Shown piece after piece: positions 1-64,000 of a stretch of DNA of 64,000 nucleotides. The stretch is from Hydrogenimonas cancrithermarum (GTDB lineage: Bacteria > Campylobacterota > Campylobacteria > Campylobacterales > Hydrogenimonadaceae). Within the stretch, counting starts at the first letter, position 1, and every line of letters begins with the position of its first letter. The notes beneath the pieces are model-generated. The model saw nothing but the letters and a program-made list of their open reading frames with translations. It did not search any database and was not told where the DNA came from. The DNA lies in assembly GCF_030296055.1 (NCBI RefSeq), contig NZ_AP027370.1, positions 2,096,501 to 2,160,500 of the forward strand. Direction: 5' to 3'. A program made the translations under genes and the position numbers.

Positions 1-1606
1 GATGGACAAGTTCCGTGAAACCGTCGGTCCGGAAGTCAATCTTCAGACGCTGGCACGCGGCATCAACACCGTCATGCTCGATACCGGCAGCCGAGAGATG
101 ATCGATCTTCATGCCAAACTTTTCAAAAAGCACGGTACGACGACGATCCGAAACTTCGATGCACTCAACGATGTCGACAACCTTGCATACAGTGCCAAAT
201 GTATCAAAGATCACGGGCTCAAACATGAAGTGGTTGTAACGATCATGGACCTTCCTCCGGGATGCCACGGTGCGCATGATGCACCGTTCTATGAAAAGGT
301 GCTTCGCAAAATTCTCGATTCGGGTCTGCCGTTTGACAGTGTCTGTTTCAAAGACGCGAGTGGAACCTCCAACCCGAACAAAGTCTACGAGACGATCAAA
401 ATGGCACGTAAACTTCTTCCGGAAGGGACCCATCTGCGCCTACATACACATGAAACCGCGGGTGTCAGTGTCGCATGTTACCTCGCAGCTCTCGAAGCGG
501 GTGTGGATGGAATCGACATGGCCGCACACCCGGTAAGCGGTGGCACGAGCCAGCCCGATATTCTGACGTTGCTTCATGCGACCAAGGGAGGAGACTACGA
601 TCTCGGTGGTCTCGAACTTGAAAAAATTCTTGCCTATGAAGAGGTTCTCAACGACTGTCTGAAAGACTATTTCATTCCGCCGGAAGCGACACAGGTTTCA
701 CCACTTATTCCGTTCTCTCCGATGCCTGGCGGCGCTTTGACGGCAAATACGCAGATGATGCGCGACAGCGGCATCTTGCACAAGTATCCGGAAGTGATCC
801 GTGCGATGCAAGAAGTGGTCGAAAAAGGTGGGTATGGCACATCGGTCACACCCGTATCGCAGTTTTACTGGCAGCAGGCCTTCAACAACGTCATGTTCGG
901 GCCATGGAAGAAGATCGCACCAGGGTACGGGCGCATGGTGCTTGGATATTTCGGAAAAACACCGACCGAACCGGATCCGGAAGTGGTGAAGATCGCATCG
1001 GAACAGCTCAAACTCGAGCCGACAAAAGAGAATCCTCTCGATATCGCGGATCGCGACGAAACAAAATCGATCGCGTACTGGAAAAAAGTGCTCGAAGAAG
1101 AGGGTCTCGAAACGACGGAAGAGAATATCTTCATCGCAGCAGCGTGCGATAAGAAAGGCATCGACTTCCTCAAAGGCGAATCGCCGCTGATGGTACGCAA
1201 AAAAGATCAAGAAGAAAACAAAAAAGAAGGTGAATGTATGAGTAGTGCAGCAGGTGTATATACGGTTGTAGTTGACGGTCAGAAGTTCAAAGTCGAAGTT
1301 GCCGAAGGCGAAGGAGAAATCGTTGTCAAAGAGGCATCGAGCACACCGGCACCGGCGCCGGAAAGCGAAGTTCCTGCAGAGAATGCACCGGGCCTTACAG
1401 AAGTTCCTGCACAGGTTCCGGGCAATGTCTGGAAAATTCTGAAAAACCCGGGCGACAGTGTCGAAGAGGGTGAAGTGATCATGATTCTCGAGGCGATGAA
1501 AATGGAGATCGACATTCCTTCGCCGAAAGCGGGAAAGATCGCGAAAATCAACGTGGCTACCAACCAGGCGGTACAAGAGGGTCAGATTCTGGCACTGGTT
1601 GAGTAA
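1..1606 (+). CDS. oadA: Biotin-dependent pyruvate carboxylase subunit B / oxaloacetate decarboxylase alpha (5' truncated)
   Basis: Carboxyltransferase subunit that moves CO2 between biotin and pyruvate/oxaloacetate. The visible 534 residues begin inside the TIM-barrel; the usual first 50-70 residues, with the DTTFRDG-type motif, lie outside the window, so the first ATG at position 2 is not the real start. Seen: HTHETAG and AAHPVSGG metal/active-site segments of the barrel, a conserved carboxylase domain to about residue 400, a Pro/Ala-rich linker near 450-470, and a C-terminal biotinyl domain with EAMKMEI, whose Lys (visible residue 500) is the biotin site. The next gene is the membrane decarboxylase beta subunit, 10 bases downstream, which favours a Na+-pumping oxaloacetate decarboxylase. 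A role as PycB of a two-subunit pyruvate carboxylase cannot be excluded, because the gamma or PycA partners are not in view. Confidence 0.9.
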
Positions 1607-1616
1607 GGTTTTGACG

Positions 1617-2972
1617 ATGAAAAAAAGTATCGTTGCAGTATTGCTGCTTTTTATTACGCTTTTCGCTACAAATGCGGCAGCGAGCGGCCACGAACAGGTC
1701 GCACAGCAGACACACGCTATTGAGCATCATGCCGCTGTCGACTCTTCCGAAAAAGCGGTTGCTCATGACAAGGGAGTTTGGGAACTGTTGAAGTCATTCT
1801 ACAAAACAACAGGTCTTTACGCCTTCACGACACCTCAGGAGGGAATGGTCAACGGTGAGGGCGAACCGGTCAATGCATTCCATCAAACATGGGGACGCGT
1901 CATCATGATCGGTATTACGCTGTTGCTCTTCTATCTGGCGATTGCAAAAGGTTTTGAGCCTCTGCTGCTTTTGCCGATCGGTTTCGGGGGGCTGCTGGCA
2001 AATATCCCGTTCGCCAATATGACGGCTGATCATGGCTTTTTGGGGGTCATCTACAACGCCGGAATCGCCAACGAGTTTTTTCCACTGCTTATTTTCATGG
2101 GGGTTGGAGCGATGACCGATTTCGGCCCAATGTTGGCAAACCCGAAAACGGCTCTCCTCGGCGGTGCCGCACAGTTCGGTATTTTCGGAACACTCGTCGG
2201 TGCCGCGGCCCTGAGCCAGTTTACCCCGGCTTTCGATTTCAGTCTTCAAGATTGTGCTGCGATTTCCATCATTGGGGGTGCGGACGGACCGACCTCCATC
2301 TTTATCGCTACCAAGCTCGCTCCGGATCTTCTTGGAGCGATTGCCGTAGCGGCGTATTCGTATATGGCGCTCGTGCCGGTCATTCAACCTCCAATCATGA
2401 AGGCTTTGACAAGCAAAGAAGAGCGTGTCATCGTCATGAAACAGCAGCGAAAAGTGCACAAGCTCGAAAAGCTCTTTCTACCTTTGATCGTACTTGGGCT
2501 GAGTATTCTTCTTTTGCCCGAATCGACGCCGCTGATCGGTGCTTTTACGTTCGGTAACTTTGCGAAAGAGTCGGGTGTCGTCGACCGCCTCAGCGACACG
2601 ATGCAAAACTCTTTGATCAACATCGTCACGATTCTTCTGGGGCTTGGTGTCGGCTCCAAGCTGGCGGCGGAAAAATTCCTTGTTGGGGATACGCTCGGCA
2701 TTCTTATTCTTGGCCTCGTAGCGTTCGCCGTCGGGACAGCTGCCGGTGTATTGATGGCGAAACTTATGAACAGACTCTCTTCCGAACCGATCAATCCATT
2801 GATCGGAGCGGCAGGTGTTTCTGCAGTACCGATGGCCGCACGTGTCGTCAACAAAGTCGGCATGGAAGAGAAACCGGGCAATATCCTTCTGATGCATGCG
2901 ATGGGTCCGAACGTCGCAGGTGTCATCGGCTCCGCCGTTGCCGCAGGTGTTCTTATCTCTATTTTTAACTAA
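1617..2972 (+). CDS. oadB: Sodium-translocating decarboxylase, beta subunit
   Basis: Membrane subunit that removes CO2 from carboxybiotin and couples this to Na+ export. The ATG at 1617 is chosen because it begins a clear signal-like segment ([12 protein letters not shown]) with AAGG about 9 bases upstream; a TTG at 1599 overlapping the previous stop is possible but less likely. The 451-residue protein has an N-terminal extension of about 90 residues before the first family segment, then multiple membrane spans. The conserved [10 protein letters not shown] signature of the family lies in the middle, and [17 protein letters not shown] and [13 protein letters not shown] are near the C-terminus. 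The gene directly follows the biotin-carrying subunit and is almost certainly co-transcribed with it. Confidence 0.93.
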
Positions 2973-2982
2973 TATTTCAAAT

Positions 2983-3013
2983 CCGTTTCGCCATATTCTC
3001 TCTGGCGAAACGG
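2983..3013 (+). terminator. Hairpin after oadB
   Basis: A perfect 10-bp inverted repeat (CCGTTTCGCC / GGCGAAACGG) with an 11-base loop sits 10 bases after the oadB stop and 14 bases before the next start codon. There is no following T-run, so it may act as a weak terminator or 3'-end stabiliser rather than a classic intrinsic terminator. Confidence 0.5.
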
Positions 3014-3027
3014 CCTAACGGATCCAT

Positions 3028-4059
3028 ATGGCGAATTTGTCTGCTTACCGTACCATCGTGACGTTGGCGGCAATCGTCGTTATCATCGCTGGCCTGAAAT
3101 ATGCAGCGCCACTCATCGTTCCGTTTATGCTTTCAGCATTCATCTCTTTACTTTTGTCTCCATTGCTACACTGGCTTATAAAAAAAGGTATTCCTAGCCC
3201 ATTGGCTTTTTTTATAGTCATCATTTTGGTGTTTCTACTTTTCGTTTCGGTAACCGGATTGATAACCAGTCATATGGCGGATCTTTTCGAACATGCGGAG
3301 AGTTGGCAGGTGACGATAACCGAAAATCTAAAACAAGTGATATTCCAACTACAGAAGGTCGGAATCGACATCGATCAGGAACTCTTCTTCTCCATGCTTC
3401 AGCCACAAAAGCTCTTTACATTCACCCTTTCTATCATCAAAAATGCCTCATTGTTGTTATCTAACTCTTTTTTGATTTTTTTTACCGTCGTATTTATGTT
3501 GATCGAATCTTTTTCAATAAAAAGAAAAATACGTTATCTCGAAAAAAGTGGATCTCCGGGCCTGGCTCATCGGATCGAGAGTTTTACCGTCAAACTCAAC
3601 CACTATTTTACGTTGAAGGCATTTACGAGCCTGCTTACCGGTCTTTGGATCGTGGCTGTTTTATATATGTTTGACGTACCTTATCCTCTGCTTTGGGGAT
3701 TGGGCGGCTTCATTCTGAACTTCATCCCTGTCATCGGCTCGATAATTGCAGCGATACCACCCGTGCTTATCGCGCTCGCTACCAGCGGTTTTGGTGATGC
3801 ACTTTGGATTGGGGGTTGGTTTCTTGTAATCAACACGGTGATTGGAAATTTGCTTGAGCCGAAAATCATGGGAAGAGGCTTGGAAATTTCGGAACTGGTC
3901 GTTTTTCTATCATTGGTCTTTTGGGGTTGGGTCTTTGGCAAAATTGGAATGCTTTTGGCCGTACCGCTGACAATGGTCGTCAAATTCGCCTTTGAAACGT
4001 CAGAATCGACACGCTGGATCGCGGTACTGCTTTCCGACTCTGCTAAAAATAAAAAATAG
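3028..4059 (+). CDS. AI-2E family (PerM/UPF0118) permease
   Basis: Polytopic inner-membrane protein of 343 residues, the normal length of the AI-2E transporter family. Hydrophobic spans lie near residues 10-35, 60-85, 145-170, and in a C-terminal block. The family features are the long soluble stretch after the third span and the FILNFIPVIGSIIAAIPP segment near residue 230, followed by GNLLEPKIMGRGLEIS. Members export diverse substrates (autoinducer-2 in a few cases, Na+ in others); the sequence does not tell which. The gene is separated from oadB by a hairpin and is the last gene before the tRNA-Leu island. The base composition is already somewhat lower in GC than oadB, but the gene is outside the island repeat. 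Confidence 0.85.
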   Translation: MANLSAYRTIVTLAAIVVIIAGLKYAAPLIVPFMLSAFISLLLSPLLHWLIKKGIPSPLAFFIVIILVFLLFVSVTGLITSHMADLFEHAESWQVTITENLKQVIFQLQKVGIDIDQELFFSMLQPQKLFTFTLSIIKNASLLLSNSFLIFFTVVFMLIESFSIKRKIRYLEKSGSPGLAHRIESFTVKLNHYFTLKAFTSLLTGLWIVAVLYMFDVPYPLLWGLGGFILNFIPVIGSIIAAIPPVLIALATSGFGDALWIGGWFLVINTVIGNLLEPKIMGRGLEISELVVFLSLVFWGWVFGKIGMLLAVPLTMVVKFAFETSESTRWIAVLLSDSAKNKK

Positions 4060-4103
4060 AAGTGGTATAAATGCTGCTTTCGCCACAGAAGAAAAAGTAG
4101 AAG

Positions 4104-4132
4104 AGTGGTGCGGACGAGAGGACTTGAACCTC
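4104..4132. repeat. att direct repeat, distal copy (29 bp)
   Basis: Identical for 29 bases to 6935-6963; this is a remnant of the CCA end and T-arm of tRNA-Leu without the rest of the gene. The match ends abruptly on both sides. Confidence 0.88.
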
Positions 4133-4212
4133 TAAAATGTGTTTTTAGATAGCAATAAAAGCCCTAAAATAGGCACTTTTACATATATGTCAACATATGA
4201 ATATAAGCATTT

Positions 4213-4232
4213 GTTGTATATAATGTTGTATA
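4213..4232. repeat. Left GTTGTATA pair (candidate integrase arm sites)
   Basis: Two direct copies of GTTGTATA at 4213-4220 and 4225-4232 (12-base period), just upstream of the integrase start. Three copies in the same orientation are found at the other end of the island (6860-6889). Arm-type recombinase sites or an integrase operator are the likely readings; this is inference. Confidence 0.5.
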
Positions 4233-4253
4233 TCATTTAAAAAAAGGCATAGT

Positions 4254-5459
4254 GTGGAAGTAGGAAAATATATAAGTTTAGGCAATGGGATACAAGTAAG
4301 AAAAGCAAAAAATGATACATATACTTATTATCATAGTTATAGGGATAAAACAGATAATAAAGTAAAGCGAAAAAAACTATTTACCACAGACAAAGCAGAC
4401 GCAAAAGGGTTAAAAAAAGCTATTTTAATGGTAGATAATTTAATCGAAACAGAACAAGAAGCAAAAGACAAAATCACCTTAAATGACCTATCTAAAAGAT
4501 ATTTTGAGTCAAGAAGAAAAAAAATGATAGGCGAACTACGACGAAAATATAACAATATGGATGAAGAAACATTCTTAAGTCTAAAAAATGTAAAAAATAA
4601 ACTTACAGGCTTACAAAGTGAAGTCAATAGATATAACAAGAACATAGCAAAAAGTGAAATAGCAGAACAAGACATAGAAACACTAAAAAGACAAGATTTT
4701 AAAGCATTTTTGGATAATGATTTAAACTTAAAAGGGTTAAGTGCAAAAACGGTCTATAATATGGTTTCTTTATGTAAAACAATCATTAACTATGGTATTA
4801 GAAACGAAATAATAGAAATTCAAAATCCTTTAACAAATTTTAGTGTAAAAAATCCAAAAAGAAAAAGACTTCGTTATCTAAATATAGAAGAATTAGAACA
4901 GCTATTAAAAGAATGTCAAAAACACGAAAACCCAAATGTTTATATGTCCGTATATTTAGGTGTATTAACTGGTGCAAGGGCAAGAAGTGTGCTAAATATC
5001 AAAAAGAAAGATATTGACTTTAAAAATAACCATATAAAGCTGGATAATTTCAAAAGCAATAAAATCTATACTGTAGCCATAACGAAAAAAGCCTCAAAAT
5101 GGTTAGAAAAACAAACCAAAGAACTAAAACCTGACGACTACATAATTTATAATAGAAAAAAGCCCTCTAATCAGCCATTTACATACATTCCAAAAGGTGT
5201 TTACCAGATAATGGACGAACTATTTAATCAGAACATAGATAAGAAGAATAATGAAGAACGAGATAATGTTGTAAATTTCCACACTATAAGAAGAAGCATA
5301 GCAACAAATATGGCACTTGAGGGTGTTGATATATTTAAAATTATGACATTTTTAAATCACGGTAGCACAAAACAAACACACGATTACTTAAACCTAAGCG
5401 GTATCAACCTAAATCAAGATATAGAAGCATTACACGGCAAAATCTTTGCCAATTTCTAA
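4254..5459 (+). CDS. Tyrosine recombinase / phage-type integrase
   Basis: Site-specific recombinase of 401 residues that would insert and excise the surrounding island at the tRNA-Leu 3' end. The start is a GTG at 4254 behind an AAAAAGGC ribosome site. N-terminal residues 1-60 are basic, residues 70-195 look like a SAM-like core-binding domain, and the catalytic domain runs from about 205 to the end. Catalytic residues seen: Arg242 (TGARAR), His343-x-x-Arg346 (HTIRR), His369 (LNHGS) and the nucleophile Tyr378 (HDYL). No break or missing residue, so probably active. Codon use is strongly A/T-biased compared with the flanking chromosomal genes, a sign of transfer. Confidence 0.95.
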   Translation: MEVGKYISLGNGIQVRKAKNDTYTYYHSYRDKTDNKVKRKKLFTTDKADAKGLKKAILMVDNLIETEQEAKDKITLNDLSKRYFESRRKKMIGELRRKYNNMDEETFLSLKNVKNKLTGLQSEVNRYNKNIAKSEIAEQDIETLKRQDFKAFLDNDLNLKGLSAKTVYNMVSLCKTIINYGIRNEIIEIQNPLTNFSVKNPKRKRLRYLNIEELEQLLKECQKHENPNVYMSVYLGVLTGARARSVLNIKKKDIDFKNNHIKLDNFKSNKIYTVAITKKASKWLEKQTKELKPDDYIIYNRKKPSNQPFTYIPKGVYQIMDELFNQNIDKKNNEERDNVVNFHTIRRSIATNMALEGVDIFKIMTFLNHGSTKQTHDYLNLSGINLNQDIEALHGKIFANF

Positions 5460-5524
5460 AATTATATATCAAACTATATAAGATACAACCTTTTAAAGGA
5501 TTTTACGCCCAAATCAAGCAATAA

Positions 5525-5656
5525 CACGAAAAAGAAATTATTGATTTTAAAAAATTAGTTTTAAATATTGTTTCAAAACTACATACAGATATTACAAAAG
5601 ATAGAGCAAAAAAACTTTTAGAGATATTCAAAAAAGGGGTTGTGATTATAGTGTAG
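5525..5656 (+). pseudogene. Possible 3' fragment of a lost gene
   Basis: A 43-codon open stretch after a stop at 5522 contains no ATG, GTG or TTG near its beginning, yet reads like protein (ITKDRAKKLLEIFKKG near its end) and terminates with TAG at 5654. It lies just downstream of the integrase. It may be the tail of a decayed mobilisation or replication gene; I do not recognise the family. Confidence 0.25.
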
Positions 5657-5710
5657 CTAACGCAATATATATAAATTCAACTAATACAAAAACCCCATAA
5701 AAGCCAAATC

Positions 5711-5778
5711 TATTCTTTATTGTAAAAAAGAATAGTGAAAGGGGGTTGGGGTTTGCGATAGCAAACCCAAAACTCCCC
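5711..5778. repeat. Two adjacent hairpins in the island (oriT-like layout)
   Basis: First stem TATTCTT/AAGAATA (5711-5717 with 5728-5734), second stem GGGTTTGC/GCAAACCC (5749-5756 with 5761-5768, loop GATA) extended outward by GGGG/CCCC. The second is exceptionally G-rich for this AT-rich stretch. The region 5460-6103 otherwise holds no gene except the fragment at 5525. Possible roles are a transfer origin, a single-strand origin or a terminator for the integrase. Confidence 0.5.
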
Positions 5779-5852
5779 TAAATCTTTAATTTTTACGAAA
5801 ATATAAAGAAAATGTCTGTGCTTTTTGGAAAAAGTGTTTTTTGTATGAATTT

Positions 5853-5919
5853 TTGATTATGAAGTTATGCTCACGCATGCGCACGCACGGGCGGGCGAGC
5901 TTGAATAACTTATAATCAA
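5853..5919. repeat. 67-bp inverted repeat with GC-rich alternating core
   Basis: Arms at 5853-5868 and 5905-5919 (TTGATTATGAAGTTAT against ATAACTTATAATCAA) pair over 15 positions with one bulged base, followed inward by GCTC/GAGC. The enclosed 24 bases are almost pure G/C/A and contain about 18 bases of strict purine-pyrimidine alternation (5872-5889), in the middle of DNA that is otherwise very AT-rich. Confidence 0.6.
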
Positions 5920-6103
5920 CCCTTATACATTTTACCAAACCTAAAAAAATCCCGAAAATATGATATTAAAACTTTTACGAAAGATAATAGCAAAATAAAT
6001 CAAAAATCAACCTATTTGCAAAAATATACACAAAAAATCCAAATTAAAAAAAATCTTCAAAAAAACTTTTATAATCAGATTATAAACAAAATAAGGAAGA
6101 ATT

Positions 6104-6856
6104 ATGAAATTACCACACGAAATAGTAGAAGAAAAAGCGTATTTAGAGCATTTATATCGAAAACTTCAAGAAAAAATGGACTCCAAAAAAGGAGAAGAAG
6201 ACTATCAAAATATGCTTATAGAGGAAATGAATACAAAAATTAAGACATCAGTTACAATTCTTGGGAAAACATATAGATATTCAATGAATTATCAAGTTGC
6301 AAGGATACTTCAATCTGTTTTTGGCGTAAAAATAGAAGACGCACCAAAAGCACATAGAAAATGGTTAAATGAGAATATAGTTAAACCAATGAAAAATGCC
6401 AATTTTTTCTTAGATAATGGTGTAACTAAAGCGATAGATACATTATTATTCAAAACCATATTTGAAGAACTACATATAAAGAATTTGATAGTATCGAATA
6501 ATTTATACCTAAGAAGTGAAGCATTGGAAAAAGAAGCGGAAATATTAGCAAAAGGATTATTCCAAATTAAAACAGCACAAGCACAATTTGACAAATCAGT
6601 AGAAGAAGAAAAAAAGAAATTAAACAAACACGCTAAACAACTAAACGAAGAATTAGATTTTCTAAATAAAATGGATGAGAATTTAAAAGCAGACATTGCA
6701 AAGTTTGAGAAAGCAAAAAAAGATTTTAAAGCATATCAAGAAAAGCACTTAAAACGCTTATATGACGAATATTTAAAATTTTATACCGAAAAACAAGACC
6801 AAGAAAAAATAGACAATCTAAAAAACTATTTTAAAAATTTAGGTATAAAAATATAA
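6104..6856 (+). CDS. Unknown coiled-coil protein of the island
   Basis: Protein of 250 residues with no family I recognise. The start ATG at 6104 follows AAGGAAG with good spacing. It is lysine- and glutamate-rich, with short N-terminal helices, a more globular segment around residues 45-130 (VTILGKTYRYSMNYQVARIL), and a long predicted coiled coil from about 140 to 235. No signal peptide or membrane span. It is the only cargo gene of the element and ends just before the right-hand GTTGTATA repeats, so it could be an accessory DNA-binding, excision or mobilisation protein, or a host-interacting factor. Its A/T-rich codon use matches the integrase. Confidence 0.75.
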   Translation: MKLPHEIVEEKAYLEHLYRKLQEKMDSKKGEEDYQNMLIEEMNTKIKTSVTILGKTYRYSMNYQVARILQSVFGVKIEDAPKAHRKWLNENIVKPMKNANFFLDNGVTKAIDTLLFKTIFEELHIKNLIVSNNLYLRSEALEKEAEILAKGLFQIKTAQAQFDKSVEEEKKKLNKHAKQLNEELDFLNKMDENLKADIAKFEKAKKDFKAYQEKHLKRLYDEYLKFYTEKQDQEKIDNLKNYFKNLGIKI

Positions 6857-6859
6857 GAA

Positions 6860-6889
6860 GTTGTATATTTGTTGTATAAGTGTTGTATA
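6860..6889. repeat. Right GTTGTATA triplet (candidate integrase arm sites)
   Basis: Three direct copies at 6860-6867, 6871-6878 and 6882-6889 with an 11-base period, one helical turn each, placed 46 bases inside the right att repeat. They match the pair at the left end. Confidence 0.55.
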
Positions 6890-6934
6890 TTTTTGAAGTT
6901 AATTTTTTGTAAGTCCCTAAAATAGGGCTTTGTA

Positions 6935-6963
6935 AGTGGTGCGGACGAGAGGACTTGAACCTC
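6935..6963. repeat. att direct repeat, tRNA copy (29 bp)
   Basis: Covers the CCA end, acceptor strand and T-arm of tRNA-Leu and is identical to 4104-4132, marking the crossover region of integration. Confidence 0.88.
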
Positions 6964-7023
6964 CACGGGCTAATGCCCACTAGAACCTGAATCTAGCGCG
7001 TCTACCAATTCCGCCACGTCCGC
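6937..7023 (-). tRNA. tRNA-Leu(CAG)
   Basis: 87 bases on the minus strand including an encoded CCA. Acceptor stem GCGGACG/CGTCCGC, anticodon stem CTAGA/TCTAG with loop TTCAGGT giving anticodon CAG, and the long variable arm expected for class II Leu tRNA. Its 3' end is the attachment site of the neighbouring island. Confidence 0.95.
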
Positions 7024-7107
7024 GCGAATTGGACTGAAAGTATACAAAAGCATTCTTAAATAATAGTTTAAATACAATAGCGAGAATAGAATTTACGAGG
7101 ATTTGCC

Positions 7108-8397
7108 ATGCTTTTGATCAAAACTACGGATAAAAATTTTAAGGAGTCGTTCGAAGAGTTGCTCGGACGCGGGGCGATGGATATGGAGCATGTAGCTTCA
7201 ATTGTCGGAACCATCATCAAAGAGATCCGAAATGAGGGGAACGAGGCGCTCAAAAGGCATATTGCCAAGTTTGACCGCTGGGAGGTTCGATTCGATGAAG
7301 ATTTGATGGTCGATCCTGTGGATATGAAGAAAGCGTATGACGCACTCGACACTGATCTTCGCGAGGCATTGCACCTTGCCTATGAACGTATTAAAAACTA
7401 TCATGAAAAACAGATGCCGAAGAGCTGGATCGATTTTGACAAAGCCGGCAACACACTGGGGCAGAAAGTGACGCCTGTTGATCGAGCGGGGCTTTATATT
7501 CCGGGAGGAAAGGCCGCCTATCCTAGTTCGCTTTTAATGAATGCGATTCCTGCGATTGTCGCAGGAGTGGATGAGATCGTCGTCACTACGCCTACGCCCG
7601 ACAATGAGATCAATCATCTCCTTTTGGCTGCTGCGCACCTGTGCGGTATTGAAAAAATGTTTAAAGTGGGTGGGGCGAGTGCAATTGCCGCGATGGCGTA
7701 TGGAACGGAAACGATTCCAAAGGTGGATGTTATCACCGGACCGGGAAATATTTTTGTCGCAACGGCAAAAAAACTTGTTTACGGCGATGTCAACATCGAT
7801 ATGATCGCGGGACCGAGCGAGATTGGAATTCTTGCCGACACATCGGCGATTCCGGAGTATCTGGCGATCGATCTTCTTTCACAAGCCGAACATGACGAGA
7901 TGGCGAGTTCGATCCTAATAACCCCTTCCCTCGAACAGGCCGAAGCGGTACGAGAAGTGCTCTATATGGAATTGTCGAAGCTGGAGCGTGAAATGATTGC
8001 ACGAAAATCGATCGAGGAACGCGGTGCGATCATTGTGACCGAAACGATGGATGAAGCGATCGAACTGATGAACAAGATTGCACCGGAACACCTCGAAGTG
8101 ATGACAGCCAACCCTTTCGAGCTTCTGCCGAAAATAAGACATGCAGGTGCGATCTTCCTGGGGGCTTTTACCCCTGAACCTATCGGAGACTATATGGCAG
8201 GACCGAACCATACACTGCCTACAGGGGGCACTGCAAAATTCTATTCGCCCCTCAATGTCGAAAATTTCTTGAAAAAGTCATCCATTATCGCGATGAGCGA
8301 AGATGGAATCAACGAAATCGGAGAAGCGTGTGCTTTGCTTGCCAAAACCGAAGGGTTGACGGCGCACGAGAAATCAGTGCGTATCCGTCTCAAATAG
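7108..8397 (+). CDS. hisD: Histidinol dehydrogenase
   Basis: Cytoplasmic Zn enzyme for the last two steps of histidine synthesis, oxidising L-histidinol to histidine with two NAD+. 429 residues, full family length. Seen: the VTPVDRAGLYIPGG segment, the nucleotide-binding region with TGPGNIFVATAKK, IAGPSEIGILAD, the EHDEMASSILIT motif containing zinc/active-site residues, PEHLEVM and the GPNHTLPTGG segment. ATG at 7108 is preceded by GAGGATTTGCC. It stands alone from other his genes, as is common in this phylum. Its last 24 bases overlap the 3' end of mutY on the opposite strand. Confidence 0.97.
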   Translation: MLLIKTTDKNFKESFEELLGRGAMDMEHVASIVGTIIKEIRNEGNEALKRHIAKFDRWEVRFDEDLMVDPVDMKKAYDALDTDLREALHLAYERIKNYHEKQMPKSWIDFDKAGNTLGQKVTPVDRAGLYIPGGKAAYPSSLLMNAIPAIVAGVDEIVVTTPTPDNEINHLLLAAAHLCGIEKMFKVGGASAIAAMAYGTETIPKVDVITGPGNIFVATAKKLVYGDVNIDMIAGPSEIGILADTSAIPEYLAIDLLSQAEHDEMASSILITPSLEQAEAVREVLYMELSKLEREMIARKSIEERGAIIVTETMDEAIELMNKIAPEHLEVMTANPFELLPKIRHAGAIFLGAFTPEPIGDYMAGPNHTLPTGGTAKFYSPLNVENFLKKSSIIAMSEDGINEIGEACALLAKTEGLTAHEKSVRIRLK

Positions 8398-9348
8398 AAC
8401 TTTCAGAATCTTTTTTTCGAGGGTCGATGTCGCCAGTTTTCCAAAAGAAGCGATATCGATCCACTCTCCATCCGTCATGTGGTCCGACTTTTTTGTCTGA
8501 AGGAGAAACAACTCCGCCTCCAGTTTGAAGTGGGTATATTCCTGTACGATCTTGTGTAATGCGTTGCCGACGGGAAGATCAAGATCTTCCATTTCCGGAA
8601 ATTCCCATAATCCGCCGAGAAGTTCCGTTTTGCGTTTGCGCATGAAAAGCTTGGTTCCGCATTGTAAAACAGCAATCTTTTTCTGTTTGATAGGTCTTTT
8701 TTTCAAAACTCTTTTTTGAGGATAATTCATCGGGCTCTCTCTTCCCATACATCGTGATGCGAAAGGGCATATTTCGCATTTTGGCGATTTGGGAAGACAG
8801 ACGGTTGCTCCGAGATCCATCATCGCCTGGTTGTAGATGTACGGTTCTTCATGGTCGAGCAGTATCTCCGCCATTTTCCACAGTTCCCTCTCTTTCGCTT
8901 CGGTTTTTGCAAAAAAACGGTAAAGGATACGTTTGACGTTGGCATCCAAAACCGCAACGGGGTAATGTTTGGAAAAAGCCGCAATCGCATGAGCGGTCGA
9001 TTTGCCGATTCCCGGCAATTTGACAAGTTCTTTTGGATCGGTCGGAAGACTCGGCGAAGCGATCTGTGCACACGCATGAATATAGCGTGCCCTGCGGTAA
9101 TAACCCAATCCCTGCCATGCATGAAGGATCTCGTCGATCGAAGAGGCTTTTATACTTTCAAGGGTCGGAAAACGTTTCAGAAAAGGGAAAAAGAAACGAT
9201 CCAAAACCGTCTTGACCTGTGTCTGCTGAAGCATCATTTCACTGATATAGATAACGTAGGGATCGTTCGTCTTGCGCCATGGAAGATCATGCCGGCCGAA
9301 GCTTTTATACCATTGACGCAGTTGTATGTGAATATCGCTATAATTCAT
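8374..9348 (-). CDS. mutY: A/G-specific adenine DNA glycosylase
   Basis: Base-excision enzyme that removes adenine mispaired with 8-oxoguanine. The start is placed at the ATG of MNYSDIHIQL (9348), giving 324 residues; the open frame continues upstream but that stretch is not family-like and would overlap the neighbour's promoter. Seen: SEMMLQQTQV with the catalytic Glu, the helix-hairpin-helix LPGIGKSTAHAI, the catalytic Asp in AVLDANV, and the [4Fe-4S] loop C-x6-C-x2-C-x5-C (CLPKSPKCEICPFASRC). The C-terminal NUDIX-like domain seems short and weakly conserved. It faces the FIST kinase gene divergently, 39 bases apart, and overlaps hisD tail to tail. Confidence 0.94.
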   Translation of the reverse strand: MNYSDIHIQLRQWYKSFGRHDLPWRKTNDPYVIYISEMMLQQTQVKTVLDRFFFPFLKRFPTLESIKASSIDEILHAWQGLGYYRRARYIHACAQIASPSLPTDPKELVKLPGIGKSTAHAIAAFSKHYPVAVLDANVKRILYRFFAKTEAKERELWKMAEILLDHEEPYIYNQAMMDLGATVCLPKSPKCEICPFASRCMGRESPMNYPQKRVLKKRPIKQKKIAVLQCGTKLFMRKRKTELLGGLWEFPEMEDLDLPVGNALHKIVQEYTHFKLEAELFLLQTKKSDHMTDGEWIDIASFGKLATSTLEKKILKVLFETDTH

Positions 9349-9387
9349 GTAGAAATTATACTCGTTTAAAGCGTAAAAAGGGTACAG

Positions 9388-11439
9388 ATGAAACAGTGGA
9401 GTTTCAATTTTCAGAGTGAAGAGGCGTTTAGTCGTTTTGTCAAGGAGAATGCACTTGCTTCCAAAAAGCAGTTGTTTGTACAGGTCAACTGCGGAATTAT
9501 AAAACAGGAGAGTTTCGAACGTGTGCAATCGGCCCTGAAAAAGGAGCTTCCAAACGCTATCATCGCAGGTGCGAGCAGTGTCATACAGCTTTATGAGGGA
9601 AATGTTATATCCGAACAGATCGTTTTGTCGATTACCTCTTTTGAAAAAAGTACTTTATCGCTTTTTGAGTGTCTTCTCCCGGCTGAAGAGGAGGCCTCGG
9701 GTTACAGCTCGATCGTAAAAGCGATGGCATCTCAGATCGGGCCCGATACCAAAGGGATACTTCTCCTTACAAACACCATTCACTTCGACATCGAAAAGCT
9801 GATAAGCCAGAGTAATCGTATGTTTGGAAATATTCCGATCTTTGGAGGTATCGCATCGGACAATGAGCCATTTTTGAACTTTTCTATCTTCTCTCAAAAT
9901 CAGATTTATCGGAAAGAGGGGCTCATCGCTGTGTTTTTTCACGGAGAGGCGCTACAGGTTACGTGTAACTATTTTTTCGATTGGGAACCGATCGGCAAGG
10001 AGTACACAGTCACGAAAGCGGAAGGTAGGAATCTTTACGAGCTCGACGGCCAGCCGTTGATGGATGTCTATACCAAATACTTCGGCCCGATGAACAGAGA
10101 AAAACTTCTTCATATATCCCTTTCCCATCCCCTCATCCGCACCTCACCGGAATTTGGCCAGGTCGCCCGGGCGCTTCTGGAACTCGATGGAGAAAAAGGA
10201 CTCTATACGGGTGAGTTCGAAAAGGGAGAAAAAGTCCAAATAGGGTTTGGTCACTACAAGCGAATGATCGGCCGCTATGAAATTATTCCCGAAGTCTACA
10301 AGCAAATTCCTGCAGAAGTTGCATGGTTTTACATCTGTATATCCTATAGATATGGATATCTGGATATTCTCAAGTCATCAGCATCATTCTATAAAAATTC
10401 AGATCAACTGTTCGGCCTCGTCACATTTGGAGAATTCAGCCACAGAAAAGAAAAAAACTGTTTCCTGAATTTCACATTGACACGTGTCGCATTGACTGAA
10501 GATCCAGATGCCAGAATAGAACTCAATCTGAATGAGGTACTTCTGGAGCCGAAAGACGAACTGCTCGAGACATTGTCTACACTTGTCGCTTCCAGTAGTC
10601 ATGAAATCATGGACCTGAACCGTCATTTGGAACAGGAAGTCAAAAAACGGACAAAAGAGTTGGCAGATTTGAACGCATTTCTCGAGAAGCGTATCGAACT
10701 CGAAGTCAAAAAGAATCGTGAAAAAGATAAGATGCTCTATCATCAGTCCAAATTGGCATCCATGGGAGAGATGATAAACAATATCGCCCATCAGTGGCGG
10801 CAACCGCTCAACATTATCGCTCTCGTAATGCAGGATCTTTCCCTCAAAGCCCAGATCGGCAACATCACACCGGGGGCGATCGCCCATGCAGAAAAGAAGA
10901 TCAACGCGACACTAAAATACCTATCCGATACAATCGACGACTTCCGAAGTTTTGCATCCAATGGAGAGGAGTATTCGCATCCTGGAGGTTTTGAAGTCTG
11001 TAAAACAATAAAAGAAACCATTCGGCTGATTTCCATTGTATTGGAAGACGAGAAAATCAAATTGAAATTGACACTTCCCCCACAAGAGAGCATTGTAAAA
11101 GGCAGCCCCAATGACTTGAAACAGATTCTTTTGAATCTCATTTACAATGCCATAGATGCCTTGAAGGAGCGAAAAGTCGAAACTCCCCTCATCAAGGTCG
11201 AAGTCAAATACAACAACAAAATCAATATCAATGTAAGAGATAATGCCGGAGGTATCGATTCAGAGATTATCGACAAAATATTCGAGCCCTATTTTACGAC
11301 AAAGTACCAGGCAAGAGGGACGGGGCTTGGGCTTTATATGTCGAAAATGATTGTCGAAAAGAGGCTCAATGGGAAGATAAGTGCCCGCAACACGCGTCGC
11401 GGGGCTTCATTTTGGATAGAACTTCCGATTATGGCTTGA
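9388..11439 (+). CDS. FIST-domain sensor histidine kinase
   Basis: Probably soluble histidine kinase of 683 residues. Residues 1-200 match the FIST N domain and about 205-370 the FIST C domain, a sensor thought to bind small ligands such as amino acids. A coiled coil (about 405-445) leads to a HisKA domain with the HQWRQPLN H-box, phospho-acceptor His468, and a HATPase domain with NLIYNAIDAL, DNAGGID and GTGLGLYMSK. No transmembrane span is evident. The start at 9388 has AAGGGTACAG upstream. The gene converges with a response regulator, overlapping it by 11 bases, which suggests a cognate pair although the two are on opposite strands. Confidence 0.9.
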   Translation: MKQWSFNFQSEEAFSRFVKENALASKKQLFVQVNCGIIKQESFERVQSALKKELPNAIIAGASSVIQLYEGNVISEQIVLSITSFEKSTLSLFECLLPAEEEASGYSSIVKAMASQIGPDTKGILLLTNTIHFDIEKLISQSNRMFGNIPIFGGIASDNEPFLNFSIFSQNQIYRKEGLIAVFFHGEALQVTCNYFFDWEPIGKEYTVTKAEGRNLYELDGQPLMDVYTKYFGPMNREKLLHISLSHPLIRTSPEFGQVARALLELDGEKGLYTGEFEKGEKVQIGFGHYKRMIGRYEIIPEVYKQIPAEVAWFYICISYRYGYLDILKSSASFYKNSDQLFGLVTFGEFSHRKEKNCFLNFTLTRVALTEDPDARIELNLNEVLLEPKDELLETLSTLVASSSHEIMDLNRHLEQEVKKRTKELADLNAFLEKRIELEVKKNREKDKMLYHQSKLASMGEMINNIAHQWRQPLNIIALVMQDLSLKAQIGNITPGAIAHAEKKINATLKYLSDTIDDFRSFASNGEEYSHPGGFEVCKTIKETIRLISIVLEDEKIKLKLTLPPQESIVKGSPNDLKQILLNLIYNAIDALKERKVETPLIKVEVKYNNKININVRDNAGGIDSEIIDKIFEPYFTTKYQARGTGLGLYMSKMIVEKRLNGKISARNTRRGASFWIELPIMA

Positions 11440-11983
11440 TATCGTAGAACGATTTGAGTGCACGGATGATCATCGCGTTTTTGGAGATACGCTCGACTTT
11501 CGCATCGGCGTGAACGCGATCGTAAAGATCCATGGGAAGGGTGATCGAGAAGGTTTTCGTTTCGATCTTTTTGCGTTTTGCGATGGTCTGGTTGATGTTT
11601 TTGAGCAGATCGATGATCTTGTTGGAATCGATAGGCTTTTGAATGAAGCTGTCGACACCGATTTTAATCGCTTCGGAAATTTTGCTCATATCGTTGCTTG
11701 CCGATATGATGACGATGATCTGGTCAGGATTGATTTCGCGAATTTTACGCGCGAGTTCGAGACCATCCATTCCTGGAAGAATGATATCGATAAAGACTAC
11801 ATCCGGCTTTTTCGCTTTGTAAATCGCCAGAGCATCTTCCGCATTCATCGCTGAATCTACAGAATTGAAAAAGTTGCTGAAGGTCGAGACCATCAGCTCG
11901 TTCGCCTCTTTCTCATCCTCGACGACCAGAGCATTCAATTTTTTGGTCTCGTTGGCGATCTTGACGATATCGTTGTCTATCAT
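11429..11983 (-). CDS. Response regulator: receiver plus ribbon-helix-helix-like C-terminus
   Basis: Protein of 184 residues from the ATG at 11983 (AAGGAGTAAC upstream). Residues 15-130 are a CheY-like receiver with acidic pocket EDE (22-24), phospho-acceptor Asp66 (VFIDIILPG) and QKP Lys. The last 38 residues (ITLPMDLYDRVHADAK, then ISKNAMIIRALKSF) resemble an Arc/CopG ribbon-helix-helix DNA-binding unit, which is an uncommon output domain for a receiver. Its 3' end overlaps the FIST kinase gene, its likely partner. The RHH assignment is by eye and not certain. Confidence 0.82.
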   Translation of the reverse strand: MIDNDIVKIANETKKLNALVVEDEKEANELMVSTFSNFFNSVDSAMNAEDALAIYKAKKPDVVFIDIILPGMDGLELARKIREINPDQIIVIISASNDMSKISEAIKIGVDSFIQKPIDSNKIIDLLKNINQTIAKRKKIETKTFSITLPMDLYDRVHADAKVERISKNAMIIRALKSFYDIKP

Positions 11984-12066
11984 GATGTTACTCCTTGATG
12001 TTGTTGTTTTAAAAGTATAACGATTAAAAACAAAAAGAAAAATTAACATAATTGATTATGTTGATT

Positions 12067-12111
12067 GGATGATGGATGATGGATGATGGATGATGGATGA
12101 TGGATGATGGA
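12067..12111. repeat. 7-bp tandem repeat (GGATGAT, about 6.4 copies)
   Basis: Six perfect tandem copies of GGATGAT plus a partial one between the response regulator's upstream region and the tRNA cluster. The unit is not a multiple of three and the tract is intergenic. It is a likely variable-number locus. Confidence 0.85.
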
Positions 12112-12148
12112 GTTGAGAATGGTTGTCGGTACCGATTTTTTGAAAAGA

Positions 12149-12225
12149 TGGCGCGGTGGACGAGACTCGAACTCGCGACCCCCGCCGTGACAGGGCGGTA
12201 TTCTAACCAACTGAACTACCACCGC
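12149..12225 (-). tRNA. tRNA-Asp(GTC)
   Basis: 77 bases with encoded CCA; acceptor GCGGTGG/CCACCGC, anticodon stem CCGCC/GGCGG with loop CTGTCAC. First in position of a four-tRNA cluster, all on the minus strand. Confidence 0.95.
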
Positions 12226-12246
12226 ACCGGATAACAAAGAAGAAAA

Positions 12247-12322
12247 TGGTGGTCGCTAGTGGACTCGAACCACTGGCATCCACCTTGTAAGGGTGGCGCT
12301 CTACCAACTGAGCTAAGCGACC
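12247..12322 (-). tRNA. tRNA-Val(TAC)
   Basis: 76 bases with CCA; acceptor GGTCGCT/AGCGACC, anticodon loop CTTACAA. 21 bases from tRNA-Asp. Confidence 0.95.
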
Positions 12323-12330
12323 GTTTAAAA

Positions 12331-12406
12331 TGGCGACCCCTAGAGGATTTGAACCTCTGTGTCCACCTTGAAAAGATGGCATCCTTGGCCACTAGATGAA
12401 GGGGTC
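12331..12406 (-). tRNA. tRNA-Glu(TTC)
   Basis: 76 bases with CCA; acceptor GACCCCT/AGGGGTC, anticodon loop TTTTCAA. 8 bases from tRNA-Val. Confidence 0.95.
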
Positions 12407-12431
12407 ATGACGACCCTTACAACAAATCAAG

Positions 12432-12507
12432 TGGTGACCCGTGTTGGATTCGAACCAACGGCCCATTCCTTAAAAGGGAATTGCTCTACCAACTGAGCTA
12501 ACGGGTC
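12432..12507 (-). tRNA. tRNA-Lys(TTT)
   Basis: 76 bases with CCA; acceptor GACCCGT/ACGGGTC, anticodon stem ATTCC/GGAAT with loop CTTTTAA. Most upstream tRNA of the cluster in the direction of transcription. Confidence 0.95.
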
Positions 12508-12589
12508 ACAGCCAGCTTGCAATCTCTTGCAAACGTGAGCGAAATTATAGGCAAAAAGTTATGCCTTGTCAAGGGGTTTCGAGAACTTT

Positions 12590-13675
12590 TTAAAAAAGAT
12601 CTTCCTCGGCCACATGAAAGAGTAGTTTGTAGGCGTAAAGCATGCTCTGCTTCTGAATATAGTTTCTATCCCCATCGAAGTGAAGCTCTTCGACAATGGT
12701 TTGGGTATCGCTTTTGGCGCCAATGAAAACGGTTCCTACCGGTTTTTGAGGTGTCCCTCCGCCCGGTCCGGCGATTCCGCTTACAGCAAGTGCATAGTCG
12801 GCCTGGGCGATCTCTTTGGCTCCTGTAAGCATCTGCTTTACGCACGCTTCACTGACGGCACCGAATTTTTCGAGCACCTCTTTTTCCACACCGAGCCAGC
12901 CGGCTTTGAGTCTGTTCGAATAGGTAACGAGCGAGCCTCCGAAAATGGTGGATGAGCCCGGTTCGCTCGTCAGTTGTGCGGCGATGAGTCCTCCGGTACA
13001 GCTTTCGGCAAACGTTACCGTTTTTCCAGCATGCGAAAGTTTGTGAATGAGGTAAGCGAAAATATTCGTCGATTCGACAACTTTCGGTCCCAGCAGTTGT
13101 TTGACACTTTTTAGGAAATTGTCAAGCTGCCCATACTTTTTACTGATGCACTCCACCTGAATCCAACCCGGTGTGAGCGTGGTGAAAGAGATTTCGATTT
13201 CATGGGTTTTGGCCAATGGCTCCAAGAGCACGCCAGCACTTTCCTCATCCATTTTAAACAGATGCAGCATGCCCTCTTTTTCACTGTGTTCGATGAGGAA
13301 CATGGGAAGGGTATGTCCCGGTTCAGCCAGCGCGATATTGATCGTACAGCCATTGTGATGTACCAAGAAACTGTTGTCGTCGTAGATATCGCTTTTTGAG
13401 GGTATTAGAAGATTCTCTTTGAGAATCAGGGTATCGTCTATCATGGTGGCGAGGAGTTTGCTTATGGGTGTAAATGCGCTTTTGTTGGCGACGATGACGA
13501 GATTGCCGTCCATTTGAATCTGTTTCTGCAGGAGCGATACGGTCTCACTGCTCGTTTCGGGAAGTTTTATGATCTGTTCCAAAAATCCCAAATGCCCGAG
13601 TTCACGTTCGATATACTCCATGAAAGGTGAGTTTAGATAGAGGTTTTTGCCAATGATGACAAGACGATTTTTCAT
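12590..13675 (-). CDS. cinA: CinA-family protein (nicotinamide-nucleotide amidase domain)
   Basis: 361-residue protein. The C-terminal part (about 200-355) is a clear CinA/PncC domain, with TFAESCTGGLIAAQLT, the GGSLVTYSNRLKAGWLGV segment and AVSGIAGPGGGTPQKPVG; such domains deamidate nicotinamide mononucleotide in NAD recycling. The N-terminal 190 residues stand where the MoCF-like (COG1058) domain of full CinA would be, but they are diverged and I cannot see the usual GDE-type motifs. ATG at 13675 has GAAGGAGC upstream. It is followed by the tRNA cluster and lies divergent to ileS. Confidence 0.88.
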   Translation of the reverse strand: MKNRLVIIGKNLYLNSPFMEYIERELGHLGFLEQIIKLPETSSETVSLLQKQIQMDGNLVIVANKSAFTPISKLLATMIDDTLILKENLLIPSKSDIYDDNSFLVHHNGCTINIALAEPGHTLPMFLIEHSEKEGMLHLFKMDEESAGVLLEPLAKTHEIEISFTTLTPGWIQVECISKKYGQLDNFLKSVKQLLGPKVVESTNIFAYLIHKLSHAGKTVTFAESCTGGLIAAQLTSEPGSSTIFGGSLVTYSNRLKAGWLGVEKEVLEKFGAVSEACVKQMLTGAKEIAQADYALAVSGIAGPGGGTPQKPVGTVFIGAKSDTQTIVEELHFDGDRNYIQKQSMLYAYKLLFHVAEEDLF

Positions 13676-13784
13676 AGCGATGCTCCTTCTTTGTAACGGC
13701 CATTATATCAAAGCAAATCCTGAAAATCAGCACATTTTAATGACCTTTTAAATATAATATTCCAATTTTTCTCCGGAGCGATGA

Positions 13785-16533
<2,749 letters not shown>

Positions 16534-16541
<8 letters not shown>

Positions 16542-16656
16542 TCTGAGTCAGCCGATTCACTGGCAGGTGGTTGCCGGCACGATCGGGCTCATATTTTTGA
16601 TAACTGCGGTCGGAATCGCAGCGGTGAAGATGAAGAAAAAAAGGAGAGAAGGTTGA
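16534..16656 (+). CDS. 40-aa single-span membrane peptide
   Basis: Begins at an ATG 8 bases before the end of ileS, in another frame, and stops with TGA at 16654. The peptide is [10 protein letters not shown], then a hydrophobic segment (about residues 11-31, [19 protein letters not shown]), then a basic tail KMKKKRREG, an N-out/C-in-looking single-pass arrangement. Its last codons supply the AAGGAGAG ribosome site of gatA, and its stop overlaps the TTG start of gatA, so it may serve to couple translation. Function unknown; short, but the overlap on both sides argues that it is real. Confidence 0.6.
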
Positions 16657-18002
16657 TAACGCTAAAAGAGGCACTTGGTCTGCCAAAAGAAGAGATCGCC
16701 GCATTGCGCGAAGATCTGAAAAAGAAGATCGAAGAGAAAAAAGAGCTCAACGCCTACATCGCCGTCGATGAAGCGGGCGAGGGTGTGCCACTTCTGATCA
16801 AAGACAATATCCAGGTCAAAGGATGGAACGTTACCGCCGCGAGTAATATTCTGCAAGGGTATGTGGCACCCTACAACGCGACCGTGATCGAAAAGATCGA
16901 AGCGGCGGGCCTTTCACCGTTCGGACGGGCGAACATGGATGAATTTGCGATGGGAAGTTCAACCGAAACAAGTTTCTACGGCAAAACCCTCAACCCGCAC
17001 GATCCCGGCCGCGTACCCGGTGGTTCTTCCGGCGGCTCCGCAGCGGCAGTCGGTGCGGGTGTAGCGATTGCCGCACTAGGAAGCGACACGGGTGGATCGA
17101 TTCGGCAGCCGGCGGCATTTTGCGGCATAGTGGGCATGAAACCGACTTATGGAAGGGTGAGCCGTTGGGGGCTCGGTGCCTACAGTTCCAGTCTCGACCA
17201 GATCGGACCGATGACACAGAATGTCGAAGATGCGGCGATTTTGTATGACATTATAAGCGGCCACGACACCCATGACAGCACGAGTGCGGATATCGACTAC
17301 ACGCCGGTTACACCAAATCTGAATCCCGACAGAAAACTGAAAATCGCCGTTATCGACAACTATATCAAAGATGCCAGCCCCGAAGTGCAGGCGGCATACG
17401 ACACGGCCATCAAAGCGCTCGAAGATTCGGGGCATACGATCGTCCATAAAGAGATGATGGGTGCGAAATATGACATTGCCGCCTACTACATTATCGCGAC
17501 AGCCGAAGCGAGTGCGAACTTGAGCCGTTACGACGGGATCCGCTACGGCAACCGCGTCGAAGATGTGAAAGATCTCAAAGAGCTTTACCTCCGCACCCGC
17601 AGCGAAGGGTTTGGCGAAGAGGTCAAGCGCCGTATTCTGCTTGGAAGCTTCGTCCTCTCCAGCGGCTACTACGACGCCTACTATCTCAAAGCCCAGAAGG
17701 TGCGCCATCTCATTAAAGATGAGTTCGAGGCGGTCTTCAAAGAAGCGGATCTGATCCTCAGTCCCGTTGCGCCGACACCGGCTTTCAAATTCGGTGAGAT
17801 GGCGGATCCACTGCAGATGTATCTGAGCGACGCCTATACGATCGGAATCAACCTTGCAGGTCTGCCGGCACTCAGTCTACCTATCCAAAAGACAGCCGAA
17901 GGGCTTCCTGTCGGCCTCCAGCTTATTGGAAAACATTTTGACGAACAGACGGTTTTTGACGGGGCATTGAGCCTTGAAAACGCGGTAGCATACGAAAAAT
18001 AA
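16653..18002 (+). CDS. gatA: Asp/Glu-tRNA amidotransferase subunit A
   Basis: Amidase subunit of GatCAB, which converts Glu-tRNA(Gln) and Asp-tRNA(Asn) to the amidated forms using ammonia from glutamine. 449 residues. Amidase-signature features: Lys of [25 protein letters not shown] with the cis-Ser, and [11 protein letters not shown] with the nucleophilic Ser. The start is TTG at 16653, preceded by AAGGAGAG and overlapping the stop of the small upstream gene, which points to translational coupling. gatB and gatC are not in this window. Confidence 0.96.
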
Positions 18003-19462
<1,460 letters not shown>

Positions 19463-19463
<1 letters not shown>

Positions 19464-19506
19464 GCACGGAGCTTCGCTCCTCAACTATTCAGTCGCAATT
19501 CGCAAG
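19463..19506. repeat. 44-bp intergenic repeat, copy 1 (upstream of metY)
   Basis: 42 of 44 bases are identical to 21953-21996. It contains the small hairpin GGAGC-TTC-GCTCC and a GTCGCAA motif whose complement CTTGCGAC recurs at 19558. Copies 1 and 2 precisely bracket metY-metX. Confidence 0.85.
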
Positions 19507-19580
19507 TGGTTTTTTATAAAGCCTTGCGGTTTGGGGCGCGTCAGCGCCGTGCTTATGACTTGCGACCAAAAAGGAATTCC

Positions 19581-20846
19581 ATGACCCAACAGACCAAAGC
19601 CCTTCACGCCGGCTACGAAAAAGACAAACAGGGAACGATGGTCGTTCCGATCTATCAAACGACGGCCTATGAGTTTCGCGATGTCGAGCATGCGGCGAAT
19701 CTTTTTGCGCTCAAGGAACTCGGCAATATCTATACGCGTCTGAACAATCCGACAACCGATGTCTTCGAAAAACGCTTTGCCGAAATGGAGGAGGGTGAAG
19801 CTGCGCTTGCGACGGCCAGCGGGATGGCGGCGATCTTCTATGCCATCGCCAATGCAGCCGAAGCGGGCGACAATATTGTTTGTGCGACACAGCTGTATGG
19901 TGGAACCCTGACACAGGCGGCGCATACACTGAAGCGCTTCGGCATCGAGGCGCGTTTTTTCGATGTCCACGCACCCGAGCAGATCGAACCATTGATCGAC
20001 GATAAGACAAAAGTGATCTTTTTCGAAACGTTGACCAACCCGAGTATCGACGTGGCCGATATCGAGGCCATCGTCGCCATCGCGGACAAATACCACATTC
20101 TTACGGTCGTCGACAACACCGTTGCGACGCCGATTCTCTGCCAGCCACTCAAACACGGCGTCGACATCGTCGTACATAGTGCCAGTAAATACACGACGGG
20201 GCAGGGACTCGCTATCGGTGGGATCATGGTCGAACGTAAAGATCTGGTCGAAAAGATCAAAGAGAATCCACGCTATCCGCAATTCAACGAACCCGATCCA
20301 AGCTACCACGGACTTGTCTATGTCGACGTTCCGTTGCCGGTATATACGTTGCGTGCGCGTCTTGCTCTTTTGCGTGATCTGGGTGCCGTTGTCGCGCCGT
20401 TCAACAGCTGGCTCTTCATCCAGGGGCTCGAAACCCTACCGATCAGAATGCCGGTCCACTCGAAAAACGCACAGCGAGTCGCGGAATTTCTCGTGCGGCA
20501 TCCCAAGGTGTTGAAAGTCAACTATCCTGGACTTAAGAGTGATCCGAATCACACCATGGCGATGAAATATTTCAAAGACGGCATGTGCAGCGGGTTGCTC
20601 AGCTTCGAAGTCGAGGATTTCGAAACGGCGAAGCGGATCGTCGACCGTACACAGATCTTTTCACTGGTCGTCAATATCGGGGACAGCAAGAGCATCATCA
20701 CCCATCCTGCGAGTACGACGCATCAGCAACTCAACGAAGAAGAGATGGCGGCGTGTGGCGTCAAGCCGGGACTGATCCGTCTAAGTATCGGCCTTGAAGA
20801 TGCGGACGATTTGATCGAAGATCTCAAGCAGGCGTTGGAAGGATAA
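19581..20846 (+). CDS. metY: O-acetylhomoserine sulfhydrylase
   Basis: PLP enzyme making homocysteine directly from O-acetylhomoserine and sulfide. The ATG at 19581 is used (AAAAAGGAATTCC upstream); the frame is open further 5' but runs through the repeat and is not family-like. 421 residues, typical for the long MetY type rather than the 380-residue cystathionine synthases. Seen: TASGMAAIFYAI, the PLP lysine Lys203 in SASKYTTGQG, and IVNIGDSKSIITHPASTTHQQL near the C-terminus. It is followed 7 bases later by metX, which makes its substrate. Direct sulfhydrylation suits an organism living with sulfide. Confidence 0.95.
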   Translation: MTQQTKALHAGYEKDKQGTMVVPIYQTTAYEFRDVEHAANLFALKELGNIYTRLNNPTTDVFEKRFAEMEEGEAALATASGMAAIFYAIANAAEAGDNIVCATQLYGGTLTQAAHTLKRFGIEARFFDVHAPEQIEPLIDDKTKVIFFETLTNPSIDVADIEAIVAIADKYHILTVVDNTVATPILCQPLKHGVDIVVHSASKYTTGQGLAIGGIMVERKDLVEKIKENPRYPQFNEPDPSYHGLVYVDVPLPVYTLRARLALLRDLGAVVAPFNSWLFIQGLETLPIRMPVHSKNAQRVAEFLVRHPKVLKVNYPGLKSDPNHTMAMKYFKDGMCSGLLSFEVEDFETAKRIVDRTQIFSLVVNIGDSKSIITHPASTTHQQLNEEEMAACGVKPGLIRLSIGLEDADDLIEDLKQALEG

Positions 20847-20853
20847 CGGCCCT

Positions 20854-21954
20854 TTGAAGATTACGACAAAAAAAGAGACGTTTACCAACCCGCTCTATCT
20901 GGAAAGCGGCCGTATTCTCGAGCCGTATGAACTGGTGTACGAAACATACGGCGAATTGAACGACGAGAAAAACAACGCGATCCTTGTCACCCATGCGCTC
21001 AGCGGAAGCCACCACGCGGCGGGCCGTTACGAAGGTGACAGGAAGCCGGGCTGGTGGGATGGCCTCATAGGAGATGGCAAGGCTATCGATACGACACGTT
21101 ACTTTGTGATATGCGTCAATGTTATCGGCAGTTGTTACGGTTCGACGGGCCCGATGTCGCAGATGTATCCGAGTGAAGAGCGCTATCGTCTCAAGTTTCC
21201 GGTGATTACCGTCAAGGACATGGTCAAAGCGCAGCGCATCCTTCTCAGCCGGCTCGGTATCGACAGGCTCCATGCGATCGTCGGTGGTTCGATGGGCGGG
21301 ATGCAGGCGCTTCGGTTCGCGGTGGAGTTTCCAAATTTCGCCAAACACACGATCGCGATGGCGGCGACCCATGCCACCAGGCCCTGGGCGATCGCCTTCA
21401 ACAAAGTGGTGCAGGAAGCGATCATCAAAGACCCGAAGTTCAAAAAGGGAAATTACGATCCGGAAGATTTTAAAGAAGAGGGATTTACGGGGTTGGCAGT
21501 CGGACGGATGGCGGGGCATATCAGCTATCTCTCTCCGGAGTCGATGGACCGGAAATTTGGACGTACCTATGTCGAGACCGACGGACTCTTCGAGCTGTTT
21601 GGAAAGTTTCAGGTGGAGCGCTATCTCGAGTATAACGGCTACGGTTTCAGTAAATGGTTCGATCCGCTCAGCTATCTCTATATTACCAAGGCGATCAACA
21701 TTTTTGATATATCACGCGGGTACGATACGCTCGATGAAGCGTTGAAACGCATCAAGACGGACCTGCATCTCATCTCTTTCAGACGTGATCTGCTCTTTAT
21801 GCCCGAGGAGATGAAGGAGGTCAAGATCGTTATGGATGCACAGGGGCAGAGTGGCCATGTCAGTTACTACGAGGTTGATAGCGATTACGGGCATGACGCT
21901 TTTTTGGTGGAGCTGGACAAATTCAGCGATTATGTTGCGGACGTTTTGAGATAG
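20854..21954 (+). CDS. metX: Homoserine O-acetyltransferase
   Basis: Alpha/beta-hydrolase-fold enzyme that acetylates homoserine with acetyl-CoA, the step before MetY. 366 residues. Motifs: THALSGSHHAAG, nucleophile Ser146 in GGSMGGMQAL, the RMAGHISYLS segment, and a C-terminal His in YGHDAFL. The start is a TTG at 20854 with GGAAGGATAA upstream; no ATG fits. Operon partner of metY. Some members acylate with succinyl-CoA, and sequence by eye cannot fully separate the two. Confidence 0.95.
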   Translation: MKITTKKETFTNPLYLESGRILEPYELVYETYGELNDEKNNAILVTHALSGSHHAAGRYEGDRKPGWWDGLIGDGKAIDTTRYFVICVNVIGSCYGSTGPMSQMYPSEERYRLKFPVITVKDMVKAQRILLSRLGIDRLHAIVGGSMGGMQALRFAVEFPNFAKHTIAMAATHATRPWAIAFNKVVQEAIIKDPKFKKGNYDPEDFKEEGFTGLAVGRMAGHISYLSPESMDRKFGRTYVETDGLFELFGKFQVERYLEYNGYGFSKWFDPLSYLYITKAINIFDISRGYDTLDEALKRIKTDLHLISFRRDLLFMPEEMKEVKIVMDAQGQSGHVSYYEVDSDYGHDAFLVELDKFSDYVADVLR

Positions 21955-21996
21955 CACGGAGCTTCGCTCCTCAAGTATTCAGTCGCAAGTCGCAAG
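21953..21996. repeat. 44-bp intergenic repeat, copy 2 (downstream of metX)
   Basis: Differs from copy 1 at two positions. It begins inside the metX stop codon, exactly as copy 1 begins in the guaB stop. GTCGCAA in it can pair with TTGCGAC at 22012-22018. Confidence 0.85.
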
Positions 21997-22036
21997 ACTT
22001 TTGAAAAAAATTTGCGACGATAAAAAGGAGATTGGT

Positions 22037-22249
22037 TTGGCAAAAGGTTTGGATTTTGAAGAGAAGGTCGAAGCGGCGAAAAAGATCATGGAACAGTTGA
22101 TGGATCCGGAAATTCCTTTGGAGAAAAGCGTAAAGCTTTACAAAGAGGGGATGAAACTGCTCAAAGAGGCCGGAAAGATTCTCGAAGATGCAAAGATCGA
22201 AATCGAGACGATCGAAAAAGAGCAGATCGATCCGGAGGAGTTGTTATGA
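22037..22249 (+). CDS. xseB: Exodeoxyribonuclease VII small subunit
   Basis: Small helical subunit of ExoVII, which binds many copies to XseA for single-strand DNA degradation. 70 residues from TTG at 22037, chosen because AAAAAGGAG stands 6 bases upstream; a TTG at 22001 would add 12 odd residues. LDFEEKVEAAKKIMEQL and LEKSVKLYKEGMKLLK are the typical two-helix pattern. The stop overlaps the start of the next gene (ATGA). Confidence 0.93.
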   Translation: MAKGLDFEEKVEAAKKIMEQLMDPEIPLEKSVKLYKEGMKLLKEAGKILEDAKIEIETIEKEQIDPEELL

Positions 22250-23043
22250 TCAATCTTGCTGCCCTTCAGATGCCGACACAGGGGATGAGTCCCAATGCGC
22301 TCGACCACTACTTCAAGACGGCAAAGGCCAAAGATACGAAGTTGATACTGCTTGGCGAATATGTTCTCAACCACTTTTTCAAAGAGCTCGAAAAGATGCC
22401 GGTGAACATGATCAAGGATCAAAGCGACCACCATCTGGCGATGATCAAAGCGTTGAGCAAAAAATATGAAATGGTCGTTGTGGCACCGCTGATTCAGGTC
22501 AAGAACAAAGTGTGCTACAAAACGATCGTCAAAGTGACGCCCAAGACGACCCATACCTATTATCAGCAGATACTCATCGACTATGGCCACTGGGACGAGG
22601 CGAAATTTTTCGCCAATGAAATCAAGCCGCTTGAAGATCCGATGGTATTTGCCCATGAAGGTGTGAGATTCGGTGTCATCGGAGGGTTTGAAATCCATTT
22701 CAACTGGTTTTTCGACCGTCTCAATGCACGGGATGTCGATGTGCTTCTTCTTCCGACCGCTGCGACTTTCGAATCACACAATCGCTGGCGGGAGATTCTA
22801 AAAACTCGTGCCTTTTTGCACAACATCTACATTTTGCGAGCCAACCGCGTCGGGGAATATCTCGACAATGAGGTCAAATGGAAGTTCTACGGCGATTCGA
22901 TGTTGATAACCCCGGTCGGAGAGGTTGAAAGCGTGCTCGAAGACAAGGAGTCGCTGATGGTCGCTACGGTCGATCGGAAAGAGGTTCGTGAAGCCAAGAG
23001 GCTATGGGGATTCGAAAAACAGCTCAAAAAGCGTCAAAATTAG
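22246..23043 (+). CDS. Nitrilase-superfamily protein lacking the catalytic Cys
   Basis: 265 residues with the carbon-nitrogen hydrolase fold: an N-terminal AALQMPTQG strand, a Glu in LLGEYVL at the catalytic-Glu position, and VDVLLLPTAATFESHNRWREIL near 165-185. In the nucleophile strand, where active members read GxxICYD, this protein reads FGVIGGFEIHF, with Gly147 in place of Cys. The catalytic Lys position (YYQQILI) also looks like Gln. By eye it is therefore a pseudoenzyme or has a changed chemistry. It is translationally coupled to xseB (ATGA overlap). It is intact, with no signs of decay, so the loss seems selected. Confidence 0.85.
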   Translation: MINLAALQMPTQGMSPNALDHYFKTAKAKDTKLILLGEYVLNHFFKELEKMPVNMIKDQSDHHLAMIKALSKKYEMVVVAPLIQVKNKVCYKTIVKVTPKTTHTYYQQILIDYGHWDEAKFFANEIKPLEDPMVFAHEGVRFGVIGGFEIHFNWFFDRLNARDVDVLLLPTAATFESHNRWREILKTRAFLHNIYILRANRVGEYLDNEVKWKFYGDSMLITPVGEVESVLEDKESLMVATVDRKEVREAKRLWGFEKQLKKRQN

Positions 23044-23090
23044 AATTTATTATATGATATAATCTCCCTAAAAAGTTGGAGACTCTCTGT

Positions 23091-23768
23091 ATGGAAGCGT
23101 ATTATCACTACTTCAATCGGCAGGTGATGCTTTGGGGCGAAGAGACCCAGGCGAATCTACAAAATAAAAAGATCGCCATTATCGGTTCAGGGGGGTTGGG
23201 AAGTTCTTTGGCCATTGCACTGGGGGCGAGTGGAATCGGCCACATCGACCTTGTCGATTTCGATGAGGTTTCAGTACATAATATTCACAGGCAGATCGCT
23301 TTCAGTGTAGGTGACGAGGGGAAATACAAAGCCGAAGTGGCAGCGGAACTGGTTATGAGGCGTTGTCCTTTCGTCGAAGCAACGCCTTTTGTCATGCGGT
23401 TTGACGAGTTTGCCAAAGAGAGAGGCTCTTACGATCTGCTGCTCGATGCGACAGACAACCTTCCAAGCCGTGCCCAAATCGATGCCTACGCCAAACAGAT
23501 CGGCTCTCCATGGATCTACGGTTCCGTCGAAGCGTTCAATGGGCAGGTCTGTTTTATCGACCGAAGCAGTTTCGATGCTTTCAAGATCATGGAGCGCCAG
23601 CCGGCCGGGATCGCCGCGCCGATCGTCATGCATATCGCTTCGCTTCAGGCGAATCTCGCATTGCGCTATCTTGCGGGACAAACAGTGAAAAAAGATTTGC
23701 TCTACTATCTCTATTTCAACGAGGAAGGGGAGCTGATAACCCAGAAGTTCAAGATGCCGACGCGTTGA
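23091..23768 (+). CDS. ThiF/MoeB/HesA-type adenylyltransferase
   Basis: E1-like enzyme that would adenylate the C-terminus of a ubiquitin-like sulfur carrier (ThiS, MoaD) or a related substrate. 225 residues from ATG 23091 (TTGGAG upstream). Nucleotide site GSGGLGSSLAIALG, DLVDFDEVSVHNIHRQ with the Arg finger, and LLDATDN with the Mg Asp. The CxxC zinc pairs of MoeB/ThiF are absent and there is no rhodanese domain, so it is a short form. A TATAAT box is at 23058-23063. No carrier protein gene is adjacent, so the pathway is undecided. Confidence 0.85.
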   Translation: MEAYYHYFNRQVMLWGEETQANLQNKKIAIIGSGGLGSSLAIALGASGIGHIDLVDFDEVSVHNIHRQIAFSVGDEGKYKAEVAAELVMRRCPFVEATPFVMRFDEFAKERGSYDLLLDATDNLPSRAQIDAYAKQIGSPWIYGSVEAFNGQVCFIDRSSFDAFKIMERQPAGIAAPIVMHIASLQANLALRYLAGQTVKKDLLYYLYFNEEGELITQKFKMPTR

Positions 23769-23779
23769 TGCGCGGCATC
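23753..23779. terminator. Bidirectional hairpin between thiF-like gene and pit
   Basis: GATGCCG/CGGCATC with inner CGC/GCG (one bulge) and a 6-base loop; it overlaps the stop of the thiF-like gene and lies 4 bases from the stop of the convergent phosphate transporter gene. Confidence 0.5.
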
Positions 23780-23782
23780 TGA

Positions 23783-25366
23783 TCAGACCATTATTCCTTT
23801 GATGACGAAGAAGATGATGGCAGAGAGTACGGCAGCTGCGGGGACGGTTACGACCCAGGCCGCAACGATTTTCTTAAGGGCGTTTCGCTGAACGTATTTT
23901 GTCTTGTAGACGGTTTTGAGCGCTTTGTTCTCTTTTTTGATCTCTTTTTCATGCATCCCTATCAACTCGAAAAGATGAACGATGCGTTCATAGTCCTGCT
24001 GGGTTTTGACGGTTTTCGCTTCCAATGTAGTTAGCTCGGTTTTAAACGCGTCGAGTCTTCTTTTCAGCTCCTCCAGCTTCTCTTTTTCCTCTTTGATACG
24101 ATACTCGAGCCGCTGAGTCCTGTCGAGCCATTCACGCAGAAAACCGACACCGAAGACACCCCCGAGCGCGATGTGTGTCGAGCTGACCGGCAGGCCGAGC
24201 TGTGATGCGATGATGACGGTGATCGCCGCTGCCAGTGCAATCGAAAAGGCACGGATCTGGTCGAGCTCGGTAATTTCGCTTCCGACCGTTTTGATCAGTT
24301 TCGGACCGTAGAGTGCAAGACCGAGCGAGATACCGATGGCACCTATGACCATGACCCAGAGAGGAATCGCCGCTTTGGTCGAAATCGTGGCGTGCGTCAA
24401 CGCGTCATAGATTCCTGCGAGCGGGCCGACGGCGTTGGCCACATCGTTCGCTCCGTGTGCGAAGCTTAGAAGGGCTGCCGCGAAGATGAGCGGAATGGTA
24501 AAGAGGCGGTTGACGCTGCTTCGTTCGTTATTCAGTTTATGGGCGTGTCGCACAATGGCCGATTTGACCAGAACGAAAATAACCACCGCTCCGACAAGGC
24601 CGATACCTGCCGCTGTCGGAAAACCGAGCTTGATGATATGTTTGATTCCTTTGAGGATGACATAGGTGATGAACGCCCAGCCCATGACCGCCACATAGAG
24701 TGGCACCATTTTCATCGCCGCCTCTTTGGTATCATCTTTGTAGATGATCGTCTTTTTGATCGCGTAGAGAAAGCCTGCCGCGATGACACCGCCGAGTATA
24801 GGAGAGATGACCCAGCTTGCAGCGATTTTCCCCATGGTCCCCCATGCTACGATACTGAAGGTTCCCGCTGCAGCGATTCCGCCTCCCATAACGCCTCCGA
24901 CGATGGAGTGGGTCGTGGAGACGGGTGCTTTAAGATAGGTTGCGAGGTTGAGCCACAGTGCCGCTGCGAGCAGTGCGGCCGTCATGGCCCAGACGAAATA
25001 CTCCGGATGGGTGAACGCTGCCGGGTCGATGATCCCTTTTTTTATGGTACCGGTTACATCAGCACCGGCTATGAGCGCACCGGCCGACTCGAAAACGGCT
25101 GCGATAAGAATGGCCCCTACCATTGTCAGCGCTTTGGATCCGACCGCCGGTCCGACGTTGTTCGCGACGTCGTTGGCCCCGATGTTCATCGCCATATAGG
25201 CACCGAAGACCGCTGCGACGGCGAGGAATGGGTTGCCTGGAATTTTATCCCATGTCGCAAGCAGAACGATCGCCATGAAGACGAGGGAGAGCCCCAGGCG
25301 AAGAAAATCGGTCTGGGATTTCTTCGCCGCCTTTTTCTGCATTTTTTCGAATGTGTTGATCTCCAT
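23783..25366 (-). CDS. PiT-family inorganic phosphate transporter
   Basis: Low-affinity phosphate (metal-phosphate) symporter of the inner membrane. 527 residues from the ATG at 25366 (MEINTFEKM, with AAAGGCAATCG upstream). It carries the two family signature repeats, GANDVANNVGPAVGSKAL near the N-terminus and GANDVANAVGPLAG near the middle, and PVSTTHSIVGGVMGGG and PVSSTHIALGGVFGVG. Between the last spans, a soluble coiled coil of about 100 residues (KEEKEKLEELKRRLDAFK region, roughly 415-500) precedes a final C-terminal span, an extension not in the shortest family members. It has no Pho box and is separated from the pst genes by the histone-like gene. Confidence 0.93.
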   Translation of the reverse strand: MEINTFEKMQKKAAKKSQTDFLRLGLSLVFMAIVLLATWDKIPGNPFLAVAAVFGAYMAMNIGANDVANNVGPAVGSKALTMVGAILIAAVFESAGALIAGADVTGTIKKGIIDPAAFTHPEYFVWAMTAALLAAALWLNLATYLKAPVSTTHSIVGGVMGGGIAAAGTFSIVAWGTMGKIAASWVISPILGGVIAAGFLYAIKKTIIYKDDTKEAAMKMVPLYVAVMGWAFITYVILKGIKHIIKLGFPTAAGIGLVGAVVIFVLVKSAIVRHAHKLNNERSSVNRLFTIPLIFAAALLSFAHGANDVANAVGPLAGIYDALTHATISTKAAIPLWVMVIGAIGISLGLALYGPKLIKTVGSEITELDQIRAFSIALAAAITVIIASQLGLPVSSTHIALGGVFGVGFLREWLDRTQRLEYRIKEEKEKLEELKRRLDAFKTELTTLEAKTVKTQQDYERIVHLFELIGMHEKEIKKENKALKTVYKTKYVQRNALKKIVAAWVVTVPAAAVLSAIIFFVIKGIMV

Positions 25367-25461
25367 TTCGATTGCCTTTTCAAGAAATATCACAGAATGG
25401 TAACAAAGTGTTCATTAAATATTTCAACAATGATGGAAAGCTCCTGCTTCCAAACAGGTTT

Positions 25462-25490
25462 TTGACATTATTGTTGCAAACGTATATAAT
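25462..25490 (+). promoter_or_regulatory. Consensus sigma-70 promoter
   Basis: TTGACA at 25462-25467, exactly 17 bases, then TATAAT at 25485-25490. A perfect match to the housekeeping consensus, about 57 bases before the start of the lysine-rich protein gene. It suggests strong constitutive transcription. Confidence 0.85.
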
Positions 25491-25546
25491 CTTTATAGTT
25501 TATTACTGAAATTTGTAGTAAATAATATCCAACCAAGGAACCACCT

Positions 25547-25747
25547 ATGGCAAAAACACTCAAGAAAAAAGCGGTTAAAAAAATCGTCGCGAAAGCGGCA
25601 AAAAAAGCGGTGGCGAAAAAAATCATCAAGAAAAAAGCTGCCGGCAAGATCACGAAAAAAGTGCTCAAACGTGTTTTGAAGAAGAAGCCTTCGAAAGTCA
25701 AATCTGTAAAGAAGATCGCGAAAAAAGCGATTGAAAAAGCCGTGTAG
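25547..25747 (+). CDS. Lysine/alanine-rich histone H1-like protein
   Basis: 66-residue protein of almost only Lys, Ala, Val and Ile, with repeats such as VKKIVAKAAKKAV and KKVLKRVLKKKPSK. There are no acidic residues except one Glu near the end, so it is extremely basic. It resembles the C-terminal tails of histone H1-like bacterial proteins and would bind DNA or RNA by charge. AAGGAACC ribosome site 8 bases before the ATG and a perfect sigma-70 promoter upstream argue for high expression. It is not linked to a known operon. Alternative: a ribosome- or polyphosphate-associated basic peptide, which is attractive because the surrounding genes handle phosphate. Confidence 0.8.
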   Translation: MAKTLKKKAVKKIVAKAAKKAVAKKIIKKKAAGKITKKVLKRVLKKKPSKVKSVKKIAKKAIEKAV

Positions 25748-25922
25748 TTCCGAAAGGCTCGTTTCATCGAGGGGGTCTTAAATCGAGTCTGCCAATCGAT
25801 GCGTATCTTCTTGCATGGTACACCTTCGTTGTCGTATTGACACAAATGAGTGCAGAGTATAAGGCCGGTTTGACGTTTAGCTGACGATATCGAAGATGGC
25901 GGGTATATACGAAACATATTAC

Positions 25923-26708
25923 TTATCCGAATTTTCCGGTGATGTACTGCTCGGTCATCTCCTCTTTCGGGGTGATGAATAGCTCTTCGGTGACGCCCAG
26001 TTCGATGAGATCGCCCAGATACATGAAGGCGGTGTAGTCGCTGACACGGGCTGCCTGCTGCATGTTGTGGGTGACGATGATGATGGTTACCTTCTCTTTG
26101 AGTTTGATGATCAGCTCTTCGATCGCCTGGGTCGAGATGGGGTCGAGCGCCGAGGTGGGCTCGTCGAAGAGGAGTACTTCCGGTTCGACGGCGACGGCAC
26201 GCGCGATACATAGACGCTGCTGCTGGCCACCCGAGAGTGCGGTACCCGAACTCTTGAGACGGCCGCCCACCTCTTTCCAGAGTGCGGCGTCCTTGAGTGC
26301 CTGCTCGACACGGCCGTCGAGTTCGCTTTTTGACTTGATGCCCTGCAGGCGCAGTCCGTAGGCGACATTGTCGTAGATGCTCATCGGGAACGGTGTCGGT
26401 TTTTGAAAAATCATCCCGATCTGTGTGCGTAGCTTGATGAGATCCTCTTTTTTGCTCAGGATGTTGCGACCTTCAAAAAGGATTTCCCCCTCGTACCGGT
26501 TGCCGGGGTAGAGGTCGTGCATCCGGTTGAAACAGCGCAGCAGGGTCGTTTTTCCGCAACCGCTCGGGCCGATGAGCGCGGTGACAGCCCCTTTGCCGAT
26601 CGGCATGTTGATCTTCTTGAGGTTGGGTGTGTCGACACCGGCATAGTAGAAGCTGAAATCTTTCACTTCGATAATGTGCTCGTGCATGACTTCACAAATG
26701 GTTGGCAT
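25923..26708 (-). CDS. pstB: Phosphate ABC transporter ATP-binding protein
   Basis: Cytoplasmic ATPase of the high-affinity phosphate importer PstSCAB. 261 residues. Walker [11 protein letters not shown]-loop in [10 protein letters not shown], signature ALSGGQQQR, Walker [12 protein letters not shown] and the switch His in [11 protein letters not shown]. The ATG at 26708 has AAAAAGGAAACC upstream. Last gene of pstCAB. It is 133 bases from pstA, unusual because pstA and pstB normally almost touch; the spacer carries a duplicated junction (see repeats). Confidence 0.97.
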
Positions 26709-26724
26709 CAGCGGTTTCCTTTTT
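26704..26724. repeat. 21-bp direct repeat, pstB-side copy
   Basis: Identical to 26838-26858. It contains the pstB ribosome site and start codon. Confidence 0.85.
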
Positions 26725-26760
26725 GGGTTTTTCTAAAAATAGCGCGGTTCATCTGCGCGT

Positions 26761-26820
26761 GGGCTCGCTGCCGAAGCGAACACAGTGTCAACGTAGCTTG
26801 ACGGGCTTTGCTCGTCAAGC
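26761..26820. repeat. Structured spacer element A (pstA-pstB)
   Basis: Contains a strong hairpin at 26797-26819 (CTTGACGGGC/GCTCGTCAAG around TTT) preceded by CACAGTGT and CGTAG. It is similar to the spacer downstream of pstS at about 31670-31726 (same CACAGTG, GTAG and CGGGCTTTGCCCG order), so the two look like copies of one dispersed element. Confidence 0.5.
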
Positions 26821-26837
26821 GTATCTCCTGAAGGTTC

Positions 26838-26858
26838 GGCATCAGCGGTTTCCTTTTT
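26838..26858. repeat. 21-bp direct repeat, pstA-side copy
   Basis: Covers the last codons and stop of pstA with the ribosome-site-like AAGGAAACC and an ATG that opens a short frame. It is a duplicate of the segment in front of pstB. Confidence 0.85.
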
Positions 26859-27690
26859 TGGTTCTGGTAATGAGACGTCCGATAATGTTGGCGCCCAGGA
26901 CGAAAAGGGCGAGGATGAGGGCGGCAGCCCACCCCTGGTCGATCCAGTCGTCGTAGGGACTGGTGGCGTAGTTGAACATTGTCACCGTCAACGAAGCGAT
27001 CGGCTGGGTGAGGTCGGTCGAATAGAAGTTGTTCGAAAAGCTCGTAAACAGCAGTGGCGCCGTTTCGCCGGCGATACGGGCGACGGAAAGCAGAATCCCC
27101 GTAAGCATACCCGTCTTGGCCCCTCGATACACCACCTGGATGATCACTTTGTATTTCGGTGCACCCAGTGCAATGGCCGCTTCACGTAGACTGCCGGGGA
27201 CAAGCTGCAGCATATCGTCGGTCGTTCGCAGAACGATGGGCACCATCATCACTGTCAGTGCCGCGATGCCGGCCCATCCGCTGAAATGGCCGATGGGCTC
27301 GACCAGAATGGCGTAGACGAAAGCGCCGATAACGATGCTCGGCGTACTCATCATGATGTCGGAGATGTCGCGGATGAGTCGCGCGAGCCTGCTCTTCTTG
27401 CCGCCGTATTCGCTGAGATACGTGCCGGCGAGCACGCCGACAGGTACGCCGATGAATGAAGCGCCGAGGACGAGCATCAGCTGTCCGACGAGGGCGTTTC
27501 TAAGACCGCTCGGTTCACGGCCCGGAGGTGCCATGTCGTAAGTGAAGATATCGAGATTCAGCGCCGTGAACCCTTTGTAGAGCAGTACGCCGATGATCCA
27601 GAACAAAAAGAGCATACCGGCGAGTGCGGCAGCCGTTGAGAGGAGCATGATGATTTTGTTGACGAGAATGCGTCGTTCCTGTCGTGTCAT
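26842..27690 (-). CDS. pstA: Phosphate ABC transporter permease
   Basis: Inner-membrane permease of the Pst importer, 282 residues, six predicted spans. The EAA-type cytoplasmic loop (REAAIALGAPKYKVI) contacts PstB; GVPVGVLAGTYLSEYG is typical of PstA. The start ATG overlaps the pstC stop (ATGA at 27687-27690), so the two are translationally coupled. Confidence 0.96.
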   Translation of the reverse strand: MTRQERRILVNKIIMLLSTAAALAGMLFLFWIIGVLLYKGFTALNLDIFTYDMAPPGREPSGLRNALVGQLMLVLGASFIGVPVGVLAGTYLSEYGGKKSRLARLIRDISDIMMSTPSIVIGAFVYAILVEPIGHFSGWAGIAALTVMMVPIVLRTTDDMLQLVPGSLREAAIALGAPKYKVIIQVVYRGAKTGMLTGILLSVARIAGETAPLLFTSFSNNFYSTDLTQPIASLTVTMFNYATSPYDDWIDQGWAAALILALFVLGANIIGRLITRTKKGNR

Positions 27691-28550
27691 ACGCGCTGCT
27701 CCTGAAGGTTTCTCAGAAACCAGAATTTCGCCACGGCGATGACGGTGAAGCTGATGACCAGCAAGATGAGCGCCAGGTAGAAGAGGCTCGAGTAGTAGAG
27801 GTCGGTGTCGGCCTCGGTGAACTCGTTGGCCAGCGTGACTGGGATACTCGTGGCCGGTTTGAAGATGGAGTCGGGAATTTTGTGGGCGTTCCCCATGACG
27901 AAGGTGACGGCCATCGTTTCGCCGATGGCGCGGCCGAGGGCGAGGATGATGGAACCGATGATGCCGCTCTTGACGTAGGGGATGACGACATCTTTGAGCA
28001 CCTCCCAGCGTGTCGCACCCATGCCGTAGGCCGATTCTTTGAGAATCGGGGGCGTCGTCTTCATCGCGTCGCGTGTAATGGCGGCCATGAAGGGAAGGAT
28101 CATGATCGAAAGCACGAATCCGGCCGTCGCCAGTCCCAGACCGTTGCCGCCCCAGATGTCACGCAGAATGGGAGCGAGGTAGAAAAGTCCCCACATGCCG
28201 TAGATGATGGAGGGGATGGCGGCGAGCAGTTCGATCGCCATTCCGACAACGGCGGCGATCCACGGCGGTGCGAGCTCGCTCAGAAAAATCGCGATGCCGA
28301 TGGCGACAGGCGTGGCGATGAGCATTGCGATAATCGTCGATACGATCGAGCCGTAGATCGCCGGATAGCCACCGAAGATATCCATGTTCGGCGCCCACTT
28401 GCTGTTGGTGATGAATTGCAGTCCGAATGCGTCGATGGCGGGTTTGGCTTCGTTGAAGAGGACGAAGAAAAGTGCCGCGAGGACGATCAGTACCGAGATT
28501 GCGAAGAAGCGGGTCGTGTTGTGGAAGACGGTGTCGAGGGTCCGGTTCAC
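27687..28550 (-). CDS. pstC: Phosphate ABC transporter permease
   Basis: Inner-membrane partner of PstA, 287 residues with six predicted spans. PstC features: GTIYGSIVSTIIA-like region (YPAIYGSIVSTIIA), the loop ESAYGMGATRWEVL with EAA-like character, and GRAIGETMAVTFVMGN. It is the first gene of pstCAB and has its own Pho-box promoter at 28582-28613, about 30 bases upstream of the start, so the transporter core is transcribed separately from pstS. Confidence 0.96.
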   Translation of the reverse strand: MNRTLDTVFHNTTRFFAISVLIVLAALFFVLFNEAKPAIDAFGLQFITNSKWAPNMDIFGGYPAIYGSIVSTIIAMLIATPVAIGIAIFLSELAPPWIAAVVGMAIELLAAIPSIIYGMWGLFYLAPILRDIWGGNGLGLATAGFVLSIMILPFMAAITRDAMKTTPPILKESAYGMGATRWEVLKDVVIPYVKSGIIGSIILALGRAIGETMAVTFVMGNAHKIPDSIFKPATSIPVTLANEFTEADTDLYYSSLFYLALILLVISFTVIAVAKFWFLRNLQEQRV

Positions 28551-28581
28551 ACTCTTTCCTTTGGGGTGAATAATATGAGCG

Positions 28582-28613
28582 ATTATAGATGCGTTCGGTT
28601 ACAAAATTGTTAC
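28582..28613 (-). promoter_or_regulatory. Pho-box promoter of pstC
   Basis: Read on the minus strand: GTAAC, six bases, GTAAC, ten bases, TATAAT. The direct repeats (11-base period) take the place of the -35 box, as in PhoB-class promoters. The same spacing recurs before the porin at 30167 and before pstS. Confidence 0.75.
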
Positions 28614-28689
28614 ATTGCAACGATGCGCAAATGCGGCGGCTGAAAAGCCGCCTTCGTCAGGGAGTAGATATGAAATTTGCAAGCTTTTT

Positions 28690-28713
28690 GAGCCCTCCGG
28701 GGGAAGAGGGCTC
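28690..28713 (-). terminator. Hairpin downstream of porin 1
   Basis: GAGCCCTC/GAGGGCTC, 8-bp stem, 8-base loop, within the porin-pstC spacer. Two more stems flank it (28632-28651 with a GAAA loop, and 28730-28747). The surrounding sequence resembles the spacer after porin 2 (30316-30398). Confidence 0.5.
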
Positions 28714-28775
28714 GGTCAAGCCGGCAGAGCCGGGAGGAAAATCCCGGTTTGACAATGTGCAGTTTTTATATAGAA

Positions 28776-30167
28776 TTAGAAAAACCATTGTGTCGTCAAT
28801 TTCAGACGCTCTTCCGTTTTGTCGCCAATGTTGACATCGTATTCGTCTTTTTGATAGGAAAGTCCGACTTTGGTGCTGTTGCCGCGAAGATACCAGTTGA
28901 CCCCTATGATTTTCGATGTCAGGTCGTAACCGCTGGCGTCTTCCCACTTGTCCCAACTTTCATAGCGTGCGAACGGCGCGATATAGTAGAGGTCTTTAAA
29001 GAGATATTCGCCTTTGACATACCAGCCATTCGATTCACCTATATCGCTTTGTCCCCATTCTTTGACGACACCGTCGAATTTGAAATATTCTGCCTGCACG
29101 AATGCACCCAGGTAGTGAGCGGACATTTCGAGGTTGAAGAGTTCATGGTCGATGGTTTGGGCGACTGTACCGTCATCATAGGAGATGTTCGGGCTTTTCC
29201 AGTAGGCGGCACCGATTTCGAAATGTTTGCCCTCCGCAAAGTATGTTTCGGTACGTTTTTTCTCTTCCCATCCGTCGAAAGGAGAGAGGACGATTTTACC
29301 GCCATAAAAGAAACTTTTCTGCGACAGGTCCCCGCTAAAGCTGTTGCCCGATGCATCTTTCAATTTTCCGGAGTAGACGCCATCACCGAATGCGAGTTGA
29401 TAGTGTACTTTTTTATTCCAGTCACCATACATTTGCGCATTCGTACCCCGTCGGTTATGGGTAATGTATTGCGCAGCTTCGTCGGCAACGTGTGGTCGGT
29501 CATAATGCAAAACGTAAGCGGATTTGACGGTTTCGGTTCTGGAAACATCGATTTTGCCACGATAAAGTTTGAAGTTGACCAATGATGTATCGAATGGTTT
29601 TTTGATTTTCAAGTAGGCGTCACCCACATTGAACTCTTGCTCGCCCTTGTCGGCATAGTTGGCTTTGTCGTTACGGACATCCATCGTGAACGAGACATTT
29701 TTGGAAAATCCAACCCCAATCTCGAATCGTACCCGTCGAAGATAGGCATCCCATAGATCCGTATCCGCTTCGGTTACGTCGTTATAGTCGGTTTGACGAT
29801 TTTCGAAAGTGCCTTGCAGTCGTACACCGAGTTTGACCCACATATCGGGATTGTCGAATGCACGAATTTTCATGTTCGGACCTGTCTGTTTGCCAAGAAG
29901 GAAATCCGGCGATTTTCTGTCGACAACTTTTGGAAGAACTTTTTTTATCTTCAGCTCTTTTTTCGTCGATTTCGAGAGAGTGCTCCGTTTCTCGATGATT
30001 TGCTCTTTTGCACTGACGAAATCACCGAGCTCGACGCGGTTTGCACCCGGTTTGCTGTAGATGACACCGGTTTCGGTGTCCTGATAGAGTGTAATCGCCT
30101 TGGCTGCGTTTGCACCTGAGCCAAGAGCGGCGATGGCTGCGAGAGAGAGTATCGCTTTTTTCATCAT
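28776..30167 (-). CDS. Phosphate-selective porin O/P family, porin 1
   Basis: Outer-membrane beta-barrel of 463 residues with an N-terminal signal peptide (MMKKAILSLAAIAALGSGANA). After it comes a segment shared with the neighbouring porin (ITLYQDTETG, RVELGDFVSAKE) and a short coiled-coil-like basic stretch (about 55-85), as in trimeric porins with an N-terminal helix. The rest alternates aromatic/polar strands and ends in the barrel signature TTQWFF with terminal Phe. O/P porins take up phosphate or polyphosphate; the Pho box 60 bases upstream supports phosphate. ATG 30167 has AAAGGATC upstream. Confidence 0.88.
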   Translation of the reverse strand: MMKKAILSLAAIAALGSGANAAKAITLYQDTETGVIYSKPGANRVELGDFVSAKEQIIEKRSTLSKSTKKELKIKKVLPKVVDRKSPDFLLGKQTGPNMKIRAFDNPDMWVKLGVRLQGTFENRQTDYNDVTEADTDLWDAYLRRVRFEIGVGFSKNVSFTMDVRNDKANYADKGEQEFNVGDAYLKIKKPFDTSLVNFKLYRGKIDVSRTETVKSAYVLHYDRPHVADEAAQYITHNRRGTNAQMYGDWNKKVHYQLAFGDGVYSGKLKDASGNSFSGDLSQKSFFYGGKIVLSPFDGWEEKKRTETYFAEGKHFEIGAAYWKSPNISYDDGTVAQTIDHELFNLEMSAHYLGAFVQAEYFKFDGVVKEWGQSDIGESNGWYVKGEYLFKDLYYIAPFARYESWDKWEDASGYDLTSKIIGVNWYLRGNSTKVGLSYQKDEYDVNIGDKTEERLKLTTQWFF

Positions 30168-30228
30168 GTCGATCCTTTTTGTTATAGTTGAAAGGGACAG
30201 ATGTGTAGCCCTTGAGAAAAGTTTGGTG

Positions 30229-30260
30229 ATTATAAGAGGTATTGGTTACAAGACCGTTAC
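30229..30260 (-). promoter_or_regulatory. Pho-box promoter of porin 1
   Basis: Minus strand: GTAAC-N6-GTAAC-N10-TATAAT, identical in layout to the pstC promoter. The -10 lies about 62 bases upstream of the porin start. Confidence 0.75.
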
Positions 30261-30335
30261 ATAAGAGGAGTGTCGGCAAATTCCCAGCCAAAGAGGGGCG
30301 GAGAAGTAAGAGAGAGTGGAGTTTGCGAGCTTCGC

Positions 30336-30375
30336 GAGCCTTTCGGGAGGTGCCGTCGTGCAACGCGAAAGGCTC
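30336..30375 (-). terminator. Hairpin downstream of porin 2
   Basis: GAGCCTTTCG/CGAAAGGCTC, a perfect 10-bp stem with a 20-base loop, about 40 bases after the stop of porin 2 and followed by CGCGAAGCTCG. The block is similar in order and motif to that after porin 1, suggesting gene plus 3' element duplicated together. Confidence 0.5.
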
Positions 30376-30413
30376 GGTAGAACCGGTAAAACCGGTGTCC
30401 GGAGGCTCGGCTT

Positions 30414-31583
30414 CTACCAGTGGACTTCGGTCGTGAACATATATTTGGTCTGATCGACGTCATTGCCACCTTCGGCGGCGTTTGTGTCGTCGATATTGAA
30501 GATATTCGCGATGAATTTGACGTTTTTGTTATATGTATAGGCCGCACCGGCGATGATTTCATTCCGCGTCAAATCGTTGCTGTTGTATTCGAAGTTGTCA
30601 TAGCGTGCGAAAAGAGCCCACTTGTGAGTGGGGCGGAATTCGCCGTTGATCGTCCAGCCATTGTGACTTTTCTCCGTTACGTAATCTTCATAATTGACAT
30701 ACATACCGGCGATCAGAAACGATGGCTGGTTGTAGACTGCATGAAGTCCGTACCAGTTGTAGTTTTTCTGGTTGTTGATTTGACCGGTGAAAGAGAGATC
30801 GAAATATTCGTTTTCGGTGGGATGGACATGCTTTTTGCCCGTACCCAGCACGTTGGCAGTCAGACGCCACTCGTAGGACATACGGTTTCCTTCGTGTCCG
30901 TGGTGGTATCCGGCACCGTTGAAGACACCGATTTCGGAGCTGAAGTAGTCCATCTTGGTTTTGAAGTTGATACCCTGATCCGCCGAGTCGGTCAGGTGTG
31001 CGCCTTCGCCCTCTTCGATAAAGGTTTTGGCGATGGAGCGGTAGAACCAGCCGTGGTGCTCTTCCCAGTCGATCCAGGGGCGGTGGACCTGACCGAACTC
31101 GACGCCGGTGTAAGGAATGTACTCCTCCAGATTAAGGTAGATGTAGGCGTATTTGAGACGCACAACCCAGCTGCCGTCAACATCCTGAAACGTATCGAGC
31201 GTGGTGCGCATATAATCGGTCTTGTTCCAGTAGGCTTTGACCTGGAAATAGTTCCGGCGGGTTTCGAACTTGCTCTTATCGGCATTGGTGGAAGTTTTAT
31301 CGTCCGTATAGGTGTAGCCCAGATAATGGGTGCCGCTGAACTTGAGTGTGGGTACGCCGGATTTGACTTTGACGCCCAGTTTTTTGTTGATTTTGGAAAG
31401 ATCCCGCTGGCGCTCGGTATGGAGTTCCTTGGCGCTGACGAAGTCGCCCATTTCGACGCGGCCGGCACCCGGTTTGGTATAGATGGCACCCGTTTCAGTG
31501 TCCTGATAGAGTGTGATCGATGCGGCGGAGAGTGATCCCGTTACTGCTGTGATAGCGGCCAAGGAGAGAAGTGTCTTTTTCAT
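30414..31583 (-). CDS. Outer-membrane porin, paralogue 2
   Basis: 389 residues, signal peptide MKKTLLSLAAITAVTGSLSAA, then the same N-terminal segment as porin 1 (ITLYQDTETG, GDFVSAKE), but with a different barrel. It has alternating strands rich in Tyr/Trp, with HRPWIDWEEHHGWFYRS near residue 165, and ends in EVHW (terminal Trp). It lies 148 bases downstream of pstS on the same strand without a promoter I can recognise, so it is likely co-transcribed with pstS through a structured spacer. Phosphate or a phosphorylated compound is the likely cargo by context only. Confidence 0.82.
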   Translation of the reverse strand: MKKTLLSLAAITAVTGSLSAASITLYQDTETGAIYTKPGAGRVEMGDFVSAKELHTERQRDLSKINKKLGVKVKSGVPTLKFSGTHYLGYTYTDDKTSTNADKSKFETRRNYFQVKAYWNKTDYMRTTLDTFQDVDGSWVVRLKYAYIYLNLEEYIPYTGVEFGQVHRPWIDWEEHHGWFYRSIAKTFIEEGEGAHLTDSADQGINFKTKMDYFSSEIGVFNGAGYHHGHEGNRMSYEWRLTANVLGTGKKHVHPTENEYFDLSFTGQINNQKNYNWYGLHAVYNQPSFLIAGMYVNYEDYVTEKSHNGWTINGEFRPTHKWALFARYDNFEYNSNDLTRNEIIAGAAYTYNKNVKFIANIFNIDDTNAAEGGNDVDQTKYMFTTEVHW

Positions 31584-31669
31584 TGTGGTTGTTTCCTTTC
31601 AAAGATTTTTTTCGGTTTGATTTTGGTTCATCAGGCATTCCGCCCGTCAGGGCGTCTGCCACGGAAGGG

Positions 31670-31726
31670 GCTGGCTTCGGTGGCACAGTGCCCAGTGTAG
31701 GGCGGCGGGCTTTGCCCGACGGCCCT
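31670..31726. repeat. Structured spacer element B (pstS-porin 2)
   Basis: Contains a hairpin with CGGGC-TTT-GCCCG core and outer AGGGC/GCCCT pairing, preceded by GCACAGTGCCC and GTGTAG. Similar in order to element A in the pstA-pstB spacer. Between pstS and the porin it could reduce read-through, keeping PstS in excess. Confidence 0.45.
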
Positions 31727-31731
31727 GTATT

Positions 31732-32727
31732 TCAATAGATTCCGTGCTCTTTCCAGTAGTCTCGGATCATCGTTTTGGTCTCTTCGGGCAGGGGGATATA
31801 GCCCAGTTTTTTCGCCTCTTCGTCACCGTGTTTGAAGGCGAAGTCGAAGAACTTGACCACCTCTTTGTTCATGTCCGTCGCTTCTCTTGGCAGTAGAATG
31901 AAAGTGGCCGCGACAATGGGATAGCTGTTGTCACCCGGCTGAAGTGCGAGGATCTGATAGAAATGCGTTTTCGGCGACCACTTGGCATATTTTGCTGCTG
32001 CTTTGAAGTTTTCCTCTTTCGCTTCGACCCATTTGCCGCTCTTTGTCTGCAGAACCGCCGCGCCGAAACCATTTTTCTTTTTGTAGGCGTATTCGACGTA
32101 TCCGATGGAGTAGGGGTTTTGGGAAATGAGGCTGGAGACCCCTTCGTTGCCTTTACTGCCCAGACCGACTGGCCAGTCGAGCGCTTTGCCGATGCCCACG
32201 TTGTCTGCCCAGTCGCTGCTGACGTGTGACAGGAAATAGCTGAAATTGAAGGTGGTGCCCGATCCGTCGGCGCGGTGGCATACGACAATCTCTTTGTGTG
32301 GGAGTTTCAAACCCGGGTTGTCCTCGGCGATCGCCTTGTCGTCCCAATATTTGATTTTGCCCAGAAAGATGGCGGCGAGATCTCTGTTCTCGATTCTCAA
32401 TTCACCATCTTCGATACCGGGGATGTTGTAGGCCGCGACGATGGAGCCGATGACCGCCGGAAACTGATAGAGGCGTTTTTTGTCGAGTTTTTTCGGTTTG
32501 AGGGGCTTGTCGCTCGCGCCGAAGTTGACCGTACGTGCGCTGATCTGCTTGATGCCGCCGCCGGAACCGATGGACTGGTAATTAACCTGGTTGCCGCTCT
32601 TTTTCTGATAAAGATAGGCCCAGTCGAAATAGATTGGTGCGGGGAATGATGCGCCCGCGCCGCTGATGTTGGCCGCGCTTGCTGCGATGACACCGGCGGC
32701 GAGGGCCGCCGCTGCTTTCTTGAGCAT
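31732..32727 (-). CDS. pstS: Periplasmic phosphate-binding protein
   Basis: Captures phosphate in the periplasm for PstCAB. 331 residues from the ATG at 32727 (AAGGAGACAGA upstream; an in-frame upstream ATG at 32781 overlaps the Pho box and is rejected). Signal peptide MLKKAAAALAAGVIAASA. Mature features: GAGASFPAPIYFDWAYLY, phosphate ligands in YQSIGSGGG and HRADGSGTT, FGASDKPL, and AAIFLGKIKYWDD. It is divergent from phoU-phoB-phoR, with a two-box Pho promoter between. Confidence 0.96.
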   Translation of the reverse strand: MLKKAAAALAAGVIAASAANISGAGASFPAPIYFDWAYLYQKKSGNQVNYQSIGSGGGIKQISARTVNFGASDKPLKPKKLDKKRLYQFPAVIGSIVAAYNIPGIEDGELRIENRDLAAIFLGKIKYWDDKAIAEDNPGLKLPHKEIVVCHRADGSGTTFNFSYFLSHVSSDWADNVGIGKALDWPVGLGSKGNEGVSSLISQNPYSIGYVEYAYKKKNGFGAAVLQTKSGKWVEAKEENFKAAAKYAKWSPKTHFYQILALQPGDNSYPIVAATFILLPREATDMNKEVVKFFDFAFKHGDEEAKKLGYIPLPEETKTMIRDYWKEHGIY

Positions 32728-32766
32728 TCTGTCTCCTTGCGTTGAATCTCTGGTTCTGCCAGTGAG

Positions 32767-32830
32767 ATTATAGAATGTCACGGATACAATTCGGTTACAG
32801 TTGGTATAATGACCGTTACCAAACCGTTAC
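32767..32830 (-). promoter_or_regulatory. Tandem Pho-box promoter of pstS
   Basis: Minus strand, proximal box GTAAC-N6-GTATC, ten bases, then TATAAT (32767-32772). A second box GTAAC-N6-GTAAC lies further upstream (32815-32830), so the half-sites start at 32783, 32794, 32815 and 32826, i.e. 11, 21 and 11 bases apart and all on one helix face. The outer box also lies upstream of phoU and could affect it. Confidence 0.75.
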
Positions 32831-32877
32831 CGAATCGGATTAGACTACGCTCTATATTGATGTCTAAAAGGAAGGGA

Positions 32878-33549
32878 ATGCTTTCAAATTTTCAGGAAAA
32901 GCTCGATCAGATCAACCGAATGATGACAGATCTTGCCCAGATGATTCTAAAAGGGGAGAAACTCTGTTTCGACGGCTTTAAAGCAAAAGATATGAAAGTA
33001 TTAGACGATGCACGCGACGCGGTGAAGGGGTGTCGCACCAAAGCGAACGAGATCGACAACGAAATCATCAAGATATTGGCCCTTTACGGTCCTGAAGCGA
33101 CAGAGTTGCGTGAAATGGTGGGATATCTGAAAATCACCAACGAGCTGATCAATGCGGCCGGCAGTGTTCGTTCATACGTCAAGCACAACAAATCGCTGAT
33201 CGCCGGCGATTTCGATATGGGGGCGATGGAGGCTTCGTTCGTTCCACTCCATCAAACTGCTCTAAACTCCATCACACATATGATCGAAATGTTCGATCTA
33301 GGCAAAAGCGAAGAAGAGATACGTGGACTCTACAGGTCGATCAAGGTCGAGGAATCGAAAGGGGACGACCTCTACTCAATCGTGCAGAAAGATATTTCCG
33401 AAATGCTTTGCCATATCGACGTCGATCCGCTCGACTTCATGACGGTGCTCAAACTCGCCAGAAAGCTCGAGCATATCAGCGACCATGCGATCAACGTGGC
33501 CAAGTTGTTGCTTTTCATAAAGACTGGCGGAGAATTGGAGAGCTACTGA
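32878..33549 (+). CDS. phoU: Phosphate signalling protein PhoU
   Basis: Helical adaptor that links Pst transport state to the histidine kinase. 223 residues from ATG 32878 (AAGGAAGGG just upstream; earlier in-frame ATGs give extra residues without family likeness). Two three-helix repeats with metal-binding E/DxxxD-type motifs (KAKDMKVLDDARDAV; EESKGDDLYS) and LARKLEHISDHAINVAKL near the C-terminus. It is immediately followed by the regulator (TGATG overlap). Confidence 0.93.
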   Translation: MLSNFQEKLDQINRMMTDLAQMILKGEKLCFDGFKAKDMKVLDDARDAVKGCRTKANEIDNEIIKILALYGPEATELREMVGYLKITNELINAAGSVRSYVKHNKSLIAGDFDMGAMEASFVPLHQTALNSITHMIEMFDLGKSEEEIRGLYRSIKVEESKGDDLYSIVQKDISEMLCHIDVDPLDFMTVLKLARKLEHISDHAINVAKLLLFIKTGGELESY

Positions 33550-34217
33550 TGGCACTGATCGCGATCATCGAAGACGAGCAGGATCTGCTCGATCTTTTGG
33601 AGTATCACCTGCAGAAAGATGGGTATGAGACATTCGCCGCCATTTCGGTCAAACCGATCGAAAAACTACTGGAGGAGGAGACCCCGGACCTGATGATCGT
33701 CGACCGAAACCTGCCGGGGGTGGAGGGCAGCGAATTTGTCCACTCACTCAGGGAACGAGGCATCGACGTTCCCGTGATTTTTTTGACGGCGAAAGTGGCC
33801 GAACACGAAATAGAAGAGGGGTTCTTGCGCGGTGGGGACGACTACGTGACCAAACCCTTCAACGTCAAGGAGCTGATGCATCGCGTCCGTGCCGTACTGC
33901 GCCGCAGCAAGCCCGAAGAGAACGAGACCGTGACATACCGAGACATTACCATCAAACCCAAAAGCTACGAAGTTTTTGTCGCGGGGCGGAAAATCGATCT
34001 GACCCGGCTCGAGTTCAAACTTCTGCTCGAACTGGTGACACACAAAAACCTGGTTCTCAGCCGTGACCAGCTTCTGGAGCGGGTATGGGGCGACGAGGGG
34101 GAGTATCAGGACCGTACCGTCAACGTCGCGGTCAACCGTCTCAAAGAGAAGATCGACCCCGACAAGAGCAAAAACTATATAAAATCGATCCGCGGAGTGG
34201 GGTACCAGGTGTGCTGA
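33549..34217 (+). CDS. phoB: PhoB-type response regulator
   Basis: OmpR/PhoB-class transcription factor of 222 residues, probably activating the Pho-box promoters of this region. Receiver with EDE pocket, phospho-acceptor Asp52 (MIVDRNLPG), and K in DYVTKPFNVKEL. The winged-helix domain has LTRLEFKLLLELV, RDQLLERVWG and RTVNVAVNRLKEKI. The start ATG overlaps the phoU stop, and the kinase start overlaps its own end, forming a tight phoU-phoB-phoR operon. Its identity as the phosphate regulator rests on context. Confidence 0.9.
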   Translation: MALIAIIEDEQDLLDLLEYHLQKDGYETFAAISVKPIEKLLEEETPDLMIVDRNLPGVEGSEFVHSLRERGIDVPVIFLTAKVAEHEIEEGFLRGGDDYVTKPFNVKELMHRVRAVLRRSKPEENETVTYRDITIKPKSYEVFVAGRKIDLTRLEFKLLLELVTHKNLVLSRDQLLERVWGDEGEYQDRTVNVAVNRLKEKIDPDKSKNYIKSIRGVGYQVC

Positions 34218-35653
34218 AACGTCATTTCAAACTTCCGCAAATCTTTTTTATAAACTTTTTCCTTCTTCTGTTCGGGACGCTTATTATCGCGTCGTTTATC
34301 GTCTACTATTCGATCCAGCAAATCGAAGTAAAACAGTTCACCAATCAGCTCAGGAGCGAGATCGCCTACGTGCGGGCCATGCTCGACGAGGGGAAATCGC
34401 TGGAAGCGGCGGCGGCCGAAATGGGGGAGATCATGGGACGCCCACTTCGCGTGACGCTGATTTCAATGGAGGGAAGACCTCTTTTCGACAATGAAGCCGA
34501 TGTGAACACGATGGAGAATCATGCGAACCGTCCGGAAGTGATGGCGGCGAGGCGGAGGGGTTTCGGTACGGCGGTTCGCTATTCCGAAACGGTCAAAAAC
34601 GACCGTATCTACGTGGCGAAAAAAATAGTCTGGAACGGGAAACCGGCCATTTTGCGTCTTTCGGTCTCGCTGGAAACGATCATGTTCGACTTCAGGATGC
34701 TCTGGTTTCGGCTCGCCTCGGTTTTTCTGGCGGCGTTGGTGATAGGGTATCTCATCAGCCGGGCACTTCAGCGTCGTATCGATGAAGAGCTTGGAAAACT
34801 GACCGACTATCTCAAGGCGATAGCCGACAAAAACTATCAGGCAAATTTCAGTGCCGGTTTCTCGGAAGAGTTCACGACGATCGCGATATTGCTCAAAAAA
34901 CTGGCCAGGCGGCTCGAGAAGAACGAGAAGAAGAAACGCAAATACAATGCGAAACTACGTTTTATCAGCAAACAGCGCAACGACATGATCTCGGCCATCA
35001 GCCACGAGTTCAAAAATCCGGTCGCTGCGATTATGGGATATACCGAAACGCTTCTGGACGATGATGAACTTCCCAAGCCCATTCGGAGGAAATTTCTCGA
35101 GAGAATCGAGCAGAATGCCAGACGTATTACCCAAATGATTGACCGTCTCAGTTTTATGACCCGGATGGAGAGCAGTGAAATCAAACCTCAGATGAGCGAT
35201 TTCGACTTTGAAAAAGTGGTACTCGATGCGGTTCATGCGCTCGAACGGAAATATGCGGGGAGAGAGATCGTCGTCGAGGGAGAACCGGTCACGATTCATG
35301 CGGACAAGACGATGATGGAGATGGCGGTCATCAACCTGATCGATAACGCCTTGAAGTACTCCGAGGATGAGGTGAGAATCATATTGAATGAAAATGAGTT
35401 CTGCATCGTCGACAAAGGCCAGGGGATACCGGAAAAGGAGCTTGAATCGATCACCAAAAAATTCTACCGTATCGAGAAAAACAGCTGGGACAACTCGATG
35501 GGGCTCGGCCTCGCGATCGTAAAGTACATTTTGAAACTCCATCGAAGCGATTTGGTGATCACTTCGGAAGTGGGTAGAGGAACGATCATCTGCTTTTCTA
35601 TTCCTTCCGTTTGTATAATCAAAAAAAATGAAGGCTCTACCCAGTCACACTGA
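34211..35653 (+). CDS. phoR: Membrane histidine kinase, PhoR-like
   Basis: 480 residues starting with GTG at 34211, overlapping the end of phoB by 7 bases. Two membrane spans (about 12-36 and 155-178) bound a periplasmic domain of about 120 residues, larger than in E. coli PhoR, which has almost none; it may sense a signal directly. Then a HAMP-like linker, HisKA with AISHEFKNP (His265), and HATPase with NLIDNALKYSED, DKGQGIPEKE and MGLGLAIVKYILKLH. By operon it is the phosphate kinase; other ligands are possible. Confidence 0.88.
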   Translation: MLKRHFKLPQIFFINFFLLLFGTLIIASFIVYYSIQQIEVKQFTNQLRSEIAYVRAMLDEGKSLEAAAAEMGEIMGRPLRVTLISMEGRPLFDNEADVNTMENHANRPEVMAARRRGFGTAVRYSETVKNDRIYVAKKIVWNGKPAILRLSVSLETIMFDFRMLWFRLASVFLAALVIGYLISRALQRRIDEELGKLTDYLKAIADKNYQANFSAGFSEEFTTIAILLKKLARRLEKNEKKKRKYNAKLRFISKQRNDMISAISHEFKNPVAAIMGYTETLLDDDELPKPIRRKFLERIEQNARRITQMIDRLSFMTRMESSEIKPQMSDFDFEKVVLDAVHALERKYAGREIVVEGEPVTIHADKTMMEMAVINLIDNALKYSEDEVRIILNENEFCIVDKGQGIPEKELESITKKFYRIEKNSWDNSMGLGLAIVKYILKLHRSDLVITSEVGRGTIICFSIPSVCIIKKNEGSTQSH

Positions 35654-35892
35654 TTCATCGGGTTGATTGGGCAACTGCATTGTTGACTTATAAGAAAAAC
35701 CTACTTATTGACTCTCGATTTAGCTTCGATTAAAAAAACTATTGATAGACTGAAAACGTCGTATATTAGGCACTTGGAAGAGTTTTGACGTGCTTATGAA
35801 GTGCATAAGAAATGCAAAACTCTTGGGTGGTGTGGCCGTTTTTGAATGAACGCTCGACGCCCGATGGTGTAATTAAATTTCAGGAGGAGTCT

Positions 35893-36531
35893 ATGAAGCT
35901 CGGCTTTTTGGTAGACCTGGCGCTTTGCATGGGATGTAAAGGGTGTGAGGTCTCTTGTAAAGTGGAAAATGAAGTTCCGCTCAGTATGTGGCGCCTGCGG
36001 GTTAAGTATGTTGATGTGGGAACGTTCCCGGAAACGAAGCGTACTTTTACGCCGCTGCGCTGTAACCACTGCGAAAACGCACCGTGCGAGCGAATCTGTC
36101 CGGTCAGTGCACTGCACTATCTTGAAAACGGTATCGTGAATGTCGACAAAGAGCGCTGTATCGGCTGTGCGGGCTGTGTCATGGCATGCCCCTACGGTGC
36201 AATCTATATCGACCCGGAGACCAATACGGCCGACAAGTGCACCTACTGTGCCCACCGTGTCGCGGGAGGCATGATGCCGGCATGTGTCGTTGCATGTCCT
36301 GTCGAAGCGAATATCTTCGGTGACCTCGATGATCCGACCAGCAATATCAGCATGTATATCATGGAGCATCAGGGCAATGTCAAGGTTCGAAAGCCCGAGA
36401 AGAATACGCATCCGAAACATTTCTATACAAGTGGCGGCGAAGTGAACCTCAATCCGCTCGCAAGCAAGCGTGAAGAGGGATACAATCTCTTCAACAACAT
36501 TACGCATCTTAAACATGTAGGAGGTCACTAA
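35893..36531 (+). CDS. Molybdoenzyme electron-transfer subunit (four [4Fe-4S] ferredoxin)
   Basis: 212 residues from ATG 35893 (CAGGAGGAG upstream, an excellent ribosome site). Four cysteine groups of the DMSO-reductase B-subunit type: CMGCKGCEVSC, CNHCENAPCERICP, CIGCAGCVMACP, and CTYC with a later C-x3-CP. It has no signal peptide of its own, so it would be carried out by the Tat signal of the large subunit. It passes electrons between the NrfD quinol subunit and the Mo subunit. First gene of a long operon; the stop is 1 base from the next start. Confidence 0.93.
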   Translation: MKLGFLVDLALCMGCKGCEVSCKVENEVPLSMWRLRVKYVDVGTFPETKRTFTPLRCNHCENAPCERICPVSALHYLENGIVNVDKERCIGCAGCVMACPYGAIYIDPETNTADKCTYCAHRVAGGMMPACVVACPVEANIFGDLDDPTSNISMYIMEHQGNVKVRKPEKNTHPKHFYTSGGEVNLNPLASKREEGYNLFNNITHLKHVGGH

Positions 36532-36532
36532 G

Positions 36533-37432
36533 ATGGTTGAACATACTACCGCCGCGACCGATGCAATCGTAACGCTCGACGTCGCGCTCCCCGGAATCGT
36601 ATGGGGTTGGATGATTACACTCAACATGTGGGCGAAGAGTATCGGAACGGGCGTCGTACTGATCGGTGTCTATCTTTTGAAAAAATACGGAGACCGTGTC
36701 GCGAGCGTCAAAACAATGATGCCGGTGATCTCTTTCATTTTCCTGAATATTTTCCTGCTCTTCACACTGCTGGATCTTCACCAGCCGTTTAGAATGTGGC
36801 ATATCTTCTTCTATCCGCACTGGACTTCCGCCATTACCGTTGGCGCATGGTTGGCGACGATCTTTACGGGTATCATCTTTGTCATGGCCGCCGGAAAAAT
36901 TCTGAACAAGATCAACGAAGAACAGTACAACAAGCTGATGTGGGCAGCCTTTGTTTTTGCGATTCCTGTGACGCTCTATACTGCGACGATCATGGGTGAA
37001 GCCTCCGCGCGCGAATTATGGCAGACACCGACCGAACTTCTTCAGATGGCTCTTGCGGCGTTTATCGGCGGTTCCGCGACCTATCTGATTCTCGGAGTCG
37101 GAGATAGAAACGTTAAACGCGATTTGGCCATTGTGTTGGCTGTAAGTGCGACACTCTCGTTCATTGTCTATATGGGAGAGTATTATTTTGGTGCGATGAA
37201 AGCCGAAGAGGTTGCTGCGACGATCGCATTTGTCAAGGATGGTGGAGCGTATCACACCATGTTCTGGCTCGGACAGGTGATGGGGTACATCGTGCCGGTG
37301 GCACTTGTCATTTTTGCACTTCGGACACAGTCAAACAGTCTTCTCGCGCTCGCTTCCGTACTGGCCCTGGCAGGCCTTTGGATCGCCAAGCATGTCTGGC
37401 TCGTGATTCCGCAACTGTTGAACCTTAGTTGA
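36533..37432 (+). CDS. NrfD/PsrC-type membrane quinol subunit
   Basis: 299 residues with about eight transmembrane spans, typical of the NrfD/PsrC family that exchanges electrons with menaquinone. Family-like segments: GIVWGWMITLNMWAKSIGTG in the first span, HIFFYPHWTSAITVGAW and GEASARELWQTPTELLQMAL. It forms with the upstream ferredoxin and the downstream Mo protein a standard three-part complex, arranged B-C-A. The direction (quinol oxidation for reduction of a substrate, or the reverse) is not shown by sequence. Confidence 0.9.
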   Translation: MVEHTTAATDAIVTLDVALPGIVWGWMITLNMWAKSIGTGVVLIGVYLLKKYGDRVASVKTMMPVISFIFLNIFLLFTLLDLHQPFRMWHIFFYPHWTSAITVGAWLATIFTGIIFVMAAGKILNKINEEQYNKLMWAAFVFAIPVTLYTATIMGEASARELWQTPTELLQMALAAFIGGSATYLILGVGDRNVKRDLAIVLAVSATLSFIVYMGEYYFGAMKAEEVAATIAFVKDGGAYHTMFWLGQVMGYIVPVALVIFALRTQSNSLLALASVLALAGLWIAKHVWLVIPQLLNLS

Positions 37433-37451
37433 TTGAGTAGGAGAGAATAAT

Positions 37452-40400
37452 ATGATCAATGAAAATAGACGAACATTTTTAAAAGGCGCCGCGTTTACCG
37501 TTGCTGGTGCGACACTGGCCACTGGTGTATTCGAAAGTGTGGCAGAAGCTTCCAAAGAAGTGGTAACAGAGTTTACCGATACGCCTGAGAGTCTCGATTT
37601 CTACCCTCCACTCGAAAAGTGGGACAGCTTCCGTGAACTCGACGGAGATGATTGGAAACGTGGGGGTATCGACAGAAAAGGTGTTCGAAGCGAAGACAAT
37701 CCTGATGGTATTTTAGTCCATGACTACACGATCGTTCCATGCGTCTGCTCCAACTGTGAAGCGGGATGCGGCCTGACAGCTTGGGTCGACAAAAAGACGA
37801 TGACAGTAAGAAAGTACATGGGCAACCCCCTTCACAGCGGAAGCCGGGGACGAAACTGTGCAAAAGGGTATGCGGTCGAAAGCCAGATGTACGATCCGGA
37901 TCGCATTCCTTTCCCGATCAAACGTGCTCCGGGCTCCAAACGCGGTGAAGGCAAATGGGTCCGTATCAGCTGGGATCAGGCACTGAAAGAGATCGGGAAA
38001 AAGATGCATGATACGCTCAAAAGTGGTGACGAAATGAGCAAAAAGCTCATTATGTACCATGTCGGCCGCCCGAATGAAAATGGATTTTCCGGCCGTGTTC
38101 CACACACAATGGGATTGGATGGTTTCGACAGCCATACCAACATCTGTTCCGCAGGTGCACGGGAAGGTTCGATTCAATGGGCCAATGATGACCGAAACTC
38201 TCCAGATTGGGCCAATGCAAAACTGATATTCCTTCAGTCTTCCCATGCAGCGGATGCAGGGCACTACTTCCAGCAGTCTGCCGGGCTCATCGCCGATGCC
38301 CGCAAACGGGGTGCCAAAATGATCGTGATGGACCCGCGCCTGAGTAACTCGGCTGGTATCGCTGATCTTTGGTTGCCGGTGTGGCCGGGAACCGAGACGG
38401 CACTTTATCTCTATCTTGCCAACCGTGTTTTGAACGAAAAAGGCAAAAATGGCGATGACCTGATCGATCACAAGTTTGTCAAGAATTGGATCAATTGGGA
38501 TCGGCTGATGGCGAATAAAGAGTATCTGAAATTCATGGTTACAAAAGGGTATATCTCCAAAATGCCAGAAGACGAGAGCTATGAGAGTTTCATCGATGTG
38601 ATGAAAGAGCTCTACGCACCCTATACCAAGGAGTTCGTTGTCAAAGAGTGTAAACTCGAAGGACAGGAATATAAGCTGGACAAACTCTTTGAAATGTTCA
38701 TAGACGCAGGTCCACGGGTAGCCACCTATCTATGGCGTGCCGGTCCAATCGCCCATCGTGGCGGTTGGATGATCACCCGTGCCGGTTTTCTTCCATTGGC
38801 ACTCCGTGGTGCCCTTGCCGGAGATGTTGGTGGTGTCAGCTGGCACCATTGGCATGAAATTTCTGTTGGAGGCAAAGGAGACAAAGCTACTGTGGCCGGA
38901 AAGAAGCCACCGAAAGTCGATGTCTGGAATGAGCTGGCATGGCCCCCGGAGTATCCACTCAGTACCTATGAAATGAGTATGTTACTTCCCCATCTTCTGA
39001 TGGACGAAGAGTGGCAGAACAAATGGCGTGCCCGTGGTCTGAACGTTCCGACGAAACTTTCCGTTTGGATTCCGCGCATGTACAATCCGGTCTGGATTAA
39101 CCCGGACGGTTTCCGATGGATCGAGTGCCTCAAAGACGAGAGCAAAATGGAGATGACGCTGAACCTTTCGCCAACCTGGTCCGAGACCAACTGGTATTGC
39201 GACTATGTCCTGCCTGTTGGATTGGCAGGAGAACGTCACGACCAGCAGTCCGCACCGACCAAACCTGAGCGCTGGACTGCGTTCCGTCAGCCGGTATTGC
39301 GTGTTGCGATGGAAAAGATGGGATGGAAACCGAAAGTACCGTATCGTGGCACCCTCGAAGCGCATATGAAAGCGGGCCTGGGTGAAGTGTGGGAAGAGAA
39401 TGAATTCTTCGCCGAACTGCTCTGCCTCCATGTGGATCCGGACGGCAGCCTGGGGGTTCGCCAGTATTGGGAATCCGCGAAACATCCGGGACAGCCTGTC
39501 ACTGTCAAAGAGTATTACGATGCGGCTTTCAGCCTTCTTCCAAAACTTAAGAAGGCGGCCCATGCAGCATATCCTGGAAGTGAATATCCTTGCTACGAGT
39601 TCATGCGTGATAGAGGTGCGTGGACCGAGACGACGAATGTCTATCGACCGCAAGAAGAAACACTTGAATTCGACGGTACGTATTACCACGCCCACGGTCA
39701 CAAATATCATGCTGACGAAGTGGAAAGAGATCGGTTCGGTGTGCTGTGGGTCACCGACCATGAAGGACGCCGCCGCAGTATCGGTGTAGAAATAGAAGGC
39801 AAACTCTATGAAGGGTTCCATACGCCCGACAAGAAACTCGATCTCTTCTGTGAGTGGCTGATCGACTGGAAGTGGCCGGAGTATGCACTGCCAATCTACC
39901 CGCGCAATGCCCGTGAATACGACAAGATGATCCATATCGTTTCACAAGTGCACCACCGGTATATGAACGGTGAAAACGAATTTGCACTTAACACGGTATT
40001 CCGTTTGCCTTACAATATTCACACCCGTTCCGTAAACTCCAAACATTTGATGGAAATCAGCCAGAACCACAACCCGGTCTGGATCTATACTAAAGATGCC
40101 GAGCGTATGGGAATTAAGCGTGGCGATGCGGTAAAAGTTCGCATCGTTGATACCGTTAGCGGTCTGGAGAGTGGCTATTTCATCGCGATGGCGGTCCCGA
40201 CGGAAGGCACGATGCCGGGTGTTCTCGCATGCAGCCACCATGCTGGTCGTTGGAAACTAAAAAATGCGGTTGACATTCCTGGCTTCAAGCATGCGCTCGG
40301 TGTTATGGGTGTCGGTGCTCCACTGTACGAGATGACGATGGATGGAAAAGTGGGGACTTTGAAACCTAAAGAGGGAATCGAAGAGGGGATGAAATCCCGT

Positions 40401-40745
40401 CCGAAAACATGGCAATTCAAAGAGTTCAACAAAGATCTTGACAATATCTGGTGGGATGGGTTGAGCGGCTCATGGCAAAATGCTGTGGCACCGGTCCATC
40501 CGGATCCGATCGCTGGTAACCATGCTTGGCATCAGAAGGTTATCCTTGAAAAGGCGGAAAAGGATGACCAAATCGGTGATATTTATGTCAACTATGAGAA
40601 CAATTTCAAAACCTACAAGGCCTGGAGAGATGAATTGACACGCCCTTTGACGAGTGAAGATACGGAACGTCGTCCTTACTGGATCAAACGGCCGGTCGTA
40701 CCTTTGAGCAAGAAAGCTTACGAATTCAAGATTAAAGATCTTTAA
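37452..40745 (+). CDS. Tat-exported molybdopterin oxidoreductase, large catalytic subunit
   Basis: 1097 residues. N-terminal twin-arginine signal (NRRTFLKGAAF). Then the [4Fe-4S] motif C-x2-C-x3-C (CSNCEAGCG) and a later C in GRNCAKG, the bis-MGD binding core, the segment THTNICSAGAREG where the Mo ligand region would fall (Cys or Ser candidates), MDPRLSNSAGIADLWLPVWPG, and a C-terminal molybdopterin dinucleotide domain. It is much longer than PsrA/PhsA (about 750) and nearer in size to TtrA, SrdA or archaeal sulfur reductases. Substrate unknown; sulfur, polysulfide, tetrathionate or a metalloid oxyanion are candidates. RBS AGGAGAG upstream. A hairpin follows the stop. Confidence 0.92.
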   Translation: MINENRRTFLKGAAFTVAGATLATGVFESVAEASKEVVTEFTDTPESLDFYPPLEKWDSFRELDGDDWKRGGIDRKGVRSEDNPDGILVHDYTIVPCVCSNCEAGCGLTAWVDKKTMTVRKYMGNPLHSGSRGRNCAKGYAVESQMYDPDRIPFPIKRAPGSKRGEGKWVRISWDQALKEIGKKMHDTLKSGDEMSKKLIMYHVGRPNENGFSGRVPHTMGLDGFDSHTNICSAGAREGSIQWANDDRNSPDWANAKLIFLQSSHAADAGHYFQQSAGLIADARKRGAKMIVMDPRLSNSAGIADLWLPVWPGTETALYLYLANRVLNEKGKNGDDLIDHKFVKNWINWDRLMANKEYLKFMVTKGYISKMPEDESYESFIDVMKELYAPYTKEFVVKECKLEGQEYKLDKLFEMFIDAGPRVATYLWRAGPIAHRGGWMITRAGFLPLALRGALAGDVGGVSWHHWHEISVGGKGDKATVAGKKPPKVDVWNELAWPPEYPLSTYEMSMLLPHLLMDEEWQNKWRARGLNVPTKLSVWIPRMYNPVWINPDGFRWIECLKDESKMEMTLNLSPTWSETNWYCDYVLPVGLAGERHDQQSAPTKPERWTAFRQPVLRVAMEKMGWKPKVPYRGTLEAHMKAGLGEVWEENEFFAELLCLHVDPDGSLGVRQYWESAKHPGQPVTVKEYYDAAFSLLPKLKKAAHAAYPGSEYPCYEFMRDRGAWTETTNVYRPQEETLEFDGTYYHAHGHKYHADEVERDRFGVLWVTDHEGRRRSIGVEIEGKLYEGFHTPDKKLDLFCEWLIDWKWPEYALPIYPRNAREYDKMIHIVSQVHHRYMNGENEFALNTVFRLPYNIHTRSVNSKHLMEISQNHNPVWIYTKDAERMGIKRGDAVKVRIVDTVSGLESGYFIAMAVPTEGTMPGVLACSHHAGRWKLKNAVDIPGFKHALGVMGVGAPLYEMTMDGKVGTLKPKEGIEEGMKSRPKTWQFKEFNKDLDNIWWDGLSGSWQNAVAPVHPDPIAGNHAWHQKVILEKAEKDDQIGDIYVNYENNFKTYKAWRDELTRPLTSEDTERRPYWIKRPVVPLSKKAYEFKIKDL

Positions 40746-40768
40746 TTTGCGTTAATGTTTCATTGCAA

Positions 40769-40799
40769 GCGGGGCGTAATGCCCCGCACGATATAATTT
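40769..40799 (+). terminator. Hairpin after the Mo subunit
   Basis: GCGGGGC-GTAAT-GCCCCGC, a perfect 7-bp GC stem, 24 bases after the stop; a T-rich stretch follows after ACGATATAA. Perhaps a partial terminator that reduces expression of the accessory genes downstream. Confidence 0.6.
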
Positions 40800-40802
40800 T
40801 TT

Positions 40803-40855
40803 GAAGTAAGAAGTAAGAAGGAAGTTTTTCTCTCTTACTTCTCACTTCTCGCTTC
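40803..40855. repeat. Low-complexity inverted repeat (GAAGTAA/TTACTTC)
   Basis: Arms made of repeated GAAGTAA units and their complement pair imperfectly over about 22 bases around a TTTTTCTCTC loop. It stands directly after the terminator and before the chaperone gene. Confidence 0.55.
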
Positions 40856-40880
40856 CCACTCCTCACTGAAAAGGTACTTT

Positions 40881-41531
40881 ATGAACGACGTTCTGACCAA
40901 ACAACTTGCCCGGGTCAATCTTTACGCGCTGGTCTCGCGAATTATGATGAAAGAGGTTGACGAAGAGTTTCTGGAGAAGTTCGAAGCAGATGAGATGATT
41001 CTCTCTTTTTTTCCTAACTACCAAGGATGGGAGAAACCAAAAGAACTGTCACACAAAAATCTTCTCGAACAATTTTTAAATGTCGATTTCACCAATCTTT
41101 TCGTTTTGCATTTGATTCCTTACGAATCCTTCTATTTTCGGGATGATCAAATGTTAGAAACCGGCGGGGACAATCCAGTCGTCCAGATTTACAACGAATA
41201 CGATTTTCGTGTTCAATTGGATAAAGCGCGTACCGTCAGCCCCGATCATATAGGAATAGAGCTGGAGTTCATGTATATGCTTGCAAGTTCTGAATACAAG
41301 GCGCTCGAAAACAAGGATTACGACGCTGCATGTCAGATTGCGAGGATCCAGAGAGATTTCCTGCGCGATCATCTGCTGCAGTGGGCACCGATGTTTCTGC
41401 AGAATGTCAAGGCCGAAGCGGGGACGCCTTTCTATTTCGACGCCGCATCGCTGACACTTGAGTTCATGCTGAGCGACTATGAGTATCTGAATGAGCTGAT
41501 CACTGAAGAGGGTTGTAACTACACGGTATGA
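40881..41531 (+). CDS. TorD/DmsD-like molybdoenzyme chaperone
   Basis: All-helical protein of 216 residues with TorD-family hallmarks: ESFYFRDDQML in the middle and FLRDHLLQWAPMFLQNVK followed by the C-terminal TLEFM helix. Such chaperones hold the twin-arginine apoprotein until the cofactor is inserted. It lies directly after the Tat-dependent Mo subunit, which is its obvious client. ATG at 40881 with GAAAAGG upstream. Its stop overlaps the start of the next gene (ATGA). Confidence 0.88.
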   Translation: MNDVLTKQLARVNLYALVSRIMMKEVDEEFLEKFEADEMILSFFPNYQGWEKPKELSHKNLLEQFLNVDFTNLFVLHLIPYESFYFRDDQMLETGGDNPVVQIYNEYDFRVQLDKARTVSPDHIGIELEFMYMLASSEYKALENKDYDAACQIARIQRDFLRDHLLQWAPMFLQNVKAEAGTPFYFDAASLTLEFMLSDYEYLNELITEEGCNYTV

Positions 41532-42691
41532 GTACGCTGATGTTCGATGCCGCACGGTGCGTGCGGACGGTGACAAAATTTTCGGAGTGTACCAAATGTG
41601 TCGAAGTCTGTCCGGTCGATACGCTTCATATCGCCCAGAACAACCTTCCCGCATTTACCCCTTCTGTCTGTGTCGATTGTGGCGGATGCCTTGGGGTCTG
41701 TCCCTCCGAAGCGTTTAAACTCAAAGACTTCGATACAACCGAATTCTTTTTCGAGTTTGCCGCGTCGGATGAGACACTTGTTTCATGCCGCGTCAATGTA
41801 CCGTGCATCATGGCACTCAGTGTCGAGCATTTGATCTCGCTTGCACTGCTCAAGAACGATCCGATGGTGCTGGACATCGGCCATTGCGCTAACTGCCCTT
41901 ACAAAGATCCGCTCTATGCCAATATCGTCAAGAGTGTCGACGAGGCGAACTACATCCTCGATGCGTGTGAAAGCGGGAAAACGATCCGTCTCGAGGATGT
42001 CGGGGCCGAAGAGGAAAATGCCCCTTTGGATATCGATCAACATGACCGCCGTGCCTTTTTGGAGCGTCTTTCGCTCAAAGGGGTGATTAAATCGAAAAAA
42101 GAGTTCGACAACGCGGTCGCTTCGATCAGCGACGAGGCGAAACTGCACAGTGTCGATCTTACCGATGTCGCAAAGATTCGCCAGAAAGAGCTGCCCGATA
42201 AACGAAAAATTCTCTTTACTGCGTTAAAGCGTGCCCCCAAACCTTCGGTGTACCATACGATTGCCGAAGAGGATATTTCGTTCGCGTCACAGAAATTCAT
42301 CGATATGGAAACCTGTACCAACTGCCAGATGTGCTATCGCATCTGTCCAACCGGAGCGCTTAGTTCAGATACGAAAAACAGCAAAATCTATTTCGACGCG
42401 ATGATGTGTATCAAGTGCCGTGCCTGTCACGATACCTGCGAACCCGACAGTCTCAAGCTGCAGCCGACGTTCGAGCTGAAAGAGTTTTTCGAGCCGACAC
42501 AGCGTCTGCTGGCATCCTTCAAACTGGTGCGCTGCGATGAATGCGGCATTCATTTTACGTCACTTCAGGGGGAAAGAACATGCTCGAGATGTGCCGTTGA
42601 AGAGGAAGAGGCACTCGATCTGTGGGGACTGGAAGAGCAACCCGACGGAACGGTGGCATTCAAAAAAGAAGAAGAGGATTCACCATCATGA
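41528..42691 (+). CDS. Multi-cluster iron-sulfur protein with C-terminal zinc-ribbon-like knuckle
   Basis: 387 residues, no signal peptide or membrane span, so cytoplasmic. Two ferredoxin-like motifs in the N-terminal 70 residues (ECTKCVEVCPVDTL and CVDCGGCLGVCPSEAF), a middle region with paired cysteines (CANCPYKDP), two more motifs near 260-310 (CTNCQMCYRICPTGAL, CIKCRACHDTCEP), and CDEC/CSRC near the C-terminus that resemble a zinc ribbon. It may supply electrons for, or help assemble, the Mo enzyme. It overlaps both neighbours by ATGA junctions, so three genes are translationally coupled. Confidence 0.85.
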   Translation: MSTLMFDAARCVRTVTKFSECTKCVEVCPVDTLHIAQNNLPAFTPSVCVDCGGCLGVCPSEAFKLKDFDTTEFFFEFAASDETLVSCRVNVPCIMALSVEHLISLALLKNDPMVLDIGHCANCPYKDPLYANIVKSVDEANYILDACESGKTIRLEDVGAEEENAPLDIDQHDRRAFLERLSLKGVIKSKKEFDNAVASISDEAKLHSVDLTDVAKIRQKELPDKRKILFTALKRAPKPSVYHTIAEEDISFASQKFIDMETCTNCQMCYRICPTGALSSDTKNSKIYFDAMMCIKCRACHDTCEPDSLKLQPTFELKEFFEPTQRLLASFKLVRCDECGIHFTSLQGERTCSRCAVEEEEALDLWGLEEQPDGTVAFKKEEEDSPS

Positions 42692-43545
42692 TCGACGAAG
42701 GAATTTTGGCCAAAGAGAGCCGGCTGATTGCACTGTATGGGATGAATGCACAGACGTCACCGTTTCTGAAGGTACTCAATACCACATTCAAGCATCTCGG
42801 TCTCAACGACTTCGCCATCGGTCTCAACATCAAGCCCGAAGATTTCGCCTATATGGTCAAAGGGATGCCGAGCTCGAAAGTTACCATGGCACTCTATGAA
42901 CCGGAGTACCAAGAAGTTGCGGTACCGCTGCTCGATATCAAGGATCAATGCATCGAACGGAGCGGTCTATGCGACGGTGCCTATGCCGATGAGGGGAAAC
43001 TGGTCGGAACGTGTTTTACGCCGCAGAGTTTCGAGAACATGGTGGCGTGTGAAGGGATACGGTTTGAAGGAAAACGTATACTCCTGCTTGGTGGCGGAGC
43101 GATCGCTCGAGCCCTTCTTCCGCTGCTTGGCGTGCTTGGTGCATCGTTTGTCGAAGTTGCCGACGGCAGCGTCGAACGTGCGGCCGAAGCGCTCGAAATC
43201 GCGAAGCCTTCGTTCGCGGCTGTCGAGACCGATGTCGCATGGTTCCAAAACGGCATGGAGGTCGATGTCACCAACTATGACATCATCATAAACGCCGTTG
43301 ATATCTATGCACACAGCGACAAAAAGCTTATAGTCCCAAAAGGTGAAAACAGGAAGCTCGTTCTGATCGACTTTGTACGAAGTTCAAGCAGTTTCGACAC
43401 CTTGGCGAATGAACTCGCTTGCCGGAAACTCGGCAGTTATCAGTGGATGACAGCTTCAGCCATGAGTGTCGCGAAAGCATGGCTCGGAGTCGATATCGAT
43501 TGTGACAGTTATGAAACAATTATGAAAAACTTGGGAGAGATTTGA
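42688..43545 (+). CDS. Divergent shikimate-dehydrogenase (AroE)-like protein
   Basis: 285 residues from ATG 42688, which overlaps the preceding stop. The fold layout is that of AroE: an N-terminal substrate-like domain (LYGMNAQTSPFLKVLNTTF, about 14-33), then a Rossmann unit with RILLLGGGAIARALLPLLG, then IIINAVDIYA and a C-terminal helix. The catalytic Lys/Asp motif of true AroE (NVTVPHK) is not present, where it reads KGMPSSKVTMAL. Together with its location inside a molybdoenzyme operon, this argues that it is not a shikimate-pathway enzyme. Function unknown: possibly a reductase or binding protein needed for maturation. Confidence 0.75.
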   Translation: MIDEGILAKESRLIALYGMNAQTSPFLKVLNTTFKHLGLNDFAIGLNIKPEDFAYMVKGMPSSKVTMALYEPEYQEVAVPLLDIKDQCIERSGLCDGAYADEGKLVGTCFTPQSFENMVACEGIRFEGKRILLLGGGAIARALLPLLGVLGASFVEVADGSVERAAEALEIAKPSFAAVETDVAWFQNGMEVDVTNYDIIINAVDIYAHSDKKLIVPKGENRKLVLIDFVRSSSSFDTLANELACRKLGSYQWMTASAMSVAKAWLGVDIDCDSYETIMKNLGEI

Positions 43546-43547
43546 AA

Positions 43548-43988
43548 ATGGAAGATTTGAGAAAAGAGTTCGAAAACTACATGGAAGACCGCTGCGTCAC
43601 GAGCGAATGCGAGACGGAAGAGGATTCATATGAATATCCCGACTATGTCGAAGCGATCAATGCGGAGCTCATGCCGCCGAGTAAAAGCGGGGTCTATATC
43701 AGCCGCTGGGATCTGAAGATGGTCGGGGATGCGATCGACGCTTCAATCGCGATGGATGCACGGGCACGCATGTACAAAATGCTGATGCGTTCGGTTCACG
43801 ACAAGGAAACGATGGGGCTTCTGCTGGGTGCTTTCTCATCTTTGATCGATGCCAAAATCGAGCCTTACAAAGAGATGATGAATGCCTATCCTGTTGTATC
43901 TCCAATTTTTCAGGAGAAAATCGACAAGGCAGAACGGGTCAAGGCCTATTTCGAAGAGGTGTTGAAGACCTATTTCCCGGAGGAGTAA
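43548..43988 (+). CDS. Unknown acidic protein of the molybdoenzyme operon
   Basis: 146 residues from ATG 43548 (GGGAGATTTG upstream); a TTG 6 bases earlier would overlap the previous stop. N-terminal 40 residues are acidic with two Cys (CVTSEC). The rest is helical (KMVGDAIDASIAMDARARMYKML, DKETMGLLLGAFSSLIDAKIEPYKEMM). I do not recognise a family; the helical profile would suit an adaptor or chaperone. It is the link between the Mo genes and the Bat genes, whose first product starts 3 bases after its stop. Confidence 0.75.
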   Translation: MEDLRKEFENYMEDRCVTSECETEEDSYEYPDYVEAINAELMPPSKSGVYISRWDLKMVGDAIDASIAMDARARMYKMLMRSVHDKETMGLLLGAFSSLIDAKIEPYKEMMNAYPVVSPIFQEKIDKAERVKAYFEEVLKTYFPEE

Positions 43989-43991
43989 AAG

Positions 43992-44990
43992 ATACATTTT
44001 ACATTCGAATACCCTTGGATTCTTTTTTTACTGCTTGTCATACCATGTTTTTGGCGTTGTCCTAGCGGTGTAGTTAAATTCTATTTTCCCCATATACAGA
44101 GGGTGCCTACATCCTCTCTGACATTTCAGATACAACCGCTTTTCCAGGCATTGCTCTATACACTTTTCATTACATCGTTGGCGTCTCCCATTGCATTCGA
44201 CAGGCTCCAGGCAAGTGCTCGAAGTGGACGGGATCTGGTACTTTCTATCGATACCAGCGGTTCAATGGGAGAGTCAGGATTTGACAGTGTGCATTCATCG
44301 AAACGAAAATATGATGCGGTTTTAGAGATCGTCGAACATTTTCTGGAAAATCGTTTCGATGACAATGTAGGTCTTGTTATGTTCGGTACTTTTGCCTATG
44401 CAGCCTCACCTGTAACCTACGATCTCAAAGCGCTTGAAGAGATTCTGAAGCTTACCGACGTGGGTATTGCAGGGCAGAGTACGGCGATCGGGGAGGGGAT
44501 CGACCAGGCTATTCGAACATTGCATTTCGGCTATGCGAAGGAGAAGGTGATCGTTTTGCTGACCGACGGCTTCCAGAACACCGGATCGGTTTCGGTGAAA
44601 GAGGCTGTCGAGAAAGCGAAGAGAGTGGGTGTGAAAATTTACACGATCGGCATCGGTAAAGCGGGCGATTTCGACAAAAACCTGCTCGAACGCATCGCCA
44701 CAGAAACAGGAGGACGTTTTTTCCCCGCAATGGATGCTTCTGGTCTCAAAGAAGTATTCGATATCATCGATAATCTGGAACCCAGTCCCATACGTTCGAA
44801 AAGCATGATCAATAGGAAAATGCTCTACGTCTATCCTCTCGTTTTCGGCATGATTTTGCTTGTTTTCGTCTTGAGTTTTAGAAATGGAAAGGGTGGTTTT
44901 TTTGGATGGAACACTTCTGCTACGGGAGAGTTTTTCACCAAGCTGCCACGCTTTCTCGATCTGTTCCATCGCAGAAAGAGAATGTCATGA
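43992..44990 (+). CDS. batA: BatA-like von Willebrand A membrane protein, probably with an AUA start
   Basis: vWA protein anchored in the inner membrane. The BatA-typical N-terminus (FTFEYPWILFLLLVIP) is encoded from 43995 on, but between the preceding in-frame TAA (43986) and the GTG at 44103 there is no ATG, GTG or TTG. GGAGG at 43979-43983 is 8 bases before an ATA at 43992, so AUA is the likely start, giving 332 residues, the normal length. Two spans lie near the N-terminus, MIDAS motif DTSGSMG, the TxxGxA-type loop QSTAIGEG and LTDG, and a C-terminal span (VYPLVFGMILLVFVLSF). A GTG start at 44103 would cut off the first span. Confidence 0.85.
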   Translation: MHFTFEYPWILFLLLVIPCFWRCPSGVVKFYFPHIQRVPTSSLTFQIQPLFQALLYTLFITSLASPIAFDRLQASARSGRDLVLSIDTSGSMGESGFDSVHSSKRKYDAVLEIVEHFLENRFDDNVGLVMFGTFAYAASPVTYDLKALEEILKLTDVGIAGQSTAIGEGIDQAIRTLHFGYAKEKVIVLLTDGFQNTGSVSVKEAVEKAKRVGVKIYTIGIGKAGDFDKNLLERIATETGGRFFPAMDASGLKEVFDIIDNLEPSPIRSKSMINRKMLYVYPLVFGMILLVFVLSFRNGKGGFFGWNTSATGEFFTKLPRFLDLFHRRKRMS

Positions 44991-46579
44991 CACTTCTGCA
45001 TCCCGTTTTTTTATGGCTGTTGATACCGCTTGCGCTTTTTGCGCTCGTGCGTTATCATCAGTATCATCTTGACACGCTGCCGTTTCGGTCCGAAATCGTG
45101 CTCGAAAACCGTCGGACGCCTTTGATGCGGCTGGCACCATTTATCGCATTGGCTTGGATGATTCTTTCGCTTGCGCGGCCAGTTGTCACAGAGAGCCGCG
45201 ATATTACGGCCCCCTCGCCGCAGACAGTCTATCTGGCTATCGACGCTTCACGTTCCATGCAGGCCCGTGACAGAGTTCCCGATCGTTACGAATTCGCCAA
45301 AACCGCCATCGAGAAACTCCTTTCCATCGATAACTCTCATCGGTTCGCACTCATCACTTTCACGAGCAATGCGCTGATACTCTCGCCACCCACATCCGAT
45401 CGTGAATTGATTCATGTGGCGCTGGAAAGTTTTAACCCCGATTATATTCTGACACACGGCACCTCTCTCGACGCGCTGATACGTTATGTTGCCCGATTCG
45501 GCGGAAACGAGCAAAAGCGTCTCGTCGTTTTCAGTGATGGTGGCGATGGTGAATACGATGCATCGCTGGTCGCGTTTGTCCGTTCGCACCGCATTCGTAT
45601 CTATGGTGTCGCCTGTGCTACCCGCAACGGTGCCAAAATTCCCGTGGATGAGGGTTGGCTTCACGACAAAGAAGGGCATCTTGTCATTTCCATGCAAAAT
45701 CCCGCACTTGAAAGGCTCAGCATCGAAAGCGGCGGGGAGACCGTTGACGAAAAAATGCCGGAAGTGGTGGCAGCCACACTGGCTGAACGTCTGGAGGACC
45801 CTATAACGTCCACCGCATCTGAACGGGTGCAATATCACGAATTTTTCTGGATACCGCTACTTCTCGGGATCCTCTTTTTCCTGGTGGGAACGCTTTCTCT
45901 ATCCGGTCTGAAGCGAATGTTGCGTCTACCGCTCGTTCTTCTTTTCGGTCTTCATCTGCAGGCGAGCATTCTGGATATCTATCGCCTCCATCGAGGGTAT
46001 GAGGCGTACAAGACAAAGAAATATCGGGAAGCGGAAGCAATTTTCAGGGAAATTTCGTATCTGCAGGAGGGTCGCTATGCGCTGGCCAACACACTCTACA
46101 GAGAGGGCGCCTACAAGAAGGCTGGCAGACTTTTCGCCTCGATCAAGGCAAAAAAACCCGCTGTCAAACGGCAGGTATGGTACAATCTCGGCAATTGCGC
46201 CGCGAAAATGGGCCATTACAAGAGTGCAGCTGACTATTATATCAAAGCGCTGCAGCTTGGTTACGATCCGGATGCCGTTCATAATCTTCAGTTGGTGCTT
46301 TTTTTGCAGGAAAAAATGGTAAGACAGATCGCACCCAAAGCTAACCGCCATGTCAAAGCGGTCAGTCGCAGTGGCACAGCGGATCAGAGCGAAAAAAGTG
46401 GCACGAAAAAAGGCGGAAATAGCCGAATGCAGCAGGGCAGCGGCAGCGATGCCGCGTCGAAAACGACGGTCGTCGGCCGTCGGCCGTCGGCGCAAGCGGC
46501 ATCGAAACGCCATCCGCTCGGATCGAGGGTTTATGAAATGATCAACAAAGGGTATATAAATGAAAAGAAACCCTGGTAG
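44987..46579 (+). CDS. BatB/BatC-like fusion: vWA domain plus TPR region
   Basis: 530 residues from ATG 44987 (ATGA overlap with batA). N-terminal spans (about 7-25 and 52-70), vWA domain with MIDAS DASRSMQ and FSDGGDG, another two hydrophobic segments (about 285-325), then TPR-like helices (YEAYKTKKYREAEAIF, YALANTLYREGAYKKAGRLF, YNLGNCAAKMGHYKSAADYY) and a charged Ser/Lys/Gly-rich tail. In other bacteria BatB and BatC are often separate or fused in this way. A role as scaffold for protein assembly at the membrane is usual for vWA-TPR proteins; the client is not known. Confidence 0.85.
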   Translation: MTLLHPVFLWLLIPLALFALVRYHQYHLDTLPFRSEIVLENRRTPLMRLAPFIALAWMILSLARPVVTESRDITAPSPQTVYLAIDASRSMQARDRVPDRYEFAKTAIEKLLSIDNSHRFALITFTSNALILSPPTSDRELIHVALESFNPDYILTHGTSLDALIRYVARFGGNEQKRLVVFSDGGDGEYDASLVAFVRSHRIRIYGVACATRNGAKIPVDEGWLHDKEGHLVISMQNPALERLSIESGGETVDEKMPEVVAATLAERLEDPITSTASERVQYHEFFWIPLLLGILFFLVGTLSLSGLKRMLRLPLVLLFGLHLQASILDIYRLHRGYEAYKTKKYREAEAIFREISYLQEGRYALANTLYREGAYKKAGRLFASIKAKKPAVKRQVWYNLGNCAAKMGHYKSAADYYIKALQLGYDPDAVHNLQLVLFLQEKMVRQIAPKANRHVKAVSRSGTADQSEKSGTKKGGNSRMQQGSGSDAASKTTVVGRRPSAQAASKRHPLGSRVYEMINKGYINEKKPW

Positions 46580-47705
46580 TAGGTTTCTGCTGATTCTTGC
46601 ATTGTTTGTCGTATCCCTTTGCGCAGACGAAGGATACCGCTATTCGATGCGGCTGAGCACAGAGAGTGCAACGGTGAAGGAGCCGTTTCTTTTTACCTTC
46701 AGTATCGAACAGCTCGATCGCAGTAAAGTGATGTTTTTTGATATTCGTCCGCATCAGAAAGGTTTTTTTTTCAAGCGGCTTGACAAGAATGTCGACGATA
46801 CTTTCCATCATCGCAAAGCTCTCTTTACCTATCTTGTCTACGCTTTGCAGCCATACGACGGCCCCCTGCGATTCGATTTGACCGTCAAGCAGACCAATGA
46901 CAAGCGTATCGAATTGAGTACGACCGGAGGGCGATACAATGTCAAGGATATCGAAACCACGGATCTTCATGAAACCCTCTCAACTCCAATCTTGCATATT
47001 ACCTCTATCCCGAAACAGGTTCCGCTCGTGGGAGAATTCCATATGCGGGTCTCGGTGGACAAAAGCTCGGTTTCCGCCCGAACCCCCGTCTATCTGAAGA
47101 TACACCTCGAGGGAATCGGTGCCATGCCCGAACCGTTCGATTTCACTCCCAAAATCGAGGGGGCCGAAATTTTCACCGATGATCCGCATGTGACACTTCG
47201 TTATTCGAAAGATGGCGTTCACTATGAGGCCACCTATCTCTATGCGTTGCTCAGTGATCGTTCTTTCACCGTTCCAGCCTACCGTCTACAGGCGTGGTCT
47301 TACAAAAAACGGAAATTCTATTCACTCGAAAGCACACCTTTGTCCGTCCAGGTCAAGACAGTGCCCATTCGACAGTTGGTAGATGAAAGGAATATGCCCC
47401 AAAGTGTTTTCGATATGTTCGAAGATACGAAAGAGTGGCTGATCTACCTGCTGGTATTTATGAGCGGGTATCTAAGTGCACTACTGATCACAAAACTGCG
47501 CGGGCGGAGGCGGCTGTCCGGTGCTTCGGACATATTTGCAAAAGAGGTTAGGCAAGCCAAAGATGCCCGTGCCCTGCTGACCCTGCTACTCCATAAAGAT
47601 GCCCAAACATACGCCTCTTTTATCACAGACCTCGAAAAAGCGGTATACAGGGGCGAAAATATTCCTTTCAAACAAATCAAGAAGGAGATACTGCGCCATG
47701 GTTAG
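46560..47705 (+). CDS. BatD-like membrane-anchored protein
   Basis: 381 residues, signal peptide (MKRNPGSRFLLILALFVVSLCA), a large periplasmic part with beta-sandwich-like repeats (YRYSMRLSTESATVKEPFLF, MRVSVDKSSVSARTPVYLKI), a membrane span near 298-316 (WLIYLLVFMSGYLSALLI), and a cytoplasmic helical tail. This is the BatD/oxygen-tolerance layout. Starts 20 bases inside the preceding gene, so translation is coupled. It completes the Bat set. The MoxR ATPase and DUF58 protein that usually lead such operons are absent here. Confidence 0.82.
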   Translation: MKRNPGSRFLLILALFVVSLCADEGYRYSMRLSTESATVKEPFLFTFSIEQLDRSKVMFFDIRPHQKGFFFKRLDKNVDDTFHHRKALFTYLVYALQPYDGPLRFDLTVKQTNDKRIELSTTGGRYNVKDIETTDLHETLSTPILHITSIPKQVPLVGEFHMRVSVDKSSVSARTPVYLKIHLEGIGAMPEPFDFTPKIEGAEIFTDDPHVTLRYSKDGVHYEATYLYALLSDRSFTVPAYRLQAWSYKKRKFYSLESTPLSVQVKTVPIRQLVDERNMPQSVFDMFEDTKEWLIYLLVFMSGYLSALLITKLRGRRRLSGASDIFAKEVRQAKDARALLTLLLHKDAQTYASFITDLEKAVYRGENIPFKQIKKEILRHG

Positions 47706-48057
47706 GTATATGTTTTTTCTGGCTCTCTTTGCCATATCTATTTCGGCTTCTTCGGAAGGAGAGCGGCTCTATATGTCCAAAGGATGTTATGGTTGCCACG
47801 GTACCTATGGTGAGGGGATCGGCGATTATCCGAAATTGGCGGGACGTGAAATAGACGAACTGGCAGACAGACTTCATGCACTTCAGCGGGGCATTGGACA
47901 TACTTCGAAACGCGATATGATGATTCCGTTCGCCAAATCCCTGCATGAGAGTGAGATCGAAGCGATCGCGAAATACCTGAGTTTCCAGCAACCAGATATA
48001 TCGGAAGACGAGTCTTTGGAAACTCCTGAAGAGATTCTCGGTGGTTCAGATATGTGA
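47698..48057 (+). CDS. Periplasmic monoheme cytochrome c
   Basis: 119 residues from ATG 47698 (GAAGGAGAT upstream), overlapping batD by 8 bases. Signal peptide (VRYMFFLALFAISISAS), heme site CYGCHG at about residue 34, and a likely Met ligand in MMIPF, followed by the C-terminal helix SEIEAIAKYLS of class I cytochromes. It ends the operon and could be an electron donor or acceptor for the molybdoenzyme complex in the periplasm. Confidence 0.9.
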   Translation: MVRYMFFLALFAISISASSEGERLYMSKGCYGCHGTYGEGIGDYPKLAGREIDELADRLHALQRGIGHTSKRDMMIPFAKSLHESEIEAIAKYLSFQQPDISEDESLETPEEILGGSDM

Positions 48058-48117
48058 AATAGCGGTTTACACAACCTTATTACGTTTTAGAAAAATGATT
48101 TCGACGGATATGTGCGG

Positions 48118-48267
48118 TTACATTCCATCAGCAATCGTTTCAGATATTTTCAATCGGTAAAGGTTTTGCAAAAATGTTGCATCTTTTGACGATCTTGAGC
48201 TGCTTTTCGTTTTCCACTCCCGTAAAATCCCGCCAATGCGTCTGAGGATGAAACTTTCGATCTCCAT
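48118..48267 (-). CDS. Possible 49-aa open frame in a 340-base spacer
   Basis: The stretch 48058-48397 lacks a clear gene. On the minus strand an ATG at 48267 behind GGAGGGAGCG opens 49 codons (MEIESFILRRIGGILREW...). The composition is basic and Ser-rich; I know no family. It may be a small gene, a decayed one, or chance. Confidence 0.2.
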   Translation of the reverse strand: MEIESFILRRIGGILREWKTKSSSRSSKDATFLQNLYRLKISETIADGM

Positions 48268-48397
48268 GATGATCTCGCTCCCTCCGGTAAGAGGAAAAGT
48301 ATGCTGCCTGAATCGACAATCTCGAAAAGGTCGTCTACATGAGCGGACCTCTCAGCTGGGAAAGATCAAAAAAAAGAAATAATGCGATTGGTATGAT

Positions 48398-48841
48398 TCA
48401 ACGCTTGAGAACCACTTCGCCATAGACGGTGTCGAGTGGATAACCCTGCTCGACCCATTCACGTATACCGCCTTTGAGTGAATAGACGTTGGTGTACCCC
48501 ATCTCTTGCATCGTTTTGGCTGCGAGCTTTCCGCGCTTGCCGGTACAGCAGTAGATGACGATGCGTGCATTTTTGTCCGGTATCGCTTTTTTAACCTTGA
48601 ATTCGAGATAACCGCGTGTGATCTGGACGAGATTGAGGGTGAAAATCTCGCCATGGCCGATTTGATCGGGTTCCCGGATATCCAGGATATAGAGATCGTC
48701 GACTTCATCGGTGATCAGCTTGTAGAGTTCTTTGGGCTCCATCTCCCTGACCGGAATCTCTTTCGGGCATGGGCAGAGTTTTGTCTCCTGTGCGGCGACA
48801 AAAGTGAGCGAAAGCATCATTAGCAGAAGAAGTTTTTTCAT
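48398..48841 (-). CDS. Periplasmic rhodanese-like protein
   Basis: 147 residues with signal peptide (MKKLLLLMMLSLTFVAAQ). Single rhodanese domain; active-site loop CTGKRG preceded by another Cys (YCCTGKRG), and the family end YTNVYSLKGGIREWVEQGYP. It may carry sulfane sulfur in the periplasm, as Sud-type proteins do for polysulfide reductases. It converges with the cytochrome end of the molybdoenzyme operon, which makes a sulfur substrate there more attractive but does not prove it. AAAAAAGG upstream of the ATG. Confidence 0.88.
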   Translation of the reverse strand: MKKLLLLMMLSLTFVAAQETKLCPCPKEIPVREMEPKELYKLITDEVDDLYILDIREPDQIGHGEIFTLNLVQITRGYLEFKVKKAIPDKNARIVIYCCTGKRGKLAAKTMQEMGYTNVYSLKGGIREWVEQGYPLDTVYGEVVLKR

Positions 48842-48920
48842 GTTGAACCTTTTTTTAGCGTATTATAGTTGGTTTGCACAAAATAAGTCAAATAGAACGA
48901 ATATTTTATTGAAATCAATT

Positions 48921-51900
48921 TTATTTACTTAAACCGCCAAGTTCGAGTTTTAGCGGTATCATCCCTGTCTGGGCCACTGTTTGGAGCGCTTTGGGTTGAT
49001 GGATAGCGGTGCGCATTCTCTCGATACCTCTCTTTTCCAGATAGCTGGCGATATTCTCCGCACGATTGTCGGCAAGCCTCCGGAGTTCTTCGGTCGTTAC
49101 CGGGACACTCTTCAACAGGGCTGCGTAGAGTGTATCGAAATATTTTCCTGAATCGGGTTTCTCTTTGTTCTCTTTGAGCCCTTCGACATAGGTTTTTTTC
49201 ACTTTATCGAGTGCCTGTATTCCGGCTCTATCGACAAAGACCCGTTCGAGTAGGTGGATGGTCACTTCATTTTTTATCTTTTCCGAACCTTGTCGCCCGG
49301 ACGAGGCGGTCAGGATATCTTTGAGCTTCCTCCTTCGAATCCCTGAGCTATCTGCGTCGATATGGTAAGAACCCGTCAGCTCGAGTTTCAAAAGCGGACG
49401 TTTTTTGAATATTTCAACCAGTTTGTCGAGTTTTTCCCTTTCCGTTGGATCGATCGTATCGCTACCGGGTTCGAAATCGACATATTGCAGCTCTTCGCCT
49501 TTGATGCCGAGCATATTGCCGAGAAAACGGAACGGGGCGGTGACGATTCCGGAGATCATGTTGCCGATCGCCTGCCAGACCACCTTGCCGACCTTGAATT
49601 TCGGATCGGTGACGTTGCCTTCGAGGGGAATGTCCAGGTCGATGATACCGTTGGAGTCTTTGAGCAGAGCAATCGCCAGTTGGATGGGGGCCTCGATGCT
49701 TTCATCGCTTTCGATCTTGTCACCAAGCTCCAGTTTTTTGAGGACAATTTTATTCTCACTCAACAGTTTCCCGTCCTCTATGGTATATTTGAGTTTAAGC
49801 CACAGCCGTCCATCTTTGATGGTATAGCCGATATACTTTCCCGTATAGGGTGATAGGTTTGTCACATCGAGGTTTCTGAAATCGATATCGATTTCACTCT
49901 TTCTAATCGGATCGGCTGCGATCAAGAAGGCCTTGATGTTCGCCATACCGTATCGGTCTACGATACCTTTGAGCTGGATGGAGGCCAAATTGTCCGGCAG
50001 GCTGCTGATGCCGATTGCTTCTCCTTTAAGGTCTTGGATATGTGTGGCGAAAGGAAGCGGGAGCGACAGGTCGGAGAAATCGCTGCGCCCCTTTTTGATT
50101 TCGACTTTCGTCAGGGAGTAGTTGAGCGATTCTCTTTTTTTCGTCGTCGCCATTTTTATATTTTTGTCTTTGGCTGGACCTCTTTTCACGAGACGGTCGA
50201 GATTGGTCGATTTGTCTTTGGCGACGTGGACTCTGATATAAGGTTCTTCGAGAACCACTTTGTCGATCTTCATCGCATTCGGTCCGAGTTCCAGGTGGGC
50301 TGGTTTGACGGTGATCCTTTCGACACTGAAAATCTCCGATCCCGTGAGCGCGTGGTCGATTTTGAGATGTTTCAGGTCAAGCGAATAGTCGATCGTCGCT
50401 TTTGGCTGCAGCGAGGTGTTGTAGGAGATTTCGGCATGGCTGTTCAGCGAACCTTCGGGAATGTCGATATTGAGAAATTTTTGTACGTAGGGTACGTAAG
50501 GGGTGATCGCGACATCGGATGTCTGGAGCGTAAAATCTGCTTTGAGGGGAGAGAGAAGTAGGGAGCCTTCGGCGCTTATAGTACCTTCGGAAGGCGTTTT
50601 TAACGAAAGACGGAAAGATGATCTCTCTTTCTGTGGAAAAGCGAATCCAACGAGGTGAAATCCTACCTTTTGGGCGGTCAATCTGAGTGGATCCTTCACT
50701 CTTCTCTCCTCGAACCGGAACACTCCATCTTGCAGGTCGAGATTTTTTAGAGTCACTCCAAAAGGCTTGGTATGGTCCGGTTTGACGCTTTTTCTCTTTG
50801 AGGAATTTTTTTGCTTTGAAAGAAAGAGCTTCTGGATATTGCTCTGACCATTTTTGAAAAGAACCAGCCGGATATCGGGTCTATCGATATTGATCTCTTC
50901 GATCGCCAGCTTTTTTTGCGGAAGTCGCAAAAGACCTCGCTTCAGCTCAACGCGTTTAATACGTAAAGGTGTGTTTTCGCCCTCTTTTTCAGTGATTTCG
51001 ATATTGTGCAGGTTGAGGTGTTCAAGCAGGACTTGAACGGTGCCGTTCGTCTCGAAATGGAGTGCTTCGAAGCTGTGGGTATGGTCGGCATCGACGAAGT
51101 AGAGAGGCCCTTCGAGCCGTGTGTGAAGATTGTCGATCCGTACCTCTTTGATTCCGATTTTCCAGGGGGACATTGCCGCTGTAATGGGCTCCGTACTTGT
51201 CGGTATCTTTCTTTTCACTGGTTGGGCTCGTTTTTTCCATGTATTGAAAGAGAAGCTTCCTTGTTTGTCGACCGCTGTGTAGAGTTTGGCATTGTCGAGT
51301 ATGACTTCGTCGATGCTAACGCTTCGCTCCGGCCATTCGGCATCGATATTTCTGATCTCGAAAAGATCGATCGTCGCAGGTGTCGAGACGGCATCATCGA
51401 GGCGGAAATTATGTATCGCAAGGCGCCCCTTTGTGATTTTCGCACGGATGCCCGGATGCGTTTGTTCAATGTTGTAGGTCAGAGAAAGATCGCCTCTTCC
51501 TTCTCTGAGATCGAGTGTCGTAGACTCCTTTAGATAGTGATTGATCTTTTTGAGATTGGCACTTTGGATATCCAGTTCCCCCCTTACGTAAAACGGGTTG
51601 AGGGATATTTTGGAGAAAGAGCGTACGAATGCCGTATCTTTCGTTTCTATTTCATAGACCAAAAATCCATACTCGTTGGGAAGGGTGGAGATATTCTCAA
51701 TTCCGAAATTGTAATTGGTCGCCACAATTTTGACGGGTTCCGCTTTACTCAGATCTTCGAATGTCAGAGTCGCCGATTCGATCGCAAACTGCCTGATGCG
51801 CAGTGGCGGCAACGAGGATGTATCGGAGAGACTCTTTGTGTCGGATGGCGTCTGTTTTTTTTCAAGATGTTTTAGAATATTGGAGAAGTTGAAACTTCCG

Positions 51901-52250
51901 TCTTCTTCTATTACTATATGGATCGCCGGCCGCTTGAACCGCAATGCGTCAAAACCGATCGATCGGTTGAAAAGGGAAGATATGGGTGAAAAGTCGATAT
52001 CGAGCGCTTTGAGCGTAAAAAAGTCTCTCTCGTTTTTGTCTTCGATTGTTATATCCGAAAGTTCCAACTGCATAGTGTAGGGATTGAACGATATCGCACC
52101 TATCGTCACATCGGTACCGAGCGTTTTTGATAGCAAGGGTGGCAAATTTTTCGATGCAATGAACGGTAACATCCAAAAACCTGCGATCGTGTAGAAAAAA
52201 AAGAGGAAGGCAAGGCAGCAGTACCAAAATTTTTTACGATAGATTTTCAT
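48921..52250 (-). CDS. AsmA-like DUF748 protein, very large
   Basis: 1109 residues. One N-terminal membrane span (about 8-30), then a long periplasmic part with repeated beta-rich AsmA/DUF748 units (TLGTDVTIGAISFNPYTMQL; LDIDFSPISSLFNRSIGFDAL; LGDKIESDESIEAPIQLA), and near residue 925-985 an OmpA-like stretch (VDFEPGSDTIDPTEREKLDKL). Such proteins are thought to form hydrophobic grooves for lipid transfer between the membranes or to influence envelope structure. It is monocistronic as far as visible, with 204 bases to the divergent signalling gene. Confidence 0.85.
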   Translation of the reverse strand: MKIYRKKFWYCCLAFLFFFYTIAGFWMLPFIASKNLPPLLSKTLGTDVTIGAISFNPYTMQLELSDITIEDKNERDFFTLKALDIDFSPISSLFNRSIGFDALRFKRPAIHIVIEEDGSFNFSNILKHLEKKQTPSDTKSLSDTSSLPPLRIRQFAIESATLTFEDLSKAEPVKIVATNYNFGIENISTLPNEYGFLVYEIETKDTAFVRSFSKISLNPFYVRGELDIQSANLKKINHYLKESTTLDLREGRGDLSLTYNIEQTHPGIRAKITKGRLAIHNFRLDDAVSTPATIDLFEIRNIDAEWPERSVSIDEVILDNAKLYTAVDKQGSFSFNTWKKRAQPVKRKIPTSTEPITAAMSPWKIGIKEVRIDNLHTRLEGPLYFVDADHTHSFEALHFETNGTVQVLLEHLNLHNIEITEKEGENTPLRIKRVELKRGLLRLPQKKLAIEEINIDRPDIRLVLFKNGQSNIQKLFLSKQKNSSKRKSVKPDHTKPFGVTLKNLDLQDGVFRFEERRVKDPLRLTAQKVGFHLVGFAFPQKERSSFRLSLKTPSEGTISAEGSLLLSPLKADFTLQTSDVAITPYVPYVQKFLNIDIPEGSLNSHAEISYNTSLQPKATIDYSLDLKHLKIDHALTGSEIFSVERITVKPAHLELGPNAMKIDKVVLEEPYIRVHVAKDKSTNLDRLVKRGPAKDKNIKMATTKKRESLNYSLTKVEIKKGRSDFSDLSLPLPFATHIQDLKGEAIGISSLPDNLASIQLKGIVDRYGMANIKAFLIAADPIRKSEIDIDFRNLDVTNLSPYTGKYIGYTIKDGRLWLKLKYTIEDGKLLSENKIVLKKLELGDKIESDESIEAPIQLAIALLKDSNGIIDLDIPLEGNVTDPKFKVGKVVWQAIGNMISGIVTAPFRFLGNMLGIKGEELQYVDFEPGSDTIDPTEREKLDKLVEIFKKRPLLKLELTGSYHIDADSSGIRRRKLKDILTASSGRQGSEKIKNEVTIHLLERVFVDRAGIQALDKVKKTYVEGLKENKEKPDSGKYFDTLYAALLKSVPVTTEELRRLADNRAENIASYLEKRGIERMRTAIHQPKALQTVAQTGMIPLKLELGGLSK

Positions 52251-52454
52251 GATTGCTGCCTTTTTAATAGCGTTCGGTCTTTATCGGGCAATATAGAATT
52301 ATACCCAACGTCAAATCACAAAACCAGGATCTAAAATTTTTGTTGTATAATCAATTAATATTATCTTTAAAAGATTTGTTTTTTCAAAAGCGTCGAGCTT
52401 CCCGAGAATGGTGGGTTGTGTGATGTTGACTTGTTGTAAAAGGTTGAGAGGAAA

Positions 52455-54578
52455 ATGGGTTTTGATAAAAACGACAAAATAATTAAAAACGACAGGTTTT
52501 TTCGATTGATGGCGGACAATCTGCCGGATATGCTCTGGGCGAAAGATATTGAAGGGCGGTATCTTTTCGCCAACCGTGCCCTTTGTGAAAATCTTCTCAT
52601 GGCGAAAGATACGCAAGAGCCGATAGGGAAGCAGGATATTTTTTTCGCCGAAAGAGAACGCCGAAAGCATCCGGAAAATCAGGAGTGGCATACGTTCGGA
52701 GAACTCTGTTTCAATACCGATCTCATCACGCTCGAACATATGAAGCCGATGCGATTCGAAGAGTATGGCAACGTGAAAGGAAAAATGCTCTATCTCGAAG
52801 TGCACAAGGCACCTCTCTTCGACGAGCAAGGCAAACTTCTCGGAACGGTGGGAAGTGCGCGGGATATCACGCGTCAAAAAGAGCTGGAACGGCAGATCAA
52901 AAAGTCGAACGAGACGTTCGAACAACTCCTCAATGCAACGATCGAGGGATTGTTCGTGTTCGACAGCGAAAGAAGGTGTATTCAGGTCAACGAAATGGCG
53001 GCGAAAATTACCGGTTATTCGCAGAAGGAGCTGATTGGCAAACACGCCCTCGACGATCTCGTCGCACCGGAATCGTTCGATATCGTCAAAGAGAAAATAC
53101 GACTCGACTCGGCGGAGCCTTACGAGATGATCGTTATGAGAAGAGACGGTTCGCGCGTTCCCGTGATTGCGCGAGGAAAAAACCTCGAACTTTTCGGAAA
53201 GCGGGTCCGTATCAGTGCGATTATGGATATCACCGAGATGAAAGAGGCTCAGACAAAGATCGAGTATCTCGCCTACTACGACGTTCTCACGGGATTGCCG
53301 AATAGAAGGCTGTTGACCAGGTATCTTGAACAGGCGATGCATTTTTCCGCCAGGAACGGCAATTACGGCGCCCTTATTTTCATGGATCTCGACAATTTCA
53401 AGAAGATCAACGACACGGCCGGCCACGATAGTGGAGATAGGCTGCTCAAAGAGATAGCGACAAGGATAAAAGATTCGATCCGAAGAAGTGACACGGTTTC
53501 GAGATTCGGAGGGGACGAGTTTGTCATTCTTCTGACAAATCTGAAAGGCACGGCCGAGAAGGTGGGGCTGGAGGTAGAAAAATGGGCGGAAAACATCCGC
53601 TCGAAAGTAGAAGAACAGTTCTGGTTACCCGAACCAATGAAGATGAAAATCCATCCTGAATGCAGTATGGGTATAACGCTTTTCAAAGGGGATGTCAGAA
53701 CGACCGACGAACTTCTGAAGCATGCCGATATCGCTTTGTACGAGGCAAAAAATTCCGGCAGAAACTGCATAAGGTTCTACAACAGAAAAATGCAGCAGAA
53801 TGTTGATAAACAGATCGAAACGGAGCATCAGCTGAACGAAGCGTTCAGCAGGAACGAGATCGAAGTCCATTATCAACCGCAACTCTCGATGCAAGGAAAG
53901 ATCAAAGCCGCCGAAGCGCTCTGTCGCTGGAATCATCCCGTTAAAGGCTTGATTACCCCGGATCAATTCATTCCCGTAGCCGAGATGAGTGGACAGATCA
54001 TCAAACTCGGCGATATTATGCTCGAGAAAGTTTGTAATCGTTTGAAAATTTGGTCGGGGATCGAAGGTTTCAACAATCTCGCGATAAGTCTCAATATCAG
54101 TGTCAAACAGTTCATGTCTCCATCGTTTGTTCAGAGTGTCGAAGAGAAGATCGAGAAGTACGGTGTAAGGCCTCATATGCTGAAACTGGAGCTTACGGAA
54201 TCTCTTTTTCTGGACAATTTCGATAAAGTAGTCAAGAAAATGAACAGGCTCAAGAAGATCGGTATCGAGATATCACTGGACGATTTCGGAACCGGTTTCT
54301 CTTCTCTCTCCTATCTGAAAAAGTTGCCGCTCACCCAATTGAAGATCGACCGCTCGTTCATTCGGGATATCATTGAAGACGACAACGATAAAGCGATCGT
54401 TCGGGCTACGATCGCTATTGCCGAATCGATGGGGCTCGAAACAGTGGCCGAGGGGGTCGAAACGGCCGAACAGAAAGAGCTTCTCGAAGATATGGGGTGT
54501 AAAATCTATCAGGGGTATCTCTTCAGCAAGCCACTTCCTTTGGAAGAGTTCGAAGCATACGCAGCAGACAAACTGTAG
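52455..54578 (+). CDS. PAS-PAS-GGDEF-EAL cyclic-di-GMP protein
   Basis: 707 residues, no membrane span. Two PAS domains (about 10-145, starting FRLMADNLPDMLWAKD; and 150-275, with NATIEGLFVFDSERRC), a GGDEF domain (about 280-440) with intact RFGGDEFVIL, and an EAL domain (about 455-700) with AEALCRWNHP, LDDFGTGFSSLSYL and AEGVETAEQ. The catalytic motifs of both enzymes look intact, so it may both make and degrade cyclic-di-GMP in response to a cytoplasmic redox or ligand signal. It starts with ATG 52455 after GTTGAGAGGAAA. Confidence 0.92.
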   Translation: MGFDKNDKIIKNDRFFRLMADNLPDMLWAKDIEGRYLFANRALCENLLMAKDTQEPIGKQDIFFAERERRKHPENQEWHTFGELCFNTDLITLEHMKPMRFEEYGNVKGKMLYLEVHKAPLFDEQGKLLGTVGSARDITRQKELERQIKKSNETFEQLLNATIEGLFVFDSERRCIQVNEMAAKITGYSQKELIGKHALDDLVAPESFDIVKEKIRLDSAEPYEMIVMRRDGSRVPVIARGKNLELFGKRVRISAIMDITEMKEAQTKIEYLAYYDVLTGLPNRRLLTRYLEQAMHFSARNGNYGALIFMDLDNFKKINDTAGHDSGDRLLKEIATRIKDSIRRSDTVSRFGGDEFVILLTNLKGTAEKVGLEVEKWAENIRSKVEEQFWLPEPMKMKIHPECSMGITLFKGDVRTTDELLKHADIALYEAKNSGRNCIRFYNRKMQQNVDKQIETEHQLNEAFSRNEIEVHYQPQLSMQGKIKAAEALCRWNHPVKGLITPDQFIPVAEMSGQIIKLGDIMLEKVCNRLKIWSGIEGFNNLAISLNISVKQFMSPSFVQSVEEKIEKYGVRPHMLKLELTESLFLDNFDKVVKKMNRLKKIGIEISLDDFGTGFSSLSYLKKLPLTQLKIDRSFIRDIIEDDNDKAIVRATIAIAESMGLETVAEGVETAEQKELLEDMGCKIYQGYLFSKPLPLEEFEAYAADKL

Positions 54579-54585
54579 TCGTATG

Positions 54586-55515
54586 TTAGACTTTTTTGAG
54601 GAGACAGAGAAAAAAGCCGTCCATTGATTCGGTGGGAAGAATACGTACAGCTTTGGAGAGGTTGAGGTTAAATCTTTTTTTCTTCCATTGCGTGACTCCG
54701 GGGTGAATGTTTTCTATCGGTATCTCGATGGGTTCGACATGAATCTCCGGATGTTTGTGCAGGGCTTTGTCGACGACGGCTTCGTTCTCTTCCGGGGCGA
54801 ATGAGCAAGTGGCGTAGAGGAGCTTTCCACCCGGTTTCAGACTTTTTATCGCCGACTCCATCAGCCGATATTGCAGCTTTGCCATCTCTTTGATCTTGCG
54901 TTCGCTCCAAAAGGCGTATGTTTGTGGAGCGTATGTCTTGAATTTCGCTTCGGTAGAGCAGGGCGCATCGAGTAAAACCCTGTCGAACATGGCGGGACAT
55001 TTGTTTCCTACGCCGCGGCCGTCCGCCATGTAGTGGTGGGCGATTGTGGCACCGCCTCGCTCGAGGTTGGCTTTGAGACGGAAAAAACGATCTTTCCCCG
55101 GTTCGACGACCGACAGCCAACCCTCGTTTTGCATCATGGCTGCCATCATCAGCGATTTTCCGCCGGGAGCCGCCGTCAGGTCGAGCACCGTTTCGCCCGG
55201 TCTTGGACCGAGTATGAGTGGTGCGAGCATTGATGAAAGGCTCTGGATATAGATATCCCCCCTATCGAAAAGGCGTGAATGGGTCAATGTGTCGCGCATC
55301 TTCGCTTCGACGCTGAATGCGTAAGGGTACCAAGCCACCGGTTCGGGTTCGAGCCCCTCTTCATCCAACTGTTTCAGTGCGGTATCGGTATCCGTTTTGA
55401 GCGGATTGATGCGGAAGGAGACCCGCCTTGGGCGCTCGAAGGTTTCAAGCAGTGTGTCGGCATCGTCGGGATAGATGGCGCGAAACCGCTCGATGAATAG
55501 ATCGGGCAGTGGCAT
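54586..55515 (-). CDS. RsmB/NOP-family RNA (cytosine-5) methyltransferase
   Basis: 309 residues. SAM-binding motif DLTAAPGGKSLMMAAMM, motif IV DAPCSTEAKF and motif VI YATCSFAPEENEAVV, the two Cys residues used by m5C RNA methyltransferases. The N-terminal NusB-like domain of RsmB is missing, so it is the short NOP2/Sun form; rRNA or tRNA target uncertain. Followed on the same strand by pgpA upstream (3 bases between), so it is probably co-transcribed with pgpA and sat. Confidence 0.9.
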   Translation of the reverse strand: MPLPDLFIERFRAIYPDDADTLLETFERPRRVSFRINPLKTDTDTALKQLDEEGLEPEPVAWYPYAFSVEAKMRDTLTHSRLFDRGDIYIQSLSSMLAPLILGPRPGETVLDLTAAPGGKSLMMAAMMQNEGWLSVVEPGKDRFFRLKANLERGGATIAHHYMADGRGVGNKCPAMFDRVLLDAPCSTEAKFKTYAPQTYAFWSERKIKEMAKLQYRLMESAIKSLKPGGKLLYATCSFAPEENEAVVDKALHKHPEIHVEPIEIPIENIHPGVTQWKKKRFNLNLSKAVRILPTESMDGFFLCLLKKV

Positions 55516-55518
55516 TGG

Positions 55519-55992
55519 CTATCCTAGCATGTGATAATGCAGAAGCACCTGCATTACGAGGGCACTTGAAAATCCCGCCGCGGCACCCGCGACGAGGTCG
55601 TCACCCATGACGCCCCAGCCACCGGGAGCTTCGCGGTCGATGCGTCCTATGATGGAGGGTTTCCAGATGTCGTAGGTACGGAAAAAGAGAAAACTCAAAA
55701 TGAGGGCGGGAAACGAGATCCCGCTGATGCAGAGTGCCAGCCAGATGCCGGCGACTTCGTCGATGACGATGCGCTTGTCGTCGTGGATCCCGCTCCGCAG
55801 CTCGTAGCGGTTGATCTCGCGAACCCCGATAAGCGTCACCAGTATCGTCAAAAGAAAGAGCGTTTCGATCGGAAAATAGGAGAGTATGGCCATACCGATG
55901 AGAAGGCCGACGAGCGTCCCCCATGTTCCGGGTGCTTTGGGAAGAAGCCCGCTTCCCAAACCGGCGAGAAACAGTTTTTCTGAAACATTCAT
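55519..55992 (-). CDS. pgpA: Phosphatidylglycerophosphatase A
   Basis: Integral membrane phosphatase in phosphatidylglycerol synthesis. 157 residues from ATG 55992, with the PgpA pattern GLGSGLLPKAPGTWGTL, VIDEVAGIWLAL, FFRTYDIWKPSIIGRID and GGWGVMGDDLVAGAAAG. It has four spans. The upstream sequence (GGAGAATGGAAG) is low-complexity; a start further up would add unlikely residues. Confidence 0.93.
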   Translation of the reverse strand: MNVSEKLFLAGLGSGLLPKAPGTWGTLVGLLIGMAILSYFPIETLFLLTILVTLIGVREINRYELRSGIHDDKRIVIDEVAGIWLALCISGISFPALILSFLFFRTYDIWKPSIIGRIDREAPGGWGVMGDDLVAGAAAGFSSALVMQVLLHYHMLG

Positions 55993-56012
55993 CTTCCATT
56001 CTCCATCTTCAA

Positions 56013-57209
56013 TCATTTCAAAGAGGTGGTTTGATAGAGCTTCATCAGTTTGATGTAAAAATCCTCTTCGCTCTGACTCTCCAGCAGACCAGACCCAGGC
56101 ATCAGGTCGTAATAGATTTTTTCCAGGTTTTCGAAGCGATTGGGAAAGAGGTGGGTCAAAATCATCGCCGAAATCTCTTTGCGGATCAGTACGGCCGGTG
56201 GAAGAAGCCCCTTTTTCAAGAGCTCGAGAATCGAGTCGGCATGATAGGAGATATGGTGATGCTCGCCATGTGGACAGGTGCGGCTGCTGACGAGTGTGCG
56301 GCAGATATCGCAGTAAGCGTACTCTGGCGCTGTATGGATCTGAATCTCGAATCCTTTGAGATGGTCGAAAACCGATTGGATGCGGTTTTTGTCGTAAAAG
56401 GAGCCGAGTCCGGCATGGTTCTGGCCGATCACCAGCTCGTCGCACCCGAAGTTTTCTGCGACAAGAGCATCGAGGATCACTTCGTTGTAACCGGCGAAGA
56501 TGTAGGTGTACTCCAACGGTACGATCACGACGCGGTTGGCAGGCAGATAGTTTTTGACGAAATAATCCATCGAGCGGTAGCGCAGCTCGTAAGGGAGGGT
56601 ACTGTCCTCCTGATAGGGTTTGAAGAGGAAAATTACAACCAGGTCTGAGCGGTCGAGTGTGGTCCGGATGAGACGTTCATGCGCCCGGTGCAGGGGACGC
56701 GCTGCCATCATCAGTGCACTGGTCTGTTTCGCTCCGATACGGTTTTTCGCCACTGTGATCTGCTCTTTGATTTTTCGCAGAGATGGATACTCCACATGGT
56801 ATTTTCCGCTTACGGCGTAGTGCCCAAGACGTTTCATCGTCGCCTGGACGCCTGGATGAGATGCGTTTTGGGTACCGTAGATCTCCTGGACGCGTGCCTC
56901 CGGATCGATTTTGAACACTTCGTCGACCTTGAGCCATCCGACAGGTTTGCCGTTGACGAAGAGGTCGACGATCTCTCCGGGTTTCAGTGCCTTTAAAACC
57001 TCTTCGTTTCGTCGCCCTTTGGGGGCGAGAATGAAAGAGAAAGGAAAGCTGTGCCCTTTGTAGCACTTGGTATGGTTGACCTCTTCGGAAGTTTTTTCAT
57101 CCATCAATCCGTCGACAGGATGCAGTAACCCCTCCTGCACCAGTGCGAGGGTCGAAAGCGCCTCCTGGTCGATGAAGAGCGCCTTTTTACTTTTTCTTGA
57201 ATATGCCAT
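56013..57209 (-). CDS. sat: Divergent ATP sulfurylase (sulfate adenylyltransferase)
   Basis: 398 residues of the monomeric Sat family, which interconverts ATP + sulfate and APS + PPi. N-terminal PUA-like domain (about 1-150), then the nucleotidyltransferase core. The HxxH motif is present as RPLHRAHE but the usual QTRNP before it is AARP; the second motif GRDHAG reads GQNHAG. A zinc-like site C-x2-C...C-x-H (YCDICRTL, TCPHGEHHH) is present near 300. The replaced residues bind ATP/sulfate in known enzymes, so activity may differ. In this phylum it could work in sulfite oxidation or assimilation; no aprAB or cysC is nearby. It overlaps the upstream regulator by 23 bases. Confidence 0.85.
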   Translation of the reverse strand: MAYSRKSKKALFIDQEALSTLALVQEGLLHPVDGLMDEKTSEEVNHTKCYKGHSFPFSFILAPKGRRNEEVLKALKPGEIVDLFVNGKPVGWLKVDEVFKIDPEARVQEIYGTQNASHPGVQATMKRLGHYAVSGKYHVEYPSLRKIKEQITVAKNRIGAKQTSALMMAARPLHRAHERLIRTTLDRSDLVVIFLFKPYQEDSTLPYELRYRSMDYFVKNYLPANRVVIVPLEYTYIFAGYNEVILDALVAENFGCDELVIGQNHAGLGSFYDKNRIQSVFDHLKGFEIQIHTAPEYAYCDICRTLVSSRTCPHGEHHHISYHADSILELLKKGLLPPAVLIRKEISAMILTHLFPNRFENLEKIYYDLMPGSGLLESQSEEDFYIKLMKLYQTTSLK

Positions 57210-58074
57210 ACTTTTTCCTCTTTTCCCAGAGTGATTTGCGCGATATTCCGAGCTTTTTGCTCAACTCGGTGTCCGGGAACTTGCTTTGGTAGTTGTGAAT
57301 GATGAATTTGACATAATCATCGATCGTCAGAATCTCCGTACGGTCGAATATCTTGTGCTCGCTGACCAGTTCGATCGTTTCCACTCTTTCATCTTCGAAG
57401 TTCTCTGTAGTCGAAGTGATGACGTCTCTGTCCTGTAACGCTTCCAGAAACGCTTCGCGCTCGCTCTTTTTCAGCATTTGGAACTCAGGCATATAGGCGA
57501 TAGAGTCGCTCTCCAAATGTTCAAGGGCACTCAGAGAGGCGCTGTTGCTGAGTGGAAGATATTTGAGCGGCCGTCCAAGCTCTTCCGCAAGAGCGAAAGC
57601 GAAAGCATCGGCCTGCTTTTGGTAATTCGTTTTGACCATGAGTGGAAGTGTTTTTTTCATGGGGTTCGGAAGTTGGATGTTTTTGAGCTGATGATCGAGG
57701 TAATCCTCATAGAGCTCGCACCGTTTCTGCAGCTGTTTGAAGCTGTGGAAATGGTTGATTTTCCGTATCAGCTCTTCGATCATAAACGGCTTCTGGATGT
57801 AGTCGTGTGCACCCGCTTTGAGTGGATCGGTGACGGTGTCGTTACTGATGTATGAAACCATCAGGAGAATGATTTCATCGGCAAACTTTTTTATAACGGC
57901 GTAGAAGTCCTGTCCCGAGAGATTGGTCGAGAGCAGGATGACGTCGTAACGCTCCGTCTGGTCGAGCGCATCGTTGACCGCGGTGAAGATATCGCATTCG
58001 TGGCCGAAATCGATCAGCTTTCCTGCGATACTCTGCGCGAGGTAGATTTCATCTTCGACGATGAGTATTTTCAT
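57187..58074 (-). CDS. Atypical response regulator with Fis-type helix-turn-helix
   Basis: 295 residues. N-terminal receiver (1-120) keeps the acidic pair (VEDE) and the conserved Lys (IQKPF), but the phospho-acceptor Asp is Ser49 (VILLSTNLSG), so it probably does not use phosphotransfer. The middle (125-245) is undefined and resembles a degenerate sigma-54 activator without Walker motifs. The last 45 residues are a Fis/NtrC helix-turn-helix (SKKLGISRKSLWEKRKKYG). Starts with ATGA overlap with the end of ispDF and overlaps sat, so the three form one operon. Confidence 0.85.
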   Translation of the reverse strand: MKILIVEDEIYLAQSIAGKLIDFGHECDIFTAVNDALDQTERYDVILLSTNLSGQDFYAVIKKFADEIILLMVSYISNDTVTDPLKAGAHDYIQKPFMIEELIRKINHFHSFKQLQKRCELYEDYLDHQLKNIQLPNPMKKTLPLMVKTNYQKQADAFAFALAEELGRPLKYLPLSNSASLSALEHLESDSIAYMPEFQMLKKSEREAFLEALQDRDVITSTTENFEDERVETIELVSEHKIFDRTEILTIDDYVKFIIHNYQSKFPDTELSKKLGISRKSLWEKRKKYGIFKKK

Positions 58075-59195
58075 GATAATGTCCAGTTAAAATATTTAAG
58101 CGTTGCTGTCGCATTGACGGCAACTCCCTCTTTGCGTCCGATAAAACCGAGTTTTTCCGTCGTTGTCGCTTTGACATTCATTCTATCCGGTGTTACCTGA
58201 AGCAATGAGGCGACTCTTCGTGCCATTTCATATTTGTAAGGGGAGAGTTTCGGTACCTCCGCCATGATCGTCAGGTCGGCATGGACTATCTCGAAGCCGT
58301 AGTGGTGAATCTTTTGGACGACCCGTTTTAAAAGTTGTGCGGAATCGGCCCCTGCATATGCCTGATCGGTATCTGGAAAAAGTTCACCGATGTCGCCCAT
58401 ACCGGCAGCACCCATGAGTGCATCGATTAGGGCGTGGATCGCGACGTCACCGTCGGAGTGGGCCTTGAAACCATACGGCACATCGATTTGAACGCCGCCG
58501 AGAACCATTCTTTTCCCTTCTTCGAATGCATGGACATCGAAGCCGTTTCCTGTAAAACAGAGGCTTGTGTCCGGTGCTTCGAGGCAGGGAAGGTGGGAGA
58601 TGTCGTCGGCAAAAGTAAGTTTGTGAAGTGACTCGTCCCCTTCGATAAATGCGACTTTTCCGCCATTGTGATGGATCGCACTGCTCTCGTCGGTAAATTC
58701 ACCGGGTTGTGAAAGGGCGGCCAACAGTTTTTCGGTGCGGCTGAGTTGCGGCGTCTGGATACGTAGAAGTTTCGAACGGTCGATCGGTTCATTCTCGTAG
58801 TAGACCGTATCGTTTACGGGAAGAACGGGAACGGCGCAGTCCGCCGTTTCGATCGCTCGCAGCAGTGCTTCGCAGATCTTGCGGCTTACACAGGCGCGTG
58901 CTACGTCGCTTACGAGTACCAGCGTGCTATCGACTGACGCCAGAGCGTTTTGAAGGGATGCTTGCCTGCTCTCTCCGCCTTGTACGAAAGTATAGTTTGC
59001 GAATCGTTTCATATAATTGATTTCGTCGGGATGAGCGGCAATGACGATCTTCTGAAAGAGTCCCATAGACTCGAATGTTCTGGCCACCCGGAACCAAAGC
59101 GGTTCGCTTCCGACACGGAGCCATTGCTTTTTGACGGGTTTTTTAAAACGTGTTGCCTCTCCGGCAGAGAGAAGCACCAGTGTTAAATCAGACAA
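58071..59195 (-). CDS. ispDF: Bifunctional MEP-pathway enzyme IspDF
   Basis: 374 residues. Residues 1-205: IspD-like CDP-ME synthetase (VLLSAGEATRFKKPVKKQWL, RIQTPQ). Residues 215-374: IspF cyclase (GFDVHAF, GGVQIDVPYGFKAHSDGDVAIHALIDALMGAAGMGDIGELFPDTD with the His/Asp metal ligands). The fusion is usual in Campylobacterota and alpha-proteobacteria. Isoprenoid precursor synthesis for quinones and undecaprenyl phosphate. First gene of the ispDF-regulator-sat set. Confidence 0.96.
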   Translation of the reverse strand: MSDLTLVLLSAGEATRFKKPVKKQWLRVGSEPLWFRVARTFESMGLFQKIVIAAHPDEINYMKRFANYTFVQGGESRQASLQNALASVDSTLVLVSDVARACVSRKICEALLRAIETADCAVPVLPVNDTVYYENEPIDRSKLLRIQTPQLSRTEKLLAALSQPGEFTDESSAIHHNGGKVAFIEGDESLHKLTFADDISHLPCLEAPDTSLCFTGNGFDVHAFEEGKRMVLGGVQIDVPYGFKAHSDGDVAIHALIDALMGAAGMGDIGELFPDTDQAYAGADSAQLLKRVVQKIHHYGFEIVHADLTIMAEVPKLSPYKYEMARRVASLLQVTPDRMNVKATTTEKLGFIGRKEGVAVNATATLKYFNWTLS

Positions 59196-59283
59196 ATTTT
59201 CTCCTAAAAAGCCCTATGTGTTACGAAAGTATACATTAGAAAAGCTTGCTTTTATCTTTTTTGTGATAATTTTTGGGACTTGA

Positions 59284-60672
<1,389 letters not shown>

Positions 60673-60744
60673 ATTTAAATCGAAAATTTAGTTGAAATGT
60701 TTACGTTTCATAAAGTCTAGTTAACATAAACTTCAGAACTTTTT

Positions 60745-60787
60745 ATGAGATGCGAGGAATTTCCGCTCCAAGCATCTCATCTTTTGT
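60745..60787 (+). terminator. Intrinsic terminator after thiC
   Basis: ATGAGATGC/GCATCTCAT, a perfect 9-bp stem with an 18-base loop, then CTTTTG. It stands about 70 bases after the thiC stop and before mrp. Confidence 0.7.
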
Positions 60788-60818
60788 AGTGAAAAGAAAA
60801 TTTCAATAAAGGATGAAA

Positions 60819-61973
60819 ATGACAGAAAGTCAAGTCAAAGAGGTACTCTCAACGGTAACCTATCCGGGATTTACGAAAGATATTGTAACCTTCGGATTCG
60901 TCAAGGGTATCGAGATCGACGGTGGCCGTGTGGCCGTAACGGTCGAAATCACATCGAGTGCACCGGAAGTGAAAAAAGCGCTCGAGGATGAGATTAGAAC
61001 GAAACTGGAAATGGCGGGTGCGACGGAAGTGATTCCGATGATCATGCAGCCGAAAATGCCGCGCGAAACATCGAGTCATGGCAAAAATATCGCCCCGCAA
61101 GTCAAGAACTTTGTTATGGTCAGCTCAGGCAAGGGTGGCGTCGGTAAATCGACGACTTCCGTCAACCTCGCGATCGCTCTGGCGATGCAGGGTAAAAAAG
61201 TCGGCCTTCTCGATGCCGACATTTACGGTCCGAACGTGCCGCGAATGATGGGTGTGGAAGATATGCGTCCGGATGTCATCGGCAACAAAGTGAAGCCGAT
61301 CAACGCCTATGGTGTCGAAGTGATGAGTATGGGCGTTCTGATGGAAGAGGGGCAGTCGCTCATCTGGCGTGGTGCGATGGTCATGAAGGCGATCGAACAG
61401 TTCCTGCGCGATATCCTCTGGAGCGATCTTGACGTACTTGTCATCGACATGCCGCCGGGAACGGGCGATGCACAGCTGACGCTGGCGCAGAGTGTTCCGG
61501 TCACGGCCGGCATCACGGTTACGACACCGCAGAAAGTCTCTCTCGACGACTCGCGCCGAAGCCTTGATATGTTCAAGAAACTGCATATCCCGATCGCGGG
61601 CGTCGTTGAAAACATGAGCGGCTTCATCTGCCCGAGCTGTGGGACCGAGAGTGATATCTTCGGACGCGGTACGGCAGCTGCGGTCGCCGAAGAGTACGGC
61701 AGCAAACTTCTCGCACAGATTCCGATCGAGCCGGCGGTACGCGAAGGTGGCGACGAAGGGAAGCCGATCACCTACCACTATCCCGAAAGTGAAACGGCGA
61801 AGCGCTATATCAAAGCGGCCGAAGATCTTTGGAATACGATCGAACAGATCAACGAAGAGGGTGGCGTAAGCAACGAAGCGATCCAGCCGACGACCCCTCC
61901 GGGCGTCTCCGCCTGCTCAACCGGCGCACAGCCGCAGGGTGGCCAAAACCAAGGTGGCTGCGGCTGCAGCTAA
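60819..61973 (+). CDS. mrp: Mrp/NBP35-type iron-sulfur carrier ATPase
   Basis: 384 residues from ATG 60819 (AAAGGATGAAA upstream; an ATG 6 bases earlier is possible). N-terminal MIP18-like domain (to about 80), P-loop GKGGVGKSTTS, switch LVIDMPPGTGDAQL, and the cluster-binding C-x2-C (CPSCG) near 270. The last 30 residues are a Gly/Gln tail ending GGCGCS with extra Cys. Delivers [4Fe-4S] clusters to apoproteins; the many Fe-S enzymes in this window would be clients. Confidence 0.95.
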   Translation: MTESQVKEVLSTVTYPGFTKDIVTFGFVKGIEIDGGRVAVTVEITSSAPEVKKALEDEIRTKLEMAGATEVIPMIMQPKMPRETSSHGKNIAPQVKNFVMVSSGKGGVGKSTTSVNLAIALAMQGKKVGLLDADIYGPNVPRMMGVEDMRPDVIGNKVKPINAYGVEVMSMGVLMEEGQSLIWRGAMVMKAIEQFLRDILWSDLDVLVIDMPPGTGDAQLTLAQSVPVTAGITVTTPQKVSLDDSRRSLDMFKKLHIPIAGVVENMSGFICPSCGTESDIFGRGTAAAVAEEYGSKLLAQIPIEPAVREGGDEGKPITYHYPESETAKRYIKAAEDLWNTIEQINEEGGVSNEAIQPTTPPGVSACSTGAQPQGGQNQGGCGCS

Positions 61974-61981
61974 AATCTTCA

Positions 61982-62001
61982 GATCCGGCACTCGCCGGAT
62001 C
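61982..62001 (+). terminator. Hairpin after mrp
   Basis: GATCCGGC-ACTC-GCCGGATC, perfect 8-bp stem 8 bases after the mrp stop; no T-run follows. Confidence 0.5.
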
Positions 62002-62119
62002 CATAGAGAACTTCTCCCCGACTTCAATAGACGCGGGACAAACACTTTGTTCCGATCACTTCACAATGGCATAGGTCTTTATATGCTATGATTGAAAAAT
62101 TCTGTTGAAGGTTTTCGAT

Positions 62120-62734
62120 ATGCATCGATATTTTCCCCATATTCTACTGGGACTTTATCTGGTTTGGTTTGGCGTATTGGCAACTGATCCCTACAATCGT
62201 GAGATTTGGTTCAGCGAAAATCTTCCTATCGTACTCATCGTATTACTTCTCGTTGTCACCTATTCGAAATTTCGTTTTTCCAATACGGCCTATTTCTTGA
62301 TGAGCATATTGATTTTTCTCCATACACTTGGAGGCCACTATACCTTTGAACGGGTACCCTTTGAGTGGGTAACCGACTTTTTTGGGTTTGAACGCAACAA
62401 CTTTGACAGAGTCGCACATTTCAGTGTCGGATTCTATGCCTTTGCGATCGTCGAATTTCTTTGTCGTCAAGCATACGTGACGCGACGCTGGATTGCATAT
62501 CTATTCGGGGTTTTCGCTATTTTGAGTGTGGCGGCTCTGTATGAGATTGTTGAGTGGTGGTTCGCAGTAATGGCCGATAATGAGACGGGTATAGCGTTTC
62601 TCGGTTCCCAAGGCGATATTTGGGATGCTCAAAAAGATATGCTGAGTGACGGACTGGGGGCGATATTCGCTGTCGCTCTTTATCACTTTCTTCCGCCTTG
62701 GAGAGGGCGCTGCGGCGCTCGAAGGGTGGGATGA
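62120..62734 (+). CDS. DUF2238 (YjdF-type) membrane protein
   Basis: 204 residues from ATG 62120 (TGAAGGTTTTCG upstream; a TTG start at 62105 adds five residues). Six hydrophobic segments. The family pattern is HTLGGHYTFERVPF, FDRVAHFSVGFYAF, YEIVEWWF and GDIWDAQKDMLSDGLGA. Function unknown; conserved His, Asp and Glu within the membrane suggest a metal or proton role. Confidence 0.9.
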   Translation: MHRYFPHILLGLYLVWFGVLATDPYNREIWFSENLPIVLIVLLLVVTYSKFRFSNTAYFLMSILIFLHTLGGHYTFERVPFEWVTDFFGFERNNFDRVAHFSVGFYAFAIVEFLCRQAYVTRRWIAYLFGVFAILSVAALYEIVEWWFAVMADNETGIAFLGSQGDIWDAQKDMLSDGLGAIFAVALYHFLPPWRGRCGARRVG

Positions 62735-62765
62735 TACGCTTGAAGTGCGTACCTTCTTGCTAAAA

Positions 62766-64000
62766 TCACGTATCAACCAACTCCTTTAAAATCTTCTCTT
62801 TATTTGTACAGAAATTCCCGTTTTTCTCGATGAGAAAAAAGTCGTTGACACGATGTTTGCGGGTTGTGATGACAGCCGATGCGATATCGACGCCGAGTTT
62901 GTCGAAATAGTGGGCGACATAGGCCATCAATCCCCGCTGGTTGGATGTTTTGATCTGCATCGTCGCGTAGCTTTTGGAGTGTTCGCAATCGATCGTGATC
63001 TCTTTGGGTTTGATCTTCGGTTTGGCCAGTTTGATCGTTTTTCCCATATCGAACGAGTCGTGGATGATCGCTTCGACCATCGGGATTTCGTCTTTGGCGA
63101 TGGTGTCGTTGAACTCGAGGACGAAATATTTGATTCCGTCGAAGAGTTTGAAGATCTCCATGCCGACGAGTTCGAGGTGGCTCAGTTTACCCAGTAGAAA
63201 GCCGAGGTTGATCGGCACTTTTCTGTAAATTTCGATTTTGAGCGTCTCGCCGGTGTCGATCTCCATCGCATAGTCGAGTATGCCTCTGGCTTGCACGGCG
63301 ATGTCGAGAATCTCTCTGGCCGTATGTTTGATGAAAAAGAGGTTTGATTCGATCGAGAGGATTTTCTTTTGCATCGAACGGGGAAGCGTTTGGAACGCGG
63401 AGAGTTTTTTGAGCGCCTGTTCTCGGCGCAGGCGTTTGGCTGTTTCGTCGATGATCGCCGGTTTTTCGAGAATCTCCGAGGCGGCGAAATAGAGTGTTTT
63501 GAGCATTCTGTCGGTAAAGGCGTTGTAGACCCCCTCACCCACGGCATTGACATCGCAGTAGGTTAGAATGAAGAGCATGTCGAGCAGTTTTTGGGTACTC
63601 AATGGCGCGACAAATTTGGAAACGGTTGATTCGTCGTAGATATCTTCGTTGTGGATTGTTTTGGTCATCCGGGTATGATGGCGAATGAGCAGTATCCCTT
63701 CTTTGATAAGCGGTTCGGAAAAACCCAGTTTTTTGGCATAGATCTTGAAGAGGTCGGCACCTACTTCGCGATGGTCGCGCACTCTTCCTTTTCCGGCATC
63801 GTGTAAAAGCGCAACGAGTTTCAGCATCGCTTTGGAGTCTTTGTCCAGCTTTTCGAAAAGAGGTTGCAGGATCTCGTGTTCGAGCCGGTCGAGTATAGCG
63901 AGCGTCTGGATGGAGTGGATGTCGACCGGATAATGGTGATAGCCATCGAATTGTGGAAGGTACATCACCCGTTTGAGCGGCGTGATCGCTTTGGGAAGTT
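62766..64000 (-). CDS. GlnD-like HD/ACT protein, C-terminal part (runs off the window)
   Basis: At least 411 residues visible; the frame is open to the right edge and the conserved LKRVMYLPQFDGYHHY continues from outside. HD phosphohydrolase domain (LVALLHDAGKG, then IRHHTRMTKT) and at least one C-terminal ACT domain (SYATMQIKTSNQRGLMAYVAHYF, KHRVNDFFLIEKNG). This is the layout of PII uridylyltransferase/uridylyl-removing enzyme; the nucleotidyltransferase domain would lie upstream. It responds to nitrogen status by modifying PII if complete. Confidence 0.85.
   Translation of the reverse strand, partial: LPKAITPLKRVMYLPQFDGYHHYPVDIHSIQTLAILDRLEHEILQPLFEKLDKDSKAMLKLVALLHDAGKGRVRDHREVGADLFKIYAKKLGFSEPLIKEGILLIRHHTRMTKTIHNEDIYDESTVSKFVAPLSTQKLLDMLFILTYCDVNAVGEGVYNAFTDRMLKTLYFAASEILEKPAIIDETAKRLRREQALKKLSAFQTLPRSMQKKILSIESNLFFIKHTAREILDIAVQARGILDYAMEIDTGETLKIEIYRKVPINLGFLLGKLSHLELVGMEIFKLFDGIKYFVLEFNDTIAKDEIPMVEAIIHDSFDMGKTIKLAKPKIKPKEITIDCEHSKSYATMQIKTSNQRGLMAYVAHYFDKLGVDIASAVITTRKHRVNDFFLIEKNGNFCTNKEKILKELVDT

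Follow-up and report, generated by a model that had tools for sequence, protein, structure and literature searches.

A conserved Campylobacterota operon for a candidate periplasmic sulfur-compound molybdoenzyme with its own putative maturation proteins

Enzymes of the PsrABC/PhsABC type from Wolinella, Thermus and Salmonella combine a Tat-exported, Cys-ligated Mo-bisPGD subunit carrying an FS0 cluster with a four-cluster B subunit and an anchor. The sulfite-oxidising SoeABC complex is generally known to have a like architecture in a sulfur-oxidation setting (PMC6397845), and the MOLY cluster (MolyABC), a marker of sulfur disproportionation, is defined without a transmembrane anchor subunit (PMC12998232). 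The enzyme analysed here, termed MolA after its catalytic subunit, has a counterpart that was published as PsrA1 (PsrA1B1C1) in Sulfurovum indicum ST-419 and as PsrABC in Sulfurovum NBC37-1 (PMC10045233). The initial annotation of the Hydrogenimonas cancrithermarum locus had proposed an undescribed system, but the enzyme itself has already been given these names. The available part of the PsrA1B1C1 description makes no mention of accessory genes (PMC10045233).

In Hydrogenimonas, all eleven genes of the operon were confirmed on the plus strand at positions 35893-48057 of the window, i.e. the whole 64,000-nucleotide stretch of DNA that was analysed, and a further gene lies beyond the operon end:

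35893..36531, plus strand: Fe-S electron-transfer subunit, 212 aa, four 4Fe-4S type, TtrB/ArrB/NrfC-like (Fer4_11, E 7.6e-23)
36533..37432, plus strand: NrfD/PsrC-type quinone-reactive membrane anchor, 299 aa (PF03916, 57.8 bits, cut-off 25.8)
37452..40745, plus strand: MolA, Mo-bisPGD catalytic subunit, 1097 aa (PF00384, PF04879 and PF01568 above cut-offs)
40881..41531, plus strand: TorD/DmsD-family chaperone, 216 aa (PF02613, 65.5 bits; TorD NF003442, 56.5 bits)
41528..42691, plus strand: polyFe, ferredoxin-like, predicted cytoplasmic, 387 aa (Fer4 matches at 20-64 and 257-312)
42688..43545, plus strand: AroE-like protein, shikimate-dehydrogenase fold (AroE models 42-48 bits, below cut-offs)
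43542..43988, plus strand: all-helical protein, about 148 aa (start TTG 43542 or ATG 43548)
43992..44990, plus strand: BatA-type VWA membrane protein, 332 aa (VWA 77.9 bits; start ATA by homology)
44987..46579, plus strand: BatB-type VWA protein fused to a BatC-like TPR (VWA_2 52.7 bits plus TPR; BatC TPR model at 334-478)
46560..47705, plus strand: BatD-like protein, 381 aa (by position and similarity to a gene of another Bat cluster)
47698..48057, plus strand: small periplasmic mono-haem cytochrome c (Cytochrom_C 37.5 bits)
48398-48841, minus strand: rhodanese gene

The description of the operon as a series of genes with overlapping or near-touching ends is borne out. The Fe-S subunit gene (end 36531) and the NrfD gene (start 36533) are separated by 1 nt, the NrfD gene (end 37432) and molA (start 37452) by 19 nt, and the largest gap, between molA (end 40745) and the TorD gene (start 40881), measures 135 nt. 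Overlaps of 4 nt join TorD/polyFe, polyFe/AroE-like, AroE-like/helical protein and BatA/BatB, while BatB/BatD and BatD/cytochrome c overlap by 20 and 8 nt, respectively. The batA frame contains no ATG, GTG or TTG before codon 38; homology sets its start at ATA 43992, which is preceded by the sequence GGAGGAG. In eight of nine Hydrogenimonas species, BatA seems to begin at AUA, AUU or AUC.

Judged by their sequences, the first three genes have the composition of complex iron-sulfur molybdoenzymes of the DMSO reductase family: a Mo-bisPGD subunit with an FS0 cluster, a four-cluster Fe-S subunit and an integral membrane anchor, the latter two recognised by Fer4_11 and NrfD matches that both exceed their cut-offs. 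MolA carries the Tat motif NRRTFLK, and an N-terminal RRxFL motif is present in ten out of ten Campylobacterota MolA rows checked, which differs from the cytoplasmic SoeABC. Alignment to reference enzymes assigns Cys99, Cys102, Cys106 and Cys136 as FS0 ligands and Cys232 as the Mo ligand; all five, together with Arg6-Arg7, are invariant across the MolA alignment A1, and Cys232 aligns with the Mo-ligand Cys of PhsA/PsrA. Compared with PsrABC/PhsABC, the operon contains a large accessory gene set and MolA is about 300 aa longer (1097 aa versus 758-818 aa for the PhsA and PsrA rows used), as the initial annotation had noted. The NrfD gene between the B and A genes also sets it apart from the MOLY cluster. 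The best NCBIfam match of the Fe-S subunit is TtrB (205 bits, cut-off 416 not reached), and its identity across the relatives' loci is 77-99%. The AlphaFold model of MolA (mean pLDDT 63) was too poor for a fold search and was left unused.

MolA was found in 85 of 397 genomes and in 18 of 68 genera. Among 40 loci fetched from relatives, the order Fe-S subunit-NrfD-MolA-TorD-polyFe-AroE-like-helical protein recurs across several families and defines a conserved block in chemolithotrophic Campylobacterota, which argues that the operon is more than a chance arrangement. The accessory genes of this seven-gene block stay linked in relatives; linkage of the Bat genes recurs as well, but Bat and cytochrome c are more loosely attached.

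MolA falls well short of the cut-off of each named NCBIfam family. Identity with TtrA (75.2 bits, cut-off 1750), ArrA (65.5 bits, cut-off 1600), PhsA (125.8 bits, cut-off 694) and the other named families was rejected. AU tests likewise reject a position of MolA inside the PsrA/PhsA clade (p 4e-8; 5e-5 with cytoplasmic rows added) and a grouping with ArxA, whose reference rows were labelled from operon context (p 1e-120; 0.0025 with cytoplasmic rows added). In a tree that includes PsrA/PhsA and ArxA rows, MolA forms a separate clade (support 100/100), with cytoplasmic enzymes of Thermomicrobium, Rhodococcus and haloarchaea as its closest relatives from other phyla, all drawn from plasmids only. 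A candidate SoeA reference, H100, had no soeBC genes beside it and did not count as verified. The large subunit thus belongs to no named NCBIfam family and to neither the Psr/Phs nor the Arx clade, and its accessory genes stay linked to it, so that the initial annotation withstands the refuting conditions it had set.

The sister clade, comprising enzymes of Thermomicrobium roseum, Rhodococcus jostii RHA1 pRHL3 and haloarchaeal plasmids, is 36-39% identical to MolA over more than 90% of its length and has the SHTN(I/V)CS motif and, mostly, the C-terminal HPDPxSGxHxWH motif in common with it. In contrast to MolA, these enzymes have no N-terminal Tat signal and are predicted to be cytoplasmic, their B and NrfD parts are fused in one protein rather than encoded separately, and several of their loci contain Mrp/MobA neighbours in place of TorD/polyFe/AroE-like. 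Among the papers listed by literature searches, none was clearly devoted to the Rhodococcus, Thermomicrobium or haloarchaeal enzymes. A more distant plasmid operon of Azoarcus sp. KH32C has the same B-C-A-TorD order, a homologous polyFe and a rhodanese-like gene, but its A subunit is only 879 aa long and 25.8% identical to MolA, and a HisA-like protein takes the place of the AroE-like one.

With about even confidence, we interpret the operon as encoding an oxidoreductase of sulfur compounds that is periplasmic, linked to quinone and served by maturation proteins of its own. The first three genes would form a periplasm-facing complex iron-sulfur molybdoenzyme, in which MolA, exported by Tat together with the ferredoxin-like B subunit, would dock on the NrfD anchor, and electrons would move between the menaquinone pool and the substrate at the Cys-ligated Mo site. 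Among possible substrates, inorganic sulfur species (sulfane sulfur/polysulfide, thiosulfate or sulfite) are the most likely. Net oxidation that delivers electrons to the quinone pool beside Sox/SQR appears somewhat more likely than sulfur respiration, and the enzyme may be reversible.

A sulfur substrate had originally been suggested by the rhodanese gene facing the operon end. This gene is real, but a homologue was not found in any of the 40 relatives' loci and it therefore no longer serves as a clue. The sulfur compound nevertheless stays the best guess because of other neighbourhoods. In Sulfurovum NBC37-1, the operon is directly preceded, in the same orientation, by soxXYZAB and genes for an MBL hydrolase, a pair of cytochrome-thioredoxin proteins, DsrE and a DUF302 protein, and most extra-phylum relatives, although encoding enzymes only 36-39% identical to MolA and in another compartment, also have sulfur genes nearby: DsrE, TusA and MBL hydrolases in R. 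jostii, and rhodanese plus TauE/SafE at two haloarchaeal loci. A 'metal-sensitive' regulator is the sole possible sulfur hint at the Thermomicrobium locus, and one Natrinema locus has no sulfur gene nearby. Linkage of Sox to MolA was observed in Sulfurovum-type genomes only, in five of which soxB lies within about 35 kb. Co-occurrence of SoxB and MolA gives a weak signal (odds ratio 6.8, p 8e-13, uncorrected for phylogeny, 39 exceptions); a full-scoring SoxB is missing from 39 of the 85 MolA genomes, and many genomes of one family (f8) have SoxB without MolA.

TorD, polyFe, the AroE-like protein and the helical protein may constitute a cytoplasmic maturation set that loads the cofactor and Fe-S clusters before export. 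PolyFe contains four cluster motifs and, at its C-terminus, a CxxC pair resembling a zinc ribbon; its invariant cysteines (alignment A4) recur in the Azoarcus KH32C protein. The MolA genomes checked encode polyFe even where it lies away from MolA, and two MolA-negative genomes lack it. In the AroE-like protein, ITVPHKE and YNTD of the genome's true AroE are replaced by VTMALYE and CFTP, by which the catalytic Lys and Asp are lost; we read it as probably enzymatically dead. Orthologues in most relatives are shortened to 116-158 aa and lack the NAD domain. The helical protein has no Pfam or NCBIfam match; orthologues fill a 29-row alignment (A2), and its model (pLDDT 88) retrieved no PDB match at E <= 0.001.

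The Bat proteins, together with a MoxR ATPase from another locus, could form a periplasmic or membrane assembly or repair device recruited to the MolA enzyme, and the cytochrome c might be an alternative electron partner. BatA, BatB-TPR and BatD-like follow each other as in MoxR-Bat operons, including the BatA/BatB VWA tandem, but here they are attached to a molybdoenzyme operon and MoxR, not found in the window, is encoded elsewhere in the genome. BatA matches its NCBIfam model with 155 bits (cut-off 380); the BatA and BatC cut-offs are Leptospira-specific and the Hydrogenimonas proteins stay below them. The proposed BatD has no Pfam or NCBIfam match, and its identity stands on its position and on its resemblance to the gene that follows BatB in one of the genome's other Bat clusters (E 2.6e-18).

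It is quite possible, and compatible with the other readings, that the Bat genes and cytochrome c are functionally unconnected with the molybdoenzyme and only share its transcript in Hydrogenimonas. In 19 of 33 genomes, Bat lies on a different contig or shows no linkage, the Hydrogenimonas genome contains two further Bat clusters, and the absence of MoxR from the window fits this explanation. The view of Bat and cytochrome c as obligate parts of the system is not supported, since in most genomes they show no linkage or none was found in the vicinity. On the other hand, BatB lies within 20 kb of MolA in the remaining 14 genomes versus approximately one expected by our estimate, and linkage recurs in three families with differing orientations, which a single ancestral arrangement does not explain. 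The Hydrogenimonas Bat genes also overlap one another and follow the helical gene tightly. In Nitratiruptor-type loci, a MoxR gene is adjacent in two (L059 and L075), and several carry a cytochrome c homologue that lies between MolA and TorD in reverse orientation.

That the complex is instead a respiratory polysulfide/S0 reductase (PsrABC), fed with menaquinol electrons from H2 and diverged from the Wolinella type, seems rather unlikely. The published names agree with it: four PsrA positions with Cys residues 171, 247, 183 and 195 match one genome (G256), in which MolA corresponds by locus position to the Cys247 enzyme (PMC10045233). The Cys ligand common to MolA and PsrA/PhsA also agrees with this reading, and MolA could be the sulfur reductase of NBC37-1, since this strain reportedly respires sulfur and no canonical, PsrA3-type PsrA was found in it. 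However, the AU tests reject a common clade, and the operon adjoins sox in Sulfurovum. Genomes such as Hydrogenimonas contain canonical PsrA genes as well, so that polysulfide reduction is already covered. According to the S. indicum study, S0 significantly induces the canonical psrA3B3C3 and not the MolA-type enzyme, the genes of which are highly transcribed under S0 and nitrate reduction alike (PMC10045233), as expected of an enzyme that is not specific to S0 respiration. The same paper treats PsrA1 as cytoplasmic and without a Tat motif (PMC10045233), whereas its open reading frame, as read in this analysis, carries SRRTFLK at the N-terminus.

A bolder version of our sulfur-compound oxidoreductase reading, which we regard as speculative and doubtful, is that MolABC represents a separate class of sulfur-compound dehydrogenases, cytoplasmic in origin and relocated to the periplasm in Campylobacterota. 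It would have acquired its own maturation line, with the polyferredoxin, an AroE-fold scaffold that is catalytically dead and becoming smaller, a helical factor of a new kind, and a Bat/MoxR device by which the Mo site or the Fe-S clusters are activated once the enzyme has been exported.

ArxA and TtrA also belong to the Cys type and have B and NrfD-like partners, and the Azoarcus KH32C relative has arsenic genes as well as a PhnD/kinase/sigma-54 regulator set next to it. Activity on a different oxyanion or on a metalloid (tetrathionate, arsenic, selenium), with an incidental sulfur neighbourhood, is nevertheless improbable given the TtrA and ArrA scores, the rejected ArxA grouping and the lack of conspicuous arsenic genes among the recurrent MolA neighbours.

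The zero-valent sulfur chemistry of Sulfurovum, Sulfurimonas, Nitratiruptor and Hydrogenimonas, genera that stand out as primary producers at vents and in sulfidic waters, is poorly understood (PMC10045233, PMC9948710). MolA is among the most conserved respiratory molybdoenzymes of these genera, and its classification as a polysulfide reductase rests mostly on annotation. If MolA is a periplasmic sulfur dehydrogenase, calls of 'sulfur respiration' made from molA in metagenomes would be wrong. The operon also provides a small set of candidate maturation factors and a test case for a Bat/VWA system that may serve a molybdoenzyme.

Eleven plus-strand genes follow one another at 35893-48057 of the window, which is part of a 2.38 Mb Hydrogenimonas genome, and re-reading of the window bore out the gene list of the initial annotation. 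Pfam and NCBIfam models matched the Fe-S subunit, NrfD, the Mo subunit (here MolA), TorD, a ferredoxin-like protein (polyFe) that carries four cluster motifs, two VWA proteins, TPR and cytochrome c. AroE models gave the AroE-like gene a weak 42-48 bits, and 'BatD' and the helical protein were without match to any Pfam or NCBIfam model. The overlapping or near-touching gene ends were likewise seen: most adjacent genes share 4-20 nt, and the widest intergenic gap in the operon (MolA/TorD) is 135 nt. The observation of the operon is confirmed, and its interpretation is partly supported.

Several features of the surrounding DNA were also noted. Directly before the operon, at 25468-35653, genes that by eye encode phosphate transporters, porins, PhoU, a response regulator and a histidine kinase form a pho-regulon-like set; PstS/PhoU also adjoin the operon block in some Nitratiruptor-type loci, and this neighbourhood is perhaps an old gene order. 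The minus strand at 48921-52250 encodes a 1109-aa protein that, judged by eye, resembles envelope proteins of the AsmA/DUF748 type and has an OmpA-like C-terminus. Next to hisD, an AT-rich stretch at about 4000-7100 (29-38% GC within a region of roughly 50% GC) contains a tyrosine-recombinase-like gene (4254-5459) and resembles a small mobile island.

MolA (1097 aa) has a Tat motif, FS0 cysteines at 99/102/106/136, and a Cys232 that aligns with the Mo-ligand position of PsrA, PhsA and ArxA. Profile scores rejected ArrA (65 bits vs an NCBIfam cut-off of 1600) and TtrA (75 bits vs 1750), and even the top score, PhsA, was 125.8 bits vs 694. An alignment of 17 orthologs matched the same broad NCBIfam families, with no named group singled out. 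In a 32-row tree without TtrA, ArrA and SoeA, in which ArxA rows were named from operon context, MolA and five cytoplasmic relatives formed one clade (support 100/100). Next to it stands a pair made up of the Azoarcus KH32C enzyme and a further Sulfurovum indicum enzyme, and clade and pair together stand apart from PsrA/PhsA, ArxA and DmsA. For groupings chosen after the tree had been seen, AU tests rejected MolA with ArxA (p 1e-120; 0.0025 with cytoplasmic rows added) and with PsrA/PhsA (p 4e-8; 5e-5 with these rows). The phylogeny suggested initially separates the large subunit from PsrA/PhsA and ArxA, and its profile score sets it apart from TtrA. The further S. indicum enzyme (L184, G256:C1:1452733) is a PhsA-like Tat enzyme that clusters with the Azoarcus enzyme and not with PsrA, and it fits none of the four PsrA of the published S. 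indicum study.

This study reports four PsrA proteins in S. indicum ST-419, with key Cys at 171, 247, 183 and 195 and the locus tags RS08440, RS03620, RS06785 and RS07170 for psrA1 to psrA4 (PMC10045233). The genome G256, named S. indicum from the match of Cys and locus positions, encodes four corresponding enzymes with Cys at 171, 247, 183 and 194 (195 counting the first Met) in matching relative positions, and its MolA is the Cys247 enzyme at the psrA1 place. In the study, the order of Cys positions conflicts with the psrA numbering, and the label psrA1 rests on locus-tag position. There, psrA1B1C1 is the counterpart of PsrABC in Sulfurovum NBC37-1 and is highly transcribed with no significant change on S0, and psrA3B3C3 is up 4-7 fold on S0 (PMC10045233). 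All four PsrA are said to be without a Tat motif (PMC10045233), which looks wrong for MolA, because its S. indicum ORF begins MTKVNNEQPAFVESRRTFLKG. The initial description as an undescribed system is not supported for the enzyme itself, which already bears a Psr label in Sulfurovum (PMC10045233). MolA represents an uncharacterised clade within a known kind of enzyme, one that annotation has already labelled Psr; for the conserved accessory gene set, no description was found.

A single MolA gene is present in each of 85 genomes among the 397 Campylobacterota sampled, covering 18 of 68 genera, with named loci in Hydrogenimonas, Nitratiruptor, Sulfurovum, Sulfurimonas and one MAG labelled Sulfurospirillum. 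The gene-neighbourhood search proposed earlier found the seven-gene block FeS-NrfD-MolA-TorD-polyFe-AroE-like-helical conserved in order in several families. The AroE-like and helical genes are present at at least 27 of about 40 loci. In some genomes, FeS-NrfD-MolA alone stay joined and polyFe is encoded elsewhere; polyFe is absent from two MolA-negative genomes.

The polyFe cysteines are conserved in the distant Azoarcus operon, and the Hydrogenimonas genome has a polyFe paralog some 4 kb away from a different Mo enzyme, suggesting that polyFe assists Mo enzymes in general. Compared with the genome's own AroE, the AroE-like protein no longer has the catalytic Lys and Asp; outside Hydrogenimonas, it has 116-158 aa at most loci and 244-253 aa at three, mostly without the NAD domain, and a scaffold role is more likely than dehydrogenase activity. 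The helical protein has a confident structural model (pLDDT 88), which gave no PDB match of E <= 0.001. For all three proteins, we infer maturation roles. An Azoarcus sp. KH32C plasmid (L175:7245-15558) carries a similarly arranged operon that includes genes for a HisA-like and a rhodanese-like protein; as in Hydrogenimonas, a biosynthetic-enzyme fold adjoins a Tat molybdoenzyme.

The nearest BatB lies within 20 kb of MolA in 14 of 33 genomes with both genes, in three families and both relative orientations, against about 0.7 genomes expected by our estimate for random placement in 2 Mb. The Bat genes, initially listed as operon members, are thus truly linked to MolA, yet not obligately. The window contains no MoxR; two strong copies are found elsewhere in the genome, and MoxR is next to Bat in Nitratiruptor-type loci. 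In several families, homologs of the cytochrome c gene are found inside the cluster or next to it.

At loci of nine Hydrogenimonas species (window 43970-44000; L051, L053, L054, L090, L091, L093, L095, L096), the homologous BatA start is ATA (5), ATT (2), ATC (1) or CTG (1), in most cases immediately preceded by a GGAGG-type ribosome-binding site. The earliest ATG/GTG/TTG is codon 14 (TTG), and in seven of the nine it is codon 27 or later; starting there would truncate the first membrane helix or delete it altogether. An AUU start codon is known from infC, and BatA looks like a similar case of conserved non-canonical initiation, which might set a low Bat dose.

Several of the gene neighbourhoods hint at sulfur. 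In G294, which we take to be Sulfurovum NBC37-1, soxXYZAB, an MBL hydrolase, two cytochrome-thioredoxin proteins, a DsrE-family protein and a DUF302 protein lead into the operon on the same strand, and soxB is at most about 35 kb from MolA in five Sulfurovum-type genomes. Full-length homologs outside the phylum (36-39% identity) are plasmid-borne:

Rhodococcus jostii plasmid: neighbours DsrE, TusA and MBL hydrolases
Two haloarchaeal plasmids: neighbours rhodanese and TauE/SafE
Another Natrinema plasmid: no evident sulfur genes at the locus
Thermomicrobium plasmid: adjoins a 'metal-sensitive' regulator

MolA presence correlates with SoxB (odds ratio 6.8, kinship of genomes ignored), and 39 of the 85 MolA genomes are without a full-scoring SoxB. 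The window's own genome also contains canonical PsrA genes; two of 803 aa with Tat motifs (L023 and L024, G000:C1:1204142 and 1315159) lie about 111 kb apart, have identical Pfam scores and are apparently a duplication. Because of the sulfur context and the canonical PsrA in the genome, we prefer to read MolA as a sulfur-compound oxidoreductase working mainly in the oxidative direction, which has about an even chance of being correct.
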